DNA from: Thalassomonas viridans
GTDB taxonomy: Bacteria > Pseudomonadota > Gammaproteobacteria > Enterobacterales > Alteromonadaceae
NCBI RefSeq assembly: GCF_000948985.2
Contig: NZ_CP059733.1
Coordinates: forward strand, 6,386,001-6,450,000
DNA: 64,000 bases
Direction: 5' to 3'
How positions within the stretch are numbered: position 1 is the first letter of the stretch; every line of letters begins with the position of its first letter. The position numbers and the translations under genes were made by a program. This document shows positions 1-64,000 of the stretch, in pieces. The notes below the pieces were generated by a model. The model saw nothing but the letters and a program-made list of their open reading frames with translations, made no database searches and was not told the origin of the DNA.

Positions 1-1181
1 CAGGCGCCGGGCATGTGGCAGACAAAACATTCCGCTGGCATATCAACCCTACGCCGCAGGTGCCCCAGGGAAGCATGCGGGCGCTGGACTTTAGCTATAA
101 TTTCGCCGGCGGCTTACCCGACATCGAAAGCTTCCCCTTCCGGGAATTTAAATCTTATATGAGCGACAGCCTGACCCGCCCAGATCTTTTCGGCCTCAGC
201 TACGGCAATAATAACGGCGACCGCCAGTTTATCGAGCAGGTCACCACCTACCTGAGAAGGGTGCGCGGTATCACGGACAAAGAAATCATTGCCGTCAACG
301 GCTCACAGGAAGCCTTGTACCTGATCTCCCGGTTACTGCTTAAACCCGGCGACAAGGTCGCGGTAGAATCCCTGGGCTACCGTCCGGCCTGGAATGCCTT
401 TAAAACCGCCGGGGCTGAACTGCTGGCCATCAGGCAGCACAGCTCTGGCATAGATATAGACCAGCTGGAATCCCTGTTTAAACAACACAAGGTACGCCTG
501 ATCTACCTGACCCCGCTGCACCAGTATCCCACCACGATCACTTTGCCCATCACCGAGCGCCTGGTCATTTACCGCCTAGCAGCGCAATACAATGTCGCTA
601 TCATAGAAGACGATTATGATCATGAATACCACTACCAGAGCCAGCCGCTGACCCCAATGGCGGCAGATGATCCTTCGGGTCTGGTGATCTACCTGTCGAC
701 CTTTTCCAAAATCATGTTTCCCGGCGCCCGTATAGGTTTTATCGCCGTCGACAAATCCCTGGCGACGGACTTTTTAAATTACCGCAGCATAGTCAACCAC
801 AAACCTAGTGTGCTGATGCAATCGGCCATCGGCCGCTGGATGAAAGACGGCGCCTTTGAACGCCACCTCAGGCGCACCAGCAAAAAATACCAGCAAAGAC
901 GGGACAACCTGGTAGCCCAGTTAAACCGCTACCGGCAGCAGGGCCTGGCCCTGGACTTTCACCAACCGGCGGGGGGCATGGCCCTGTGGCTGGATATCAA
1001 GCAAAGAGCCGCTGAAATCGAAGCCTATGCCAGGGCCCGTGACGTCTTTCTGCTCGGTGAAAGGCACTTTCATTTATTGCCGGAAAATGATGAAAACCGC
1101 TATATCCGCCTCGGCTTTGCCGCCATGGACGAGCAAAGGCTCAACCTGGGACTGGAAAAGGTATTCGGTTACTTTAGCTGA
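1..1181 (+). CDS. MocR/PdxR-type aminotransferase-like regulator (5' truncated)
   Basis: The frame is open from the first bases of the window, so the start lies upstream; the GTG at 15 is only the first possible start codon inside the window. What is visible is a nearly complete fold-type I aminotransferase domain, with DDYDHEYHY (the PLP-contacting Asp/Tyr region) and the PLP-lysine motif STFSKIMFPGARIGF (Lys codon near 708). In MocR/PdxR regulators this domain follows an N-terminal GntR winged helix and acts as a PLP- or ligand-sensing module rather than an enzyme. The DDYDxEY signature and open upstream frame favour that family over a stand-alone aminotransferase, but the DNA-binding domain itself is not in view. 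Target genes are unknown. Confidence 0.85.
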   Translation, partial: GAGHVADKTFRWHINPTPQVPQGSMRALDFSYNFAGGLPDIESFPFREFKSYMSDSLTRPDLFGLSYGNNNGDRQFIEQVTTYLRRVRGITDKEIIAVNGSQEALYLISRLLLKPGDKVAVESLGYRPAWNAFKTAGAELLAIRQHSSGIDIDQLESLFKQHKVRLIYLTPLHQYPTTITLPITERLVIYRLAAQYNVAIIEDDYDHEYHYQSQPLTPMAADDPSGLVIYLSTFSKIMFPGARIGFIAVDKSLATDFLNYRSIVNHKPSVLMQSAIGRWMKDGAFERHLRRTSKKYQQRRDNLVAQLNRYRQQGLALDFHQPAGGMALWLDIKQRAAEIEAYARARDVFLLGERHFHLLPENDENRYIRLGFAAMDEQRLNLGLEKVFGYFS

Positions 1182-1264
1182 CAGCTCCTGAAGCCTTTGC
1201 CGGGAAGTTAGCCGACAGCCCTTTTTGCCTTATTTAGTCTATAATTAGACACTGAGGTAACTAT

Positions 1265-1579
1265 ATGTCGATAGCAAACCCTTTAACCGCCGGCAGTGAA
1301 ATTCAGCGTGTCGCACCTACCGGCGCCAGAGAGACAACAGCAACCGAGACACCGGAGAAAAGCTTTGGTGTCTTTGCCGAAGATGTGCTGGAAATTTCCA
1401 GTTTAGGCCGGGAAAAGCTGCAAAAAGAAAACCAGCTCGATGCCGCCAACCGGCAAATTGAGCAGATCGCCAGAGAGTTCATCCGGGTCAGTTCCAGCAT
1501 AGGCAAAAGCGAAATAGCCAATAACCTCACCCACAAACAGGCCACAACCCTGTACAAAGCCATTGCTTCCTTATTATGA
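1265..1579 (+). CDS. Small uncharacterised protein, 104 aa
   Basis: I do not recognise this protein. ATG start with GAGG about 8 bases upstream. It has no signal peptide or membrane segment. The N-terminal 40 residues are polar and low in complexity (Ala/Thr/Glu); residues about 45-104 look helical, with a charged stretch (SLGREKLQKENQLDAANRQIEQIAREF) and a C-terminal helix ending ATTLYKAIASLL. It is followed by another small cytosolic gene 82 bases on. Codon use resembles the neighbours, which supports a real gene. Confidence 0.6.
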   Translation: MSIANPLTAGSEIQRVAPTGARETTATETPEKSFGVFAEDVLEISSLGREKLQKENQLDAANRQIEQIAREFIRVSSSIGKSEIANNLTHKQATTLYKAIASLL

Positions 1580-1661
1580 TATCAATCAATAAAGCTGATC
1601 CCTTTTCACGATAGACTAGTGTCAGCTCCATCCAAGCCAGATAATATAACAGGTTGTAGTT

Positions 1662-2066
1662 GTGAAATTTGTCCCCCATGGCAAGCTAAGCGCCACCATA
1701 GAAGATAATATTTTTATCATTGACGGCACAGGCCCCTGGAATAAAGAAGCCCTGGAGCTGGCCACCCGGGAATTTTCCGCTCTTCACCGGCAGTTATACG
1801 GTAAAAAATGGGCGGTGTTAGTACTGACCCACGGCGATCCTATCCACACCCCGGACGCCAGCCACTTCCTGATCGACGCCATCAAAGCCGATAAAAAGCA
1901 TGGCCGGATCACCACGGCCTTAGTGGTCAAAGATTGCGAAGATATTAAATTTGCCAAGATACATATCCGGGATATTTATCGCAAGGCGGGAGAAAACCTG
2001 CAATTTTTTGATAACGAGCAAAACGCCAGACACTGGCTGCAGGCACAGTTAAACAGCCATCAATAG
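1662..2066 (+). CDS. Small cytosolic protein, possible STAS/SpoIIAA-like fold, 134 aa
   Basis: GTG start. The predicted pattern is alternating strands and helices (KLSATIEDNIFIIDGTG, then KKWAVLVLTHGDP, then ITTALVVKDCEDIKFAKIHIRDIY), which resembles the SpoIIAA/STAS-like family of small regulatory proteins. The C-terminus (FFDNEQNARHWLQAQL) resembles the last helix of that fold. No catalytic motif is seen. Family assignment is by overall pattern only and needs a profile or structure comparison; the protein could be a generic hypothetical. Confidence 0.6.
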   Translation: MKFVPHGKLSATIEDNIFIIDGTGPWNKEALELATREFSALHRQLYGKKWAVLVLTHGDPIHTPDASHFLIDAIKADKKHGRITTALVVKDCEDIKFAKIHIRDIYRKAGENLQFFDNEQNARHWLQAQLNSHQ

Positions 2067-2351
2067 GCCTGCCGCCGGGGATTAAAGCAGGCAAGACCGC
2101 CGGGACAGCCAAAGATCACCAAGGACTCTCAACTCCAATAGGCTTTCGGGAGTGCATGCCCCCCCTTCCTGAACATGGCTGTTCCTTGATATTCCTGCCA
2201 CCACAGCATTGCTTACAAACATGTAAGTACTTAGCTTGCGCCGGGAGCATGCAAGCTGCCCCTTCCTCCTGAACATAAAGCGCAATTTTGTACAAACATT
2301 TTCTTCGGGCTTAGGGTACACTCAAATTCCATCTTGTCAGGCGGCGCAGTT
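2067..2351. other. Intergenic region with an imperfect direct repeat
   Basis: No convincing gene. Two imperfect direct copies run from CGGGAG(T)GCATGC to CCTGAACAT, at about 2147-2176 and 2242-2276. The minus-strand frame through 2082-2321 has no ribosome binding site and odd composition. The repeats lie directly upstream of the AraC gene and could be its regulatory region. Confidence 0.4.
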
Positions 2352-3191
2352 ATGCAGGAAAAAATAAAAGAACAAACCCATTTCAGTTACCACCGTGAGC
2401 TCGGCGGCCTGGAAGTGGTCAATGCCCACTATTACCACAAGAATTTTTCCCGCCACAGCCATGAAGGTTACGCCATCAATGTGATAGACCAGGGGGTGCA
2501 GAAGTTTTACCGCACCGGCAGCGAGCATTTCGCCCCCAGGCACAGCATTATTTTCGTCAACGCCGATGAAATCCATAATGGCCAGTCGGCCACGGATACC
2601 GGCTGGTCCTATCACGGCATGTACCCGCTGGAAAGCCAGTTCGGCAAACTGGCGGCGGATCTGGGGTTAGGCGATAACTTCGCCCCCTACTTTCCCAATG
2701 CCGTCGTCAGCGATCCCCATCTTGCCGGCCAGATGCGGCAAATGTTCAGCCAGCTGGCCGACTCAGATAACAGCCTGCTTCGGGAAACCTTGCTCTATGG
2801 CGTGATGACCCAGGTGATGATCAAATACGGCAAACGCCCCGTAGCGATCAGGGACTACCGGCAGGATAATTCCGGTCTCAGCCGGGTACGGGCCTTTATC
2901 CATGATCACCTGAGTGAAAATATCAGCCTGGAAAGCCTGGCCTTACTTGCCGGCAACAGCCCGTACCACCTGGTCAGGCAATTCCAGAAAAAATTTGGCC
3001 TGCCGCCCCATGCCTACCAAATCCAGCAAAGGCTGCAACAAGGCAAAGCCCTGCTGCGCCGGGGAATGAAAGTCGCGGCCGTTGCCAGCGAAGTGGGCTT
3101 CCACGACCAAAGCCACTTTCACCGGCACTTTAAAAAAGCCATGGGCTTTACCCCGGGATATTATGCCCGTGAGGTTTCCGGCAGGAAGTAA
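2352..3191 (+). CDS. AraC-family transcriptional regulator, 279 aa
   Basis: N-terminal cupin-like sensing domain (residues about 5-150; HSHEGYAINVIDQG and PRHSIIFVNADEIHNG are typical). The C-terminal double helix-turn-helix (about 175-275) has SLESLALLAGNSPYHLVRQFQKKFG and the family signature VGFHDQSHFHRHFKKAMGFTPGYY. I chose the ATG at 2352; a longer frame starts with TTG at 2334 but has no better ribosome binding site. It lies 87 bases upstream of azlCD in the same direction, so it probably controls that exporter, as AraC genes beside azlC often do. The ligand is unknown. Confidence 0.9.
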   Translation: MQEKIKEQTHFSYHRELGGLEVVNAHYYHKNFSRHSHEGYAINVIDQGVQKFYRTGSEHFAPRHSIIFVNADEIHNGQSATDTGWSYHGMYPLESQFGKLAADLGLGDNFAPYFPNAVVSDPHLAGQMRQMFSQLADSDNSLLRETLLYGVMTQVMIKYGKRPVAIRDYRQDNSGLSRVRAFIHDHLSENISLESLALLAGNSPYHLVRQFQKKFGLPPHAYQIQQRLQQGKALLRRGMKVAAVASEVGFHDQSHFHRHFKKAMGFTPGYYAREVSGRK

Positions 3192-3278
3192 TCCACGGGC
3201 AAGTGCAATCTTATACAAGCCGGCAACCGCTGCCGGTGCCATAGTTATAAAACCTATAAAACCGTTGGTTAAATATTT

Positions 3279-4019
3279 ATGTCACTTACCAAAAAACAAG
3301 CCGCCGTGGTCATGGCCCAAAAAGGCTGCCTGGATATGCTGCCCCTGAACCTGGCGGTCCTGCCCTGGGGCATTTTATGCGGCTCGCTGGCAATACAAAA
3401 AGGTTTCTCGGTACTTGAGGCCTTGTTGATGCCGCTGCTGGTTTTCGCCGGCGCCGCCCAGCTTGTGGCCACTGAGCTTATCGCCAACAATGTCCCTTTG
3501 GCGACGATTTTATTCACGACTTTGATTATCAGCTCACGCCACTTTCTTTACGGCCTGGCCTTAAGGGACAAGTTAAAACATCAGCCGCTGCGCTGGCGCC
3601 TGGGACTGGGCTTTTTATTAACGGACGAGTTGTTTGCCTTTAGCGGCGAGCCTAAATCCCTGCGGGGCAAACTAAGGCTGATCTATGCCCTGTTTGCCGG
3701 CGGCAGTTTTTATCTTTCCTGGCTGCTATGGAATATCACCGGCATTATCGCCGGCAGTTACCTGCCAGACCTGACCACTCTAGGGCTGGATTTTGCAATT
3801 GCCGCCACCTTTATCGCCCTGGTGATCCCCAATATCATCAATATCCCGGTGGCCGTCACCGTAATCGTGGCAGCAATACTGTCCGTAATCTTTAATTTGC
3901 TGCACTGGCAGCTGGATCTGGTGCTGGCCTCGGTACTGGCCATGTACGCCGGCTACTTCACTTCCAGGAAAATAGAAAAGAACAAATGCAAACAAGTGAA
4001 CAGGGAGGTAAAACCATGA
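3279..4019 (+). CDS. azlC: AzlC-type branched-chain amino acid exporter, large subunit
   Basis: 246-residue inner-membrane protein with several hydrophobic segments. It carries AzlC hallmarks: LPLNLAVLPWGILCG near the start, the small-residue stretch GAAQLVATELI, and SSRHFLYGLALRD. AzlC with AzlD forms an LIV-E family exporter of branched-chain amino acids or analogues. The stop overlaps the azlD start (ATGA), so the two are translationally coupled. It follows an AraC regulator. Substrate is not shown by the sequence. Confidence 0.92.
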   Translation: MSLTKKQAAVVMAQKGCLDMLPLNLAVLPWGILCGSLAIQKGFSVLEALLMPLLVFAGAAQLVATELIANNVPLATILFTTLIISSRHFLYGLALRDKLKHQPLRWRLGLGFLLTDELFAFSGEPKSLRGKLRLIYALFAGGSFYLSWLLWNITGIIAGSYLPDLTTLGLDFAIAATFIALVIPNIINIPVAVTVIVAAILSVIFNLLHWQLDLVLASVLAMYAGYFTSRKIEKNKCKQVNREVKP

Positions 4020-4327
4020 TCCTATTGACCATAATCCTGCTGGCGGGAATCACCTTTTTTACCCGCTACCTGTTTTTGCATCCGTCACTGCCGGTAAAAC
4101 TGGGCGCTAAAATGGAGCATTTTTTAAGTTTCAGCGCTCCTGCCGTGCTCACCGCAATCTGGGTGCCTATTATCTTTGTCCGGGACGGACAACTGGATAT
4201 ATCACCGCAAAATCCCTACCTGATTTCGGCGAGCCTTGCGGTGCTACTGGCATTAAAGTTTAAAAACGTCTACCTGACCCTGGGAGCCAGCCTGACGGTG
4301 TTTGTTTTATTGAAAATCTATCTTTAA
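4016..4327 (+). CDS. azlD: AzlD-type exporter small subunit, 103 aa
   Basis: Small membrane protein with three hydrophobic segments and the AzlD pattern FFTRYLFLHPSLP followed by LSFSAPAVLTAIWVPIIF. I chose the ATG at 4016, preceded by a strong GGAGG at about 4004-4008; an in-frame ATG at 3986 would add ten polar residues and lies inside azlC. It overlaps azlC by four bases and should be the partner subunit of that exporter. Confidence 0.9.
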   Translation: MILLTIILLAGITFFTRYLFLHPSLPVKLGAKMEHFLSFSAPAVLTAIWVPIIFVRDGQLDISPQNPYLISASLAVLLALKFKNVYLTLGASLTVFVLLKIYL

Positions 4328-4339
4328 CGGCTTAACGGC

Positions 4340-4353
4340 GCCGGTTCCCCGGC
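4340..4353. terminator. Short GC hairpin between convergent azlD and ccoG
   Basis: GCCGG-TTCC-CCGGC lies in the 57-base gap between the convergent genes. The stem is only 5 bp and no clear T-run follows, so terminator function is a guess. Confidence 0.3.
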
Positions 4354-4384
4354 ACCCGATTATGGCGTTTTAGCAAACAGGCAT

Positions 4385-5767
4385 TTAATCCGAGTAGAAG
4401 CGGGTTTCCTTAAGCAAATGAATATCGGCATTATTCTCCGCCTGGATCACAAACTGCAGATTCGTGACCTTATACTTGATATTTTCCCGCGCCACCGTCA
4501 GGGTGACAGGCACACTTAACATTTCACCCGCCGCCACTTCGATAGGCTCGGTAAGGCTGCTTTTAACATTGTCCACGCCGAGCACATTCAGCTGGTATAC
4601 CTGGGGCTGTTGTGATTTATTGATCAGCTTAAGCTGATAACTGTTTTCCACCTCATCCAGGTAGTTGGTCCTGAATAGCACATTCCGGTCCCGTAGCACG
4701 GACACTTCCACCGGCACCCGGGAGTGCATGGTAATGCCCATAAGAATCACGAAACATATCGACAGGCTGCCGTAACCCAAAATCTTGGGACGCAATACCG
4801 GGGACTTTTTCCTCGCCAGGGCATTTTCACTGGTGTAGGAAATCAATCCTTTGGCATAACCGAACTTATCCATGGTTTGATCGCAGGCATCGATACAGGC
4901 GCCGCAGTTAATGCACTCATATTGCAAACCGTTGCGGATATCTATCCCGGCGGGACACACTTCCACACATAAGTTGCAGTCGACACAATCCCCCAACCCT
5001 AACTGCTTGTGATTATCCTTACGCCGGCGGGCGCCGCGGTTCTCGCCGCGTTTTTTATCATAAGCCACCAGCAGGGTATCCTGATCGAACATGGCCGACT
5101 GAAATCTGGAGTAGGGGCAAAAATAGATACACATTTTTTCCCGGATCCAGCCGGCATTGCCGTAGGTACATAAGGTAAAAAAGATGACCCAAAAGGTCAC
5201 CAGGGCGGACCATTCCAGCTCCAGCAGGCCGGCATACAAACTGGTCGCCGGTACAAAGTAAGTGATAAAGGTGGTGGCGGTCAGGAAAGAAAGCGCTAAC
5301 CAGATAGCATGTTTAAGCAGTTTTTTCGCCACTTTGCCGGCTGTCATAGAAGCCTTATCCAAACGCATCCTCTGGTTGCGCGTCCCTTCGATTTTTTCCT
5401 CTATCCAGATATAGGTAAAAGCCCAGACCGTTTGCGGACACAAGTAGCCGCACCAGATACGCCCGAGCCAGGTGGTAATAAAAAACAGTAAAAAGGCGGC
5501 GATGATCAAAAACCAGGCCAGTAAAGTAAAGTCTTGCGGAAACAAAGTAATGCCAAAAAAGTGGAACTGCTGTTTGCCGATATCCAGTAAAATAGCCTGC
5601 TTGCCCTGGTAGTTTACCCAGGGCAGTAAAGCAAACAGCAGCACAAAAATCACACCTGTATAACGGCGTATTTTTTGAAACAAACCTTTCTGTTTACGGA
5701 CATAGACGGGCCCCGGGGTTTTATAGGGCTTAATGATGAGATCTTCTTCTTTAAAATCGAACTTCAT
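4385..5767 (-). CDS. ccoG: Cytochrome c oxidase accessory protein CcoG (RdxA/FixG family)
   Basis: 460-residue polyferredoxin-like membrane protein. Residues 106-111 (CGYLCP) and 213-217 (CIYFC) are the NapH-like membrane cysteine motifs. Two 4Fe-4S sites follow at residues 261-271 (CVDCNLCVEVC) and 285-295 (CINCGACIDAC). A C-terminal Ig-like periplasmic domain (about 345-460) matches FixG. The family helps deliver copper to cbb3-type cytochrome c oxidase. Hydrophobic segments lie near 38-50, 82-103, 155-172 and 185-202, with one before the C-terminal domain. No ccoNOPQ or ccoS genes are in the window, so the gene is detached from its usual cluster. Confidence 0.93.
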   Translation of the reverse strand: MKFDFKEEDLIIKPYKTPGPVYVRKQKGLFQKIRRYTGVIFVLLFALLPWVNYQGKQAILLDIGKQQFHFFGITLFPQDFTLLAWFLIIAAFLLFFITTWLGRIWCGYLCPQTVWAFTYIWIEEKIEGTRNQRMRLDKASMTAGKVAKKLLKHAIWLALSFLTATTFITYFVPATSLYAGLLELEWSALVTFWVIFFTLCTYGNAGWIREKMCIYFCPYSRFQSAMFDQDTLLVAYDKKRGENRGARRRKDNHKQLGLGDCVDCNLCVEVCPAGIDIRNGLQYECINCGACIDACDQTMDKFGYAKGLISYTSENALARKKSPVLRPKILGYGSLSICFVILMGITMHSRVPVEVSVLRDRNVLFRTNYLDEVENSYQLKLINKSQQPQVYQLNVLGVDNVKSSLTEPIEVAAGEMLSVPVTLTVARENIKYKVTNLQFVIQAENNADIHLLKETRFYSD

Positions 5768-5890
5768 GGTTTACTGCTTACATCAAACATTTTGCACCCT
5801 AAGAGCAATAACAATGCCAAACAAAGCACAAAAGCTATCTCATTGATTTAGCTTTAACAAATATAAAGACTCTCAACCCTGGCCCACAAA

Positions 5891-5931
5891 AAAGCCACGA
5901 TATTTCGCGCATAAGCGATATATCGTGGCCT
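5891..5931 (-). terminator. Rho-independent terminator of the PAS/sigma-54 activator gene
   Basis: On the minus strand a perfect 10-bp stem (GCCACGATAT with ATATCGTGGC) is followed by TTTTTT, about 50 bases after the stop of the activator gene. The stem contains a 14-base word, GCCACGATATTTCG (plus-strand 5894-5907), that also occurs once upstream of the same gene. Confidence 0.8.
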
Positions 5932-5977
5932 TAATACCTGGATAGTGAGCCCGGATAGCGGGCCTGGATAGCAGAGA

Positions 5978-7402
<1,425 letters not shown>

Positions 7403-7450
7403 TACTTTTCCCGCGGGCCCTGTCGCTTAAGGTTTAAGCGCACCGGCACA

Positions 7451-7470
7451 GGCCACGATATTTCGAGGCC
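7451..7470. promoter_or_regulatory. Candidate operator upstream of the PAS/sigma-54 activator
   Basis: GGCC-ACGATATTTCGA-GGCC, with a near-palindromic CGATATTTCG core and GGCC at both ends. The first 14 bases of GCCACGATATTTCG (7452-7465) are identical to one arm of the terminator at the other end of the gene. Its position is suited to autoregulation; binding is inferred. Confidence 0.35.
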
Positions 7471-7518
7471 TATTTTACGCCCTCCCCCGCAAACAATACA
7501 AGAGCCGCCGGCAAACGT

Positions 7519-9796
7519 TTAAAGCGGGGAAGAATGCAGGTGGCGGCCGTCTTTCGGCAATAAGATAATAAAGCTGCTGCCCTGCCCGGGACTGCTGTGG
7601 CACTCTATCCTGCCCTTGAGCTGCCGGGTAACCAGGTTATAGACGATATGCATGCCTAAACCACAGCCGCCGCTTTTTCTTGAGGTGGTAAAAAAGGGAT
7701 CAAAAATAAGCGCCACTGTCTCGGGAGACATACCGATGCCGTCGTCTGAAATCTGCAGCCGGATATGTTGGCCGGCTTCACTGACAGTCAACATGATCTT
7801 GCCGCTCTGCCCTCCGGTAAAAGCATGCTCCAGGACATTATCGACAATATTGCTGATGATCTGCACCAAGACCCCGGGAACAGAGTAAATTTCCAAGTCT
7901 TTGTTGCTGCAGGCAAATTCTATGCTGTGACGGCTATGCTTGATTTTCGGCGATAGCGAGCTGATGATTTTCTTAATGTAACTTTCAAGATTAAAGCGGC
8001 ACAATTCATCGGATGCCTGATTCGCCGCCACCTGTTTAAAATTGGTAATAAGGTCGGAAGCACGCTTTAAATTGTCCAGCAATAAGGTCGTATTTTCTGT
8101 CAGCTGCTGGTAATTTAAGGCAAATTCGCTTTTACTCATTTTACCTGCCTCAAGTCCATGGTACACCCGGCGGATCCCTTCTTCCATATTCGAGGCCGCC
8201 GTCACCGCTATAGCTAAATCGATTTATTATGCGATAGTAAATCCAATAGAAAAAGTGAGCGTAAGCTATATCTATCAGACGAAAATTGCGATGTTCAATT
8301 GATGGGCTATTTTCTCAGCACTTAATTTGTCGCAGTTTATTTTGATTCAGCTATATGCCCAAGGGGGTGTTGATTTCATGGGCGACACCGGCAACCAGGC
8401 GTCCCAAGCCGGCATGCTTTTCCTGTTCAATCAGTTGCTGCTGGGTATTTTTCAGCTGCGCCAGCGATTGCAGCGCCTCTTGGGTTTTCACCGCCAGCTG
8501 CTGCGTCCGGATATTTACCTTATCTTCGAGTTCTTCATTAAGCTGATGCACTTCCAGCTTTGAACGGGACAGCTGTTCATTGCTTTCGACAATTTCGGAC
8601 ATGTAAGCGGTGATCTGGTGATAGACATCATCCAGGGCCCTGACGATAGGAGTAAACTCATTGGTTTCCGAATAACGGATCCGCCTGATCACTACGCCTT
8701 CGCCGCCGGCTTTATGGATAATTGACTGCTTGATCAGCGCCAGCACCTTGTCGAAGGGAGAGAAAAGAAAGCGGATCAGGACGATCATAATAATAATAAA
8801 ATCCACACCAATCGCGGCCCCCGCCAGCAAGGTCACGGTAGTTATGGCATCAATTTCCCGTTCCATATCCGCAAGCGGCGTCAGCGAGCCGAAAATAAAG
8901 CCGTCCCGGGTCCGGTAATAATAAACATTATATAAAACCTCATCTATTACCTGGTTTTCCAGCAGGGAAAACTGCCCCTGCTGCCGATCATCCAGCAACA
9001 TATCTCCCCAGGAAAACAACCTGGGGGTTTTCATCACCAGTTCCGGCTGCTTGGGATAGCTTAAAAACTGCTCCGAATGCGCATGAATTAAAAAAGGAAA
9101 AGAATTGGCCGAAACCCTGACGCTTTCCAGAAAAGCCGTCAGTTCTTTTAATGACCAGTCAACGGTAGCCAGACCGATCTCGGTATCAGCGCCGTCATAC
9201 ATCACGGCATCCACCGTCATCATCAGGCTATAGCTGCCGGCATCGTCATAATAGGGCGGCGTCCAGAAGATGGGCTTAATACGCTCTTGTTCCCGCCCCC
9301 AATGTTGCTTTGAAGCCAGGGTGTACCAATCCTGATTATGATAATCATATTCCGGGGTATTGAGCTCCCAGCTAAATTCAATATCGGCATGTTTCTGGTA
9401 GGCATAGGGGCCGAAATAACGCACCGACTCATCCAGCACATAAGGTTCATACCAGATACCGCCGCCTATGGCCTCGGGAAAACTGCTGAAATTGGTGACC
9501 AGGATATCTTCCACCCTGGCTTCAACCACCTCCATGGCAAGCTTCTGCTGCTTTTTCAGTAAAAACAGCGCTTCACCGGCAATGGCCAGATCGGTGACGT
9601 TACGCTCCATCAAGCGGGTCAGGTTATTGATTCTGGCGATACTGGCGGCAAAGGTTTGCTTGATCGCCCGGTTATTTAACTGCTGCAGTTCATTTTTATA
9701 GCTATAGTGGTTAAACAGCTGAATGGTGCTGTAGGCGACAAACTCAAAGAAGACGACGAAGACCAGGATACGGGTTTTAATATTGGAAATCGCCAT
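7519..9796 (-). pseudogene. Cache-domain sensor histidine kinase split by a MITE-like insertion
   Basis: Two frames make one gene. The 5' part (9796 to 8351, 481 codons) has an N-terminal membrane segment, a periplasmic Cache-type sensor, a second membrane segment near residue 330, a coiled coil and the phosphoacceptor box ending [11 protein letters not shown], then stops. The 3' part (read to 7519) resumes with AVTAASNMEEGI and contains the HATPase: N box NIVDNVLEHAF, G1 DDGIGM, F box DPFFTT, G2 GCGLGM. Removing 145 bases (element 8211-8353 plus one TA) rejoins GGC-ATA-GCG-GTG as LGIAV in one frame and gives a 710-residue kinase. The insertion brings an in-frame TAG directly after the H box, so the visible allele should make a kinase without its ATP-binding domain. 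No partner response regulator is adjacent. Confidence 0.9.
8211..8353. mobile_element. 143-bp MITE-like element with TA target duplication
   Basis: The ends are imperfect inverted repeats of about 23 bp: TAGCTAAATCGATTTATTAT from the 8211 side and TAGCTGAATCAAAATAAACT from the 8353 side on the opposite strand, both leading into GCG. A TA dinucleotide flanks each end (8209-8210 and 8354-8355); removing one copy restores the kinase frame exactly. TA duplication is the mark of Tc1/mariner-IS630-type transposition. The element is AT-rich, encodes nothing and so depends on a transposase elsewhere. No second copy was seen in the window. Confidence 0.82.
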
Positions 9797-9959
9797 AAAG
9801 AGATAAGCCTGTATTCCCCTTTCAGATGACCTGGCGCACTTGCTCCCTAAGGCTTAGTCACTTATATCAAATGCTCCCTAAATATTAGCCTATTTACTCC
9901 TGTTCGTATTTAAGCCCGGCTCTCCCGTGAATGCCAGGTGACCATGACATACATATACC
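9797..9959. other. Intergenic region before the split kinase
   Basis: No gene seen. It should contain the kinase promoter on the minus strand. The segment near 9926-9950 (GTGAATGCCAGGTGACCATG) loosely resembles pieces of the adjacent 51-bp repeats. Confidence 0.4.
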
Positions 9960-10112
9960 GCCGCTCCATGCCTTCCCTGGCACCACGGCATACCATACGT
10001 CCTGTATATTGCCGTTTCATGCCTTCCCTGGCATCACGGCATACCATACGTCCTGTATATTGCCGTTCCATGCCTTCCCTGGCATCACGGCATACCATAC
10101 GTCCTGTATATA
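9960..10112. repeat. Three tandem 51-bp repeats
   Basis: Units 9960-10010, 10011-10061 and 10062-10112 are nearly identical; differences are a few bases in the first 10 positions, one C/T in the middle and the last bases. Each contains ATGCCTTCCCTGGCAT, a 5-bp inverted repeat with a 6-base loop (copy 1 ends in C), followed by CACGGCATACCATACGTCC. Unit length is 17 codons, so all frames repeat in phase, giving spurious repetitive reading frames on both strands. No spacers are present, so this is not CRISPR. The array lies between the chemoreceptor terminator and the kinase promoter. Confidence 0.92.
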
Positions 10113-10144
10113 AAAAGCCCGGCAGGGGTCAGCTGCCGGGCTTT
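10112..10144 (-). terminator. Rho-independent terminator of the chemoreceptor gene
   Basis: A perfect 12-bp stem (AAAGCCCGGCAG 10114-10125 with CTGCCGGGCTTT 10133-10144) and a 7-base loop. On the minus strand it ends in a T-run. It lies 17 bases after the chemoreceptor stop. Confidence 0.88.
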
Positions 10145-10161
10145 ACTTAGCTTTAAATGAT

Positions 10162-12081
10162 TTATTTCTTACCGAACGACTGCACCAATTGATCCAGCTG
10201 CATCGCCAGTTCGGAAATACGCAGACTCACCTGCGCCATATTATCCGACTCCGCCAGGTTTAAATTGGTTTGATCCTGGATATCGGTAATATTGCGGTTA
10301 ATGTCGTTAGACACCGCCGCCTGCTGCTCGGTCGCCGTGGCCACCTGGATATTGAGATCCCGCATCTGGGTGACATTCTCTACGATATTAACTAGGGTTT
10401 GCTGGGATTTTTCCGCCGATTCGGCGCCGGAATGGGACTTCACTTCCGAGTTTTTCATCGCCGTTACCGCCTTAGTGGCTTCGCTGCGCAGCTGGTTGAT
10501 ATTTTCCTGGATCTCATTGGTGGAATCACTGGTGCGTTGTGCCAGCACCCTGACTTCGTCCGCCACCACGGCAAAGCCGCGCCCCTGCTCACCGGCCCTG
10601 GCCGCTTCTATCGCGGCATTTAATGCCAGCAGATTGGTTTGTTCGGAAATACTGCGGATCACATCCAGCACGGAACCGATAGACTCGGTTTTATCGGCAA
10701 CATCTTTTACCACCTGGGAAGCAGACGACATTTCATCGGCTAATTCCAGGATACTGCCCCGGGTATCATCCACCACAGTGCGGCCGTGCTGTATGGTGTT
10801 ATCCAGACTGTCTGCCGTTGTCGACGCCTGGGAAGCATTATTAGCCACTTCGCTGATGGCCACCGACATCTCATGGATCGCCGTCGCCAGCTCTGTGGTT
10901 TTACCCGACTGGGCCTGGCTGCTGGTCAGGGATTTATCCGCAGACTCGGACACCGCCAGGGCTTCCGCCCTCAACGCGGCACTGGTGGTTGCCAGCTGCT
11001 CCACGGTATCGGCGATTTTTTCAACAAAGTTGTTAAAGCCCCGCTCAAGCCGCTGCAGTTCCGGGGCTTTCTGGGTGTTTAAACGCACCGACAAATCGCC
11101 GTCCGCCTGCCCCAAACGGGTAAACTCTTTCGCCAGCAAATCTATCGGCCTGGTCATAGTGCCCGCCAGGAAGAAACCTAAGGCACCAAAAACCGCCAGC
11201 GCCAGTATAATAGTCAGAATGGCGGTATTGGCGGCAGAATCTATTTTGCTGAAAATTTCATTTTTCGGCACCTGGGCCACCACATACCAGTCGGCACTTT
11301 CGATATAACTCGATGCCAGGATCACATCTTCGCCGCCCACTTCGGCTTCTACCCAGATAAAATCTTTCTTGTTGACCAGCTGCCGGTTCACTTCATTGCC
11401 GTAAAGCTTTTCGATATCGGCTTTATCCAGCTTGCTGCTGTCTTTATGTATTTTCACCAGGCCCTGGCTGTCGGTGAGAAAGACAAAACCGGTTTGTTCG
11501 ATTTTATTGCGGTTCAGCAATTCCACTATTTCGGTAACCGGCTTGCCGACACCCGCCAGGCCGCGGCCGTTCACCTGCTGGAAATTAACAAACAACTTGG
11601 TAATACCGTCTTCGGTAAACAGGCTTTTAGAACCGGCATTGCCCGAGGCAACAAAGGCAAAGTACCAGGCATCCTCTGTGGTATTTAATACCCGTAAAAA
11701 GCCGTTGTTGTTCCAGTAACTGTCGGTTTGCTTATCGACAAAAGAAGCATTGATCAGGTTGTGCCGGTTTTTTATTTTATCCAAATGCCGGACCAGCAGG
11801 TCTTCATTTTCCTTGAGTTTTCCCTGAGCCAGCAAGTCGTGAATAAAAAGATCATCGCCTATCAGGTTAACCGTTGTCTGCATCAGGCTGATTTCCTTAT
11901 CCACGCGGTTGCGGATGCGCTTTAAAATATTCGGCAGTTCCTTGCGCTCCATGCTGTCCACCAGCATTTCTTTGGCATTCTGATGGCCGGTAAAACCAAC
12001 CAGGCTAGAGGTAAGTAATACTGCAAATAAGATGGCCAGGGAGAATTTCAATTTTATCGATAAATTCGCGAACTGCATCAA
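10162..12081 (-). CDS. Methyl-accepting chemotaxis protein with Cache sensor, 639 aa
   Basis: N-terminal membrane segment (about 12-30), a periplasmic Cache-type ligand domain (about 45-280; contains DTRGxxxx-like [15 protein letters not shown]), a second membrane segment (about 285-310), HAMP, then a long cytoplasmic coiled coil. The conserved hairpin tip is [20 protein letters not shown] with [18 protein letters not shown]. Such receptors pass a periplasmic ligand signal to CheW/CheA. It has its own terminator and about 400 bases of upstream space, so it is monocistronic. No che genes are adjacent. The ligand is unknown. Confidence 0.93.
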
Positions 12082-12478
12082 TTGAGCTCCAGTGTAAATT
12101 TGTAATATAACCCCGCTACAGCCAGGATAAATGACCCTTCACCTATCTCTTACCTGTAGCGGCTTTTCGCTGTTAACCGGCTGTTAACCGGCTAATACCG
12201 CAACCAGCTTGCTGCCATATTAGCCCCCAGATACTACAACAGATTGCAAAAGAAGCCCAAGAATGAATCAAAAAAAGATGACCAAATGGTCAATAAAATT
12301 CCCGGGTATTCGGCGAATAAATCACTTATGCACTTGATTTTTATTTGATAGGCTAGTGAAGAAGATAATAATGAAGCAGCCATTAGTTGAATCATAGCTA
12401 TCCGCCAATTAATTACAAAACAATTAAAGTTTTGTAAATTTCTTTCCGCTTTGTATAAGTACTTTTAGCAACAAAAAA
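12082..12478. other. Divergent intergenic region, chemoreceptor / small membrane gene
   Basis: About 400 AT-rich bases without a gene. It must hold promoters for the chemoreceptor (minus) and the small membrane gene (plus). An 11-bp unit CTGTTAACCGG is directly repeated at 12170-12191. I found no convincing sigma-54 -24/-12 pair. Confidence 0.45.
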
Positions 12479-12769
12479 ATGTCAGTGAATTATATTAATC
12501 AAAAACAGCATAGATGGTTACATAAGCTGATGCTTTATATGATTCTGGCTGACTATGTGTTGATCTTCATGTGCTTTAACGGCCTGGCCCGGGTCAACCT
12601 GACCGGCGGTATTCTTATGACCGCTTTTTTAATCCTCTACAATGTCCTGCTGGTAAAAATAGTCATGCGCTTTACCCGGCGCAATAACGACAGCTATATT
12701 ATTTATCCGGTGATCGGCTGCTGCTTTTTACTGGCCGTATTTATTTTCCGCTTTTTCCTGCTGGTTTAA
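12479..12769 (+). CDS. Small membrane protein, 96 aa, unknown function
   Basis: I do not recognise it. Three hydrophobic segments are clear (about 15-33, 42-62 and 74-95), separated by short polar loops with TRRNNDS between the second and third. There is no obvious ribosome binding site; the leader is AT-rich. It is convergent with flhA and separated from it by a shared hairpin. Confidence 0.6.
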   Translation: MSVNYINQKQHRWLHKLMLYMILADYVLIFMCFNGLARVNLTGGILMTAFLILYNVLLVKIVMRFTRRNNDSYIIYPVIGCCFLLAVFIFRFFLLV

Positions 12770-12789
12770 GCAAATAAACAGGAAAGAAA

Positions 12790-12813
12790 GCAGGGAAACC
12801 TCGGCTTCCCTGC
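12790..12813. terminator. Terminator hairpin between flhA and the small membrane gene
   Basis: GCAGGGAA-ACCTCGGC-TTCCCTGC is a perfect 8-bp stem. On the minus strand it is followed by TTTCTTTCC, so it fits best as the end of the fliM-flhA transcript. Confidence 0.65.
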
Positions 12814-12846
12814 CGGCTTGCTAACCCAGTTTCTAACCTAAGCTTG

Positions 12847-14922
12847 CTAACCCAAAGTCCCCACTACATCCACCTGAATATGCTCGGGCACTTCATTATA
12901 GGAAAGCACCGACAGGCCCTTGGCAAAAGAGCGGGCATACCTTGCCAGCAAAGGCCGCAACTGCGGCGTCACCAGCAAAGCGGCCGGATGGCCGTCCTGC
13001 TGCAGTTTTTCTTTCACCGCCGGCATACGCTGCTGCAGCTGGCTCAGCAGCGTCGGATCTATCGGGAAGCTGTCCAGCGCCACCTTAACCTCCTGCTGCG
13101 ACTGGTTCAGGGCCGCCAGCAGGGTTTGCTCCAGCTCGTCCGCCAGGGTAAAGGTGGTTAACCGGGTCCGCTCCCCTATGGCCTGGGCCATGATGCTGCG
13201 CTTTAAGGTGCAGCGGATATCGGAACACAAAAGCACGGGATCTTTGGTGGTTTCCGCCGAGTCCACCAGGGTGGTGGCGATATTGCGGATATCCGCCAGG
13301 GAAATCTGTTCCTGCAGCAGCTGGCGGAATACCTTTAACTGCTCGTTCGCCGTCAGCGCCTTGTCAAAACTCTCCGCCAGTTTCGCCGACAGGCCGCGCA
13401 GCCTTTGCACCAGGGCATCGTTTTCATTGAAGCCGAACATTTCCGCCAGGTTTTCCCGCATAAGCTTGCTGACATGGGTGGCGATCACCGTCGGGCAGTC
13501 CACCACGGAATACCCCAAATTCAACGCCTTAGGTTTATTGTCCGCCTCGATCCACACCGCCTCCATGTTGTAGGCGGGATCCCGGGTGATCTCGCCGTCC
13601 AGGGTGCCGAAAACCTCTCCGGACTTTATCGCCAGCAAGGCATCTATTTTCACCATGCCGGCGGCAACTTTCGCCCCGCTGATCTTGATGCGGTATTCGT
13701 TGGGTTTCAGGGTCAGGTTATCTTTCACCCTGACCTCGGGCAGCAAAAAGCCCATCTTTTCCGACAGGGTTTTGCGTACCCCCTTGATGCGGCTGAGCAA
13801 CTCGGCGTCCTTGCTTTCATCCACCAGGGAAATCAGCTGGTAACCCAGCTCTACCGACATGCAATCGATAAAAGGCAGGTCTTCCCATTTCAGCGGCTCG
13901 TCTTTTTTGGTGAGTGCCTCCACCATTTCTTCCGCCTGTTCCAGCGGCTTATCTTCAAGCACACGGTTTTTCTGGCGCCAGCCGACAAAGGCCAACACCC
14001 CGGCAAAAGACAGGAAAGCTATCATAGGCATGCCGGGCACCAGCCCCAGTACCAGCATAACCGCGGCGGCGGTGAAGATCACCGCCGGGGTGGCCAGCAG
14101 CTGCTGCTTTACCTGGCTGGAGACATCGCCGTCGTCGTTATTGATACGGGTCACGATAATAGCGGCGGCGGTCGCCAATAATAACGACGGGATCTGGGCC
14201 ACCAGGCCGTCACCTATGGTCAGCAGGGCAAAGCGCTGGAACGCCTCACCCGCCGTCAGGTCATGCTGGAACACCCCGATACTTAAACCGCCAAGCAGGT
14301 TGATCACCAGAATCAGCAAACCGGCCACGGCGTCACCGCGGACAAATTTTGACGCCCCGTCCATGGCCCCGTAAAAGTCTGCCTCACCGGAAACCTCGGT
14401 GCGGCGTTGTTTTGCCTGGTGCTGGTCGATAATACCGGCATTCAGGTCGGCATCTATCGCCATCTGCTTGCCCGGCAGGGCATCCAAAGTAAAGCGGGCC
14501 GCCACTTCGGAGATACGCTCCCCCCCTTTAGTGATCACCACAAAGTTGATGATCATCAGGATAACGAACACCACCATGCCCACAACATAGTTGCCGCCGA
14601 TCACCACTTCACCGAAGGCCTGGATCACCTTACCGGCGCTGTCTCCCCCTTCGTGGCCGTGCAACAGTACTATCCGGGTGGAGGCGATATTCAGGGTCAG
14701 GCGCATCAGGGTAGCGATCAGCAATACCGTAGGAAAGACGGAAAAATCCAGCGGCCGGTTCGCCGAAACCGCCACCAGCAACACCATGATCGACAAGACG
14801 ATATTAAAGGTAAACAGGCTGTCGAGTAACCAGGGAGGCAAAGGCAGGATCACCATGGCCAGTATCGCCAGGAGTAAAATAGGTATACTTACTTTGGTAT
14901 GCTTTAATGTGTTCCAGTTCAC
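12847..14922 (-). CDS. flhA: Flagellar export apparatus protein FlhA (lateral set)
   Basis: 691 residues, usual FlhA length. The N-terminal half is membrane-embedded (about eight segments to residue 330) and includes the FHIPEP-family signature region (RISEVAARFTLDALPGKQMAIDADL). The C-terminal cytosolic part (about 350-691) forms the export-gate nonamer that docks chaperone-substrate complexes. Last gene of the minus-strand fliMNPQR-flhBA operon; flhF, flhG and fliA, which follow flhA in polar clusters, are absent, which supports a lateral-type system. Confidence 0.95.
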   Translation of the reverse strand: MNWNTLKHTKVSIPILLLAILAMVILPLPPWLLDSLFTFNIVLSIMVLLVAVSANRPLDFSVFPTVLLIATLMRLTLNIASTRIVLLHGHEGGDSAGKVIQAFGEVVIGGNYVVGMVVFVILMIINFVVITKGGERISEVAARFTLDALPGKQMAIDADLNAGIIDQHQAKQRRTEVSGEADFYGAMDGASKFVRGDAVAGLLILVINLLGGLSIGVFQHDLTAGEAFQRFALLTIGDGLVAQIPSLLLATAAAIIVTRINNDDGDVSSQVKQQLLATPAVIFTAAAVMLVLGLVPGMPMIAFLSFAGVLAFVGWRQKNRVLEDKPLEQAEEMVEALTKKDEPLKWEDLPFIDCMSVELGYQLISLVDESKDAELLSRIKGVRKTLSEKMGFLLPEVRVKDNLTLKPNEYRIKISGAKVAAGMVKIDALLAIKSGEVFGTLDGEITRDPAYNMEAVWIEADNKPKALNLGYSVVDCPTVIATHVSKLMRENLAEMFGFNENDALVQRLRGLSAKLAESFDKALTANEQLKVFRQLLQEQISLADIRNIATTLVDSAETTKDPVLLCSDIRCTLKRSIMAQAIGERTRLTTFTLADELEQTLLAALNQSQQEVKVALDSFPIDPTLLSQLQQRMPAVKEKLQQDGHPAALLVTPQLRPLLARYARSFAKGLSVLSYNEVPEHIQVDVVGTLG

Positions 14923-14936
14923 AATAAACCTCTTGA

Positions 14937-16064
14937 TTAACGTCTTAAACTTTCGGGAATAGCAAAATCAGGCAGGGCATTGGGGGCCTTGCCCCGTCCC
15001 TGCCGGTACGCCTTAAGCTGCATGATATAAGTTAGAATGTAAGCCACCGCGGTATACAGGGCGCCGGGTATTTCCTGATCTATCTGGGTGGAATAATAAA
15101 TCGCCCGGGTCAGCTCCGGTACTTCCAGCACCTCCAGCTCATGTTTGCGGGCAATGTCCCGGATCCGCAGCGCCATATGGTCCACCCCTTTGGCGATCAC
15201 GAAAGGCGCCGACGAGCGGTTAACGTCATATTTAAGCGCCACCGCATAATGGGTGGGGTTGACGATCACCACATCGGCATCCGGAACCAGTTTTTCCATG
15301 CGTGCCTGGCTCATCTGCCGCTGGATCTGTTTGATCTTCTGTTTTACTTCCGGGCTGCCTTCGCTGTTTTTATGCTCTTCCTTCACTTCCTGCTTACTCA
15401 TGCGCAGCTTCTTGAGCATGGCAAACCTCTGGTAGGGCACATCCAGCGCCGCCACCAAAAACAGCGAGCTGCCCATGATGATAAAGGCCAGGGAAATGAT
15501 CTTCATGCCGGTTTCTATCGAGCGGATCAACGGCATTTGCGCCATGGCAAACAGCTGGGACCAGTACTGGTTCAGTATGCTGGCCATGGTCAGGGCGATT
15601 AAGCTGATTTTCAGGATAGACTTAAGCAGCTCCATCAGGGAATCTTTGGAAAACATGCGCTTTAAGCCGCTAAGGGGATTAAGTTTGCTGAATTTCGGCA
15701 TCACCGCCTTCATCACGAAGATAAAGCCCCCGGGAAACAAGCCCAGCAGCATCAGCACCAGGTTAAGGAAGAGGATAAAAGGCACCAGCACCATCAGCAT
15801 GTCGAGCACGGCCTCGGCAAACATGGATACCATTAACGACGGATCCCGGGTTGCCGACCAGTTCAGCTGCATCTGCCGGGACATCAGCTTACTAAAGAAC
15901 TCGCTGAACAAAGGTGCAAACCAGAGAAAGGCGATACCGCCAATCAGCAGCAGGCCCGCGGTGGACAGCTCCTTGGAGCGCGCCAGCTGGCCGTCTTTCC
16001 TCGCCCGGTCGATTTTCTGTTGCGAGGCCTGTTCCGATTTATCCTGGGTAGAATCTTCCGACAT
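14937..16064 (-). CDS. flhB: Flagellar export switch protein FlhB (lateral set)
   Basis: 375 residues. Four membrane segments lie in the first 210 residues, then a cytosolic domain with the autocleavage site Asn269-Pro270-Thr271-His272 (VIVNPTHYAVALKY). Cleavage at NPTH switches export from rod/hook to filament substrates. The N-terminus is charged (SEDSTQDKSEQASQQKIDRARKDGQ) as usual. It lies directly after fliR with no gap. Confidence 0.95.
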   Translation of the reverse strand: MSEDSTQDKSEQASQQKIDRARKDGQLARSKELSTAGLLLIGGIAFLWFAPLFSEFFSKLMSRQMQLNWSATRDPSLMVSMFAEAVLDMLMVLVPFILFLNLVLMLLGLFPGGFIFVMKAVMPKFSKLNPLSGLKRMFSKDSLMELLKSILKISLIALTMASILNQYWSQLFAMAQMPLIRSIETGMKIISLAFIIMGSSLFLVAALDVPYQRFAMLKKLRMSKQEVKEEHKNSEGSPEVKQKIKQIQRQMSQARMEKLVPDADVVIVNPTHYAVALKYDVNRSSAPFVIAKGVDHMALRIRDIARKHELEVLEVPELTRAIYYSTQIDQEIPGALYTAVAYILTYIMQLKAYRQGRGKAPNALPDFAIPESLRR

Positions 16065-16838
16065 TTAAGCTCCGATCACAGCGCGCATCTGGCTCAACAC
16101 ATACACGGTCAGGTCCAGGAAACGGTTGGGGATGGCAGAAAACACCAGGCCCAGGCAAAACAGGCCCATCAGCATACCCATGGGAAATCCCAGGGAAAAA
16201 ACGTTCAACGACGGCGCACTGCGGTTCATGGCGCCGAAGGTGATATTCACCAGCAACATGGCGATAATGGCCGGCATCGCCAGCATCAGCCCGGCCGCAA
16301 ACATCCAGCCCACCAGCTGCACCGCCACCTCGATATCCAGGGCAAAAATACTCTCTCCCACCGGCCAGGTGCGGAAACTTTCGACTATGATATCCAGGAC
16401 GACCAAATGGCCGTTCAGCCCCAGAAACAGCAAAGTGGCAAAGATGATCAGCAGCTGGGAAATCAGCGGCGCACTGCCGCCGTTGGCGGGATCGTTCATC
16501 ACCGCCATCGACAGGCCCATTTGCATGGACAACAGCTGGCCCACTAAAAACATCATGGTAAAAAGCAGGTTCAGGCTTAAGCCGAGAATAACCCCGAACA
16601 GTATCTGTTCGATGGCCAGCACTAAGGTAGAAACCGAAAAAGGATCAAACGCCGGCATCAGCGGCATCATAGGGGCGATAATGGCGGCCAGCACCAGGGA
16701 AAATAAAATGCGCACCAGCGGCGTCACCCTGGGATCGCCAAAAAACGGCATCAGCCAGAGCACAGCGGCGATGCGGAAAAACGGCCACCACAGCTTACCG
16801 AGCCAGGCCATCAGTTCCGGGGTACTCAGGGTCAGCAC
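16065..16838 (-). CDS. fliR: Flagellar export gate protein FliR (lateral set)
   Basis: 257 residues, highly hydrophobic, about six membrane segments. Contains family-typical MPFFGDPRVTPLVRILFSLVLA and FNLLF-type stretches. With FliP and FliQ it forms the helical export gate. It adjoins flhB and is 2 bases from fliQ. Confidence 0.93.
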   Translation of the reverse strand: MLTLSTPELMAWLGKLWWPFFRIAAVLWLMPFFGDPRVTPLVRILFSLVLAAIIAPMMPLMPAFDPFSVSTLVLAIEQILFGVILGLSLNLLFTMMFLVGQLLSMQMGLSMAVMNDPANGGSAPLISQLLIIFATLLFLGLNGHLVVLDIIVESFRTWPVGESIFALDIEVAVQLVGWMFAAGLMLAMPAIIAMLLVNITFGAMNRSAPSLNVFSLGFPMGMLMGLFCLGLVFSAIPNRFLDLTVYVLSQMRAVIGA

Positions 16839-16840
16839 GG

Positions 16841-17110
16841 CTAGCCGATCAAACCGGGAATATTAAGGAACAGGCCGTCGAACAGCTCCTGCAGCTGCTT
16901 CAACAGCCAATGGCCGGCAAACATCAGCATCAGCAGGGTCATCAGCAAACGCGGCAGGAAGCTTAACGTCTGCTCCTGGATCTGCGTCGCCGCCTGGAAG
17001 ATACTGACGATCAGCCCCACCACCAGGCCCGGCACTATCAGCACGGAAACCATGGCGATGATAGTTAAAATCGCCTGGTTCATCAGTTCCACTATCTGCT
17101 CGGGACTCAT
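16841..17110 (-). CDS. fliQ: Flagellar export gate protein FliQ (lateral set)
   Basis: 89 residues with two membrane helices and the conserved pattern PGLVVGLIVSIFQAATQIQEQTLSFLPRL. Standard length. It lies between fliR and fliP in the minus-strand operon. Confidence 0.95.
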   Translation of the reverse strand: MSPEQIVELMNQAILTIIAMVSVLIVPGLVVGLIVSIFQAATQIQEQTLSFLPRLLMTLLMLMFAGHWLLKQLQELFDGLFLNIPGLIG

Positions 17111-17150
17111 TTACTCAACTCCATTGCCATCAGCCAAGACTCTCCTCTAG

Positions 17151-17888
17151 TCAACCGCCGGAAAAACTGGCGGCCATAGTGCCCACCGTCATCGACCAGC
17201 CGTCCACCAGCACAAACACCATCAGCTTAAACGGCAGGGAAATGATCAGCGGCGACAGCATCATCATACCCATGGCCATAAGTACGCTGGCCACCACCAG
17301 GTCTATCACCAGAAAGGGGATAAACAGCATAAAGCCGATTTGGAAAGCGGTTTTCAACTCGCTGAGCACAAAGGCCGGCATCAGCACAAAAAACGGGATA
17401 TTGTCCGCCAACGTCACCGGCTCCTCGCCGGCTATCTTCATCATCTGCTCCAGATCCGTTTCCCGGGTTTGCGCCAACATAAAGGCCTGCAGCGGCTGCT
17501 TGGCCCTTGCTATCGCCTGCTCCAGCCCGATCTCTTCCTGCTCGTAGGGAATAAAGGCCTGCTGGTGGATCTCGCTCCACACCGGCCTCATGATCAAAAT
17601 CGTCAGGGTCAGGGCAATGCCCACCAGCACCCGGTTAGGCGGGCTTTGCTGCAAGCCCATGGCCTGGCGCAGAATCGCCAGCACCACGATAATGCGGGTA
17701 AAACTGGTAAGCATCAGCAGCATGGCCGGCAACAGGCTTAACGCCGTCATCAGCAGTAAAATCTGCAGCTTGATGCTGTATTCCTGCTTGACCCCGCCTT
17801 CGGTAACAGAAAATAACGTCAGCTCCGCCTGGGCGGGAAAAATACTGCCGGCGGTCAACAACGCCAGCAATAACAAGCGCCATATCAT
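17151..17888 (-). CDS. fliP: Flagellar export gate protein FliP (lateral set)
   Basis: 245 residues with a cleavable N-terminal signal peptide (first about 21 residues, ending QAEL). It has typical FliP regions: [26 protein letters not shown] and [20 protein letters not shown]. It overlaps the fliN stop by four bases. fliO, usually between fliN and fliP, is missing, as in other lateral systems. Confidence 0.95.
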
Positions 17889-18247
17889 AAACGGAAACCG
17901 TTTAAGACATCGTCAACAATATCAACAAGTTTGATGCCGTATTTGCCGTTCACCACCACGACTTCGGCCGACGCCAGCATCTGGCCGTTCACCTTAACGT
18001 CCAGCGGCTCACCGGCAACTTTTTCCAGTTCGATCACCGCCCCCGAGCTTAACTGCATCAGGTCCCCCAGCATCAATTTAGTGCTGGCAACCTCCAGGGT
18101 GACATCAACGGGAATATTATGAAAAAAGCTTAAATCCCGCGCCGGCGGCTTCTCTTCCATGGCGATGGCTTCTTCCATCAGCTGATCGTCGAGATCATCC
18201 AGACCGTCAAGTTCTAAATCCATGTTATCAACGTCAAATTCATTCAT
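17885..18247 (-). CDS. fliN: Flagellar switch protein FliN (lateral set)
   Basis: 120 residues. Acidic N-terminus ([20 protein letters not shown]), then the SpoA/C-ring domain (about 45-118; [40 protein letters not shown]). Forms the base of the C-ring with FliM. It lies between fliM and fliP. Confidence 0.93.
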
Positions 18248-18315
18248 GTGCTACTCACTTGTTAACTGCTAATGTTTAATGTTTGGCATCTAAAACGCGC
18301 TTATTGATTAAGCAC

Positions 18316-19185
18316 TTATTCCTGAGGTACATCAGTGACCTGCATCACCAACTGTCCGGATTTCTCCACCACCCGCCCCTGGGCGATCACCTGCTTGCCG
18401 GCGTAGGCATTCACCACCTCCGGCAAATCCAGCATGATAAGATCGTCTTTTCTCAGCCGGGTTAACTGGGCCACCGTCAGCCGGGTTTTGGCTAACACTA
18501 AATTAAGTTCGGTGGGAATTTTTTCCGCGGCAAACGCCAGCTTGGCCTCAAGCAGGCTTAAATCCGCGTCGGCATCGGGCTGTGCCACCCGGGGAGCAAT
18601 AATCGAAGGCTGGTACCAGATATCCCAGGTTGCCTGGTAATCTTTTATGGTCAGGCAGCTGCTGGCGGTAAGGTATTCCTCTGTGGTTTCCGGCTTGTTC
18701 ACCGGCAGGATCTGCCACTGGTTGTCCAGCTCCAGCAGTTGATCGGATGCCGTTAAGTGTATGTTTAGCAAGGTAGTTAACAGCCTGAGTTCAGAATCGC
18801 TGACCTTGATATCGCCGTTTTTCTTACCTATTTTTGCCTGCTGTCCGCCGAGGAAGATTTCCGCCAGGTTATACAGGGTTGCATAGTTAATCGCCAGAAT
18901 GACATGTTCATTCGCCCCGTTGCTGGCCTGCAGCCACAACAGGGTGTCCTGCTCTATGGCGATAGCGCCGCAGCTAAAAGGGCTTAATTCCAGCTTACAT
19001 TCGTGGTCGTTCAGCAGGCGTATACACTCGCTTTCCAGGCGGGTGAGCAATTCATGATGGCATGCGTTGATAAGATTCAGGCAGGTTTGCCTGTGGCGTT
19101 TGTCGCCAAGCAGATCATACGGTTCAACCCCAATAGCCTCATCTGCAGCTAAGATGCGCTTAGCAGCCGGCGTAAAAGCAGGCAT
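18316..19185 (-). CDS. fliM: Flagellar motor switch protein FliM (lateral set), no CheY-binding motif seen
   Basis: 289 residues, shorter than the usual 320-340. The C-terminal SpoA domain (about 215-285; IPTELNLVLAKTRLTVAQLTRL) and middle domain are recognisable. The N-terminus, MPAFTPAAKRILAADEAIGV, has no EIDALL-like motif, through which phospho-CheY binds in chemotactic motors. Lateral flagella of Vibrio do not switch direction, so the loss fits. First gene of the minus-strand operon. A sequence of this divergence could be called a generic C-ring protein, but position beside fliN settles it. Confidence 0.88.
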   Translation of the reverse strand: MPAFTPAAKRILAADEAIGVEPYDLLGDKRHRQTCLNLINACHHELLTRLESECIRLLNDHECKLELSPFSCGAIAIEQDTLLWLQASNGANEHVILAINYATLYNLAEIFLGGQQAKIGKKNGDIKVSDSELRLLTTLLNIHLTASDQLLELDNQWQILPVNKPETTEEYLTASSCLTIKDYQATWDIWYQPSIIAPRVAQPDADADLSLLEAKLAFAAEKIPTELNLVLAKTRLTVAQLTRLRKDDLIMLDLPEVVNAYAGKQVIAQGRVVEKSGQLVMQVTDVPQE

Positions 19186-19552
19186 AGATAATTCTCCAAT
19201 GAATCAATAGTTAATGTCTAAACAACTTTCTTAAAACTGGCTAAGCCGGGGCTTGGCGCACAAGAAAATCATGACAATCTGCTTCCGGGCTTTCACGCTC
19301 AGAATAGATCCAAAGGGGGCATGTATGTTTTTAGAGTGTAATCAATTTTTAGATGAAATAGCAATGCCTCCTGTAAAAATATTTCACACTAATTTTACAG
19401 GTGTAATTAACCCTATTACGGATTTTCCGGGGCTTGCTACTGGTTTACCAGTGCTTTGCCACTAATGCAGGAAAAAGGCAGCCAAAGCTACTGCCAAGTA
19501 CAACTAACTAAGCTATAAGCGCTTTTTTTAAAATTTCTTTCGAAATAAGGTA
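19186..19552. other. Divergent leader region, fliM side
   Basis: No confident gene. Notable dyads are CCTGTAAAA / TTTTACAGG (19370-19378 with 19393-19401), GTAAT-N7-ATTAC near 19402-19418 and ACTGG-TTTA-CCAGT (19438-19451). A short frame at 19253-19465 has no ribosome binding site. These dyads could be regulator sites for fliM on the minus strand or motY on the plus strand. Confidence 0.4.
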
Positions 19553-19581
19553 TTGTTTGAAAAATTTTTATCTGCTAGTAT
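19553..19581 (+). promoter_or_regulatory. Candidate sigma-70 promoter for motY-lafK
   Basis: TTGTTT (19553-19558), 17 bases, then TAGTAT (19576-19581) preceded by TGC as an extended -10. The start would fall near 19588, about 60 bases before the riboswitch. Both boxes are imperfect. Confidence 0.35.
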
Positions 19582-19655
19582 CGCCTCGCAGTCAATTGGT
19601 AATAATATTTCAAATTTATTCCCGGTTGGCGGCTTTAACTGAAAATTAACAAGAT

Positions 19656-19740
19656 AATGGCAAACAGATCGCGAGGTCTGGACGCAAAGTCACCAGTCTG
19701 CTTTACGGCGAAAAACCGGACGGCAGATAGTGGGACCACC
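19656..19740 (+). promoter_or_regulatory. Cyclic-di-GMP-I (GEMM) riboswitch in the motY-lafK leader
   Basis: The sequence follows the GEMM-I aptamer layout: GGCAAAC, then a hairpin CAGATC-GCGA-GGTCTG closed by a GNRA tetraloop (19664-19679), then the invariant GGACGCAAAG (19680-19689) and a second helix CAGTCTGC / GGCAGATAG (19694-19701 with 19722-19730), then GTGGGACCACC. This matches the order of elements in the Vibrio Vc2 aptamer. It lies about 245 bases upstream of motY. Several hairpins follow as a possible expression platform. c-di-GMP binding is inferred from the family. Confidence 0.9.
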
Positions 19741-19755
19741 TAACGTTAGTTGACT

Positions 19756-19970
19756 CGATCGACCGGTTTTCGGCGATCGCTTCTTCATGGGGAAGATCTG
19801 TCTTTTTGACGGTCGTTTGCCCCAGGGAGAGATATGTCTTCTTCGCTGGGAGAAGCTTTCTCTTCTCCCCGTCCGCCTGTGCCTGTTTCCGTCTTAATAA
19901 TTTTTGCTGATATCACCTAGCGGTGTGCCCTGAATGAATTTTTATTCAATCCGGGTGCGGATTAAAAGGA
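19756..19970 (+). promoter_or_regulatory. Structured leader after the riboswitch (possible expression platform)
   Basis: Hairpins in series: CGATCG...CGATCG (19756-19779), GGGG...CCCC enclosing CTGTC/GACGG (about 19789-19823), and GGGAGAAG-CTTTCT-CTTCTCCC (19848-19869). CTTCTCCCC at 19862-19870 could instead pair with GGGGAAG at 19789-19795, giving mutually exclusive folds. None ends in a long T-run, so control of translation or a Rho-dependent switch is as likely as intrinsic termination. Confidence 0.45.
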
Positions 19971-19982
19971 TGAACAGAAACC

Positions 19983-20873
19983 ATGTTTCTCAGGCTTAGT
20001 TTACTCACATTCAGTTTCTTTTTTAGCATGCTGAACTTAAGCGCGGCGCCTCTCGTCACTCCTTTAGACCGTGTCCACTGGGAATATCAGGGGGATAATT
20101 TCAACTGCCGGTTAAGCACCCGGGTCGACAACTTCGGCGGCATTTCACTGGCGCAAAAAGCCGGTTATGCCTTAGAAATCCAGACCGATTCCGTGCTTTA
20201 TCACCATGAAATTATCGGCTACCGCCTGGGTCGTTCAGCGGCGCCCTGGAGCCGGAAATCACTGCCGCAAAGCCGGTGGTTCCATGCTCCCCAGCAAATC
20301 AAGTCACAAGTAAAACCGCAAGAAAGTCAATCGCTAAAATCGCAAATCACGACAGGTGTCGCCGAGCTGCTACAGGCGCTGCAACAGGGTGTATGGGGGC
20401 ATATTAACCTTGTTTTCGCCGATCAGCAGCAGCTGCACCTGGTCTTGCCTGCGGTCAGCCGCGGTTCGTCTTTCGAGCAGTTTTATGCGTGCCTGACAGA
20501 GCTGGCGCCCTATTCCTACGAACAGGTCAGGGACAGGAACTTTTATTTTGACGCCAACGAGTATCTCTTGTCTGAGCAGCAACAGGCCCAGATGAAGCTT
20601 ACCGCCCGCTATATCGAGGTGGCCGGGGATATCAGCAAACTGCTGATCGACGGCCATTCCGACAGTTCAGGCAGCATGGCGGAAAACCTGAGATTATCAC
20701 AGCAAAGGGCGGATGACTTATACACGCATCTGCTGGAAGCCGGGGTCAGCCCCGGGCTGATCGAAGTGAGATCCCACGGTGACCGCTATCCGCTGGCGGA
20801 CAACTCAACGGCACAGGGACGCCAAAAAAACCGGCGTGTGAACTTGCGTATCATCCGACAGAAGGTTAACTAA
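19983..20873 (+). CDS. motY: MotY-like flagellar motor protein with OmpA domain (lateral set)
   Basis: 296 residues with a signal peptide (first about 21 residues, ending LSAA). An N-terminal MotY domain starts with LVTPLDRVHWEYQGDNFNCRLST; a C-terminal OmpA/MotB peptidoglycan-binding domain (about 180-290) has LLIDGHSDSSGSMAENLRLSQQRADDLYTHL and NRRVNLRI. MotY forms the T-ring that anchors stators in Vibrio motors; in V. parahaemolyticus a lateral copy sits next to lafK exactly as here. RBS AAGGA lies 10 bases before the ATG. It heads the operon behind the c-di-GMP riboswitch. Confidence 0.9.
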   Translation: MFLRLSLLTFSFFFSMLNLSAAPLVTPLDRVHWEYQGDNFNCRLSTRVDNFGGISLAQKAGYALEIQTDSVLYHHEIIGYRLGRSAAPWSRKSLPQSRWFHAPQQIKSQVKPQESQSLKSQITTGVAELLQALQQGVWGHINLVFADQQQLHLVLPAVSRGSSFEQFYACLTELAPYSYEQVRDRNFYFDANEYLLSEQQQAQMKLTARYIEVAGDISKLLIDGHSDSSGSMAENLRLSQQRADDLYTHLLEAGVSPGLIEVRSHGDRYPLADNSTAQGRQKNRRVNLRIIRQKVN

Positions 20874-20876
20874 GCC

Positions 20877-22190
20877 ATGGCAAATAACAGTTTATTAATC
20901 GTTGAAACTCCTTCAACGACATGTGTTGACAGTGAATACCTGGCCAGACAGCAATACGACATCCACAGGTGCCAGAGTGCCGCATCGGCCTTTACCACGG
21001 CATCCGAGGTTTCACCTGCCGTGGTGCTGGTATCGGCTTTTCTGCCGGATATGCAACTGACGGACTTTGTCCGGGCCTTCTCCCGTAGTCATAAAAGTAC
21101 CGTGATCCTGGTGATGGTGGAAAGCCAGCAATGCCAGCTTGCCGCCGACGCCATAGGCGTAGGGGCGTCGGATTATCTGCTGAAACCTTTCACCGACCAG
21201 CAGCTGATATCCGCCATAGACCAGGCCATCAGTTTACACAACCCGGTGGCGGATCTCGTGGTCAGCTCCGCCGCCAGCCGCCAGGTGATCCAGCTGGCGC
21301 TGCGGGCGGCGCAAACCAATGCCACGGTACTGATCAGCGGCGAGTCCGGCACAGGTAAAGAACGCCTGGCGCAATATCTCCACGATAACTCTCCCCGTTC
21401 ATCCGGGCCTTTTGTCGCCTTTAACTGCGCCGCCATCCCGGAAACCATGATCGAGTCCATGCTGTTCGGCCACAGCAAAGGCGCCTATACCGGCGCGGTT
21501 GCCAGCCAGGCGGGTAAGTTCGAACTGGCCAACGGCGGCACCCTGATGCTGGACGAAATCTCGGAAATGCCGCTACCCCTGCAGGCCAAACTGCTGCGGG
21601 TACTGCAGGAGCGGGAAGTGGAGCGCCTGGGCAGCAATCAAAAAATCAAACTGGATATCCGCATTATCGCCGCCACCAATAAAAACCTGTCGCAGCAGGT
21701 GGCACAGGGGCTGTTCCGGGAAGATCTCTATTACCGCCTCGATGTGCTCCCCCTGAGCTGGCCGGCCCTGAGGGAGCGCCGCGACGATATTATCCCGCTG
21801 ACGGAATACTTTATCGGCAAATACGCGCCTTCTCCCGGTTACTCCATTTGCAAAAGCGCCAAGCTGGCGCTGCAGAGCCACCACTGGCCCGGCAATGTCA
21901 GGGAGCTGGAAAATGTGATCCAGAGAGCCTTGATCATGGCCCGGGGCATGGAACTCCAGGTAGCGGACCTTATGCTGCCGACCCCTAATATTCCCCAGGC
22001 AAGCCCGCAGGTGGAACATAACGCACAAGGATTAGAGTCAAGTAAAAAACATGCCGAATACCAATACGTATTAGAGACGCTGAAACAATTCAGCGGTCAC
22101 AAAACCAAAACAGCAGCAGCATTAGGTGTCACACCAAGGGCATTACGCTACAAGATGGCGGCAATGCGGGAACAGGGCATAGAGGTTTAA
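20877..22190 (+). CDS. lafK: LafK-type sigma-54 activator of lateral flagellar genes
   Basis: 437 residues: a receiver-like domain (1-120), AAA+ sigma-54 domain (130-365) and Fis-type helix-turn-helix (395-437). The receiver has Ser53 where the phosphoacceptor Asp is expected ([11 protein letters not shown]) and lacks the N-terminal acidic pair, although the conserved Lys in LLKPF remains, so it should not be phosphorylated in the normal way. Walker A is GESGTGKE (155-162); the sigma-54 loop is GAYTGA. Its position between motY and fliE matches V. parahaemolyticus lafK, the master activator of lateral class II genes. It starts 3 bases after motY. Confidence 0.88.
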
Positions 22191-22200
22191 GGGGAACAAG

Positions 22201-22530
22201 ATGAAAGTAGAGAATAACTTACACTCGCTGGACTTACTCAACAAAATGGAACTGATGCAAGTCAGGGCCAGCAAAGACATAGCTTTATCAGCGGACAATG
22301 CCGCCAATCAGGTATCTTTCGGCCAGACCATGAAAACCATGATCCAGGACGTCAACCAGCAGCAGCTGGCGGCCGGTAAGCTGATGACGGCGGTAGACGC
22401 CGGACGCAGCGACGACCTGGTGGGCGCCATGGTCATGAGCCAGAAAGCCGGACTGAGCTTTTCCGTGCTGATGCAGGTCAGAAACAAACTGATGTCGGGT
22501 CTGGACGACATCATGCGCATGCCTTTATAA
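22201..22530 (+). CDS. fliE: Flagellar MS-ring/rod junction protein FliE (lateral set)
   Basis: 109 residues. Its C-terminal half is typical: GQTMKTMIQDVNQQQLAAGK, then SFSVLMQVRNKLMSGLDDIMRMPL. FliE joins the FliF ring to the rod. RBS AAGGGGAA lies just upstream; the gene is 10 bases after lafK. Confidence 0.93.
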   Translation: MKVENNLHSLDLLNKMELMQVRASKDIALSADNAANQVSFGQTMKTMIQDVNQQQLAAGKLMTAVDAGRSDDLVGAMVMSQKAGLSFSVLMQVRNKLMSGLDDIMRMPL

Positions 22531-22547
22531 GTAGCCGGGAGTAGACC

Positions 22548-24317
22548 GTGGAGCTGGTATCTCAACAAGTAGCACCGGGGCAAGAGCCCCAGAAAACTCA
22601 GCCGCTGGATAAAGCCAAGTCTTTCTTCAGCCAATGGCGCACCCTGTCGGGGGACAACCGGGCGGTTCTGCAAATCGCCCTGCTCGCCGGTGTTATCGCC
22701 GCCACCATAGTGATCATCCTCTGGACCGCCAATGAAAACTATGTGCCTTTATACGGCAAACAGGAGCTGTATGATCAGGCCAGCATCCTGGAATTGCTGG
22801 AGCAGGAAGAAACCCTGTACCGGCTGGACCAGAACAGCGGACAAATCCTGGTGCCGGAACAGCAACTGGCGCAAGTGCGCATGAGCCTGGCGGCCCGCGG
22901 CGTCAAAATGAACCTGCCCAGCGGCATGGACGGCCTGGACGGCAAAACCGGCCTGGGCATCAGCCAGTTTATGGAATCCATGCGTTACCGCCACGCCCTG
23001 GAAGGGGAGCTGGCGCGCTCGATTATCACCATGGATGCCATCCGCAGCGCCCGGGTGCACCTGGCCCTGCCGAAACGCACCCTGTTTATCGGCCGCAACG
23101 AAGAAAAACCCACCGCCTCGGTTATGCTGGATCTGCAGGCCGGCCGCCATTTAGAGCGGGGCCAGGTAGAAGCCATAGTGAACCTGGTCGCCAACAGCCT
23201 GCCGGGTATGAAACCCGAAAGCGTGTCCGTAGTCGACCAGTCGGGCCGGCTGTTAAGCCTGGGACTGGGAGACGCCCAAAGCAGCGGCCGGGTGGCCATG
23301 CAGCAGGTAGACTATAAGCAGTCGCTGGAGGCAAGAATCCAGCAAAGGGCCAGCGACATCATCTATCCCCTGGTGGGGGCCGATAACTTCCGGATCCAGG
23401 TCACCGCGGATCTCGATTTCAGCGAAATCGAAGAAACCGTGGAAACCGTCAGCCCGGATACCGTCGTCAGCAAGGAAAATATCCGCGAACAGACCACCAA
23501 AGACGTGCTGGCCTTCGGTGTCCCCGGCTCCCTCACCAACCTGCCGCCGGTAAAAGCCGACAGCGACGACCAGAGCGAAGAAGCCGACAGCGAAACCAAG
23601 CAAGACAGCAACAGCATCAGCCAGCGCAACGAATCCTCCAAGGAATACCAGGTAGGACGCTCGGTGATGCACAAAAAACACCAGCAGGGGCGCATCAACC
23701 AGTTGAGTGTTTCCGTGATTTTAAATAACAAGGTCGCCGGCGGCGAAAACGGCTGGACCGAAACCGAGCTGGCGCAAATCGCCAACAGCGTGGAGAAAGC
23801 CATAGGCATCAACAAAGCCCGCGGCGACCAGTTTACCATCAGCGGCTTTAACTTTGTGGTCGAACCCCAGGTGGTTACCGCGCCGCAAGTACAATGGTGG
23901 CAGCAAAGCGTCTGGCAGGAATACCTGCGCTACCTGGTGGGGGCCGTGCTGGGACTGGCATTGATCTTTATGGGGGTACGCCCGCTGGTGCGCCACTTGA
24001 TCCAGCTGCAGTCGGCACCGGCGGAGCGCGCTGGCGAGGTATTCGAACAGCGTAAAGCCGGCCAGCAGGACGGACAGGCCTACCAGGAAGAGCCGGACGA
24101 GCAGCAGCAAAGCAGCGTGGCCTTGATGGACGACAGCAATATGGACGGCTCCAGCGAGGCCAAGGCCCAGGTGAAAGTGCCGGAACTGCCGGCGCCGGGC
24201 AGTGAATTCAGCGTCCAGCTGGCGCACCTGCAGCTGCTGGCAGACAAGGAAACCGTCCGGGTGGCGGAAGTACTGAAGAATTGGGTCAATACGGGCGATC
24301 GAGGTTTACATGAGTGA
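22548..24317 (+). CDS. fliF: Flagellar MS-ring protein FliF (lateral set)
   Basis: 589 residues, GTG start. A first membrane segment (about 43-64, LQIALLAGVIAATIVIILW) is followed by YscJ-like ring domains (LYDQASILELLEQEETLYRLDQ; ARVHLALPKR), a variable acidic insert (about 325-365), and a second membrane segment (about 463-484). The cytosolic C-terminal tail binds FliG. Its last eight bases overlap fliG, so the two are coupled. Confidence 0.95.
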   Translation: MELVSQQVAPGQEPQKTQPLDKAKSFFSQWRTLSGDNRAVLQIALLAGVIAATIVIILWTANENYVPLYGKQELYDQASILELLEQEETLYRLDQNSGQILVPEQQLAQVRMSLAARGVKMNLPSGMDGLDGKTGLGISQFMESMRYRHALEGELARSIITMDAIRSARVHLALPKRTLFIGRNEEKPTASVMLDLQAGRHLERGQVEAIVNLVANSLPGMKPESVSVVDQSGRLLSLGLGDAQSSGRVAMQQVDYKQSLEARIQQRASDIIYPLVGADNFRIQVTADLDFSEIEETVETVSPDTVVSKENIREQTTKDVLAFGVPGSLTNLPPVKADSDDQSEEADSETKQDSNSISQRNESSKEYQVGRSVMHKKHQQGRINQLSVSVILNNKVAGGENGWTETELAQIANSVEKAIGINKARGDQFTISGFNFVVEPQVVTAPQVQWWQQSVWQEYLRYLVGAVLGLALIFMGVRPLVRHLIQLQSAPAERAGEVFEQRKAGQQDGQAYQEEPDEQQQSSVALMDDSNMDGSSEAKAQVKVPELPAPGSEFSVQLAHLQLLADKETVRVAEVLKNWVNTGDRGLHE

Positions 24318-25323
24318 AGCACAAGCAAAAACTATGTTTAACGACTGCGAGAAGGCGGCGATTTTACTGCTGAGCATGGGGGAAGAGTCCGCCGCCAAGA
24401 TACTGCAGCGCATGGAAAGAAGCGAAGTACAAAGCGTTTCCAATGCCATGGCGCGCCTGGGTAATGTTTCCACCCTGGAAGCGCAGAATATCCTGCAGCA
24501 CTTTTTCGAACAATATACCAAACAAAGCGGCATCAGCGGCGCATCGCGGGAATATCTGGAAAAGTCCCTGGATATCGCCCTGGGCAACAAGCTGGCCCGC
24601 GGCATGCTCGACTCCATCTACGGCGATACCATCTCCAACGATATCCAGCGCCTGCAATGGCTGCCGGTGGATGTGCTGGCGCGCTTTTTCCGCCACGAAC
24701 ACCCGCAGATGCAGGCGGTGATGCTGGCGTTTTTACCGCCGGACACCGCCAATGCCGTGCTGAACCACCTGCCGGAAGAAAGTCATGACGAACTCCTGTA
24801 CCGGGTGGCCAACCTTAAAGAAATCAGCGAGCATGTGATCAGGGACCTGCGCATCACCCTGGACCGCTGCATAGACTTTGTCGCCGAACAGTCCGGCGCC
24901 CGGGTGGACGGCACCCGCCAGGCGGCGGATATCCTCAACCGCTACAGCGGCGATAAAGCCAATATAATGGAGCTGGTGAAACTGCATAATGCCGACACCG
25001 CCGACGCCATTAAAGACAATATGTTCGACTTTATGATCCTGTCGCGCCAGCCGCTGGAAGTGATACAAGATCTGATCGAAGCCCTGCCGGACGGTATACT
25101 GGCGGTTGCCCTCAAAGGGGTGGATTTCGCCATCAAAACCCAGATCTTCGACGCCCTGCCCAAGCGTATGGCCCAGGGCCTGGAAGATGAAATCCAGCGC
25201 CTGGGACCGACACCGCTGAGCAAAATAGAGCAGGCAAGAAGCGAAATCATGGTCATTGCCCGCCGCTTATACGAAGAAGACAAGTTACAGCTGCAACTGT
25301 TTGAAGAACAGGTAGTACGCTAA
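24310..25323 (+). CDS. fliG: Flagellar motor switch protein FliG (lateral set)
   Basis: 337 residues, standard length. N-terminal (KAAILLLSMGEESAAKILQRM), middle (HEHPQMQAVMLAFLPPDTANAVL, the EHPQ motif) and C-terminal torque domains (IMELVKLHNADTADAIKDNMF through SKIEQARSEIM) are all present. It overlaps fliF by eight bases and fliH by one. Confidence 0.96.
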   Translation: MSEAQAKTMFNDCEKAAILLLSMGEESAAKILQRMERSEVQSVSNAMARLGNVSTLEAQNILQHFFEQYTKQSGISGASREYLEKSLDIALGNKLARGMLDSIYGDTISNDIQRLQWLPVDVLARFFRHEHPQMQAVMLAFLPPDTANAVLNHLPEESHDELLYRVANLKEISEHVIRDLRITLDRCIDFVAEQSGARVDGTRQAADILNRYSGDKANIMELVKLHNADTADAIKDNMFDFMILSRQPLEVIQDLIEALPDGILAVALKGVDFAIKTQIFDALPKRMAQGLEDEIQRLGPTPLSKIEQARSEIMVIARRLYEEDKLQLQLFEEQVVR

Positions 25324-26003
25324 TGAATACCGGCAAAATCCTAAAGTCCGCCGGCAGCGGCTACCGGCCCCATAAATTTCCGCCGTTTCGCAGCGAAAGC
25401 GAAGAATTACCGGCCCTGGGGGACAGCGAGCAACCCAGCTTCGAACAGGGCTTCCAGGAAGGACTGGAACTCGGCCACCAGGAAGGTCACCAGCAGGGAT
25501 TTTCCCAGGGGGTGGCGGAAGGCAAAAAAGAAGGCCACCAGCAAGGACTGGCTTCGGGCATGGCGGAAGGCCAGAAAAAGGGGCAGGCGGTTTTCCATTC
25601 CGCCACCCAGCTGCTGGCAGGCATGCAGGACAAGGTAGAACAGCTGTCCCACCATAAGCTCCAGGCGCAACAGGCCCTGATCGGCGATCTGGTGACCCAG
25701 GTGGCCCGCAGCGTGATCCGGGCGGAGCTGACCCTGAACCCGAAACAGATACTGACCCTGGCGGAAGAAGCCATGGCTTCACTGGCAGACGACGTCGACA
25801 AGATCCGGATTTTTCTCAACAGCGAAGACCTGCAGCGCCTCGGCGCCTTGGGATTAACCGAACTCAACGGCTGGCCGCTGGAAGCGGACGAGCAGCTGGA
25901 AATCGGCGATTGCCTGATACGCTCGGCGCAGATGGAAATTGCCGTCAATACCGAAGAGCGTTTTGCTGAGTGCATGGAAAACGTCAACAAGTCGATCGCC
26001 TAA
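25323..26003 (+). CDS. fliH: Flagellar export ATPase regulator FliH (lateral set)
   Basis: 226 residues. The centre has the GxxxG-type repeat typical of FliH (FEQGFQEGLELGHQEGHQQG and onward through GVAEGKKEGHQQGLASGMAEG), a helical segment that dimerises; the C-terminal domain (about 110-226) binds FliI. TAATG overlap with fliG gives coupling. Confidence 0.93.
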   Translation: MNTGKILKSAGSGYRPHKFPPFRSESEELPALGDSEQPSFEQGFQEGLELGHQEGHQQGFSQGVAEGKKEGHQQGLASGMAEGQKKGQAVFHSATQLLAGMQDKVEQLSHHKLQAQQALIGDLVTQVARSVIRAELTLNPKQILTLAEEAMASLADDVDKIRIFLNSEDLQRLGALGLTELNGWPLEADEQLEIGDCLIRSAQMEIAVNTEERFAECMENVNKSIA

Positions 26004-26024
26004 GGATCCCCCGGAGACAAAGAC

Positions 26025-27347
26025 GTGCAGGATACCCTGGAAGATAAACTGAAAAACGCCCTGGACACCCTGGACTCGGGCCCCGTGGCCAAGGTATACG
26101 GCCGCCTGGTACGGTTGAACGGGCTGACGCTGGAAGTCACCGGCTGCCGGTTGATCATGGGACAACGCTGCCTGGTGGAAACCGCCCAGGAGAAGCCCCT
26201 GGCCGCAGAGGTCATAGGCTTTAACCGGGAAATCACTTACCTTATGCCGCTGCAAAACGCCGCCGGTCTGTTCTCAGGCGCCCGGGTGACGCCGCTGGCA
26301 GGGGTAGAAAAAATTACCGCCGGCGACCAATTGCTTGGCCGGGTACTGGACGGCCTGTTGCAGCCGTTAGACGGCAAACCGGCGATTTCCGGCGAACAGA
26401 TCCCGCTGTTTTCCCCCCCCAACAACCCGTTAAGCCGCACCCCGATCACCGAAAGCATAGATGTCGGCATCCGCGCCATCAATGCCATGCTCACTCCCGG
26501 CAAAGGCCAGCGCCTGGGGCTGTTCGCCGGTTCCGGGGTGGGCAAAAGCGTACTCCTGGGCATGATGACCCAGTATACCCGGGCAGACATAGTGATAGTC
26601 GGCCTGATCGGCGAACGGGGACGGGAAGTCAGGGAATTTATCGAACACAGCCTGGGTGAGCAGGGCCTGGCCCGCGCCATAGTTATCGCCGCCCCGGCAG
26701 ATGCCACGCCGCTGATGCGGCTGCGCGCCGCCCAGGTGTGCCACCGCCTGGCGGAATATTACCGGGACCAGGGCCGGCATGTCTTGCTCCTGATGGACTC
26801 CCTCACCCGCTACGCCCAGGCGCAAAGGGAAATCGGCCTGGCCACCGGCGAACCGCCCGCCACCAAAGGCTACCCCCCTTCGGTATTCAGCCTGTTGACC
26901 CAGCTGGTGGAACGCGCCGGCAACGGCTTGTCGGTAGGCAGCATGACGGCTATCTATACCGTGCTGGCGGAAGGCGACAACCAGCAGGATCCCATAGTGG
27001 ATGCCGCCAGGGCGATACTCGACGGCCATATAGTGCTGACCCGGGAGCTGGCGGAGCAGGGCCACTACCCCGCCATAGACATTTCCGCCTCCATCAGCCG
27101 GGTGATGCCCCAGGTGGTCAGCCCCGAGCATCTGCAGCAGGCGATGAAATTAAAGAAACTCTACAGCCGCTACCAGCAAATCAGGGAACTTATCCCCCTG
27201 GGTGGTTATCAGCCGGGCAAGGATATGGAAATGGATCATGCGGTGCAAATTTTTCCCCGCATCAGCGCTTTTTTACAGCAGGGCTTTAACCAGCCGAGCG
27301 ATTTCGACACCAGCTGCCAACAGCTGGCCGAACTAATGAAGAGCTAA
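26025..27347 (+). CDS. fliI: Flagellum-specific export ATPase FliI (lateral set)
   Basis: 440 residues, GTG start. It is F1-beta-like: Walker A GLFAGSGVGKS, GLIGERGREVREFIE, Walker B VLLLMDSLTRYAQAQREIGLA, and GEPPATKGYPPSVF. It energises unloading of export substrates at FlhA. The 3' end runs into an 11-bp tandem repeat that contains the stop codon. Confidence 0.96.
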   Translation: MQDTLEDKLKNALDTLDSGPVAKVYGRLVRLNGLTLEVTGCRLIMGQRCLVETAQEKPLAAEVIGFNREITYLMPLQNAAGLFSGARVTPLAGVEKITAGDQLLGRVLDGLLQPLDGKPAISGEQIPLFSPPNNPLSRTPITESIDVGIRAINAMLTPGKGQRLGLFAGSGVGKSVLLGMMTQYTRADIVIVGLIGERGREVREFIEHSLGEQGLARAIVIAAPADATPLMRLRAAQVCHRLAEYYRDQGRHVLLLMDSLTRYAQAQREIGLATGEPPATKGYPPSVFSLLTQLVERAGNGLSVGSMTAIYTVLAEGDNQQDPIVDAARAILDGHIVLTRELAEQGHYPAIDISASISRVMPQVVSPEHLQQAMKLKKLYSRYQQIRELIPLGGYQPGKDMEMDHAVQIFPRISAFLQQGFNQPSDFDTSCQQLAELMKS

Positions 27348-27376
27348 TGAAAAGCTGATGAAGGGCTGATAAAGGA
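27333..27376. repeat. Four 11-bp tandem repeats across the fliI stop codon
   Basis: CTAATGAAGAG, CTAATGAAAAG, CTGATGAAGGG and CTGATAAAGGA follow each other without gaps. The first holds the final sense codons of fliI and the second begins with its stop. Every unit contains a TAA/TGA and most an ATG. It probably arose by slippage. Confidence 0.85.
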
Positions 27377-27405
27377 CAGGTCAAGACAGGATTTAAGAGA
27401 AACCT

Positions 27406-27819
27406 ATGCTAAACAAATTCAAAGATTTGCAGCAACAAAAGCTGGAGCAGCTGAGCAAGGAAAGATCCCATATAAACGACAAGCTCAGCGGCCAGGAGCA
27501 ATACCTGGAACAGCTGGTGCAATACCAGCAAACCCTCACCGATGTCAGCAGCCACAACCATGCCGTGGGACTGCAAAACCAGCACAGGATGCAGGTGCAA
27601 ATCGCCAAAGTGGTGGATTTCCAGGAACAACAGGTATCTTTAACCCGGGTCGATTTGCAGCGGCAAAACCAGCTGATCAAACAGCAATATTGTCATTTTA
27701 AAGGGCTGGAAACCATCAGCAATAAACAGGCGCACCGGGCACAACAAAAAAAGCAACAGGAAGAAGACTTTGCCAATGACGACATCGCCACCCTGGCCTT
27801 TCTGAGGCAAAATATTTAG
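27406..27819 (+). CDS. fliJ: Flagellar export chaperone FliJ (lateral set)
   Basis: 137 residues, almost entirely coiled coil and rich in Gln, Lys and Glu (LQQQKLEQLSKERSHINDKL; RQNQLIKQQYCHFKGLE), as in FliJ, the stalk-like partner of FliI. Sequence identity in this family is low; length, coiled coil and position after fliI support it. It is the last gene of the motY-lafK-fliEFGHIJ operon. Confidence 0.88.
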   Translation: MLNKFKDLQQQKLEQLSKERSHINDKLSGQEQYLEQLVQYQQTLTDVSSHNHAVGLQNQHRMQVQIAKVVDFQEQQVSLTRVDLQRQNQLIKQQYCHFKGLETISNKQAHRAQQKKQQEEDFANDDIATLAFLRQNI

Positions 27820-28143
27820 AAAAAAGAGCAGCGAAAACAACAGATAAACCAGCTTTACAAAACATTAAACCTAAATGGTTAGCTAAGCATTTAAAACCAT
27901 GCTAATCTGGTTTCAGGCCAGTTGGAGTATGCTAGAAATTGACAGACATGTCGGTTTTTACACCGCCAGGGAGATCGGGAAATAATGGATCCAAACCCTC
28001 TTTATGTTAGAATACAACTGCCCCCTATGAAAAACAGTTTTAATTCACTGTTTACTAAATTAATTTAAGTTTTTGTGTTTTGCTGTCGCTGCCATAGCTT
28101 TATGTCGCAGAGCAGTTTAAGCATTTTAGGTGGTAGAAGTTAA
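27820..28143. other. Intergenic region after fliJ
   Basis: 324 AT-rich bases without a gene or a clear terminator hairpin. A possible -10 element, TAGAAT (28008-28013), could serve the next gene, but no good -35 box is at the right distance. Confidence 0.4.
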
Positions 28144-28953
28144 ATGTACGTCCTCATTTCGGTGACATTGCTGGTTATCTTTGTTTTAGGTGTGCTGCTG
28201 GACTTTTTCCGCACCGCCAGGCAAAGATCTATGGCCAGCCGCCACCGTAAAATCCTCAAGTTCAAAGCCATAGTCATTAAGACCCAAAGACTGCTGAACG
28301 GCCAAGCAATTTTACCCCTTACCGCCCTTAGCTCTATCGTCTGCCTGGAGCGGGCCCTTATCGCCTTAAAGGCACTGGCAGAGCTGGAGCGCACCAAAAA
28401 ACGCGACGGCCTGATTGCCAGCATGGAAAAAAAGCTGGCGAATTTTCGCGCCCTGACGGAAGGAGAGCCTTTTTATTATGCCCTGCTGTCCATTCCCGCA
28501 GATCTGGACGAACTCGGCCGCATCCTGAAGCAGGCCATGCTCCTGATGATCACCCTCAAGGTGGAACATGCCAAAGGCAAAATGAGCGACGAACAGCTTG
28601 ATGTGGAAACCCACCAGCTGGATATACTGATTATTCGCTTAAAGGCTGAAATTTATAAAAACCAGTCCATGCGTTATGTCGAACGGAAAAAATACGACAA
28701 GGCCCAGGCCCTCAATGATAAAGCGGTGGAGATACTCGGTGGTATCGCCTGCGACAACGAAGAGGTAATGAAGCTGGTTACCGAAGCCATCGACAGCATC
28801 AATGTCCTTAATGTCGGGGTAACCGGGGTAATAGAAGAGCAAAACCACACCTTCTACGACAAATTCAAAAAAGAAGCCCAGGAAAGGGAAGACGAAAAAC
28901 CGTTCGAAGTGGATGACATGGAACTTATCTTCGGCAAGAAACGTAAATATTAA
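28144..28953 (+). CDS. Membrane-anchored helical protein of unknown function, 269 aa
   Basis: I do not recognise the family. One N-terminal membrane helix (residues about 3-20) is followed by RTARQRSMASRHRKILKFK, a positive stretch that should keep the rest cytosolic. The remainder is strongly helical (SSIVCLERALIALKALAELER; DAxxx-type amphipathic repeats; QSMRYVERKKYDKAQALNDKAVE), and the tail is acidic then basic (EVDDMELIFGKKRKY). The last third could be TPR-like but no repeat is certain. It stands alone, with 190 bases of AT-rich leader. Confidence 0.7.
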   Translation: MYVLISVTLLVIFVLGVLLDFFRTARQRSMASRHRKILKFKAIVIKTQRLLNGQAILPLTALSSIVCLERALIALKALAELERTKKRDGLIASMEKKLANFRALTEGEPFYYALLSIPADLDELGRILKQAMLLMITLKVEHAKGKMSDEQLDVETHQLDILIIRLKAEIYKNQSMRYVERKKYDKAQALNDKAVEILGGIACDNEEVMKLVTEAIDSINVLNVGVTGVIEEQNHTFYDKFKKEAQEREDEKPFEVDDMELIFGKKRKY

Positions 28954-29028
28954 TTTTTTACCCGGCGCACTTGATTAAATTCCCCAGCGGTACCAATTAG
29001 TTATCAAAGCAGTAACTCAAGATAACGC

Positions 29029-29997
29029 ATGAAGCACTACCCCCTGAAAAACGCCGGCCCCGAGATAGTGGCAAGAATCGCCCGGGGCATATTAAACACC
29101 TATGACCTGAGCGGTTTGCCCTGTATTGACCGCGACAAAGCCCTGGCCAATGAAATAAAAGATCTTTTGGTGTTAAATGAAGACATTGACCCGGAAAGTC
29201 TGAACAAGGTAAGGCAACGCCGCCGGCTTGACGATACCATTGCGGATGAAGCCCTGATGCCGCAAATATTTGAACGGGATAACGGCCAGGTTCTGCTGGC
29301 CCATGTCTGCCGCAATGAAGCCGATGAAACCATGATCGAAATATTCAGCGAAGAGGCTTTAGATCTGGCTGAACTGAGAAAAGTCACACCGGCAATATGC
29401 CGGACGTTTTCCTGGTGTCGGCCCAAATATATCAATGTCTGGACACGCCCTTATTCGGCAATTGAAAAACAACTGCTTGCCCTGCCCGGCAGCCTGGCCT
29501 GCGAAGGTGCTGTTGCTGCCAAGAAAGAGCAGTTGCTGCTGGAGACGGATTCACCGCTTCAATTACGTCCCTTTAACTTGGGACAAGACTGGCCCTGGTA
29601 CCAACAGGAATACAATAACTTCCTGGCTGAGAATCCAAAAATGAAAACTATAGTGCCCATCACAGACAAGGAAGATATCGAACAGGCGATAGCGGACAAG
29701 TTATGCGTCTGCGCCGTGTTAGGAGACGAGCCAATCGGCATGATCATGGGGGAAAGCTCGCAGGAGCTGGGTTATAACGGCCTGCTGATCACTGATATCT
29801 TTATTGCCGGACAATACCGGGGATCAGGTTATGCCGCCCCGATGCAGCGGCTGTTTATTAAAGAAAACTACCGGGAGTTCGATTTTTTCCTCGGCTTTAT
29901 CGACCGCAACAACCTGCCCTCCCTAAAGAATGCCTTTAAGCAGGGACGCAAAGTGCTGCGCCAGGAAATTTACATACCAACAGCCCATCTTATTTAA
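29029..29997 (+). CDS. GNAT-family acetyltransferase-like protein, 322 aa
   Basis: The C-terminal 130 residues match the GNAT fold: EPIGMIMGESS (strand 4), NGLLITDIFIAGQYRGSGYA with the acetyl-CoA pyrophosphate loop Q-Y-R-G-S-G-Y-A, and FFLGFIDRNNLPSLKNAFKQG, where the Asn-Leu-Pro-Ser element is the usual strand-6 region. The N-terminal 190 residues are not recognised. Substrate is unknown; small molecule and protein acetylation are both possible. Confidence 0.78.
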   Translation: MKHYPLKNAGPEIVARIARGILNTYDLSGLPCIDRDKALANEIKDLLVLNEDIDPESLNKVRQRRRLDDTIADEALMPQIFERDNGQVLLAHVCRNEADETMIEIFSEEALDLAELRKVTPAICRTFSWCRPKYINVWTRPYSAIEKQLLALPGSLACEGAVAAKKEQLLLETDSPLQLRPFNLGQDWPWYQQEYNNFLAENPKMKTIVPITDKEDIEQAIADKLCVCAVLGDEPIGMIMGESSQELGYNGLLITDIFIAGQYRGSGYAAPMQRLFIKENYREFDFFLGFIDRNNLPSLKNAFKQGRKVLRQEIYIPTAHLI

Positions 29998-30140
29998 ACG
30001 ATAATCCATTGAAATTTAAAACAATCTATGGGAAGCTGCCCGTCATGAGCGGATAACGCCCGGCGAGCCGCCTGATCTGCTCCGCAAATAACCGCCGGAG
30101 CAGGCAGACACTCAACAGATAACAATAAAATGGATGAATC

Positions 30141-32135
30141 ATGCGACCACAACTCTTTTTCCTGATACTGATATTAGTGCCCCTGTTTTCACAGGCGCAA
30201 CAGGTAATTAAATACGACTGGCTCACCTCGGGTGAAAAGTCCGGCTCTATGGAAGTCACTTACATAGACGACAAACATACGGTCACCACCTCTGAATTTA
30301 ACGACCGGGGCCGGGGCCCCAAAATACGGGATGAAATCTGGCTCAACGACCAGGGCATGATCAGCAAGCAAAACGTCAGCGGCCATGCTTATATGGGGGC
30401 AAAAGTCGACGAGCAATTCACCCTCAACAATGGCATGGCCCAATGGCAAAACACCATAGAGACGGATTCGCAAAAAATCCAGGACAAGGCCTTTTACAGT
30501 GCCGCCGACGGCACCCTGTATTTTTATGAGTTATTGGTCAAAGCCATAGCCGCCAGTAAAGAGCAAAAAATCCGCCTGCTGCCCTCCGGCACCGCCACTT
30601 TCGAGAAAATCACCAGCACCCAGGTAAACCACGGCGGGCAGAGCAAAACCGTACACCTGCTGGCCATTAAAGGTTTCGGCTTTAGCCCTACTTACGGCTG
30701 GTTTGACGACAACTACCGCTTATTCGGGTTCAGTTTCGGCTGGATGGGCATAACCCTGCAAGGCTGGGGCGACAACCTGGCAAAACTAAAAGCACTGCAG
30801 GAAACCGCCGAAGACAATTATTTCCGCCAGCAAGCCAAGAAATTCAGCCAAGACCTCGACGGCATCACTTTAATCAACAATGTCCATGTCTTTACCGCCA
30901 CAGACGCCGGCCTGATCAAAAACACCCAGGTAGCCATTGAAAACGGCAAAATCATCGCCGTCGGCAAAGACGCCAACATTAAGGCCGCAAGAACCATAGA
31001 CGGCAAAGGCAACACCCTGATGCCGGGCCTGTGGGACATGCACAGCCATATCTCCCTCCAGGGAGGCTATTTGAATATTGCCGCCGGCATCACCAGTGTC
31101 AGGGACCTGGCCAACGAGCATAACCAGCTGATGGAAGCCACCAAGCTGTTCAATAACAACGACGCCATCGGCCCGACCATCTACCGGGCAGGCTTTATCG
31201 ACCAGCAAAGCCCCTACTCCGCCCCCACAGGCAAGCTAGCCACCAGCTTGGAGCAGGCACTGGAATACATCGACTGGTACGGCGAGCGCGGCTACCAGCA
31301 GATCAAAATCTACAGCTCCATCAATCCCGAATGGGTACCGGCACTGGCGAAAAGAGTCCATAAAAACAACATGAAACTCAGCGGCCATATTCCCTCTTTT
31401 ATGACCACAGAGCAGGCGGTAAAAGACGGCTTTGACGAGATCCAGCATATCAATATGCTGTTTTTAAACTTCCTTGCCGACAAAGACTCGGACACCCGCA
31501 CCCCGCTGCGCTTTACCCTGGTGGGCGATAAGGCAGGAGAGCTGGACCTGGACTCCAAAGCAGTGAAGGATTTTATCGCCCTGCTGAAAAAAGAAGACGT
31601 CATAGTGGACCCAACCGTCACCATTTTCGAAGGCATGTTCTTAAATAAAGCCGGTGAAATCGACCCCAGCTACCAGGCGATAGCAGAGCATATGCCTGCC
31701 GACGTCAGGCGCGGTTTTCTTTCTTCCTCTCTCGATATCAACGCCGACAACGAAGCCGCCTACAAACGCTCGTTCCAGGCATTGCTGAAGATGATCAAAA
31801 AGCTGCATGACGCAGGAGTCCGCCTGGTGCCCGGCACAGATGCCCTGGAAGGTTTCACCCTGCACCGGGAACTGGAGTTATATGCCCAGGCAGGTATCAG
31901 CAATGAAGAGGTATTAAAAATTGCCACTGTAAATTCCGCCAGGATCGCCGGTCAAGAAAACGTCGGCACCATCGCTCCTGGGCAGACGGCAGACTTTATT
32001 TTGCTGGAAGGCAATCCGCTGGAAAACATCAGCGATATCCGCAACGTCGCCCTGGTGTTTAAGGGGGAGAAGTTATATAAGCCGAATGAGTTGTATCAGG
32101 CTATAGGTATTAAGCCTTTCAGTGCTTTTCATTAA
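30141..32135 (+). CDS. Secreted amidohydrolase (imidazolonepropionase-like), 664 aa
   Basis: A signal peptide (first about 19 residues, ending FSQAQQ) places it in the periplasm or outside. Residues about 20-225 form a strand-rich domain of unknown role; from about 240 an amidohydrolase domain begins. Metal ligands are visible: His301-x-His303 (WDMHSH), the lysine region QIKIYS, His in LSGHIPS and IQHINM, and Asp in PGTDALEGF. NSARIAGQENVGTIAPGQTADFILLEGNP is the typical closing segment. Such enzymes hydrolyse cyclic amides or peptides, for example dipeptidases of marine heterotrophs; the substrate here is unknown. Confidence 0.86.
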   Translation: MRPQLFFLILILVPLFSQAQQVIKYDWLTSGEKSGSMEVTYIDDKHTVTTSEFNDRGRGPKIRDEIWLNDQGMISKQNVSGHAYMGAKVDEQFTLNNGMAQWQNTIETDSQKIQDKAFYSAADGTLYFYELLVKAIAASKEQKIRLLPSGTATFEKITSTQVNHGGQSKTVHLLAIKGFGFSPTYGWFDDNYRLFGFSFGWMGITLQGWGDNLAKLKALQETAEDNYFRQQAKKFSQDLDGITLINNVHVFTATDAGLIKNTQVAIENGKIIAVGKDANIKAARTIDGKGNTLMPGLWDMHSHISLQGGYLNIAAGITSVRDLANEHNQLMEATKLFNNNDAIGPTIYRAGFIDQQSPYSAPTGKLATSLEQALEYIDWYGERGYQQIKIYSSINPEWVPALAKRVHKNNMKLSGHIPSFMTTEQAVKDGFDEIQHINMLFLNFLADKDSDTRTPLRFTLVGDKAGELDLDSKAVKDFIALLKKEDVIVDPTVTIFEGMFLNKAGEIDPSYQAIAEHMPADVRRGFLSSSLDINADNEAAYKRSFQALLKMIKKLHDAGVRLVPGTDALEGFTLHRELELYAQAGISNEEVLKIATVNSARIAGQENVGTIAPGQTADFILLEGNPLENISDIRNVALVFKGEKLYKPNELYQAIGIKPFSAFH

Positions 32136-32295
32136 GAGTACTTTGATTTAATTAGTTCCAGGACATTAAGTTTAAGTATTTAATGGCCTGGAACTGAACT
32201 AAAAATTATTAAATCCATAGATAACTAATATCTATCTCTGGATTAGCGATCTAGATAGAAGTACGCCACAATTTAGAGGTTCCTTATAATCACGG

Positions 32296-32880
32296 ATGAA
32301 TATAAGCATGCCTTCAGTTAACAGCAAAGATAACTACAGGACCAAGTTAAAATTTGCCTTAAAAGGAAGTTTGCTTATATTCCTAATTCTCTCAATCGCT
32401 ACCATAACCAAAGGAATGGCAGATATGTTTGGGTTTTTCAAAAAATACGATGTACACCTATGCCCTGAAGTAAAAGGCCAAATATTTAATCAGGGCAAAC
32501 CATTGGCTGGAGAAAAGATCATCCGCTACCTGAGCTATGTCGATTACAAAGACCGTTTTGATCATACCTTCACAGATGAAGAAGGAAGGTTCTCTCTGCC
32601 GGAAGTTAATATCCGCTCTAAACTACCCGGTAATTTTTTGGTAGAACATAATACCTTACAGATTATCTATATCGAACAAAACAAAAAGAAATATACCTTA
32701 TGGAATTCCAGTCTGGAAGGCTATGAACCAAAAGCCGCCTACGCACGTAAATTATCTTCTTTAAATTGTGACTTAACTTCTCCAGACGTTAGCTTTGAAT
32801 TTGCCAATGATCAAAATCCACAGCGACCACATTATGCCGGGAGCATTTGCCGCTGGGATAAAGATTTTAAAATTTATTAA
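32296..32880 (+). CDS. DUF6795-like membrane-anchored protein, copy 1
   Basis: 194 residues. An N-terminal hydrophobic helix (about 18-35) is followed by MADMFGFFKKYDVHLCPEVK and a strand-rich domain resembling a transthyretin/Ig-like fold (GEKIIRYLSYVDYKDRFDHTFTDEEGRFSLPEVNIRSKL). Cys is conserved in HLCPEV, SSLNCDLTS and SICRWD. It is AT-rich compared with flanking genes. A paralogue follows 89 bases later, then a lipase. Duplicate small exported proteins next to a lipase recall immunity genes of type VI phospholipase effectors, but that is inference. Confidence 0.75.
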   Translation: MNISMPSVNSKDNYRTKLKFALKGSLLIFLILSIATITKGMADMFGFFKKYDVHLCPEVKGQIFNQGKPLAGEKIIRYLSYVDYKDRFDHTFTDEEGRFSLPEVNIRSKLPGNFLVEHNTLQIIYIEQNKKKYTLWNSSLEGYEPKAAYARKLSSLNCDLTSPDVSFEFANDQNPQRPHYAGSICRWDKDFKIY

Positions 32881-32969
32881 GCACATTAATAGCTACTCAT
32901 TATTTCCAGATTAAACAACTGGCTAAAATATCAACAGCACATTACAATGTAATTTTCTCATGATCATGG

Positions 32970-33584
32970 ATGAATATGAGCACCTCTTTTACTACCAGTA
33001 AAAATAACAATAAAAGTAGCAAGAAAAGAAAATTAATTTTTCCCCTAATAGCTTGCCTGTCTTTGTTATTGCTCACCTTGTTTACCGTGATTTTCCCGAC
33101 AGAAGGAATGGCGGATATGTTTGGATTTTTCAAAAAATACGATGTGCATTTATGCCCGGAAGTAAAAGGCCAGATACTCAAAGAAGGAAAAGCAGTAGCT
33201 GGCACTGAAGTTATTCGCAGCCTGACCTATGTTGATAACAAAGAACGCATAGACAGTGTAAAAACAGACAATGAAGGTTATTTTATCTTTCCCGAAGTCA
33301 ATATCCGCTCTAAAATGCCCGGCAACTTTATGGTGGAGCATACCACCAGACAGATCATCTTTGTTGAAGATGAAGATCAAAAACGCCCTCTCTGGTTATC
33401 AACCCACACCGGTATAAAGCCGGTATCAACTTACAATAAAAAATTGGCATCCTTGAACTGCGATTTAACCTCACCGTTGGCGCACTTTGAATTTACCCAT
33501 GAATATAACCCCGACAGACGCCACTCAGCTGCCAGTATCTGCCGCTGGGAAGAAGACTTTGAAATTTATAAAATTGAAGAATAA
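32970..33584 (+). CDS. DUF6795-like membrane-anchored protein, copy 2
   Basis: 204 residues and clearly paralogous to the preceding gene: both share FGFFKKYDVHLCPEVKGQI, FxxPEVNIRSK-PGNF-VEH and the C-terminal SICRW-x-x-DF-IY. N-terminal hydrophobic helix about 24-43. Differences are spread over the whole length, so the duplication is not recent. Its stop is 35 bases before the lipase and the three genes likely form one transcript. Confidence 0.75.
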   Translation: MNMSTSFTTSKNNNKSSKKRKLIFPLIACLSLLLLTLFTVIFPTEGMADMFGFFKKYDVHLCPEVKGQILKEGKAVAGTEVIRSLTYVDNKERIDSVKTDNEGYFIFPEVNIRSKMPGNFMVEHTTRQIIFVEDEDQKRPLWLSTHTGIKPVSTYNKKLASLNCDLTSPLAHFEFTHEYNPDRRHSAASICRWEEDFEIYKIEE

Positions 33585-33619
33585 AACAAATAAACAAACT
33601 ATAATAAAAGGAATTTATT

Positions 33620-34780
33620 ATGAGTGTACTCACCCCAAGGATTGCGGCTGAACTGGCAGAATTTGTCTATCAATTTAAAAATGCCTCATCAACTGGAATA
33701 AGCAATTTTGCCAGCACGAGTTTGATAGAAAAAAACTTTGACTTTAACCTGTCAAACGGTCCGGTACAGGGAGTCAGCGGTGGATTTTTTTCCCACTTAT
33801 TCAACCGCAGCACCGGCTTTGCCGTGATGGGCCAGGGAAAAAGCCCTCAATATAAAGGCCAGCATATTATTGCTATCCGCGGCACCGAATTTACCTCGGG
33901 ACGCGACTGGCTGACTAACTTTCATATTGGCCTCAGCGGCAGCGCCAACGGCTCAGCAGCACATGCAGGCTTTAATAAAGCCTTTAATTCCATGCGCCCG
34001 GCGTTTCAAAACTACCTGGATAAAAACCCCGGAGGAACTCTACATTGTATTGGCCACAGCCTGGGAGGAGCCTTAGCAACCCTGACCGCCAACTGGGCTA
34101 AAAGCGAATATGGCCGGGAAGTAAAACTTTACACCTTTGGTGCTCCACGAGTGGGGATGGAAGGATTTTCCATAAAAACCAATGCCAGTATAGAAAAAAT
34201 CTACCGCTGCACCCATGGCGCAGATCCCGTACCCAGTGTCCCTTTATGGCCGTTTACCCATGCAGGTACTGAATATCAATTAAGCTCAGGTTCAGGCATG
34301 AGTATCGATGCCCACTCTATGACCGGCAATAGCCCGGGTTATATCAATACAGCCGGCAAATGTGATGACTTCAGCAAGTTACAAACAATCTCTGCCCGTA
34401 ATATCTCCCAGACGGTCAGGTTACAATATGAAAACCGCTATCAGGCCTTCTTCTCTCCCCACTGGAGTGAACGCATCAGTGCCGCACTGATCACCCTGTT
34501 AAAAGATTCCGGCTATTATGCGGCGGTGGCAGCCCAGGCCACCATGACAGTAGGCTTAACTTTTTACGATATGCTTGCCAGAACCCTGACCGAGGTCGCT
34601 CAAGCCTCAGCAAAATTTGCCGGACAAGCCACGGGGCTTTTGGGTCATATGCTGGTGTTTGCCGGTAAAGCCAGTGTCAAAATAACCGAACTTACTTATG
34701 AATTTATCCGCTGGGTCTTTTCCATTACCGTCAATGCCTTATATCGTATCGCACGCCAGGCTATAGACAGTATCAACTGA
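33620..34780 (+). CDS. Class-3 lipase family protein, candidate antibacterial effector
   Basis: 386 residues with no signal peptide. The alpha/beta hydrolase triad of class-3 lipases is visible: Ser147 in GHSLGG, Asp202 in GADPVPSVP and His232 in IDAHSM; IIAIRGTEFTSGRDWLTNF is the family region before the Ser. A C-terminal extension (about 280-386) is made of amphipathic and hydrophobic helices (SGYYAAVAAQATMTVGLTFY; FIRWVFSITVNALYRIA) suited to membrane contact. Lack of a signal peptide and two small exported neighbours fit a type VI-delivered lipase like TseL, but no VgrG, PAAR or Hcp gene is nearby. RBS AAAGGAA. Confidence 0.82.
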   Translation: MSVLTPRIAAELAEFVYQFKNASSTGISNFASTSLIEKNFDFNLSNGPVQGVSGGFFSHLFNRSTGFAVMGQGKSPQYKGQHIIAIRGTEFTSGRDWLTNFHIGLSGSANGSAAHAGFNKAFNSMRPAFQNYLDKNPGGTLHCIGHSLGGALATLTANWAKSEYGREVKLYTFGAPRVGMEGFSIKTNASIEKIYRCTHGADPVPSVPLWPFTHAGTEYQLSSGSGMSIDAHSMTGNSPGYINTAGKCDDFSKLQTISARNISQTVRLQYENRYQAFFSPHWSERISAALITLLKDSGYYAAVAAQATMTVGLTFYDMLARTLTEVAQASAKFAGQATGLLGHMLVFAGKASVKITELTYEFIRWVFSITVNALYRIARQAIDSIN

Positions 34781-34786
34781 TTTCAC

Positions 34787-34845
34787 TATCAGGGCATATT
34801 TTCGGCTGCCACGAAAGCATATCAACTGGCAGCCGACGCCTGATA
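34787..34845. terminator. Nested hairpin between the lipase and nucleoside transporter genes
   Basis: Outer arms TATCAGG (34787-34793) and CCTGATA (34839-34845) enclose an inner perfect 8-bp stem, GGCTGCCA / TGGCAGCC (34804-34811 with 34827-34834). The genes are convergent; a T-run is lacking, so terminator function is uncertain. Confidence 0.45.
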
Positions 34846-34891
34846 TTAACAAACGCTAATTCAATACTAACCTTTAGAATTCTCCCCAAAC

Positions 34892-36145
34892 CTACAGAGC
34901 CAAAAACACCCCCGCCAGGCTGGCGCTCATCAAATTAGATAAAGACCCGGCAATCACGGCCTTCAACCCCAGGCGGGCAAGATCCGGACGCCGCTCCGGC
35001 GCTATCGCTCCCAGGCCCCCCAATAAAATGGCAATCGCCGATAAATTGGCAAAACCGCACAGGGCAAAGGTAATGATCACCTGGCTGTTCTCGGACAAAA
35101 CCTCCTTGGCCTGGACAAAATCAATATAAGCAACAAATTCATTCACCATAAACTTTTGCCCGATATAACTGCCCGCCTGCAACGCTTCTTCCCAGGGTGC
35201 CCCTATCAACAGGGCCAGCGGAGAAAACAGATATCCCAGCAACATTTCTATGGTAACGCCATTGAAGCCGAGCCAGGCGGCCACGCCCCCGACCACACTG
35301 TTCATCAGCGCAATCAGACCGATAAAAGCCAGCAGCATGCCACCAACATTAAAGGCGAGCTTCATACCGTCTGCCGCCCCTGTAGCCGCAGCATCGATCA
35401 CATTCACCGGCTGGTTGTCACCGCCATCTTGAATGCCCGCCAGAGAATCTATCGGCTTACCCGTTTCCGGCATGATGATTTTCGCCATCAACAAGCCGCC
35501 GGGGGCCGCCATAAAGGATGCCGCCACCAGGTATTTCAGCTCTATGCCCAAGCTGGCATAACCCACCAGCACCGAGCCCGCCACCGAAGCGGTGCCGCCA
35601 ACCATTACCGCAAACAACTGGGACTGGCTCATATGGGCAATAAAAGGACGCACCACCAGCGGCGCTTCCGTCAGGCCGACAAAAATATTGGCTGTAGCCG
35701 ACATGGCTTCCGGCCGGCTGATCCCGAGCAATTTCTGCAAACCGCCGCCAAGCAAGTGAATGACCTTCTGCATAACACCCAGGTAATACAGCACGGCAAT
35801 CAGGGACGAGAAAAAGATGATAATCGGCAGCACCCGCAGGGCAAAAATAAAACCGCTGCTGCCGAACACCTCAAACATTTTCTCCCCCACCAGGGCGCCG
35901 AAAATAAAATCAACCCCGTGCTGGCCGCTGTCGATCACCCATTGCACCCCGGCGGAAATGCTGCTTAACACCGCCTGGCCAAACGGCAGATACAGCACAA
36001 AAGCGGCAAACCCCGCCTGTAAGAAAAACGCCCAGCTAACGGTGCGCAGGTTAATGGCCTGGCGATCGGCAGACATTAACACCGCCAAAGTGATCAGGGT
36101 AACAATCCCTAAAATTCCCATGGGAAATTCCATAAAACTTCTCAA
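34892..36145 (-). CDS. Concentrative nucleoside transporter (CNT/NupC family)
   Basis: 417 residues with about eight hydrophobic segments. Family regions are clear: GEKMFEVFGSSGFIFALRVLPIIIFFSSL, IFVGLTEAPLVVRPFIA, MVGGTASVAGSVLVGYA, and FALCGFANLSAIAILLGGLG. It should import nucleosides with Na+ or H+. In the substrate loop the residue after Gly157 is Leu158, where many bacterial members have Gln. The start may be the ATG four codons downstream (MEFPMG). It is divergent from a LysR gene. Confidence 0.9.
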   Translation of the reverse strand: MRSFMEFPMGILGIVTLITLAVLMSADRQAINLRTVSWAFFLQAGFAAFVLYLPFGQAVLSSISAGVQWVIDSGQHGVDFIFGALVGEKMFEVFGSSGFIFALRVLPIIIFFSSLIAVLYYLGVMQKVIHLLGGGLQKLLGISRPEAMSATANIFVGLTEAPLVVRPFIAHMSQSQLFAVMVGGTASVAGSVLVGYASLGIELKYLVAASFMAAPGGLLMAKIIMPETGKPIDSLAGIQDGGDNQPVNVIDAAATGAADGMKLAFNVGGMLLAFIGLIALMNSVVGGVAAWLGFNGVTIEMLLGYLFSPLALLIGAPWEEALQAGSYIGQKFMVNEFVAYIDFVQAKEVLSENSQVIITFALCGFANLSAIAILLGGLGAIAPERRPDLARLGLKAVIAGSLSNLMSASLAGVFLAL

Positions 36146-36404
36146 CTCTTATTCTTTTATGCTTTGCTTACCTGCCGCCGGCTTTGTCCGTCCCCGGGCA
36201 GGCGCAACACTTATTTTTTTCAGACAGGGCCGGGCAGTTTCGCACAGCTTAACGCCAAGCGCTAATGTTTAAACGCGGCAATAGATTTGTACCGCCGGTC
36301 AATAATGGCTACACTCGGCCTAACCTTTTGCTTTTCAGCTTTTTACCGGGCGTCGGGCAAGGGCGGATAATTTATGTAACTATATCTCAGGTGCAAGACT
36401 AGCT
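36146..36404. other. Divergent promoter region, transporter / LysR
   Basis: 259 bases without a gene. It should contain the divergent promoters. I could not place a LysR box with confidence. Confidence 0.35.
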
Positions 36405-37349
36405 TTGGAATCCTCACAACTGTCCCGCGTTAATATCAACCTGCTGGTAACCCTGCAGGTATTGCTGAAAGAGCGCAATGCCTCGGCAGCCGCCAACCAG
36501 CTCAACCTAAGCCAGTCTTCCGTCAGTAAAAACCTCGCCCAGCTGCGCCATTTATTTAACGATCCCCTGTTTCACCGCTCGGCCCGGGGACTTATTCCCA
36601 CCGCCTATGCCCTGGCGCTGGAGCCGAAATTAACCTCGGCGCTGGCGGCGATGCAGCAGCTGTTTTCCCCGGATGAATTCGACCTCAGCTCTTACCAGGG
36701 CTGTATCCGCCTGTCGATGCAGGAAAGCGCTTTTGAATTTATTGCCGGGGCCTTTATCAGCAAGGTGCTGAGCAAGGCACCGGGCATGAAGTTAAATACC
36801 TGGTTTAAAGACAACATCAGCCTGGAGCAGCTCAACCAGGGACAGCTGGATTTTGTGATCTTGCCCCATGATATCGGCCAGACGCCTAACCTGGGGAATT
36901 TACTCAATATCAGGGAATTGTATCGCGATGACCTGGTGTGCCTGGTGCAGGAAAATCACCCGGCCTTGTCCAAACCCTGGGATCAGGATGCCTACCTGAG
37001 CTGCCGCCATATCCATGTACGCGATAACGAGCTCGGCCAGCCGATATTTGATAAAAACCTCGCCAAGCAAGGCTTGCAGCGGGATATTGCCATCAATGTG
37101 CCCGACTTTAACACCGCCGGCAGTTTATGCAGCCGCTCGGATCTAGTGTTTACCACCTCTTCCACCTGGGCCAGGTTCGCCCTGAGCCACAAACCCTTGC
37201 GCCAGCTGCCCATGCCCTGCCCGTCTTTACCTGTGGTCTATTCCCTGATCTGGCACCAGCGCAGCGATCTCGACCCGGCGCATTTATGGTTGAAAAACCA
37301 GATTATCCAGGCCGCCGACAGCATCAATAACCAGAATAAATCCGCCTAA
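36405..37349 (+). CDS. LysR-family transcriptional regulator, 314 aa
   Basis: N-terminal winged helix (residues about 5-65; LVTLQVLLKERNASAAANQLNLSQSSVSKNLAQLR) and a C-terminal type-2 periplasmic-binding-like effector domain (about 95-300). The only in-frame start that keeps the helix-turn-helix is TTG at 36405; the next Met is inside the DNA-binding domain. It is close to NodD/LeuO-like members in style. It is divergent from the nucleoside transporter, which it may control; the ligand is unknown. Confidence 0.9.
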   Translation: MESSQLSRVNINLLVTLQVLLKERNASAAANQLNLSQSSVSKNLAQLRHLFNDPLFHRSARGLIPTAYALALEPKLTSALAAMQQLFSPDEFDLSSYQGCIRLSMQESAFEFIAGAFISKVLSKAPGMKLNTWFKDNISLEQLNQGQLDFVILPHDIGQTPNLGNLLNIRELYRDDLVCLVQENHPALSKPWDQDAYLSCRHIHVRDNELGQPIFDKNLAKQGLQRDIAINVPDFNTAGSLCSRSDLVFTTSSTWARFALSHKPLRQLPMPCPSLPVVYSLIWHQRSDLDPAHLWLKNQIIQAADSINNQNKSA

Positions 37350-37465
37350 ATAAGCAGCAGTAAAAAAAGTGAGCGCCTGGCGGGATTCACCGGCGAGGCT
37401 TGGTTGGGAGGCATACACTAGCTATCCTGAAAGCAAAGCGCTCAAAAAGGTACAATAGTCAACGG

Positions 37466-38302
37466 CTAAAGATCAAAACCCCTTAACGGCAATTCACGGC
37501 TTTGCAGCCAGTTTTCTTTGGCATATTCACAGACGCCATCGGTCACATGCAGGGTATACGCCTGGCGGGATTTGCTGGAACGGTTCGGCGCACTGTAATG
37601 GGGTAAAGTGCCCTGGAATACCACTATGCTGCCGGCTTTCACCTCCACCGACTTGCCGCTTTGCTCCGGCCACGGCGTCTCGTCCAAAGGCACCATAGTC
37701 GTAGTCCTGCCATCCAGGTTAAAACGTTCACGCAGCGGCCCCAAATGCCCTGCCGGCTCCACCCACAAACAGCCGTTTTCTAACGTGGCATCCTCTATGG
37801 CAAACCAGTAGGTCACTACGCTTTGCGGCGTGGTATAGAAAAAAGTCGCATCCTGGTGCCAGTTCACTTCACCGCCTATCCTCGGCTGCTTGAAAATATA
37901 CATGGACTGGCGGATTTGCGGCTGCTTCATGCCGATATCCCGGGCGATTTGCCCCAGCATAACCTGGTGGCTGAACTCGGAAAAAACCGGATCTAACTCG
38001 TGCAGGGCATGGCCGATCTTATTGATACATAGGCTGCGGTCCTGCACCAGCTTGCCGTCTTCGCCAAAAGCCTCTTCCTCAAAAAAGCAGCGGATCTTTT
38101 CCGCCGACTCCAGAAAGTAATCGTCGCCGCTGCGGTTATTGTCTTTCGTGGTAAACACATGGGACGGACTGTCTTCCACCCACTGCTCCACCAGCAAGGC
38201 GGCGCGGGCTTTAACCTGGTCCAGCATAGACTGGGGGATCACCTGATCCAGCACCACAAAGCCCTGCTGGTGGTACTGCTGAATTTGTTCGCTGCTTAAC
38301 AT
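37466..38302 (-). CDS. Phytanoyl-CoA dioxygenase (PhyH)-like Fe(II)/2-oxoglutarate enzyme
   Basis: 278 residues from the ATG at 38302, which has GAGTAAG just upstream; a longer frame starts at 38401 but adds a hydrophobic stretch foreign to the family. It begins LSSEQIQQYHQQGFVVLDQVIP, the standard PhyH opening. The iron ligands are His and Asp in NWHQDATFF and a distal His in TLPHYSAPNRS; the following Arg/Ser region would hold 2-oxoglutarate. The family hydroxylates small molecules; the substrate cannot be read. It is divergent from a sugar isomerase-like gene. Confidence 0.85.
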   Translation of the reverse strand: MLSSEQIQQYHQQGFVVLDQVIPQSMLDQVKARAALLVEQWVEDSPSHVFTTKDNNRSGDDYFLESAEKIRCFFEEEAFGEDGKLVQDRSLCINKIGHALHELDPVFSEFSHQVMLGQIARDIGMKQPQIRQSMYIFKQPRIGGEVNWHQDATFFYTTPQSVVTYWFAIEDATLENGCLWVEPAGHLGPLRERFNLDGRTTTMVPLDETPWPEQSGKSVEVKAGSIVVFQGTLPHYSAPNRSSKSRQAYTLHVTDGVCEYAKENWLQSRELPLRGFDL

Positions 38303-38483
38303 ACTTACTCTGCTTAAAAATGAGAAAGCCACATTGATTATGGCGGTTAATAGCCAAACTATACCCCTGAGCTTATTGTGGGTAAATTGAATATCTTTCA
38401 AAAAAGATATTACTCTTTGGAATATCTCTGGCGGTTAACTTCGGGTAAGCTTACCGGCTTTTTCACTATGCGGGATCACGAGC

Positions 38484-39311
38484 GTGCAGTTATCGTTTCA
38501 TAAATCATTCTGGGAAGCCCAGTGCAACAACGAACAGGAATTAAACACCTTACTGGCCAAGGTTAAGGAAGAAGGTTACCGGGGAACCGAATTATTCCTG
38601 CCCTTCTACCCCATCAACAGCACAGCTACCCTCAGGGCCCATCAGCAGCAGGAATTAGCCATCATCACCGGCATCGCCACTGACGGCGACACGCCAGAGC
38701 AACACCTGGCAAGCCTGGAACGCCAGGTAGAGCAGGCCATGGCCTTCAATCCTAAGTTTATCAACTGCCATACCGGGCGGGACATTTTCTCCCTGGACGA
38801 CAACCTGGAAATCTTCAGCCGGGCATTAGAGCTGGAGCGGGAATACGGCATTAACATCACCCACGAAACCCACAGATTCAGGCCAACCTTTAATACCCTG
38901 ACCACAGAGGTTATCTTGCAGGCCCTGCCCCAGCTCAAACTCAACCTGGATATCAGCCACTGGATGGTGGTACACGAGTCGGACTTAAGCGACCAGCAGG
39001 CAAGGGTAGATGCCCTGTTAAAAAGCGCCTTCCATGTTCATGCCAGGGTGGGTTATGAAGAAGGGCCGCAAGTGACAGATCCGCAGGATCCCTGCTGGCA
39101 GGCGCACCTGGAAAACCACACCCGCTTATGGCAGTCGGTGGTGAACAATGCCGCAGAGCGCGGGCAGGCAGAGCTGACCATCACCCCGGAATTCGGCCCG
39201 TTTCCTTACGCCCATGTCAAACCGCACAGCGAACAGACGCTGACGGATATCTGGGCAGCCAACTATTTTATCAAACAGCATCTGGAAAAGTGCCTGCAGC
39301 TTCCGGCGTAA
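38484..39311 (+). CDS. Xylose isomerase-like TIM-barrel (sugar phosphate isomerase/epimerase family)
   Basis: 275 residues, GTG start. TIM-barrel features: YRGTELFLPF, FINCHTGRDIFS, INITHETHRFRP (Glu/His metal-site region), LNLDISHWMVV (Asp-x-Ser-His), VHARVGYEEGPQ (His-x-Arg) and ITPEFGPFPYAHV (Glu). These match the divalent-metal site of AP-endonuclease-2/xylose-isomerase-like enzymes. Divergent from the PhyH-like gene; the two may act on a related compound. Confidence 0.82.
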   Translation: MQLSFHKSFWEAQCNNEQELNTLLAKVKEEGYRGTELFLPFYPINSTATLRAHQQQELAIITGIATDGDTPEQHLASLERQVEQAMAFNPKFINCHTGRDIFSLDDNLEIFSRALELEREYGINITHETHRFRPTFNTLTTEVILQALPQLKLNLDISHWMVVHESDLSDQQARVDALLKSAFHVHARVGYEEGPQVTDPQDPCWQAHLENHTRLWQSVVNNAAERGQAELTITPEFGPFPYAHVKPHSEQTLTDIWAANYFIKQHLEKCLQLPA

Positions 39312-39333
39312 ACGGTAAGAAGGTTAGATAACT

Positions 39334-39369
39334 GGCAGAGATATTAACGGCTATGTGAATATTTCTGCC
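39334..39369. terminator. Hairpin between convergent isomerase and flgN genes
   Basis: GGCAGAGATATT (39334-39345) pairs with AATATTTCTGCC (39358-39369), 12 bp with one G-T pair and a 12-base loop. No long T-run on either side; it may act for both strands. Confidence 0.5.
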
Positions 39370-39371
39370 GT

Positions 39372-39809
39372 TTAAGGCATGGCAGGCGCATATTCGCCGC
39401 TCTCTTGCGGATGCAGGAGTTTATTGAGTAATTCGTGCTGAGCGGCCAGTAACCGGCCGTTGATGTCATTTTGCTGCTGGCAATCCAAAGTCAGCTGTTG
39501 CAGCTGCTGCCACAGCTCATAAACCCGGCCTTTAGAAACATGGTTTAAACTGTTAAACACCTTTTCTATGCCTTCGTTATCGGCGCTTACCCCTAGTTTC
39601 AGCAAAATAGCCTTACGCTTTTTCGCCTGGGCCAAAATCACCTGGTACAGTTTTTCATGGCGCTGGTTCACCTGGAGCAGCTTTTCGCTGTCGTGACGCT
39701 GCATGGCAACCTGCTGCTCTTTTAACAGGGCCTGAAAGCGGGTGTAATAAATAATATCCTGCTTGATACCGTTTACCAGCCCCCGAAGTCCCTGCTGAAC
39801 ATTATTCAT
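39372..39809 (-). CDS. flgN: FlgN-like flagellar chaperone (lateral set)
   Basis: 145 residues, all-helical and rich in Gln and Leu (FQALLKEQQVAMQRHDSEKLLQVNQRHEKLYQ...), as in FlgN, the export chaperone for the hook-associated proteins FlgK and FlgL. Its start overlaps the flgM stop by four bases. Sequence similarity in this family is weak, so the call rests on length, helical pattern and position. Confidence 0.85.
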   Translation of the reverse strand: MNNVQQGLRGLVNGIKQDIIYYTRFQALLKEQQVAMQRHDSEKLLQVNQRHEKLYQVILAQAKKRKAILLKLGVSADNEGIEKVFNSLNHVSKGRVYELWQQLQQLTLDCQQQNDINGRLLAAQHELLNKLLHPQESGEYAPAMP

Positions 39810-40102
39810 CGTCTGTGCATTTCCAAAATGGCGTCGCTGAGCACATCCAAATCCAAGCTCAGATTTCCCTGGGCAATCAGCTCGCGTACCTGGTTAACCT
39901 TCTCCATATCCACATCCGATGCCGAAGAAAGCTTGTTATTAATATCGAAAAAATTATCGGCTTTTTCGGCAAAGGCTTTTACGCTTGCCGAAGTTTCGCC
40001 GCTGTTTTTTACCGCGCTTACTGCCGCCGCTTTATCGCCGGCAACTTTCGTCGTCTGGCTGTTTAAACCGGCTTGCGCCATAGGGTTATTAGTTACTTTC
40101 AT
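39806..40102 (-). CDS. flgM: Anti-sigma-28 factor FlgM (lateral set)
   Basis: 98 residues. The disordered Ala/Lys/Ser-rich N-terminus is followed by the FlgM C-terminal domain (about 50-98; SSASDVDMEKVNQVRELIAQGNLSLDLDVLSDAILEMHR), which binds the flagellar sigma factor. It should hold a LafS/FliA-type sigma inactive until hook completion, when FlgM is exported. That sigma gene is not in the window. Confidence 0.92.
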   Translation of the reverse strand: MKVTNNPMAQAGLNSQTTKVAGDKAAAVSAVKNSGETSASVKAFAEKADNFFDINNKLSSASDVDMEKVNQVRELIAQGNLSLDLDVLSDAILEMHRR

Positions 40103-40591
40103 ATATAGGGGCTATCAAAGTTAAATTTACAAATTATCTGCTTAATCAGGTAAAGCGACTACCACAATAAAAAACTTAAACACTTTTTCATAGATTTTTT
40201 AAAAACAAAATATCCAGGCAAGATAGCTACGGCTTTTTCCCTTATGCCAGGCACAAACAAAAACCAACATAAGCATTTGAAATAAGGTAAGAATAAGAGA
40301 AGGCAAGAACAGAAGCAAAACCGTCGTCGGCAGTATTCAGCCGTTAATCACAAGTGAATATATACAGTCCCTTTTATTGCAGATATTAATCTAAAAAACC
40401 CGCCGACTCACTGTTGCCTTATCCAGTGACATAGTCTTTTATTATAGGTGCCTCTCAGAAACACAGGAGGGCCCCATCACCGGCATCTATATTCGCCAGC
40501 GCTGACAACCAGCGCGATAAAACAACCGCAATCCCTGAGCGCACGACCACCCAGAGATTGCTAACCACAAAGAACTAAACAGGAGTTCATC
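40103..40591. promoter_or_regulatory. Intergenic region flgM / symE with a near-LexA dyad
   Basis: 489 bases without a gene. CTGT-N8-CCAG at 40411-40426 (extended as CACTG...CAGTG) differs by one base from the CTGT-N8-ACAG LexA box and lies about 165 bases upstream of symE. No sigma-54 pair was found for flgM. An antisense SymR-like RNA over the symE leader is possible but cannot be seen by eye. Confidence 0.35.
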
Positions 40592-40873
40592 ATGGCTGAT
40601 TCTAATCATACGCCAGAGCCCCGTCCGGCAAAAGCAAAATATCCCGCCCCGCGCCAGCTTACCGTGCTGGAAACCATACGAGGAACCGCCAAAAGAACCC
40701 GCGAGGTCGGCCTGCATTATGTGCCGGTAGTCCTCGAACCTTGTGTCGTATTACGAGGCAAATGGCTCAACCAGGCCGGTTTCACCGCAGGGCAGAAAGT
40801 GACGGTAACCGCAGGACAGGAAGGCTTAATGATCACGCCAAGCCTGACAAGCAAAGCCTTAGCTAACCTTTAA
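40592..40873 (+). CDS. SymE-like type I toxin family protein, 93 aa
   Basis: Matches the SymE family core: RQLTVLETIRG, then VVLRGKWLNQAGFTAGQKVTVTAGQEGLMITP, an AbrB-like strand pattern. In E. coli SymE is SOS-induced, DNA-associated and held back by antisense RNA SymR. A good RBS (AGGAG at about 40581) precedes the ATG. It sits alone inside the flagellar block between flgM and flgA, which suggests insertion. Many family members are of untested function. Confidence 0.8.
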   Translation: MADSNHTPEPRPAKAKYPAPRQLTVLETIRGTAKRTREVGLHYVPVVLEPCVVLRGKWLNQAGFTAGQKVTVTAGQEGLMITPSLTSKALANL

Positions 40874-40896
40874 GAATTTGCTTATCTGACAGCAAA

Positions 40897-40922
40897 AAAC
40901 GTTCGGCGAAAGCCGAACGTTT
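40897..40922. terminator. Terminator between symE and flgA (bidirectional)
   Basis: Perfect 11-bp stem AAACGTTCGGC / GCCGAACGTTT with a GAAA loop, with A- and T-rich flanks on both sides. It serves symE on plus and flgA on minus. Confidence 0.9.
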
Positions 40923-40969
40923 TATCATATTTAAGAGTTCTTTTATCGGCCAAAACTTCAAAAAAAAGC

Positions 40970-41746
40970 TCAAAAAAGGGTTTCCACTATCCCCTGCCCG
41001 GCCACCCGGCCCTGTATCACCTTTTTCGAGGAAGCATTTTCTATCCTGATCTTCTCCCCCAGCATACCGTTTTCCAGCGCCGTGCCTTTCATGGTGGCGA
41101 CAAAATTGCCCTGCTGCGCCCGGATCAGCACTTCTTCCCCCTTCTTCACCAGGTAAACATTTTGCAGCTGCCCGGCATTAATGATCTTGCCGCCGCGTAT
41201 GCGCCTGACGCTGCGTTTATTCACCACCTTTTGCCCGGCGGTAAAAAATTCCCGGTTTAACCGGCTGATTTCAATATTTTTCAGGTAAACATCGGCAGCG
41301 GTGATCACCTGATCCACGGCAATATCATTTCTCGCATGCCAGACGTCGAGCCAGACTTTGACTTTCGCCTGCGCCCTCACCTGCCATTTCGGGCTGGCGC
41401 AGGAAATAACATAATGCACCCGTCCCAACGGCGGGCGGCTGTGGTTAGCCAGCTCAAAGGAAACCTCCTGTCCGCACTCCGGCAGCTGTTTCCCCTTACC
41501 CGGCAGCCAGGTAATGATCTCCTCCCGGTATTTCGGCCAGGCCATTTGCCCGGCATAAGCCGCCAGATCGTTTTTCACTTGCTGTACAAAAGGTTCCGCC
41601 CGGGCAAAAACCGATGTAAATAAAGCCGTTAGCAGCAACAAAAACAGGAAAAAAAAGCGGCCGCCGCTATAAAAACCCCGTTTCCCCTGCGGAAAAACTT
41701 CTTCCGCTTCCGCTTTCCCTTTTTGGTCAAAAAACAAATAAACCAT
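40970..41746 (-). CDS. flgA: P-ring assembly chaperone FlgA (lateral set)
   Basis: 258 residues. An unusually long polar N-terminus (about 28 residues) precedes the hydrophobic signal segment (FFFLFLLLLTALFTSVFARA); the true start may be later but no Met follows before it. The mature part is an SAF-domain chaperone: ARNDIAVDQVITAADVYLKNIE and KNKRSVRRI-like, ending VIQGRVAGQGIVETLF. It helps FlgI assemble in the periplasm. Divergent from flgB, as in lateral clusters. Confidence 0.9.
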   Translation of the reverse strand: MVYLFFDQKGKAEAEEVFPQGKRGFYSGGRFFFLFLLLLTALFTSVFARAEPFVQQVKNDLAAYAGQMAWPKYREEIITWLPGKGKQLPECGQEVSFELANHSRPPLGRVHYVISCASPKWQVRAQAKVKVWLDVWHARNDIAVDQVITAADVYLKNIEISRLNREFFTAGQKVVNKRSVRRIRGGKIINAGQLQNVYLVKKGEEVLIRAQQGNFVATMKGTALENGMLGEKIRIENASSKKVIQGRVAGQGIVETLF

Positions 41747-41769
41747 TGAAATATAAAACCTTTAATTAG

Positions 41770-41785
41770 TGGCACAGCTTTTGAT
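41770..41785 (+). promoter_or_regulatory. Candidate sigma-54 promoter of the flgB operon
   Basis: TGGCAC (41770-41775), five bases, then TTGAT (41781-41785), against consensus TGGCAC-N5-TTGCA. The -24 box is perfect; the -12 box has A for C. It lies 48 bases before the flgB start, as expected for LafK-controlled class II genes. Confidence 0.6.
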
Positions 41786-41832
41786 ACCCAAGTGCAGAGT
41801 TATGATAACAGAACCACAGGACTTTTCAGGTA

Positions 41833-42204
41833 ATGGCAATAAATTTTGATAAAGCCTTGGGCATTCATCCTTATGCCTTACAGGCCAGGGTGCAGCGCAG
41901 CGAGATCCTCGCCAGCAATTTAGCCAATGTTGACACCCCGGGTTATCTGGCCCGGGATTATGACTTCAAAGCCGCCATGGCGGATGTCGAGTCACAGTTC
42001 AACAACTCGGGCTCCGGTTTTGTACCGCAATTGTCCATGGAAGCCCAGTACCGGGTGCCCTACCAGCCGGCGCTGGACGGCAATACCGCGGAAATGGGCG
42101 TGGAACAAAGCAAATTTAACAACAATGCCATGGATTTTCAGAGCAGCCTGACTTTCCTGAACATGAAAATACAGGGCCTGCAAAAAGTAATAGACGGACG
42201 CTAA
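41833..42204 (+). CDS. flgB: Flagellar proximal rod protein FlgB (lateral set)
   Basis: 123 residues with the rod-protein signature (RVQRSEILASNLANVDTPGYLARDYDF) and C-terminal helix (NNNAMDFQSSLTFLNMKIQGLQKVIDG). First gene of the flgBCDEFGHIJKL operon. Confidence 0.95.
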   Translation: MAINFDKALGIHPYALQARVQRSEILASNLANVDTPGYLARDYDFKAAMADVESQFNNSGSGFVPQLSMEAQYRVPYQPALDGNTAEMGVEQSKFNNNAMDFQSSLTFLNMKIQGLQKVIDGR

Positions 42205-42206
42205 TT

Positions 42207-42629
42207 ATGTCATTCAACAACATCTATGATATTGCCGGCAGCGCCATGCGCAGCCAGACACTGAGACTCAATACCGTGGCTTCCAACCTGGCCAACGCCG
42301 ATGCCGCCGCCGGCAGCGAACAGGAAGCCTATCGCGCCTTGAAGCCGGTATTCTCTTCTGTTTATCAAACCAGCCAGGAAGAAATGCAGATCACCGGCGC
42401 CAGCGTACAGGTGCTTGGGGTTACCCAGTCGCAGCAGGCAGTCGAGCGCCGCTACGAGCCGGAAAACAGCCTGGCGGATGAAGAAGGTTATGTCTTTTAT
42501 TCCAACGTCAACGCCGTGGAAGAAATGGCGGATATGATGTCGGCTTCGCGCAGTTTCGAAGGTTCGGTGGAAGTCATGCGCCGGGTCAACAGTATGCAGC
42601 AAAGTTTATTGCGCTTAGGAAAAGGATAA
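42207..42629 (+). CDS. flgC: Flagellar proximal rod protein FlgC (lateral set)
   Basis: 140 residues: IAGSAMRSQTLRLNTVASNLANADAA at the N-terminus and EEMADMMSASRSFEGSVEVM at the C-terminus, where lateral FlgC keeps the usual Val-Asn-Ala-Val-Glu-Glu-Met start. Two bases after flgB. Confidence 0.95.
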   Translation: MSFNNIYDIAGSAMRSQTLRLNTVASNLANADAAAGSEQEAYRALKPVFSSVYQTSQEEMQITGASVQVLGVTQSQQAVERRYEPENSLADEEGYVFYSNVNAVEEMADMMSASRSFEGSVEVMRRVNSMQQSLLRLGKG

Positions 42630-42633
42630 TAAG

Positions 42634-43296
42634 ATGTCAGCTATTACTAATACCGGTTCCGGCGTCAACACCGCCAGCCAGGGCACCAATACAACAACCA
42701 ACTCCGCTTTTGGTTTAAAGAATGAATTCCTGGAAATGATGGTTGCCCAGATCCAAAACCAGGATCCGCTCAATCCCCTAGACGGCACCGAATATGTCAG
42801 CCAGCTGGCGGAATTTTCCATGGTGGAAGGCATAGAATACCTGCGCAGCGGCCAGACGGAACAGGCAGATCTAATGTACACCCAGCAAGTGCTGCAAAGC
42901 ACCTCCCTTATCGGCAAAGACGTGCTGGTGCCTGCCTCCTCGCTTGCGGCCCAGCAGGGGGAAAAGCCCCGGGGTGTGATCAAACTCGACGGCAGCGCCG
43001 ACAAGGTAGTGCTGAAAGTCAAAGACTTAAACGGCCAGGTGGTGCAGGAGCATAACTGGCAGTATGCCAGCCAGGGGGAGATCGCCTTCGAACTGGATGA
43101 ACTCGACCAGAACTCCTATGTCTTTGAAGTCGAAGTACATAACGGGGAAAACATCAGCAGCCAGACACCCTGGCTACAGCGCAACGTGGAAAAAGTCAGC
43201 CTGCCGTCCAGCGGCGGCGATATCCAGCTTGCACTTACCGGAATGGGGAGCGTTTCTCTGTTCTCCGTTTCAGAATTTAGCCAGAATAACAGTTAA
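42634..43296 (+). CDS. flgD: Hook-capping scaffold protein FlgD (lateral set)
   Basis: 220 residues. The N-terminal cap region is typical (KNEFLEMMVAQIQNQDPLNPLDGTEYVSQLAEFS), followed by the FlgD Ig/tudor-like domain (about 105-205; VLKVKDLNGQVVQEHNWQ). It caps the growing hook and is not in the final structure. Confidence 0.95.
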   Translation: MSAITNTGSGVNTASQGTNTTTNSAFGLKNEFLEMMVAQIQNQDPLNPLDGTEYVSQLAEFSMVEGIEYLRSGQTEQADLMYTQQVLQSTSLIGKDVLVPASSLAAQQGEKPRGVIKLDGSADKVVLKVKDLNGQVVQEHNWQYASQGEIAFELDELDQNSYVFEVEVHNGENISSQTPWLQRNVEKVSLPSSGGDIQLALTGMGSVSLFSVSEFSQNNS

Positions 43297-43305
43297 GGAA
43301 CAGCC

Positions 43306-44502
43306 ATGTCTTTTAGTATAGGTTTATCAGGACTTCGCGCCACCAACGAGCAACTGGATGTCATTTCGCAAAACATTGCCAACGTCGATACTTCCGGCTT
43401 TAAATCCGGCCGGGCGGAATTCTCCGCCATCTACAGCGGCGGCTTACCCGGCGGCGTTGAAGTCGCGGATGTTTCCAGCAACTTCGACCGCGACGGTTCA
43501 GTGATCAATACCGGCCGTTCCATGGACATGGCCATCAGCGGCCGCGGTTTCTTCGTATTAAACAACAACGGCGAAACCGCCTACACCCGCGCCGGTACCT
43601 TCAACCGCGACGCCAGCAACTATATCGTCAGCAACAGCGGCGCCAGGTTACAGGGTTACCCGGTAGACAGCACAGGCGCGCTGCTTGATGGTGTGGTTAG
43701 CGACCTGCAGGTGGCAACCGGCACCTTACAGGCCAGCGAGTCCAGCGTAGTCAACTTTGCCGCCAACTTAAAAGCCGACTCCGCCATACCGGCGACCGCC
43801 TGGAACCCCGCCAGCATACAACCGGACATGTACAACTATTCCCAGTCCAGCACGGTTTACGATACTTTAGGTACAGAGCATGTACTGACCCAATACTTTG
43901 TCAAAACCGGTACCAATAGCTGGGACGCCCATTACTTTATTGACGGCGCTGCCGCAGGCACCACGCCAACCCAGGCATTAACCTTCGATGCCACCGGCAA
44001 CCTGTTGACCCCGGCGGCTGCAGTAAACCTGACCCATAATGTTACTAACGGCGCCAACAACCTTGCTATTGGTCTTTCCCTGACGGATATGACCCAGAAC
44101 AGCGCCGATTTCAGCTTAAGTCGCAACGAAACTGACGGCTACGGCGCCGGTGAACTGAAAAATATCCGGGTGGACGACGACGGTTCCGTTTACGGCGTTT
44201 ACACCAACGGCCAGGACATGTTGCAGGGTAAGGTTATCCTGGCGGATTTTGCCAACCCCGACGGCCTGAGCAAAGGCGACAACACCACCTGGACCCAGAC
44301 CTTTTCTTCCGGCGCGCCTATGCTGGGGGTTCCTGACAGCGGCACTTTGGGCAGCCTGAGCTCCGGCGCCTATGAAGGCTCCAACGTCGACCTGACCGGC
44401 GAGCTGGTTAACCTGATGACCGCCCAACGCAACTACCAGGCCAACGCCAAGACCATAAGTGCCGCCGAACAGATGACGCAAGTCCTGTTCAGCTCATTTT
44501 AA
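43306..44502 (+). CDS. flgE: Flagellar hook protein FlgE (lateral set)
   Basis: 398 residues. N-terminal D0 (SIGLSGLRATNEQLDVISQNIANVDTSGFKS), variable middle with the FlgE D2 region, and C-terminal VNLMTAQRNYQANAKTISAAEQ. Its last 24 codons (44431-44502) have a diverged in-frame copy downstream at 44551-44625. Confidence 0.95.
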   Translation: MSFSIGLSGLRATNEQLDVISQNIANVDTSGFKSGRAEFSAIYSGGLPGGVEVADVSSNFDRDGSVINTGRSMDMAISGRGFFVLNNNGETAYTRAGTFNRDASNYIVSNSGARLQGYPVDSTGALLDGVVSDLQVATGTLQASESSVVNFAANLKADSAIPATAWNPASIQPDMYNYSQSSTVYDTLGTEHVLTQYFVKTGTNSWDAHYFIDGAAAGTTPTQALTFDATGNLLTPAAAVNLTHNVTNGANNLAIGLSLTDMTQNSADFSLSRNETDGYGAGELKNIRVDDDGSVYGVYTNGQDMLQGKVILADFANPDGLSKGDNTTWTQTFSSGAPMLGVPDSGTLGSLSSGAYEGSNVDLTGELVNLMTAQRNYQANAKTISAAEQMTQVLFSSF

Positions 44503-44532
44503 ATAACAAATAAATAGAGCAGGACACGCAAG

Positions 44533-44625
44533 ATGAACAGACGGGACTTAAACAGAGCCAACGCGCTAATACCCAGTTCAGCATCAGCGCAACAGATGAC
44601 GCAAGTCCTGTTCAGCTCGTTTTAA
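44533..44625 (+). repeat. Echo of the flgE 3' end: 30-codon ORF ending like FlgE
   Basis: This short ORF starts at ATG 44533 (AGGA 12 bases upstream). From AAC at 44551 it aligns with the FlgE C-terminus: NRANALIPSSASAQ versus NYQANAKTISAAE, then the identical QMTQVLFSSF and stop. A 28-base stretch is identical apart from one later A/G. It lies between flgE and flgF. A functional small protein, a fragment of an older flgE allele, or a recombination scar are all possible. Confidence 0.85.
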
Positions 44626-44651
44626 CTGATCACATAGACCGGGACTGACTC

Positions 44652-45380
44652 ATGGAACTCTTATATACCGCCCTTTCCGGAGCAAAACAGACGCAAACCG
44701 CCATGGCGATACGCGCCAACAACCTGGCCAATGTCAATACCACCGGCTTCCGTGCCGATCTGGAGCGCACCGCCGCCTACCAGATCGAAGGTTATGGTTT
44801 TAATACCCGGTATATGAGCCAGTCGGAGCAGGCGGGCACCAACTTTGCCAGCGGCCGTTTGCAGCAAACCGGCCGCACTCTGGATGTCGCCATCCAGGGG
44901 GACGGCTACCTGGCGGTACAGGCGCCGTCCGGCCAGGAAGCCTATACCCGCGCCGGCAATATCATGGTGGACGGCGCAGGCCAGGCCTTTATCAACGGCA
45001 ACCCGGTGTTGTCCGACGGCGGCCAGCTGATCCTGCCGGAATACCAGCAGATCACTATAGGTAAAGACGGCACCGTCAGCGTGATTCCCCAGGGGGGCGG
45101 CGCACAAATCGAAGTGGGCCAGATCACTTTGGTCAAGCCGGAAGATGCCGCCATGACCAAAGGCCTGGACGGCCTGCTTTACCTGAAAAGCGGCGCCCAG
45201 GCGCCGGTCAGCGATGAAGTGGAGCTGGTGTCCGGTTTCCTGGAAAGCTCAAACGTCAACGCCGTTACCGAGCTGGTGTCGTCCATGGCGGTCAACCGCC
45301 AGTTCGAATTGCAAATCAAGATGATGAAAACCGCAGACACATTAGCGCAAAGCGGCAATAAACTCATCAGCGGCTCATAA
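44652..45380 (+). CDS. flgF: Flagellar proximal rod protein FlgF (lateral set)
   Basis: 242 residues. LYTALSGAKQTQTAMAIRANNLANVNTTGFRADLE at the N-terminus and SSMAVNRQFELQIKMMKTAD at the C-terminus. Its last 24 codons (45309-45380) are echoed directly downstream at 45383-45466. Confidence 0.95.
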   Translation: MELLYTALSGAKQTQTAMAIRANNLANVNTTGFRADLERTAAYQIEGYGFNTRYMSQSEQAGTNFASGRLQQTGRTLDVAIQGDGYLAVQAPSGQEAYTRAGNIMVDGAGQAFINGNPVLSDGGQLILPEYQQITIGKDGTVSVIPQGGGAQIEVGQITLVKPEDAAMTKGLDGLLYLKSGAQAPVSDEVELVSGFLESSNVNAVTELVSSMAVNRQFELQIKMMKTADTLAQSGNKLISGS

Positions 45381-45382
45381 CA

Positions 45383-45466
45383 TTGAAAATCAAGATGATG
45401 AAAACGGCGCTAAATCACAAACAAATCTTAGCGCAAAGCGGCAACAAGCTTATCAGCGGCTCTTAA
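45383..45466 (+). repeat. Echo of the flgF 3' end before flgG
   Basis: In frame from TTG 45383 or ATG 45395 it reads LKIKMMKTALNHKQI followed by LAQSGNKLISGS and stop, versus LQIKMMKTADT and the same 12 residues in FlgF. Four extra codons lie in the middle. Third-position differences (AAC/AAT, CTT/CTC, TCT/TCA) show that it is not a fresh copy. Confidence 0.88.
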
Positions 45467-45489
45467 GCAGCACACAGTAAGGAATTATT

Positions 45490-46275
45490 ATGAACTCGTC
45501 ATTATGGGTCAGTAAAACAGGTTTGGCGGCACAAGATGCCAAGATGACCTCTATCTCCAACAACCTGGCCAACGTCAATACCACAGGTTTTAAACGCGAC
45601 CGGGTCGCCTTCTCGGATCTGTTTTACGACATCCAGCGCCAACCCGGCGCCCAGGCGGATCAGCAAAACGAGATCCCCACCGGCATCCAGGTGGGCAACG
45701 GTGTTCGCATCATGGGCACGCAAAAAGTATTTACTTCCGGCACCTTCGCCAACACAGGCCAGGAACTGGATCTGGCCATAGTCGGCAAAGGCTTTTTCCA
45801 GGTGGAGCAGCTCAGCGGCGAGCTGGCCTACAGCCGCAACGGCCAGTTTAACCTGAATTCCGACGGCGAAATCGTCAACGGCGACGGCCTGCCGCTGGTG
45901 CCCAATATCCAGATCCCGGCAAATACCGTCAGCATCACCGTCGGCACCGATGGCATCGTCAGCGCCCTGCAGGCAGGGGAAGTCAACCCGCAGGAAGTCG
46001 GCCAGATCACTTTAGTGAATTTCGCCAACCCCGCCGGCCTGGAAGCCATAGGCAGCAATCTCTATGTTGCCACCGGCTCTACCGGCGAGCCGATTGAAGG
46101 GGTGGCCGGCGAAGACTCCCTCGGCCAGCTGAAGCAATATACCTTGGAAGGCTCCAATGTCAGCGTGGTAGAAGAAATGGTGGACATGATCTCCACCCAG
46201 CGCGCCTATGAAATGAACGCCAAGGTGGTATCCGCCTCGGATCAGATGCTGAAATTTATCAGCCAGGCGTTATAG
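45490..46275 (+). CDS. flgG: Flagellar distal rod protein FlgG (lateral set)
   Basis: 261 residues, standard length. SLWVSKTGLAAQDAKMTSISNNLANVNTTGFKRDR at the N-terminus; VEEMVDMISTQRAYEMNAKVVSASDQMLKFISQ at the C-terminus. Contains the FlgG-specific PGAQADQQNEIPTGIQVGNG segment that sets distal-rod structure. Confidence 0.96.
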   Translation: MNSSLWVSKTGLAAQDAKMTSISNNLANVNTTGFKRDRVAFSDLFYDIQRQPGAQADQQNEIPTGIQVGNGVRIMGTQKVFTSGTFANTGQELDLAIVGKGFFQVEQLSGELAYSRNGQFNLNSDGEIVNGDGLPLVPNIQIPANTVSITVGTDGIVSALQAGEVNPQEVGQITLVNFANPAGLEAIGSNLYVATGSTGEPIEGVAGEDSLGQLKQYTLEGSNVSVVEEMVDMISTQRAYEMNAKVVSASDQMLKFISQAL

Positions 46276-46287
46276 AAGGAGCTTTTG

Positions 46288-46968
46288 ATGCTGGCTAAAC
46301 GGCTCACTATCGTCCTGGGAACCCTGCTGCTGACCGCCTGTGCAAGCAGCTATCATCCGGCCCAGCCGCAACCGGGGGAAAGGCAGTGGCAACCTACGGT
46401 CACCCGGGCGCAGGCCCAGGCAGCACCTGAGGCAAAAGACGGCAGTTTATTGCAGAACGCCCGCCTGCTGAACATGTTCCAGGACAGGCGCGCCTACGGT
46501 GTCGGCGATATCCTGACCGTGATGTTAGACGAAGAAACCCAGTCCAGCAAAAGAGCCGATACCGATATCGGCAAAACCAGCGATACTAGCGGCACCTACA
46601 GCGCGGTTTTCCCCAACACCAATGAAAGCGGCAGTTTCGGCTTCGGCAGCAACCGCAGCTTCAACGGCAGCTCCAGCGCCAGCCAGCAAAACACCCTGAC
46701 CGGCGCCATTACCGTCACAGTTTCCGAAGTCTTGGATACCGGCGCGCTGCGCATTAACGGCGAAAAATGGATCAAGCTCAACCAGGGGGATGAATACATC
46801 CGCCTGACCGGCCTGATCCGGGTGGAAGATGTCGACCGCGCCAACCGCATCAGCTCGCAGCGCATAGCCGATGCCCGCATCACCTATGCCGGACGCGGCG
46901 CCCTGGCGGAAGCCAACCAGCAGGGCTGGCTGTCGCGTTTCTTCAACAGCGGCTGGTTCCCTTTCTAG
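46288..46968 (+). CDS. flgH: Flagellar L-ring lipoprotein FlgH (lateral set)
   Basis: 226 residues from the ATG at 46288 (AAGGAG upstream); a TTG one codon earlier is possible. Lipobox LLTAC with Cys18 marks an outer-membrane lipoprotein. Family regions: LFQDRRAYGVGDILTVMLDE and the C-terminal VRVEDVDRANRISSQRIADARITYAGRGAL-type stretch (here IRVEDVDRAN). Confidence 0.96.
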   Translation: MLAKRLTIVLGTLLLTACASSYHPAQPQPGERQWQPTVTRAQAQAAPEAKDGSLLQNARLLNMFQDRRAYGVGDILTVMLDEETQSSKRADTDIGKTSDTSGTYSAVFPNTNESGSFGFGSNRSFNGSSSASQQNTLTGAITVTVSEVLDTGALRINGEKWIKLNQGDEYIRLTGLIRVEDVDRANRISSQRIADARITYAGRGALAEANQQGWLSRFFNSGWFPF

Positions 46969-46977
46969 GCCCGGCAA

Positions 46978-48111
46978 ATGAGTAATAATATGAAAAAAAT
47001 ATGCGCCTTTCTCCTGGTTTTCTCCGGCCTGTTGCTGCTTTCGCAGGTCAAAATCGTGCATGCCAAACCGGCGCGCATGCTGCTGGATATCACCGACATC
47101 CAGGGACTGAGAAAAAACCAGCTGGTGGGTTACGGCCTGGTGGTGGGTCTGGACGGCACCGGCGACAAAAACCAGGTGAAATTCACCAGCCAGTCCATGG
47201 TCAACATGTTGCAACAGTTCGGCGTCACCCTGGACGGCCGCACCGACCCTAAACTGAAAAACGTTGCCGCGGTCACCGTCACCGCCGACATCATGCCCCA
47301 GGCGGGCAAAGGCCAGCTGGTCAATGTCACCGTTTCTTCCATCGGCGATGCCAAAAGCCTGCGCGGCGGCACCCTGTTGCTGACCCCGCTAAAAGGCATA
47401 GACGGCCAGATCTATGCCACCGCCCAGGGCAACCTGGTGGTGGGCGGCATCAAGGCGCAGGGCACCTCGGGCTCGTCCATTACCGTCAACACACCCACCA
47501 CGGGCACGATTCCCAACGGCGCGGTGATCGAGCGGGAAATCCAGTCGGACTTTATCGAACAAAAAGACGTGATCTTAAATTTAAAGCGGCCGAATTTTAA
47601 AACCGCCCGTAATATCGAAGTGGCCATCAATGAGCTGTTCGGCCCTGATGTCGCCCGCGCCCAGGGACAGCACAGGGTGGCGGTTGCCGCGCCGACGGAT
47701 GCCAGGCAGAGGGTGACCTTTATGTCCATGCTCGAAGAAATCGAAGTCGAGCTGGGGCGCACCAAGCAAAGGGTAGTATTCAACAGTCGCACCGGCACCG
47801 TAGTGATGGGAGCCAATGTCAAGGTCAGGAAAGCCGCCGTCAGCCACGGCAACTTGACCGTGACCATAACCGAAAGCAGCAATGTCAGCCAGCCCAACGC
47901 CTTCGGCCAGGGCAATACGGTGACGACGCCGGAGTCCTCCATCTATATCGAGAAAGGGGAAAACCCTATGTTCGTCTGGCCGGAAGGCACCTCGCTCGAT
48001 GTTATCGTCAAAGCCATCAACAGCTTAGGCGCAGCGCCGGACGACCTTATGTCCATTTTACAATCCCTGCATGAAGCGGGTTCACTGGAAGCAGAGCTAG
48101 TGGTGATTTAA
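46978..48111 (+). CDS. flgI: Flagellar P-ring protein FlgI (lateral set)
   Basis: 377 residues with a signal peptide (first about 30 residues, ending VHAKP). Family motifs: [28 protein letters not shown] and the C-terminal [23 protein letters not shown]. The stop overlaps an ATG (TAATG) that opens a 30-codon echo of this gene's own 3' end. Confidence 0.96.
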
Positions 48112-48203
48112 TGGCAAAAGCACCGGATCACTTAATGTTCCCATATTATCAACAATCCCAGCACCAAACGGGTTCACTGGAAGCAGAATTGGTAGTTATT
48201 TAA
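48111..48203 (+). repeat. Echo of the flgI 3' end, coupled on both sides by TAATG
   Basis: Starting on the A of the flgI stop, this 30-codon ORF reads [20 protein letters not shown] and then [10 protein letters not shown]; FlgI ends [15 protein letters not shown] and the same [10 protein letters not shown]. Its TAA overlaps the flgJ ATG. The shared end uses different codons (GAATTGGTAGTT versus GAGCTAGTGGTG), so protein sequence is conserved more than DNA. It fills the entire flgI-flgJ gap. Confidence 0.9.
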
Positions 48204-48667
48204 TGACTAAAATAACCGACGCCGGGCTCTACCTGGATCCCAAGGCAATCAACAGTATCAAGGAAAACACCAACAAGGCCGAAGGCCTGGAGCAGGCGGC
48301 GGATCAGTTCGAAACCCTGTTCCTGCAGATGGTGTTAAAAAGCATGCGCGACGCCAGCGACGCCCTCAGCGATGAAGACACCCTGGTGTCGAGCAAGCAG
48401 GAGCGCATGTACCGGGACATGTACGACGGCCAGCTGGCCACGGCCATGATCAACAAAGGCTCCCTCGGCATTGCCGATGCCATGGTGAAACAGCTGTCTT
48501 CTCAGGATAACGCAGGGGAAATAAACCCGGTTGCCGCGGGCAAAGAAAATAAAAACGACAATGCATTAAAGTCCGGCACAAATACGGTCGCTAATCAGGA
48601 AGTAAGCAATGATGCGTTTAGACAACCGCTTATCACTATGAACAAGATTAATAAATCCGGAGCCTAA
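48203..48667 (+). CDS. flgJ: Rod-binding protein FlgJ without muramidase domain (lateral set)
   Basis: 154 residues. Only the N-terminal rod-cap domain is present (EQAADQFETLFLQMVLKSMRDASDAL; YDGQLATAMINKGSLGIADAMVKQL); the C-terminal glucosaminidase/muramidase domain of polar FlgJ (about 300 residues in all) is absent. Another enzyme must open the peptidoglycan. The ATG overlaps the stop of the flgI echo. Confidence 0.93.
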   Translation: MTKITDAGLYLDPKAINSIKENTNKAEGLEQAADQFETLFLQMVLKSMRDASDALSDEDTLVSSKQERMYRDMYDGQLATAMINKGSLGIADAMVKQLSSQDNAGEINPVAAGKENKNDNALKSGTNTVANQEVSNDAFRQPLITMNKINKSGA

Positions 48668-48673
48668 TAAGCT

Positions 48674-50005
48674 ATGAGTATGTTGAGTAATGGTTTATCA
48701 GGGTTAACCGCCGCACAAATCGCCTTAAATGTGGTCAGTAACAATATTGCCAACAGCAATGTCGCCGGTTACACCCGCCAGCAAACGGTAAACAGTTCGC
48801 TGATCAGCAACAGCAATAATTCCCTGTCCAGCGGATCCGGGGTGGAAGTGTCCGCCATCAACCGCATTACCGACGATTACCTCAACAACAACTTATGGCG
48901 CAGCAACTCCAGCTACGGCTTTAACCAGGCCTACAGCGACTATCTCGGCATCACCGAACAGCTGCTGGCCAACGAAAACCTCAGCCTGGCGGTCGGCATG
49001 GACGAGGTATTCAACGCCTTTAACTCCGCCTCCGCCGAGCCCAGCAGTATCGCGCCGCGGCAACTGATCATTTCTTCCGCCGAAGCCTTGACGCAAAAAT
49101 TCAATTCCCTGGCCGCCAACCTGGATATCCAGCGGGTGCAAATAGAAGAACAGGCGGACGGCATGCTGGAAATGGCCAACAGTTTGTTCAGCGAAGTCGC
49201 CACCCTGAACCGGGAAATCGTTGACGGCACCGCCCAGGGAGCCAATGTTTCCGCGCTGCTGGACCAGAGGGACGAAACCGTCAACACCCTGTCGAAGCTG
49301 ATGGATGTCGAAGTGGCGCGTATGGACGACGGTTCCTATACCCTGTCCATGACCGGCGGCCAGCCGCTGGTCCTGGGTTCCAGCTACGCCAGCCTGACCC
49401 GGGTCGGCAACGACTACCAGGTTAACCTGGCGGGACAGCCCTTTTCCTTCAGCGGCGATATCGGCGGCGAGTTAGGAGGCATTTTATCCTACGAAACCAA
49501 TATTCTCGACACCACGGAAGCCAGCTTAAACCAGCTGGCACAGGACCTGGCGGACGATATCAATAACCAGCTGGCCCTGGGCCAGGATATCAATGCCGTC
49601 CCCGGCCCGGGGGCGCGGCTGTTCGACTACAACCCGCTGGATCCCGCCGGCAGCATCAGCATTACCGCGGGTTTCCAGCCGGAAGATCTCGCCCTGGGGG
49701 CTACGGGCACAGGCCCGGGGGATAACAGCAACTTAAGCCAGATCATCGACCTGAAAGACAGGCATTACGATACCTACAACTCCCTGGTGGGCACTTTGGC
49801 CATCCAGAGCGGCCAGGCGGGAGCCGAAGCCCAGGCCAGCAAAAGTATCGCCGACGACGCCCTGGCCCAGCGGGACAGCGTCAGCGCCGTCAACCTGGAC
49901 GAAGAGGCGATGTCGCTGATCCAGTACCAGCAGTCCTACCAGGCCAACGCCAAAGTGGTCAGCGCCTCGCAGCAGCTGTTCAATACCCTGCTGTCGATGT
50001 TTTAG
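48674..50005 (+). CDS. flgK: Hook-filament junction protein FlgK (lateral set)
   Basis: 443 residues. SMLSNGLSGLTAAQIALNVVSNNIANSNVAGYTRQ at the N-terminus and NLDEEAMSLIQYQQSYQANAKVVSASQQLFNTLLSMF at the C-terminus. Shorter than many FlgK (about 550) because the middle domain is reduced. Confidence 0.95.
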   Translation: MSMLSNGLSGLTAAQIALNVVSNNIANSNVAGYTRQQTVNSSLISNSNNSLSSGSGVEVSAINRITDDYLNNNLWRSNSSYGFNQAYSDYLGITEQLLANENLSLAVGMDEVFNAFNSASAEPSSIAPRQLIISSAEALTQKFNSLAANLDIQRVQIEEQADGMLEMANSLFSEVATLNREIVDGTAQGANVSALLDQRDETVNTLSKLMDVEVARMDDGSYTLSMTGGQPLVLGSSYASLTRVGNDYQVNLAGQPFSFSGDIGGELGGILSYETNILDTTEASLNQLAQDLADDINNQLALGQDINAVPGPGARLFDYNPLDPAGSISITAGFQPEDLALGATGTGPGDNSNLSQIIDLKDRHYDTYNSLVGTLAIQSGQAGAEAQASKSIADDALAQRDSVSAVNLDEEAMSLIQYQQSYQANAKVVSASQQLFNTLLSMF

Positions 50006-50016
50006 GAGCGGCGATA

Positions 50017-50064
50017 ATGAAACCGTTTTTTATTTTTTTACTGTTAGTTAAAGCAAGCGTTTAA
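50017..50064 (+). CDS. Possible 15-codon hydrophobic leader ORF before flgL
   Basis: MKPFFIFLLLVKASV with GGAG nine bases before the ATG, filling most of the flgK-flgL gap. It shows no resemblance to the FlgK C-terminus. It may be translated for coupling or be chance. Confidence 0.3.
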   Translation: MKPFFIFLLLVKASV

Positions 50065-50074
50065 GGGAAACATC

Positions 50075-50974
50075 ATGAGAGTCAGCACAGGTCAGTTACA
50101 ACAGCTTATGATGAACGGCTTCCAGCGGGGAGCGGTGGACTTTTCCAACATCAGCCAGCAGATGGCCACGGGCAAGAAAATCCTCAAGCCTTCGGACGAT
50201 GCCCTGGGCACAGTACAGCTGATGGCACTGAAAAAAGAACAGGCCAATATCGAGCAGTTCAACAGCAATATCAGCAATGCCCGCCGCCAGCTGGGCAGCG
50301 CCGAAACCTATATCTCCAGCATGTCGGACACCCTGCTAAAACTCAGGGACCTGACCCTGGAAGCCGGTAACGGCGCCTATGGCTTGTCGGAGCGCCAGGC
50401 ACTGGCGGCAGAAATGCAGTCGCTGAAAGACGCCCTGATGGACACCGCCAATGCCAAGGGCAGCAACGGCAAATACCTGTTTTCCGGCTCGGAAGTGGAT
50501 ACGCCGCCGATTTCGGGGCCCGTGGCCGGCAACTATACCTATGACGGCGACAACCTGCCGCGCCAGATCAGCGTCTCCTCCGGGGTCCAGGTTACCTCCA
50601 ACTTCGATGTCGAAGATGTTTTCTTTAATGGCGGCAGCGATTTCTTCCGGGAGCTGGACGATTTTATCAATACCCTGGACACCCAGACCGGCAGCGTCGC
50701 CAACGACGTCACTAACATGCTCAACAGCCTGGATACCAGCATTACCGGCAACCTGAAACTGCTTACCGATGTCGGCGCCCGCCTCAACAGCCTGGACAAG
50801 GTACAGCGCACCAATGACGATATCGAACTCTACGGCCAGACCCTGCAGCTGGAGCTGGAATCCCTGGACTACGGCCAGGCGTCGATGCAGTTGACCCAGG
50901 CGGAGCTGGCGCTGCAGGCGACCCAGCAGGTATATATCAAGGTCAACCAGCTTAACCTGTTCGATCAGCTCTGA
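50075..50974 (+). CDS. flgL: Hook-filament junction protein FlgL (lateral set)
   Basis: 299 residues. N-terminal flagellin-like helix (VSTGQLQQLMMNGFQRGAVDFSNISQQMATGKKILKPSDD) and a C-terminal helix (YGQASMQLTQAELALQATQQVYIKVNQLNLFDQL). The TGA overlaps the next gene's ATG. Confidence 0.95.
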   Translation: MRVSTGQLQQLMMNGFQRGAVDFSNISQQMATGKKILKPSDDALGTVQLMALKKEQANIEQFNSNISNARRQLGSAETYISSMSDTLLKLRDLTLEAGNGAYGLSERQALAAEMQSLKDALMDTANAKGSNGKYLFSGSEVDTPPISGPVAGNYTYDGDNLPRQISVSSGVQVTSNFDVEDVFFNGGSDFFRELDDFINTLDTQTGSVANDVTNMLNSLDTSITGNLKLLTDVGARLNSLDKVQRTNDDIELYGQTLQLELESLDYGQASMQLTQAELALQATQQVYIKVNQLNLFDQL

Positions 50975-51990
50975 TGATGAAATTATTACAGCAACTCAGC
51001 CTTACCGGCACCAGGGAACACGCGGCGGCAGGCAGCCTGACGGCGGCCGGCAGCAAAAAAGCGGCCCTGAATCCGGTTAACGGCCAGGCCGTCGATACCA
51101 CGGCGGCCGACAAGTCGCAGCTGGCCAAGGTCGATACCGGGCGCTTCCAGATGTGGTCCGCTATCGGCCAGCTGCAATATAAACACAGCCAGGCCCAGGG
51201 AGCCGAGCGCAGCCTGACCCAGGTTTACCGCGGCCTGCTTACCGTGGCGCAAACCAGCAAAACCAATGTCCGCCATCCCCAGCAGACGGCGGATCAGGTA
51301 CGCCAGCTGGAAGCCAGGGTCAGCCATAACCTTAACGGCGCCCTGCAGCCGAAATTGCTTAACGCCAATGGCGAGCAGAAAACCTATCAGCTGGGCAATA
51401 TCGACCTGCTGACGCCGAAAGCGGCGGAAACCGTCAACCTGGTGATCCCCGCGGCAGGCAAGTCCGTCAGTTTCCTCCTGCCCGCCTACGGCCAGCCCAA
51501 AGACATGCTCGACAATATCAACCGGGCCTTGTCGCCGCTCAAAATTTCCGCCAGCGCCACGCCGGAGCAAAAGCTGGTATTCAACCTGCCGGCGGAGCAG
51601 CAGCGCATGCTGGAAGAGCCGGTGCTGTTTTCCGGCGAGGGCATCCGCATTCCGGCGGGCAACCCGGTGCCGGTGAAATTACTGCCCCAGGGCAGCGACT
51701 TAAGCGAACTGGCAAAAATCATCGAAAACGATCAGCCGGACGAAATCCTCAGCGCGGTTAAACAATTGAAAGCCAAGACCAAAAATACCATAGCCCAGGT
51801 ACGCCACTTTATCGGGCAAATCCACCAGGACGCCGAAATGTCCCTGCCGGATATAGATATCGGCTCGGTACAGCAGCAGCTCGGCCAGACGTTACGCCAG
51901 GGAGATTTCGGCAGCCGCCTGACCGCCCTGCTGGCCCAGGCCAATGTCTCCCGCGACACCACGGTAGCCCTGCTGAAAAACAAGGGATAA
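50974..51990 (+). CDS. Unknown flagellar-operon protein after flgL, 338 aa
   Basis: Coupled to flgL by an ATGA overlap, so it belongs to the flagellar operon. I do not recognise a domain. It has no signal peptide or membrane segment. Residues 1-110 are Ala/Lys/Gln-rich and helical; about 110-250 contain strands (SVSFLLPAYGQPKDML, VLFSGEGIRIPAGNPVPVKLL); the end is helical (DEILSAVKQLKAKTKNTIAQVRHFIGQI; RLTALLAQANVSRDTTVALL). A hook-length regulator, filament component or cap are conceivable roles, but it does not show the FliK C-terminal domain or flagellin ends. Confidence 0.8.
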   Translation: MMKLLQQLSLTGTREHAAAGSLTAAGSKKAALNPVNGQAVDTTAADKSQLAKVDTGRFQMWSAIGQLQYKHSQAQGAERSLTQVYRGLLTVAQTSKTNVRHPQQTADQVRQLEARVSHNLNGALQPKLLNANGEQKTYQLGNIDLLTPKAAETVNLVIPAAGKSVSFLLPAYGQPKDMLDNINRALSPLKISASATPEQKLVFNLPAEQQRMLEEPVLFSGEGIRIPAGNPVPVKLLPQGSDLSELAKIIENDQPDEILSAVKQLKAKTKNTIAQVRHFIGQIHQDAEMSLPDIDIGSVQQQLGQTLRQGDFGSRLTALLAQANVSRDTTVALLKNKG

Positions 51991-52434
51991 AAATCTTCCC
52001 TCATAACTCTGCTGATAACCCCGGCTGACAACTTAAGCTCAGGTTAATCTTTGTCCTTGCCTGAGCCTTTCCCTTTAACCCGGACAAAAAAATTCATTTA
52101 TTTTTTCCGGACCGTCCTGCTGCACTTCCCCCTGAATTTTTTCTTTCACCGGCATCCGGGTTTGCCGTCAGCCCATTGACAGCGCTATTTTCGTATAAAA
52201 AAAATTATTTTTATACGAAAAACTTCTTAGCAAAAACACTAAAAAACACACTATTAACTGTAATTTTACGTAATACACAACTAATTAAATTACTGTATAC
52301 TCCCGCCCCGACATATTTGTACCGCCAATGGTCATACCAATTCCGCGGACAAAATGAACAGTTACCCCCACAGTTAACGCCATGGAAAAGCAGTTAACTA
52401 ACTGATTATATTGTTGTTTGGAGTACGTAGTACT
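51991..52434. other. Intergenic region with a 14-bp AT-rich hairpin
   Basis: 444 bases without a gene. TTTTCGTATAAAAA (52188-52201) and TTTTTATACGAAAA (52208-52221) form a perfect inverted repeat with a 6-base spacer: a possible operator or weak bidirectional terminator of the flg operon. Downstream sequence is AT-rich with TGTATACT near 52295 as a possible -10 for the giant gene. Confidence 0.55.
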
Positions 52435-55400
52435 ATGTTTCAAAAATTAGGTCTGGCGATCTGGCTACTCACCTGCGTGGGTCTGGCCCGGGCTGCTGAC
52501 GTGCAAATTTCGCAGCTGGTGGACAATACCGACCCCGCCATCCGCGGCGCCGATATCACCTATAGGGTATCTGTGCTCAACGGCGATAACGACACCGCCA
52601 CCAACGTTAAACTTGAGTTTCCCATTCCCGCCAATACCAGCTTTGCTTCGGTAAACGACGGCCGCTGCAGCCATGCCGCCAACCTGGTGACCTGTAACCT
52701 GGGCAGCATGACGGGCGACGGCCTGGGCGGGCCGATCACAGACATAGACTTTACCATTACCACAGGGGTTTTAACCGGCAGCACGGTCAACGTCAGCGCG
52801 ACCATCACCGCCGACGGCGATACCGACACCACGGCCGTCAACAGCAACAATAACTACGAAGATCAGAACACCACCATGGACGATGGCGCCGATCTGTCAC
52901 TGGCCATCAGCGACAGCCCGGACCCGGCGATTGCCGGCGGCACTTTGACCTATACCCTGACCGCCAGCAATGCCGGCCCCAACGATGCCGGCGCCGCCTT
53001 CAACAGCACCGGGGTTACTCTGGTCAATACCCTGCCGGGCGGCGTTACTTTCACTTCCGCTTCCGGCACCGGCTGGAGCTGCGGCAACAGCGGCCAGACG
53101 GTTACCTGCAACCGCGAACTGATCACCTCCGGCGCCTCGGCGCCGGACATTACCCTGGTCACGCAAATCACAGGACAAATCGCCGGCACCATCACCGACG
53201 CCGCCACCGTCAGCTCCATTACCGCAGATCCGGTCAGCAGCAACAATACCCAGACACAGGACACCAGCATCAACCAGGGGACCGACCTGACCCTGAGCAA
53301 AAGCGTGGCTGCCCCGGTCGTCGGCGGCAGCACCACCAGCTTTACCCTGCAGCCGAGAAACCTCGGCCCCTACGATGCCGATAACCTGGTGGTTACCGAC
53401 ACCCTGCCGTCGGGATTCACCTATATTTCCGCCGGCGGCAGCGGCTGGAGCTGCGCCGAAGCGGCGCAAACCGTCACCTGTAGCCGCGCCAGCTATAGTG
53501 TCGGCGCCACCGACGATATCAGCATACAAACCAATGTGCCCGCTTCCGGCACTAACATCACCAATAGCGCCAGCATCAGCACCACCACCTCGGAGCAGGA
53601 CACAAGCAACAACAGCGACAGCGTGACCTTTTCCGTGGTGCCCGACGGCGCCGACTTGTCCCTGAACAAAAGCAAAACCCCGGATCCCGTGGCCTTAGGC
53701 TCGGACATGACCAGCGTACTCACGGTAAGCAATGCCGGGCCGCAGGCCACCAGCGGCACCCTGACGGTCACGGATGTCCTGGCCGCGGGCGAGACCTATA
53801 AGTCCTACACCGGCAGCAACTGGACCTGTAACCATGCCGGCGGCAGTCCGGGAGGCACAGTGACCTGTACCTATAGCGCCAACCTGGCCGCGGATGCCAC
53901 CGCATCCACCCTGAGGATAGTCACCACAGCCACCACGGCCGGCGCCCTGGGCAATACCGCCTCGGTGACGGATGCCGGCGGCCAGGCCGACGGCAATAGT
54001 AGCAACGACAGCGCCGGCGCTTCGGTTACCGCCACCACAAGTATCGCCGATCTGGCCATCAGCAAAGTCGTTTCCGACAACAACCTGAGTGCGGCGGAAA
54101 ATTCCACCACTTACACCCTGGTGATCACCAACAACGGCCCCGATAACATTACCGATCCCGGCCCCGGCAGCCAGGCCGTCTATATCCAGGATGACCTGCC
54201 CGGCTATGTCAGCTCGGTCACAGGTGCCTCCCCGGATACCACAGGGGTCACGGTCGCCGCCAGTGTCACCTCCATCGGCGGCGCAGCCTTTAGTTGTTCC
54301 GGCACCAGCAGCGTGCGCTGCAGCCTGGATGACGGCGAAACCTTTAACAGCGGCGACAGCGTCACCATCAGCATAGGCGTCGACCGCCCCATGGCGAACG
54401 GCAGCTTTACCAATACCGCCACCGTGAGCTCGGAAGTGCTGGGGGATGACGACAGCAGCAATAACAGCGACAGCGCCAATATCGACATCACGCCGCTGGC
54501 AGATGTGGAAATGCTCAGCCCGAGCATTCCCGTCAACCCCGCCAAGGCAGGCACCGAAGCCACTATCGTATTACAGTTCAGGAATAACGGTCCTTCCACC
54601 GCCGATAATGTTAACCTGGTCCATACCTTCTCGCCGCCGGCGGGGCGTACTTATACTTTGGTTTCCGCCACCCCGAGCGAAGGCAGCTGCGGCGCTTTGG
54701 CCGGCAACGTGCTGACCTGCAACGGCATCACACTGGACAGGGACGAAAACCAGAGCATTATCCTGATCGTCCAGCCCGGCTGGGACGGCGCCAATACCGC
54801 CTGGACCCTGGCAGGCAATACAGTGATCAGCACCACCACGGACGAGCAGGATAACGGCATCAACAACATGGCTGCCAATCTCGACGTCAGCCTGGCGGAA
54901 ACCGATTTGCTGATCAACAATACCGATGTCACAGATCCCGTCGGCTGGTCGGCAACGCCTGGGGCTTTCCCCGCCACTTTGGACAACATCATCGTCTACC
55001 AGGTGGATGTCAGCAACCGCGGCCCTTCCCTGGCCACGGGACTGCAATTTACCTATGACATGACCCCGAAAGCCGGTAAAAGCGTGACTTTCCTGTGCGA
55101 CAGCACCAGCGACACTAGCTGTAGCGCAGGCACCTCTTTATGCGACAACACCGGCGTTTCCGTCACCGGCGGCAGTAGCTTAAGCCTGAGCTGTAATGTC
55201 CCGGACAACAGCGGCAATGCCCTGAACGACCGGGAGCTGGAAGCCAATACCACCACCAGCCGCTACCTGTTTTTCAGCGCCGACAGCGCCCCGGACTCTA
55301 CCGGCGATACCCACAATACTGTAGCTACCGTCTCCTCCAACGAAGACGATACCCTGCCGGGCAACGACAGCGAAGCCGAATCCACTTCCGTGCGGGTCAA

Positions 55401-58400
55401 GGTGGATCTGGCGGTCACGAAAACCGCCTCTTCGTCAACGGTCAATATCAACGAGCCTTTTGAATTTAATATTCTGGTAAGCAGCAACGGACCCGGCGAC
55501 AGCGCCCAGTCGACCCTGCTCGATACCCTGCCGGCCGGCATGGAGCTGACCGCCACGCCGGTAACCGCCCAGGGAAGCTGTAGCGGCAGCGCCGGCAGCA
55601 CAAGTTTCAGCTGCGATCTCGGCACTATCAACAAGGATGACAGCGTCGCGGTAACCGTGCCGGTGCGTATCACCAGTTACCTGGCGGGTAACATCACCAA
55701 TACCGCAGAGGTTGAAAGCTTCGGCGTGGATATCGACGGCAGCAACGACAGCGACAGCGATACCGTGACCATGGTCAAATCTTCTGTCGCAGGTACTGTT
55801 TTCAACGATCTTAACGATGACGGCCTGCAGGACCTGGCCAGCGGCGAAAGCGGCATAGAGTCGGTCACCATAACCCTGACCGGCACAGACGATTACGGCA
55901 ATGCCGTGAGCCTGACCGAAACCAATGCCGGCAGCAGCGATTACCTGTTCGACAATTTATCGCCGGGCAGCTATACCCTGACCCAAACCCAGCCGGGCGG
56001 TTTTGATGACGGCCTGGAAAATGCGGGCGGCACTATTATCGGCAACAGCCGCTCAAGCGATACCATAACCGTCACCCTTGCCAGCAATAGCCAGTTAACG
56101 GACCATGATTTTGCCGAACTCGGCCAGGCCAGCCTGGCGGGCAGCGTCTGGCACGACAGCGATAACGACGGCATCAGGGACGCCGGTGAAACCCTGGGCA
56201 TATCGGATGTCACCCTGACCCTGACCGGCACCGACAGTACCGGCGCCGCCGTCAACCTGACCACAAGCTCAGACAACGACGGGAATTATAGCTTTGCCAA
56301 TCTGCGTCCCGGCACCTACGCCATCGGCGAAACCCAGCCCAGCACCTGGGGGGACGGCCTGGACAGCGTCGGCAGCGCCGGCGGCAACCTGGCCAATGAC
56401 AACCTGAGTAATATAGTACTCGGCGCCGGTATCGGCGGTACGGATTATAACTTTGGCGAACAGGGCTCAAGCCTGAGCGGCACCGTCTACCGGGATGGCA
56501 ACGATAACGGCATTATCGATGCCGGAGAAGCCGGCATTGCCGACGTCACCATCACCCTGACCGGTACCGACGATCTCGGCAACAACATCAGCGAAACCCG
56601 GCAAACCGACAGTGACGGCAATTACAGCTTCCACCCGTTGCCAGCCTCGGACGGTGCCGGTTACCTGATAAAAGAAACCCAGCCCGCCAATATCTTTGAC
56701 GGTAAAGACACCCTGGGCTCTTTAGGGGGAGTACTGGCCGACGATCAGTTTACCCTGGTTCTCGGCGCCAATGTCACCGGCAGCGGCTACAACTTCGGCG
56801 AAGGCGCAAACTTCAAATCTTCTTTATCCGGCCGGGTATATATAGATGCCGATGCAGACGGTTTATACGGTAACAATGAAACCGGCATTGCTGATGTCGA
56901 ACTAACCCTGTCCGGCACCAGCAACTCCGGTATCGGCGTAATTTTGACCACTACCACAGGAAGCAATGGCCAATACAGCTTCAACAACCTGGTTGCCAGT
57001 AATGACCAGGGCTATAGCATTAGCCAAAAGCAGCCGAGACTTTACCTGGACGGCCAGGAAAGCCGAAGCGGCCGGGTAATCGACGGCAGCCGGGGCACGG
57101 ACAAGATCACCGCCATAGTGCTGAGGGATAACCAGAACAAAACCGGATATGATTTTGGCGAACTCCAGGATGCCGGTATTTCGGGTTATGTGTACCTCGA
57201 CAGCAACCGCAACGGCATAAAAGATAACGGGGAAACCGGCATAGACAAGGTAACCCTGACCCTGACAGGCGAAGATATTTACGGTGTTGATGTCGAGCTG
57301 CACACCACTACCAACAGCAACGGCATGTATCAGTTTACCGGTTTACTGCCCTCGGACGCATCCGGCTACACAATCGCAGAGACCCAACCGCAGCACTACA
57401 GCGACGGCCTGGAAAGCCACGAAGGCCAGGTACTGGCAGACAGCGATCAAAGCGATACTATCACCGGCCTGGTACTGGCGGCAGATGCCAGTATCAGCCC
57501 CCTTAATTTCGGTGAAATTCATAATGCTTCCCTGGCAGGCCAGGTTTTTGCCGATACCGACAATAACGGCCTGAAATCAGCGCAGGAGCCGGGGATCCCC
57601 GAGGTCGGCTTAGTACTTTCCGGATTAGATCTCTGGGGCAACCAGATCAGGCAGGAAACCACCACGGACGAAAACGGCAACTACCGTTTCAGCCATCTAC
57701 CCCCCTCCGGCGACAACGGCTACCGCCTGAGCGAAAGCCAGCCGCAGCATTATATCGACGGCCTGGAAAGCATAGCGGATCAAGTCATCGCCGGCAGCAA
57801 CACCGGCGACAGCATAGGCAATATTCCCCTGGCCGCCGACCAGGCCTTGAGTGGCTACCGCTTTGCCGAGCTGTACGCGGGAGAGATCAACGGTGAAGTC
57901 TTTATCGATACCGACGACAACGGCCTGCGGCGCAAAGGCGCCCTTGGCTCGGGCGAGATAGGTGAATCCGGCATCCCGGGTGTCGGCATCACCCTGAGCG
58001 GCACGGATCACCTGGGCAACAGCGTCAACTTAACCACAATCACGGACGAAAACGGTTATTACAGCTTTGAAAACCTGGCGCCGAGCGATGACAACGGCTA
58101 CCGCCTCACGGAAAACCAGCCGGAAGGTTACAGCGACAGCCTGGAGTCCATTAACGGCGCCCTGGTTGACGGCTCGCAATTCTCGGATGTGATCGGCCTG
58201 CCGCCGCTGGCGCCGGGACAGATACAGCCGCAAAATAATTTCGCCGAACTATCCGGCTTAACCTTGAGCGGCCTGGTCTGGGTGGACGACAATGACAACG
58301 GCGAAATCGACAGCGACGAACACCTGCGCATTGCCGGGGTCGAAATCACAGTCACGGGCAACAGCGATAGCGGCGCAGCCATCAGCCATACGGTCACCAC

Positions 58401-60819
58401 AGATGAAAACGGCTATTACCAGTCGCCGCTGCTGCCCCCGGGCAGCTACAGCTTAACCCAGGCACAACCCCAAGCCTGGCTCGACGGCCGGGAAAGCCTG
58501 GGTTCTCTCGGCGGCACAGCCGGTAACGATGAATTTACCGCTATCCAACTAAACGCAGACAACAATGGCGAAGACTATAACTTCGGCGAGCGCGGCAGCT
58601 CCCTTGCCGGTTATGTCTACAGCGATATCAACGACAATGCCTTCAACGACAGCTTTGAAGCCGGCATAGCCGATGTGAGCATCACCCTGAGCGGCACAGA
58701 TCTCGACGGCTATCCGGTAAGCCGCCGGGTAACTACCGGCCGGGACGGCAGCTATATGTTTACCAGCCTGCCGCTGCCGTCGGCCCAAGGCTATACCGTC
58801 AGCGAACAGCAACCGGAAGGCACAATCGACGGCAGGGACAGCCTGGGTAACCTCGGCGGCCAGCTGGCCAACGATGAAATGAGCCGGATCGTCTTCAACC
58901 AGCACCCCAATGCCGCCCTGGACTATAACTTCGGCGAGCAGCTGGAAAATCCCGCCACCATCAGCGGCATGGTCTGGCTCGACGGCAACCATAACCGCCA
59001 GGAAGACGACAACAACGGCCAGGCCCTCTGGCTAGTGGACCTGCTGGAACACAGGCAGGATCCCGACAATTATACCGACACTATACTGATCGCCAGCACA
59101 GTCACCGCCAGCGACGGCAGCTACCGTTTCGACGGTTTGCCGCCGGGCATTTATGAAGTCCAGTTCCGCCATCCGCAAGGCGGCATGCTTTACGGCACCC
59201 CGGTATCCACCGCCCCCGGCGCCGATACCAGCAAAGGCACCATACGTAACCTGGTGCTCGGCGAAGGCGAGCAGGTGATCGAACAAAACCTGCCGGTTGA
59301 TCCGTCCGGTATCGTTTACGACAGCCAAACCCGCGAGCCGGTGGAAGGCGCGACGGTACGTATCAGCGGCCCGGCAGGTTTTAACGCTGACCGCGATCTG
59401 GTGGGCGGCAGCGCCAATGTCGAACAAATCACCGGCAGCGACGGTTTGTACCAGTTCCTGCTGTTCAGCACGGCGCCTACAGGCATCTATACCCTGGAAG
59501 TGACAGAGCCGGCCGGCTACCTGCCGGGACTGGCCAGAAGCATTCCCGCCTGTACCAATACCCTGGTGGTGGGAGCATCTTCCCTGCCGGCGCTGGTACA
59601 CGAACAGCACCAGCCTCCTGGGCTGGGCGCGCCGCTGCACGATGCAAATACCTGCCCGGGCAGCAGCGACCAACTCGATAGCAACAACAACAGCACCCAG
59701 TTCTACCTGAGTTTTATGCTCGATACCCAACTGCCGTCTGCCAACGTGGTCAACAACCATATACCGCTGGATCCCTACAGCGAGCAGCTGATTGCCATCA
59801 GCAAAAGTGCCGGCAAACAGAATGTTTCCCGCGGCGACCTGCTGCCCTACCAGATACTGGTGACCAACAACAGCGGCTTTACCCTGAACGAACTGGAGCT
59901 GGCGGATCAATTGCCGCCGGGCTTTAAGTATGTCGCCGGCAGCGCCAAAATCGACGGTATCGGCGACGAGCCCGAAAGCGACGGCCGCATCCTGAGCTGG
60001 GATGAATTTGCCCTGGAACCCGGACAGCGCCGGGTGATCGATTTGATCACAGTAATAGGCGCCGGTGTAGGCGAAGGCAAATACGTCAACCAGGCCTGGG
60101 TCAACGAAGCGGCCCTGGGCCAAAGGATTTCCAATATCGCCACCGCCGCCGTCAATGTTATCCCGGACCCGGTAATGGATTGCTCCGATCTGACCGGCAA
60201 GGTATTCGACGATGCCAATATCAACGGCTACCAAGACGAAAACGAAGCCGGGTTGCCCGGCGTACGCCTGGCCACGGCGCGCGGTTTATTGATCACCACA
60301 GATCAATATGGCCGCTACCATATTGCCTGCGCCGCCATTCCCAACGAAATGCGCGGCTCCAACTTTATTATCAAGGTCGACGAGCGCACCTTACCGTCCG
60401 GTTACCGTATCACCACGGAAAACCCCAGGGTGGTCAGGCTCACCCGGGGTAAGCTGGCCAAGGCCAACTTCGGCGCCAGTATCCACCGCGTGATCCGTAT
60501 CGAGGTCAATAACAAGACGTTTTCCGGCAAGAACTTAAATCCGGCTTACCAAAAGCAGCTGGAGCAAAGTGTCAAGCTGTTAGCAGTGGAACCTTCGGTA
60601 TTGCGCCTGGCCTACCAGCACCAGGGTGAAAGCGAACAAGAGATCAACGAGCGCCTTGACCTGTTGGAGCAGGCACTAAAACAGGTCTGGAAGCAATGCG
60701 ACTGCCGCTACCCGCTCACCATAGAAAGGGAAACCTTCCTGCGGCAAGTCCCGGTTCTTGAAGGAGTTAAAGCCCAAACTGAAAAGCCAGCCGCAGCCGG
60801 AGGACAAGGCCATGAATAA
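52435..60819 (+). CDS. Giant DUF11 / SdrD-B repeat surface protein, 2,794 aa
   Basis: Start ATG 52435 begins a signal peptide (MFQKLGLAIWLLTCVGLARA); a TTG at 52411 is less likely. Eight DUF11 domains start near residues 22, 149, 281, 404, 536, 688, 821 and 987 (pattern ADLxLxKxxxPxPVxxGxxxTYTLxVxNxGP). About nine SdrD-B repeats of 112-125 residues start near 1117 and run to 2170 (pattern SGxVxxDxNxDGxxDxxExGI, then a Ca-binding-like loop and YxFxNLxPxxY). A SdrD-B-like and carboxypeptidase-regulatory-like pair, another DUF11 domain (near 2450) and a final SdrD-B unit (near 2585) follow. There is no sortase signal and no autotransporter barrel. It overlaps the next gene, an OmpA/outer-membrane protein, by eight bases. 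Probably a surface adhesin or fibre; role inferred. Confidence 0.9.
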   Translation: MFQKLGLAIWLLTCVGLARAADVQISQLVDNTDPAIRGADITYRVSVLNGDNDTATNVKLEFPIPANTSFASVNDGRCSHAANLVTCNLGSMTGDGLGGPITDIDFTITTGVLTGSTVNVSATITADGDTDTTAVNSNNNYEDQNTTMDDGADLSLAISDSPDPAIAGGTLTYTLTASNAGPNDAGAAFNSTGVTLVNTLPGGVTFTSASGTGWSCGNSGQTVTCNRELITSGASAPDITLVTQITGQIAGTITDAATVSSITADPVSSNNTQTQDTSINQGTDLTLSKSVAAPVVGGSTTSFTLQPRNLGPYDADNLVVTDTLPSGFTYISAGGSGWSCAEAAQTVTCSRASYSVGATDDISIQTNVPASGTNITNSASISTTTSEQDTSNNSDSVTFSVVPDGADLSLNKSKTPDPVALGSDMTSVLTVSNAGPQATSGTLTVTDVLAAGETYKSYTGSNWTCNHAGGSPGGTVTCTYSANLAADATASTLRIVTTATTAGALGNTASVTDAGGQADGNSSNDSAGASVTATTSIADLAISKVVSDNNLSAAENSTTYTLVITNNGPDNITDPGPGSQAVYIQDDLPGYVSSVTGASPDTTGVTVAASVTSIGGAAFSCSGTSSVRCSLDDGETFNSGDSVTISIGVDRPMANGSFTNTATVSSEVLGDDDSSNNSDSANIDITPLADVEMLSPSIPVNPAKAGTEATIVLQFRNNGPSTADNVNLVHTFSPPAGRTYTLVSATPSEGSCGALAGNVLTCNGITLDRDENQSIILIVQPGWDGANTAWTLAGNTVISTTTDEQDNGINNMAANLDVSLAETDLLINNTDVTDPVGWSATPGAFPATLDNIIVYQVDVSNRGPSLATGLQFTYDMTPKAGKSVTFLCDSTSDTSCSAGTSLCDNTGVSVTGGSSLSLSCNVPDNSGNALNDRELEANTTTSRYLFFSADSAPDSTGDTHNTVATVSSNEDDTLPGNDSEAESTSVRVKVDLAVTKTASSSTVNINEPFEFNILVSSNGPGDSAQSTLLDTLPAGMELTATPVTAQGSCSGSAGSTSFSCDLGTINKDDSVAVTVPVRITSYLAGNITNTAEVESFGVDIDGSNDSDSDTVTMVKSSVAGTVFNDLNDDGLQDLASGESGIESVTITLTGTDDYGNAVSLTETNAGSSDYLFDNLSPGSYTLTQTQPGGFDDGLENAGGTIIGNSRSSDTITVTLASNSQLTDHDFAELGQASLAGSVWHDSDNDGIRDAGETLGISDVTLTLTGTDSTGAAVNLTTSSDNDGNYSFANLRPGTYAIGETQPSTWGDGLDSVGSAGGNLANDNLSNIVLGAGIGGTDYNFGEQGSSLSGTVYRDGNDNGIIDAGEAGIADVTITLTGTDDLGNNISETRQTDSDGNYSFHPLPASDGAGYLIKETQPANIFDGKDTLGSLGGVLADDQFTLVLGANVTGSGYNFGEGANFKSSLSGRVYIDADADGLYGNNETGIADVELTLSGTSNSGIGVILTTTTGSNGQYSFNNLVASNDQGYSISQKQPRLYLDGQESRSGRVIDGSRGTDKITAIVLRDNQNKTGYDFGELQDAGISGYVYLDSNRNGIKDNGETGIDKVTLTLTGEDIYGVDVELHTTTNSNGMYQFTGLLPSDASGYTIAETQPQHYSDGLESHEGQVLADSDQSDTITGLVLAADASISPLNFGEIHNASLAGQVFADTDNNGLKSAQEPGIPEVGLVLSGLDLWGNQIRQETTTDENGNYRFSHLPPSGDNGYRLSESQPQHYIDGLESIADQVIAGSNTGDSIGNIPLAADQALSGYRFAELYAGEINGEVFIDTDDNGLRRKGALGSGEIGESGIPGVGITLSGTDHLGNSVNLTTITDENGYYSFENLAPSDDNGYRLTENQPEGYSDSLESINGALVDGSQFSDVIGLPPLAPGQIQPQNNFAELSGLTLSGLVWVDDNDNGEIDSDEHLRIAGVEITVTGNSDSGAAISHTVTTDENGYYQSPLLPPGSYSLTQAQPQAWLDGRESLGSLGGTAGNDEFTAIQLNADNNGEDYNFGERGSSLAGYVYSDINDNAFNDSFEAGIADVSITLSGTDLDGYPVSRRVTTGRDGSYMFTSLPLPSAQGYTVSEQQPEGTIDGRDSLGNLGGQLANDEMSRIVFNQHPNAALDYNFGEQLENPATISGMVWLDGNHNRQEDDNNGQALWLVDLLEHRQDPDNYTDTILIASTVTASDGSYRFDGLPPGIYEVQFRHPQGGMLYGTPVSTAPGADTSKGTIRNLVLGEGEQVIEQNLPVDPSGIVYDSQTREPVEGATVRISGPAGFNADRDLVGGSANVEQITGSDGLYQFLLFSTAPTGIYTLEVTEPAGYLPGLARSIPACTNTLVVGASSLPALVHEQHQPPGLGAPLHDANTCPGSSDQLDSNNNSTQFYLSFMLDTQLPSANVVNNHIPLDPYSEQLIAISKSAGKQNVSRGDLLPYQILVTNNSGFTLNELELADQLPPGFKYVAGSAKIDGIGDEPESDGRILSWDEFALEPGQRRVIDLITVIGAGVGEGKYVNQAWVNEAALGQRISNIATAAVNVIPDPVMDCSDLTGKVFDDANINGYQDENEAGLPGVRLATARGLLITTDQYGRYHIACAAIPNEMRGSNFIIKVDERTLPSGYRITTENPRVVRLTRGKLAKANFGASIHRVIRIEVNNKTFSGKNLNPAYQKQLEQSVKLLAVEPSVLRLAYQHQGESEQEINERLDLLEQALKQVWKQCDCRYPLTIERETFLRQVPVLEGVKAQTEKPAAAGGQGHE

Positions 60820-63800
60820 GCATTTCAAACTGAGCAGTGTCGCCATTACTGTCGGCTTGTTATTAGCCCCCCAGTTGCAGGCAGCAGCGCAGGCAAACAC
60901 ACGGACAACAGGGCAACAGGAAAATTGCAACCAGCAATGCTCCCTGACGCCTGAAAGCGGCCGCACCGAGCATAACAGCCAGGTAAGCAACAGCATGCCC
61001 GGCGAAAACAGCGAGCGGGTGCTGGTGCGCAAACACTTTATTTTGCACCAGCTGCCGAATACCGAGGCAAGCCAAAGCCACGAGTTGGTCAAAGAAAGCG
61101 GCAGCGTTGCCGTCACGCAAGACACCAGTATCCGCTTTTATTCCGGCAAGCACTTTATTACCGATAAAACCCGGACGGAAATACAGCAGGTTATCGACCA
61201 GCTCAAAGGCAAACAGGCGCTGAAAATCCATTTTATCGGCCACGCCGACAGCCAGCGGTTAAGCGCCAATGCCCGTAAGGTTTACCGGGACAACCAGGAT
61301 CTGTCGGAGCACAGGGCAGATATCGTCGCCGGCATCTTCAAACAAGAGCTGGGCCTGACAAACGAGCAAATCACCACAGAAGGCAAGGCGGACCGCGAGC
61401 CGGTTGCCAGCAACGCCACTTTGGCGGGTATGGCGAAAAACCGCCGGGTGGAAGTGATCGCCAGCTACGAGCAAAGCCGGGAAATCCTGACAGACAACAA
61501 ACCTGAATTTAACCGTGAAGATATTTGTCACGGCCAACTTGAAGCGGTGGAAGGCCTGCGCATCACGGTAGACGGTAAACCACTGCAACCGGATGCCAGC
61601 CTCAGCAATGCCGACCAGCAACGCTGCGCCGATATCGCCCTGGAAAAAGCCGACATCCAGCTGCAATACGACAACCTCAGCGCACTGCCGCGCCTCAATA
61701 TCAATCATGCCCTGGTTAAAACAGACCAAGGACTGGAGCTAGTGGCGCAAGGTTACAGCAATTACCTGTATTTCATTGAAAAAGCAGAACTGTTGATTTT
61801 TGATGACAGCAGCCAGACGCCGCTGACCGCTATCGGCTTAGACAAGTCCCTCAAAGGCCGCTGGTTGATCCCGCAGGAGCTTACCGGAGAAAACTTCAGC
61901 TACCGCCTGAAAGTGTACGATCCCCGGGGCACTTTCGACCAGACGATAAAATTGCCGCTAAAGGTCAGCGAAGAGCTGGTGATAGCACAGGAGGCACTGC
62001 AGCCCCATCTGCTGGCCGGATACGGCGAGTCTACCCTTGGCAAACAAAACATCGCCATCAGCGGCGGCAGCCTGACCCTTAACGGCAGCAAGGTGCCAGC
62101 AAACCATAAAGTTTACTTCCTCGGCCGCGAACTACCGCTGAGCAAGCAACAGGGCTTTGTCCACCAGCAAATCCTGCCCAGCGCCGTCCATAGCGCCGAA
62201 GTAGCGATATTAGATGAAAAAGGCAACGGCCAGCTGATCCGCCGCGATCTGGAACTGGCGAAAAACAGCTGGTTTTACGTCGGCCTGGCAGACATCACCT
62301 TAGGCAAAAACAGCTCCGACGGCCCGGTGGAATTACTCACCGGCGATGACCACCATTACGACGGCGATCTCTTTGTCGACGGCCGCCTCGCCTTCTACAG
62401 CAAAGGCAAATGGCGCGACAGGTATAAGGTAACCGCCAGTGTCGACAGCCGCGAGCAGCCGTTAAACGAACTGTTTTCCAACTTCGCCGCCAAAGACCCC
62501 AACAGCCTGTTCCGACGCCTGGAGCAGGAAAACCATTACGCGGTCTATGGCGACGATTCCACCCTGGTAGAAGATGCACCGACTAAGGGCAAGTTCTACC
62601 TGAAAGTGGCAGACCAATACTCCCATGCTATGTGGGGAAACTTCCATACCAAATTCGACGATACCGAGCTAACCCGTATTGAGCGGGGGTTATACGGCGG
62701 ACAACTGGCCTGGAACAGCAGCGAATTCACCAGCTTCGGCCAACAGCAAAGCCAAATAGATCTGTTTGCCGCCGAGGCCGACACCAGTGCTGCCTATGAA
62801 CAACACAGGGGCACGGGCGGGTCTTTATATTACCTGCAGCACCAGGATATCACCCAAGGCTCGGAGCGGGTGTCGATAGAGATCCGCGATAAAAATTCCG
62901 ATCTGGTGCTAACCCGCATTCCGCTAAGCCCGGGTAGCGACTATGATATCGACTCCCTGCAGGGCCGGATTTTACTGACCAAGCCGCTGCCGTCCACCAG
63001 TGACGACGGCTTGTTGATCCGCGATGGCGGCATCTCAGGTCACCCCACTTACTTAGTGGTGAACTACGAATATGTGCCCGGCTTCGATGAACTCGACGAC
63101 TTGGCACTGGGGGGACGCGCCAGCCACTGGCTCAACGATTCCGTCAAACTGGGCTTCACCGCCAGCTCGCAGGAAGTCAGCGGTGAAAAACAAAAACTGC
63201 TGGGGCTGGATCTCACCTACCGCCATAGCGACAACAGCTACCTGAAACTAGAAGCCGCCCGCTCCGACGGCCTGGCCTTAAGCGCGCAGACTTCTGCCAA
63301 CGGCGGTTATAACTTCAACCCGATCGAAGGCGGCAACAGCCTGGTAAAAGCCGATGCCTACCGGGTGGAGTCCGCACTGGCCTTTAGCGACCTCGGCTTA
63401 AGCAGCCGGGGACTGGGGCAGTTCTACTGGCAGCAAAAAGAAGCCGGTTACCACGGCCTGAGACAGATCACACGATACGACACCGACCAAATCGGCGCCA
63501 ACCTCAGCTGGGGATTCAGTGAAGACACAAACCTGCGCCTGAAACTGGATAACCGCGAAGAAGACGGCGGCATCGACCAACTGACTGCCGAGCTTAACCT
63601 GGTCCAGCGCCTGGACGAACAGTGGCAGCTGAGCCTTGGGATACGTTCGGATGACACCAACGCCGACAACCCGAACAGCGAACCCGACAACCCGGGCAGA
63701 ACCGGCCAGAGAACCGATGTCGTATTGCAGCTGGATTACGATGCCCAAAACACCTGGTCAGCTTTTATTTTCGCCCAGGGCACAGCCGAGCACGACAACA

Positions 63801-64000
63801 GCCGCAACGCCAATAACCGGGTAGGTTTAGGCGGCGCTTACCAGCTCACCGACAAACTCAATCTTTCCGGTGAAATCTCCGACGGTAACTTAGGTTTCGG
63901 CAGCCAGATAGGCAGCGAATACCAGTATTCGGAAAACAGCAATGTTTATCTCAACTACCAGTTAGATCCGGACCGCAGCGACAACGGCCTGTCTGGTCGC
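60812..64000 (+). CDS. OmpA-domain outer-membrane partner of the giant protein (3' truncated)
   Basis: Starts at ATG 60812, inside the end of the giant gene (AGGA upstream), and stays open to the window edge (1,063 codons seen). Signal peptide (first about 26 residues, ending LQAAAQA). An OmpA/MotB-type domain lies near the N-terminus (about 105-225; IHFIGHADSQRLSANARKVY, NRRVEVIASY). Then a long strand-rich region with alternating polar/hydrophobic residues that resembles an outer-membrane barrel, including YVGLADITLGKN and FYLKVADQYSHAMWGNFHTKF. Pairing of such proteins with giant DUF11 proteins is seen in other marine bacteria. Likely anchors or exports its partner. Confidence 0.85.
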   Translation, partial: MNKHFKLSSVAITVGLLLAPQLQAAAQANTRTTGQQENCNQQCSLTPESGRTEHNSQVSNSMPGENSERVLVRKHFILHQLPNTEASQSHELVKESGSVAVTQDTSIRFYSGKHFITDKTRTEIQQVIDQLKGKQALKIHFIGHADSQRLSANARKVYRDNQDLSEHRADIVAGIFKQELGLTNEQITTEGKADREPVASNATLAGMAKNRRVEVIASYEQSREILTDNKPEFNREDICHGQLEAVEGLRITVDGKPLQPDASLSNADQQRCADIALEKADIQLQYDNLSALPRLNINHALVKTDQGLELVAQGYSNYLYFIEKAELLIFDDSSQTPLTAIGLDKSLKGRWLIPQELTGENFSYRLKVYDPRGTFDQTIKLPLKVSEELVIAQEALQPHLLAGYGESTLGKQNIAISGGSLTLNGSKVPANHKVYFLGRELPLSKQQGFVHQQILPSAVHSAEVAILDEKGNGQLIRRDLELAKNSWFYVGLADITLGKNSSDGPVELLTGDDHHYDGDLFVDGRLAFYSKGKWRDRYKVTASVDSREQPLNELFSNFAAKDPNSLFRRLEQENHYAVYGDDSTLVEDAPTKGKFYLKVADQYSHAMWGNFHTKFDDTELTRIERGLYGGQLAWNSSEFTSFGQQQSQIDLFAAEADTSAAYEQHRGTGGSLYYLQHQDITQGSERVSIEIRDKNSDLVLTRIPLSPGSDYDIDSLQGRILLTKPLPSTSDDGLLIRDGGISGHPTYLVVNYEYVPGFDELDDLALGGRASHWLNDSVKLGFTASSQEVSGEKQKLLGLDLTYRHSDNSYLKLEAARSDGLALSAQTSANGGYNFNPIEGGNSLVKADAYRVESALAFSDLGLSSRGLGQFYWQQKEAGYHGLRQITRYDTDQIGANLSWGFSEDTNLRLKLDNREEDGGIDQLTAELNLVQRLDEQWQLSLGIRSDDTNADNPNSEPDNPGRTGQRTDVVLQLDYDAQNTWSAFIFAQGTAEHDNSRNANNRVGLGGAYQLTDKLNLSGEISDGNLGFGSQIGSEYQYSENSNVYLNYQLDPDRSDNGLSGR

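Follow-up and report, generated by a model that had tools for sequence, protein, structure and literature searches.

The gap between the flagellar genes flgI and flgJ of Thalassomonas viridans holds a 30-codon mini-frame that starts like flgJ, ends like flgI and overlaps both genes. Our best explanation for it, to which we assign a probability of roughly 0.55, is that the flgI-flgJ junction was duplicated in tandem and that the frame left between the two copies would act as a reinitiation bridge to flgJ. The repeat, the frame, the overlaps, their distribution among related genomes and the presence of like architecture elsewhere are directly established; we infer that the frame is translated, in which case it probably relays ribosomes from gene to gene rather than yielding a useful peptide. 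All positions refer to the window, the whole 64,000-nt stretch of DNA that was analysed, which comes from a genome of 7.9 Mb and in which the operon flgB-flgL spans 41833 to 50974 (Table 1); gene A is the gene whose tail is echoed and gene B the gene that follows. Pfam backs the labels FlgE, FlgF, FlgG, FlgI and FlgJ (rod-binding domain), and NCBIfam matched FlgF and FlgI above its cut-off. Downstream of the operon lies a 2802-aa open frame with a TTG start (52411-60819).

Table 1. Genes, parent tails, echoes and mini-frames in the window.
Feature	Position	Strand	Remarks
Junction of sigma-54 response regulator (20877-22190) and fliE (22201-22530)	22188..22203	+	no echo in window
flgE	43306..44502	+	Pfam; parent tail 44468-44502
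flgE echo mini-frame, 30 codons	44533..44625	+	echo proper 44591-44625
flgF	44652..45380	+	Pfam, NCBIfam; parent tail 45308-45380
flgF echo frame, TTG start, 27 codons	45383..45466	+	repeats 45382-45408, 45428-45466
flgG, gene B of flgF echo	45490..46275	+	Pfam
flgI (P-ring protein), gene A	46978..48111	+	PF02119
Parent tail of flgI	48060-48111	+	
flgI echo mini-frame, 30 codons, ATG; flgJ-like start, then flgI tail	48111..48203	+	
flgI-tail echo inside mini-frame	48152..48203	+	ungapped score 29.5
flgJ (rod-binding domain), gene B	48203..48667	+	PF10135; start overlaps echo stop (TAATG)

An earlier note on this DNA, made from the sequence alone, had described the mini-frame as an in-frame echo of the flgI tail with TAATG overlaps at both ends, and the anatomy of the junction bears this out: TAATG forms the joint between flgI and the mini-frame as well as that between the mini-frame and flgJ. 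The stretch 48060-48119 recurs at 48152-48211 with 82% identity, as two adjacent copies. The flgI unit holds the stop of A together with the start of B, with an ATG at flgJ's own spacing (-1 nt), and the head of the mini-frame matches that of flgJ at 8 of 12 nt here and at 10 of 12 nt in two other species. The echo stop in turn lies -1 nt from the flgJ start, the overlap expected of a coupled uORF. With a flgJ-like start at this spacing, the tail of an older flgI allele, which the same note had considered as a source, is not needed for flgI. Its identical decapeptide is present at the end of both parent and echo, with codons that differ at only 4 of the 10 positions rather than throughout. An internal difference of +6 nt in the echo counts against a bridge formed by junction duplication. 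We rejected a dispersed repeat, the 242-nt flgI-flgJ junction having one match in its own genome, and Rfam returned nothing at gathering scores between 40000 and 53000. FlgJ itself is 154 aa long, and its Pfam match is to the rod-binding domain only.

To place the echo among other gene ends, the last 120 nt of each gene were compared with the next 300 nt by ungapped scoring, with ORFs of at least 100 aa taken as gene calls, so that some of the scanned 'genes' are antisense ORFs. The tails of flgI, flgE and flgF scored 29.5, 32.5 and 29.0, and the next best among the 53 gene tails of the window reached 14.0, far from the stop. In 20 further stretches of the same genome (318 tails), one tail scored 16 and the rest at most 13.5; the match at 16 is by appearance a tRNA-like repeat whose end does not fall at the stop. 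End-anchored echoes were found at flgI, flgE and flgF only, among 371 sampled gene tails of this genome, and these three echoes are not due to chance.

The flgE and flgF echoes had also been reported by the earlier note, and both were recovered. The flgE tail is repeated with 97% identity (34 of 35 nt), and the flgF tail at 45342-45380 with 90%, the flgF echo being 90-93% identical. Neither touches the gene that follows, the next start lying 26 nt (flgE) or 23 nt (flgF) away, and neither has a start codon at B's exact spacing. The spacings within each arrangement are unequal (30 versus 26 nt for flgE, 2 versus 23 nt for flgF); drift could explain the former, and the flgF unit probably ended just past the stop. 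The bridge reading is weaker for flgE and flgF because their echoes miss the next start and lack B's spacing.

We then compared four genomes of the genus, G000 (this one), G001, G002 and G003. The flgI echo is present in G000, G002 and G003, and in G001 flgI and flgJ are joined directly at TAATG; the flgE echo is present in G000, G001 and G003 and absent from G002, and the flgF echo occurs in G000 alone of the four. In distances computed from eight flg genes joined end to end, G001 and G002 form the closest pair (0.071) and G000 is the most distant (0.108-0.116). Taken with the distribution, these operon-wide distances are most simply explained if the flgI echo and the flgE echo are older than the genus and each disappeared once. 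Trees of single genes conflict: that of flgI pairs G000 with G002 and that of flgG pairs G000 with G003. Set against the operon-wide distances, these trees of G000-G003 (L032-L034 and the window) suggest recombination within the operon. Six outgroup operons (L035-L040) contained no tail echo scoring at least 13, save one of 13.0 at 41 nt from the stop. The earlier note held that relatives lacking the echo, together with the signature of a simple recent duplication, would reduce it to a neutral scar; the echo is indeed absent from G001, and no recent-duplication signature was seen. A recent simple duplication was rejected as a full account of the flgI echo, which is common to three species and about 20% diverged.

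We next asked what is conserved in the echo. Across the three species that carry it, differences fall 22/15/21 at codon positions 1, 2 and 3 (three non-independent pairs pooled), and pN/pS values of 0.43, 0.65 and 0.50 lie within the range of neutral simulations (medians 0.66-0.85, 5% points 0.33-0.40). The real flgI tail shows 24 pairwise differences, all at third positions, with pN of 0. The echo diverges evenly from end to end (0.24, 0.19 and 0.21), and divergence falls to 0.056 in the 60 nt that begin at the second TAATG. Its open frame and its overlaps are retained. The decapeptide is exact in this genome only, the other carriers reading GSLKAKLVVI and GSLAAELDVI. The residues of the echo thus appear close to free, in what looks like approximately neutral drift, and the apparent conservation of its peptide would largely reflect purifying selection on the flgI copy itself. 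Since the echo drifts nearly neutrally while the real tail changes silently, the selection on the short peptide that the earlier note had envisaged finds no support, and residues under purifying selection, by which a conserved microprotein would be recognised, were not found in the three species.

A selected micropeptide that imitates its parent's C terminus therefore seems to us very improbable. The decapeptide identity in this genome speaks for it, as does a silent-only stretch in another echo (gene X, below); against it stand the free variation of the flgI echo residues between species, the unrelated nature of the parents (P-ring, hook, rod, helicase and regulator) and the codon-position differences of 2/4/1 in an echo found between a regulator gene and fliE. 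Another rival is a neutral scar, in which a junction-spanning duplication does no harm, as neither gene is damaged, while the echo decays and the open frame is simply inherited from flgI and flgJ. In keeping with this, echo divergence of 0.19-0.24 is near the third-position divergence of the real tail (0.267), pN/pS fits neutrality, and substitutions alone would leave the flgI frame intact in all three species with a probability of about 0.2. For that reason, the flgI echo taken singly is no proof of selection on the frame, and the case rests on the joint pattern. Single species without echoes also favour a scar, and the ability of G001 to dispense with the flgI echo, and of G002 to dispense with that of flgE, counts against a bridge. 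The retention of two echoes in three of four species, with the joints beside gene B kept, points the other way. So does the length of the mini-frames, which differs by multiples of 3 (flgI 93, 93 and 93 nt; flgE 93, 87 and 96 nt): in flgE the frame has varied by multiples of 3 only. On balance we regard a neutral scar as unlikely, though well worth weighing.

The search was widened to 20 further operons and 30 flgE loci, one of them this genome's own (390 tails, a total that overlapping loci enter twice), and to the flagellar-cluster surroundings of the genus (206 tails). An echo of the same architecture lies at the regulator-fliE junction of G002 and G003, with a mini-frame start MKVESSLHPLNLLNKM against MKVENNLHSLDLLNKM in fliE; the polar flgK-flgL junction of G001 has an echo whose frame is lost. 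The recurrence noted in the operon also extends to another genus, g63, which we take to be Aeromonas (the labels alr, nth and fabG are likewise presumptive). There an flgK echo precedes flgL in 5 of 18 flgK loci read and is absent from 13, a nineteenth locus (L175) standing outside this count. Two units are present in each of G278 and G305 and one in each of G089, G199 and G314. The unit is 67 nt long, and its 18-codon frame is a head of flgL fused to a tail of flgK, for example MRISTSQIQLFNSILNMF, so that the start of the mini-frame echoes the head of B (MRISTSQI.. versus MRISTNQI.. in flgL). In G278 the two units differ by one base, and in G305 the tail of the first unit is identical to that of its own flgK. 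A phenomenon confined to lateral flagella was rejected, echoes having been met at other junctions.

The frequency of strong tail echoes differs among genomes. In sampled stretches, 11 of 333 tails of G089 score at least 16, six of them ending exactly at the stop, as do 11 of 315 in G162, all within 12 nt of the stop; the corresponding counts are 1 of 318 in G003 and 0 of 65 in G423. In G089, a gene end occurs in three tandem copies with a spacing of about 165 nt (L202:3802-4422). Beyond these genera, coverage consisted of flagellar-operon and flank loci: a set of 31 named loci and four polar flgI loci (558 tails), Thalassomonas included, gave a sole match of at least 16, the Thalassomonas flgI echo.

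If a unit spans a junction, a start codon may be expected behind A's stop at the distance that separates A from B, and this expectation was examined, with frame ignored, in a manual selection of 24 echo families from the scans, each represented by a single row. Omitted were both L187 rows, L190, L202 4433 and L206 6529 of G089, the antisense rows of L132, L148 and L151, and the tRNA-like repeat. A following gene B, by the rule used, exists in 18 families, and 8 of these 18 have an ATG at B's exact distance; the other 10 have no start codon there. The matched spacings are -1 (flgI), 10 (regulator-fliE), -4 (L237), -17 (L194), -4 (gene X), -4 (L215), 10 (g63 flgK-flgL) and 8 nt (polar flgK-flgL). 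For g63 flgK the row gives a distance of 77 nt to flgL, as a second unit stands between, the single joint being 10 nt. In seven of the eight the start is in the echo frame, which ends at the echo stop (P = 0.0026 against an expected one third); the eighth, polar flgK of G001, is out of frame. An in-frame mini-frame near A's stop occurs in 10 of 11 families with B at most 31 nt away and in 4 of 13 others (Fisher 0.0045), the families and the 31-nt limit having been fixed after the data were seen and two families lying just past it, at 36 and 40 nt; with dnaB taken as adjacent, as the automatic rule has it, the counts are 10 of 12 and 4 of 12 (P = 0.036). The in-frame fusion of seven of eight families argues against a neutral scar, and starts at B's exact spacing fit local duplication.

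Gene X, the g63 gene at L208 7692-8555, offers a second view of how the two copies diverge. It matched no Pfam or NCBIfam family, and the msh-cluster label that we had presumed for it is unsupported. Thirty loci were fetched (L277-L306) and 26 junctions read, of which 7 have an echo with a mini-frame. Five of the seven echoes beside B end as the gene does in echo-free species (GEDA, GRSE, GRSEG) and a sixth nearly so (GRNE), and in those species A's own end is now GDDQ or GGER; in the seventh case, G162, the two ends are GAES and GAER. At the regulator-fliE junction, similarly, the echo keeps GAGGTTTAAGGGGAA as in the echo-free window, and the parent reads GAAGTTTAAGGGAAA. As far as sequence can suggest, the copy beside B in these two cases would retain the job of a leader and the copy on A that of coding. 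The N-terminal halves of the gene X mini-frames drift freely and the C-terminal halves show silent changes only in the three species compared: over the last 17 codons there are 17 silent differences and no replacement when three non-independent pairs are added up. Either recombination with echo-free relatives or a selected peptide could account for this. The C-terminal part strains the bridge reading, being more constrained than a bridge requires. The gene X frames are open in 5 of 7 sequences tested, with a chance probability of about 0.06, which weighs against a neutral scar.

These tail types also bear on whether the echoes are remnants of diverged alleles, the end of a foreign homologous gene having been added beside the native tail so that the copies differed from birth. 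Homology-facilitated illegitimate recombination is a known process, most differences between parent and echo are silent (6 of 7 in flgF outside its rewritten middle), and the gene X echo bears the tail type of echo-free species while its parent bears another. Among the 19 gene X tails read that lack an echo, however, not one ends in GDDQ or GGER (a single one ends in GGRE), and local duplication is fitted not only by the starts at B's spacing but also by the near-identical units of G278 and the G305 unit whose tail is identical to its parent. We consider such an origin improbable.

A further g63 echo behaves differently. Ahead of the gene that follows dnaB, 29 of 30 loci (L223:14915-16315 and L247-L276) have an echo of the dnaB C-terminal end, which is invariant at 32 of 33 nt. 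The search pattern itself fixed these positions, yet all but one of the 30 loci fitted it; within dnaB proper, third positions diverge by 0.29. The spacers between dnaB and the echo vary and by eye look able to fold into hairpins, there is no common frame among the loci, and some g63 genomes carry additional tandem dnaB tails. On this evidence the dnaB echo must be conserved as DNA or RNA, and it may be an attachment site for an integrative element. Not all echoes are bridges, since this one is invariant without a conserved frame; the tail echo is one anatomy with more than one fate.

Together, these comparisons lead us to favour a junction duplication followed by ribosome relay. A unit of about 86-92 bp, comprising the flgI tail, the TAATG joint and the first flgJ codons, would have undergone a tandem duplication, which is most simply placed in the ancestor of the genus. 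The two genes would remain whole, the first copy ending flgI and the second starting flgJ, with a chimeric mini-frame of flgJ head and flgI tail left between them. Ribosomes that finish flgI would reinitiate at TAATG, translate 30 codons, terminate at the second TAATG and there start on flgJ. A mini-frame out of register would mostly terminate at some distance from the start of B and isolate B, whereas an in-frame one would end exactly at B's joint, and selection would afterwards hold frame, length and joints, and the residues hardly at all. The in-frame excess, the kept joints and the drifting residues would all follow from such reinitiation.

More tentatively, and with somewhat less than even confidence, we propose that junction duplication is a general and overlooked source of bacterial intergenic mini-frames, in which A's copy keeps the protein end, B's copy keeps the leader and the frame between serves as a ribosome relay. 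If so, a sequence that both encodes A's C terminus and starts B could be split into two freely evolving copies, which would show how overlapping coding and initiation signals separate and would account for a class of short ORFs between genes that are liable to be taken for microproteins. It also carries a warning, as silent-only differences between tail and echo are no evidence of a selected peptide. The copy number of 0, 1 or 2 among related species makes the proposal directly testable. Junction duplication as a source of mini-frames was not described in the literature titles and abstract openings consulted.

Three known systems invite comparison. Small tandem duplications arise by slippage or microhomology, and the echoes resemble them in being direct repeats of variable unit number that are missing in sister species; unlike them, the cases here extend across a stop/start junction, for the most part in frame. 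Coupling uORFs are a second likeness: in one study, reinitiation required genes that overlap or nearly touch, the final 15 nt of the gene upstream were enough for it in two pairs, and little of it was left across gaps of about 20-38 nt (PMC10666635). Of the eight echoes with matched spacing, seven, at -1, -4, 8 and 10 nt, lie near the uORF spacings of -1, -4 and about +10 nt given there, L194 at -17 being the exception; the difference is that the coupling frame here is a duplicated junction, between two structural genes. The closest known case is that of the coupling ORFs in MIRUs, described as apparently mobile short repeats of many mycobacteria whose ORF is coupled to the following gene (-4 nt) and leaves expression largely intact (PMC12548453). 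As in a MIRU, the ORF overlaps its neighbours by stop and start, through TAATG at both ends, the overlap alone being what is seen here; unlike a MIRU, each echo derives from the genes beside it, and the genome contains no further match to the flgI-flgJ junction.
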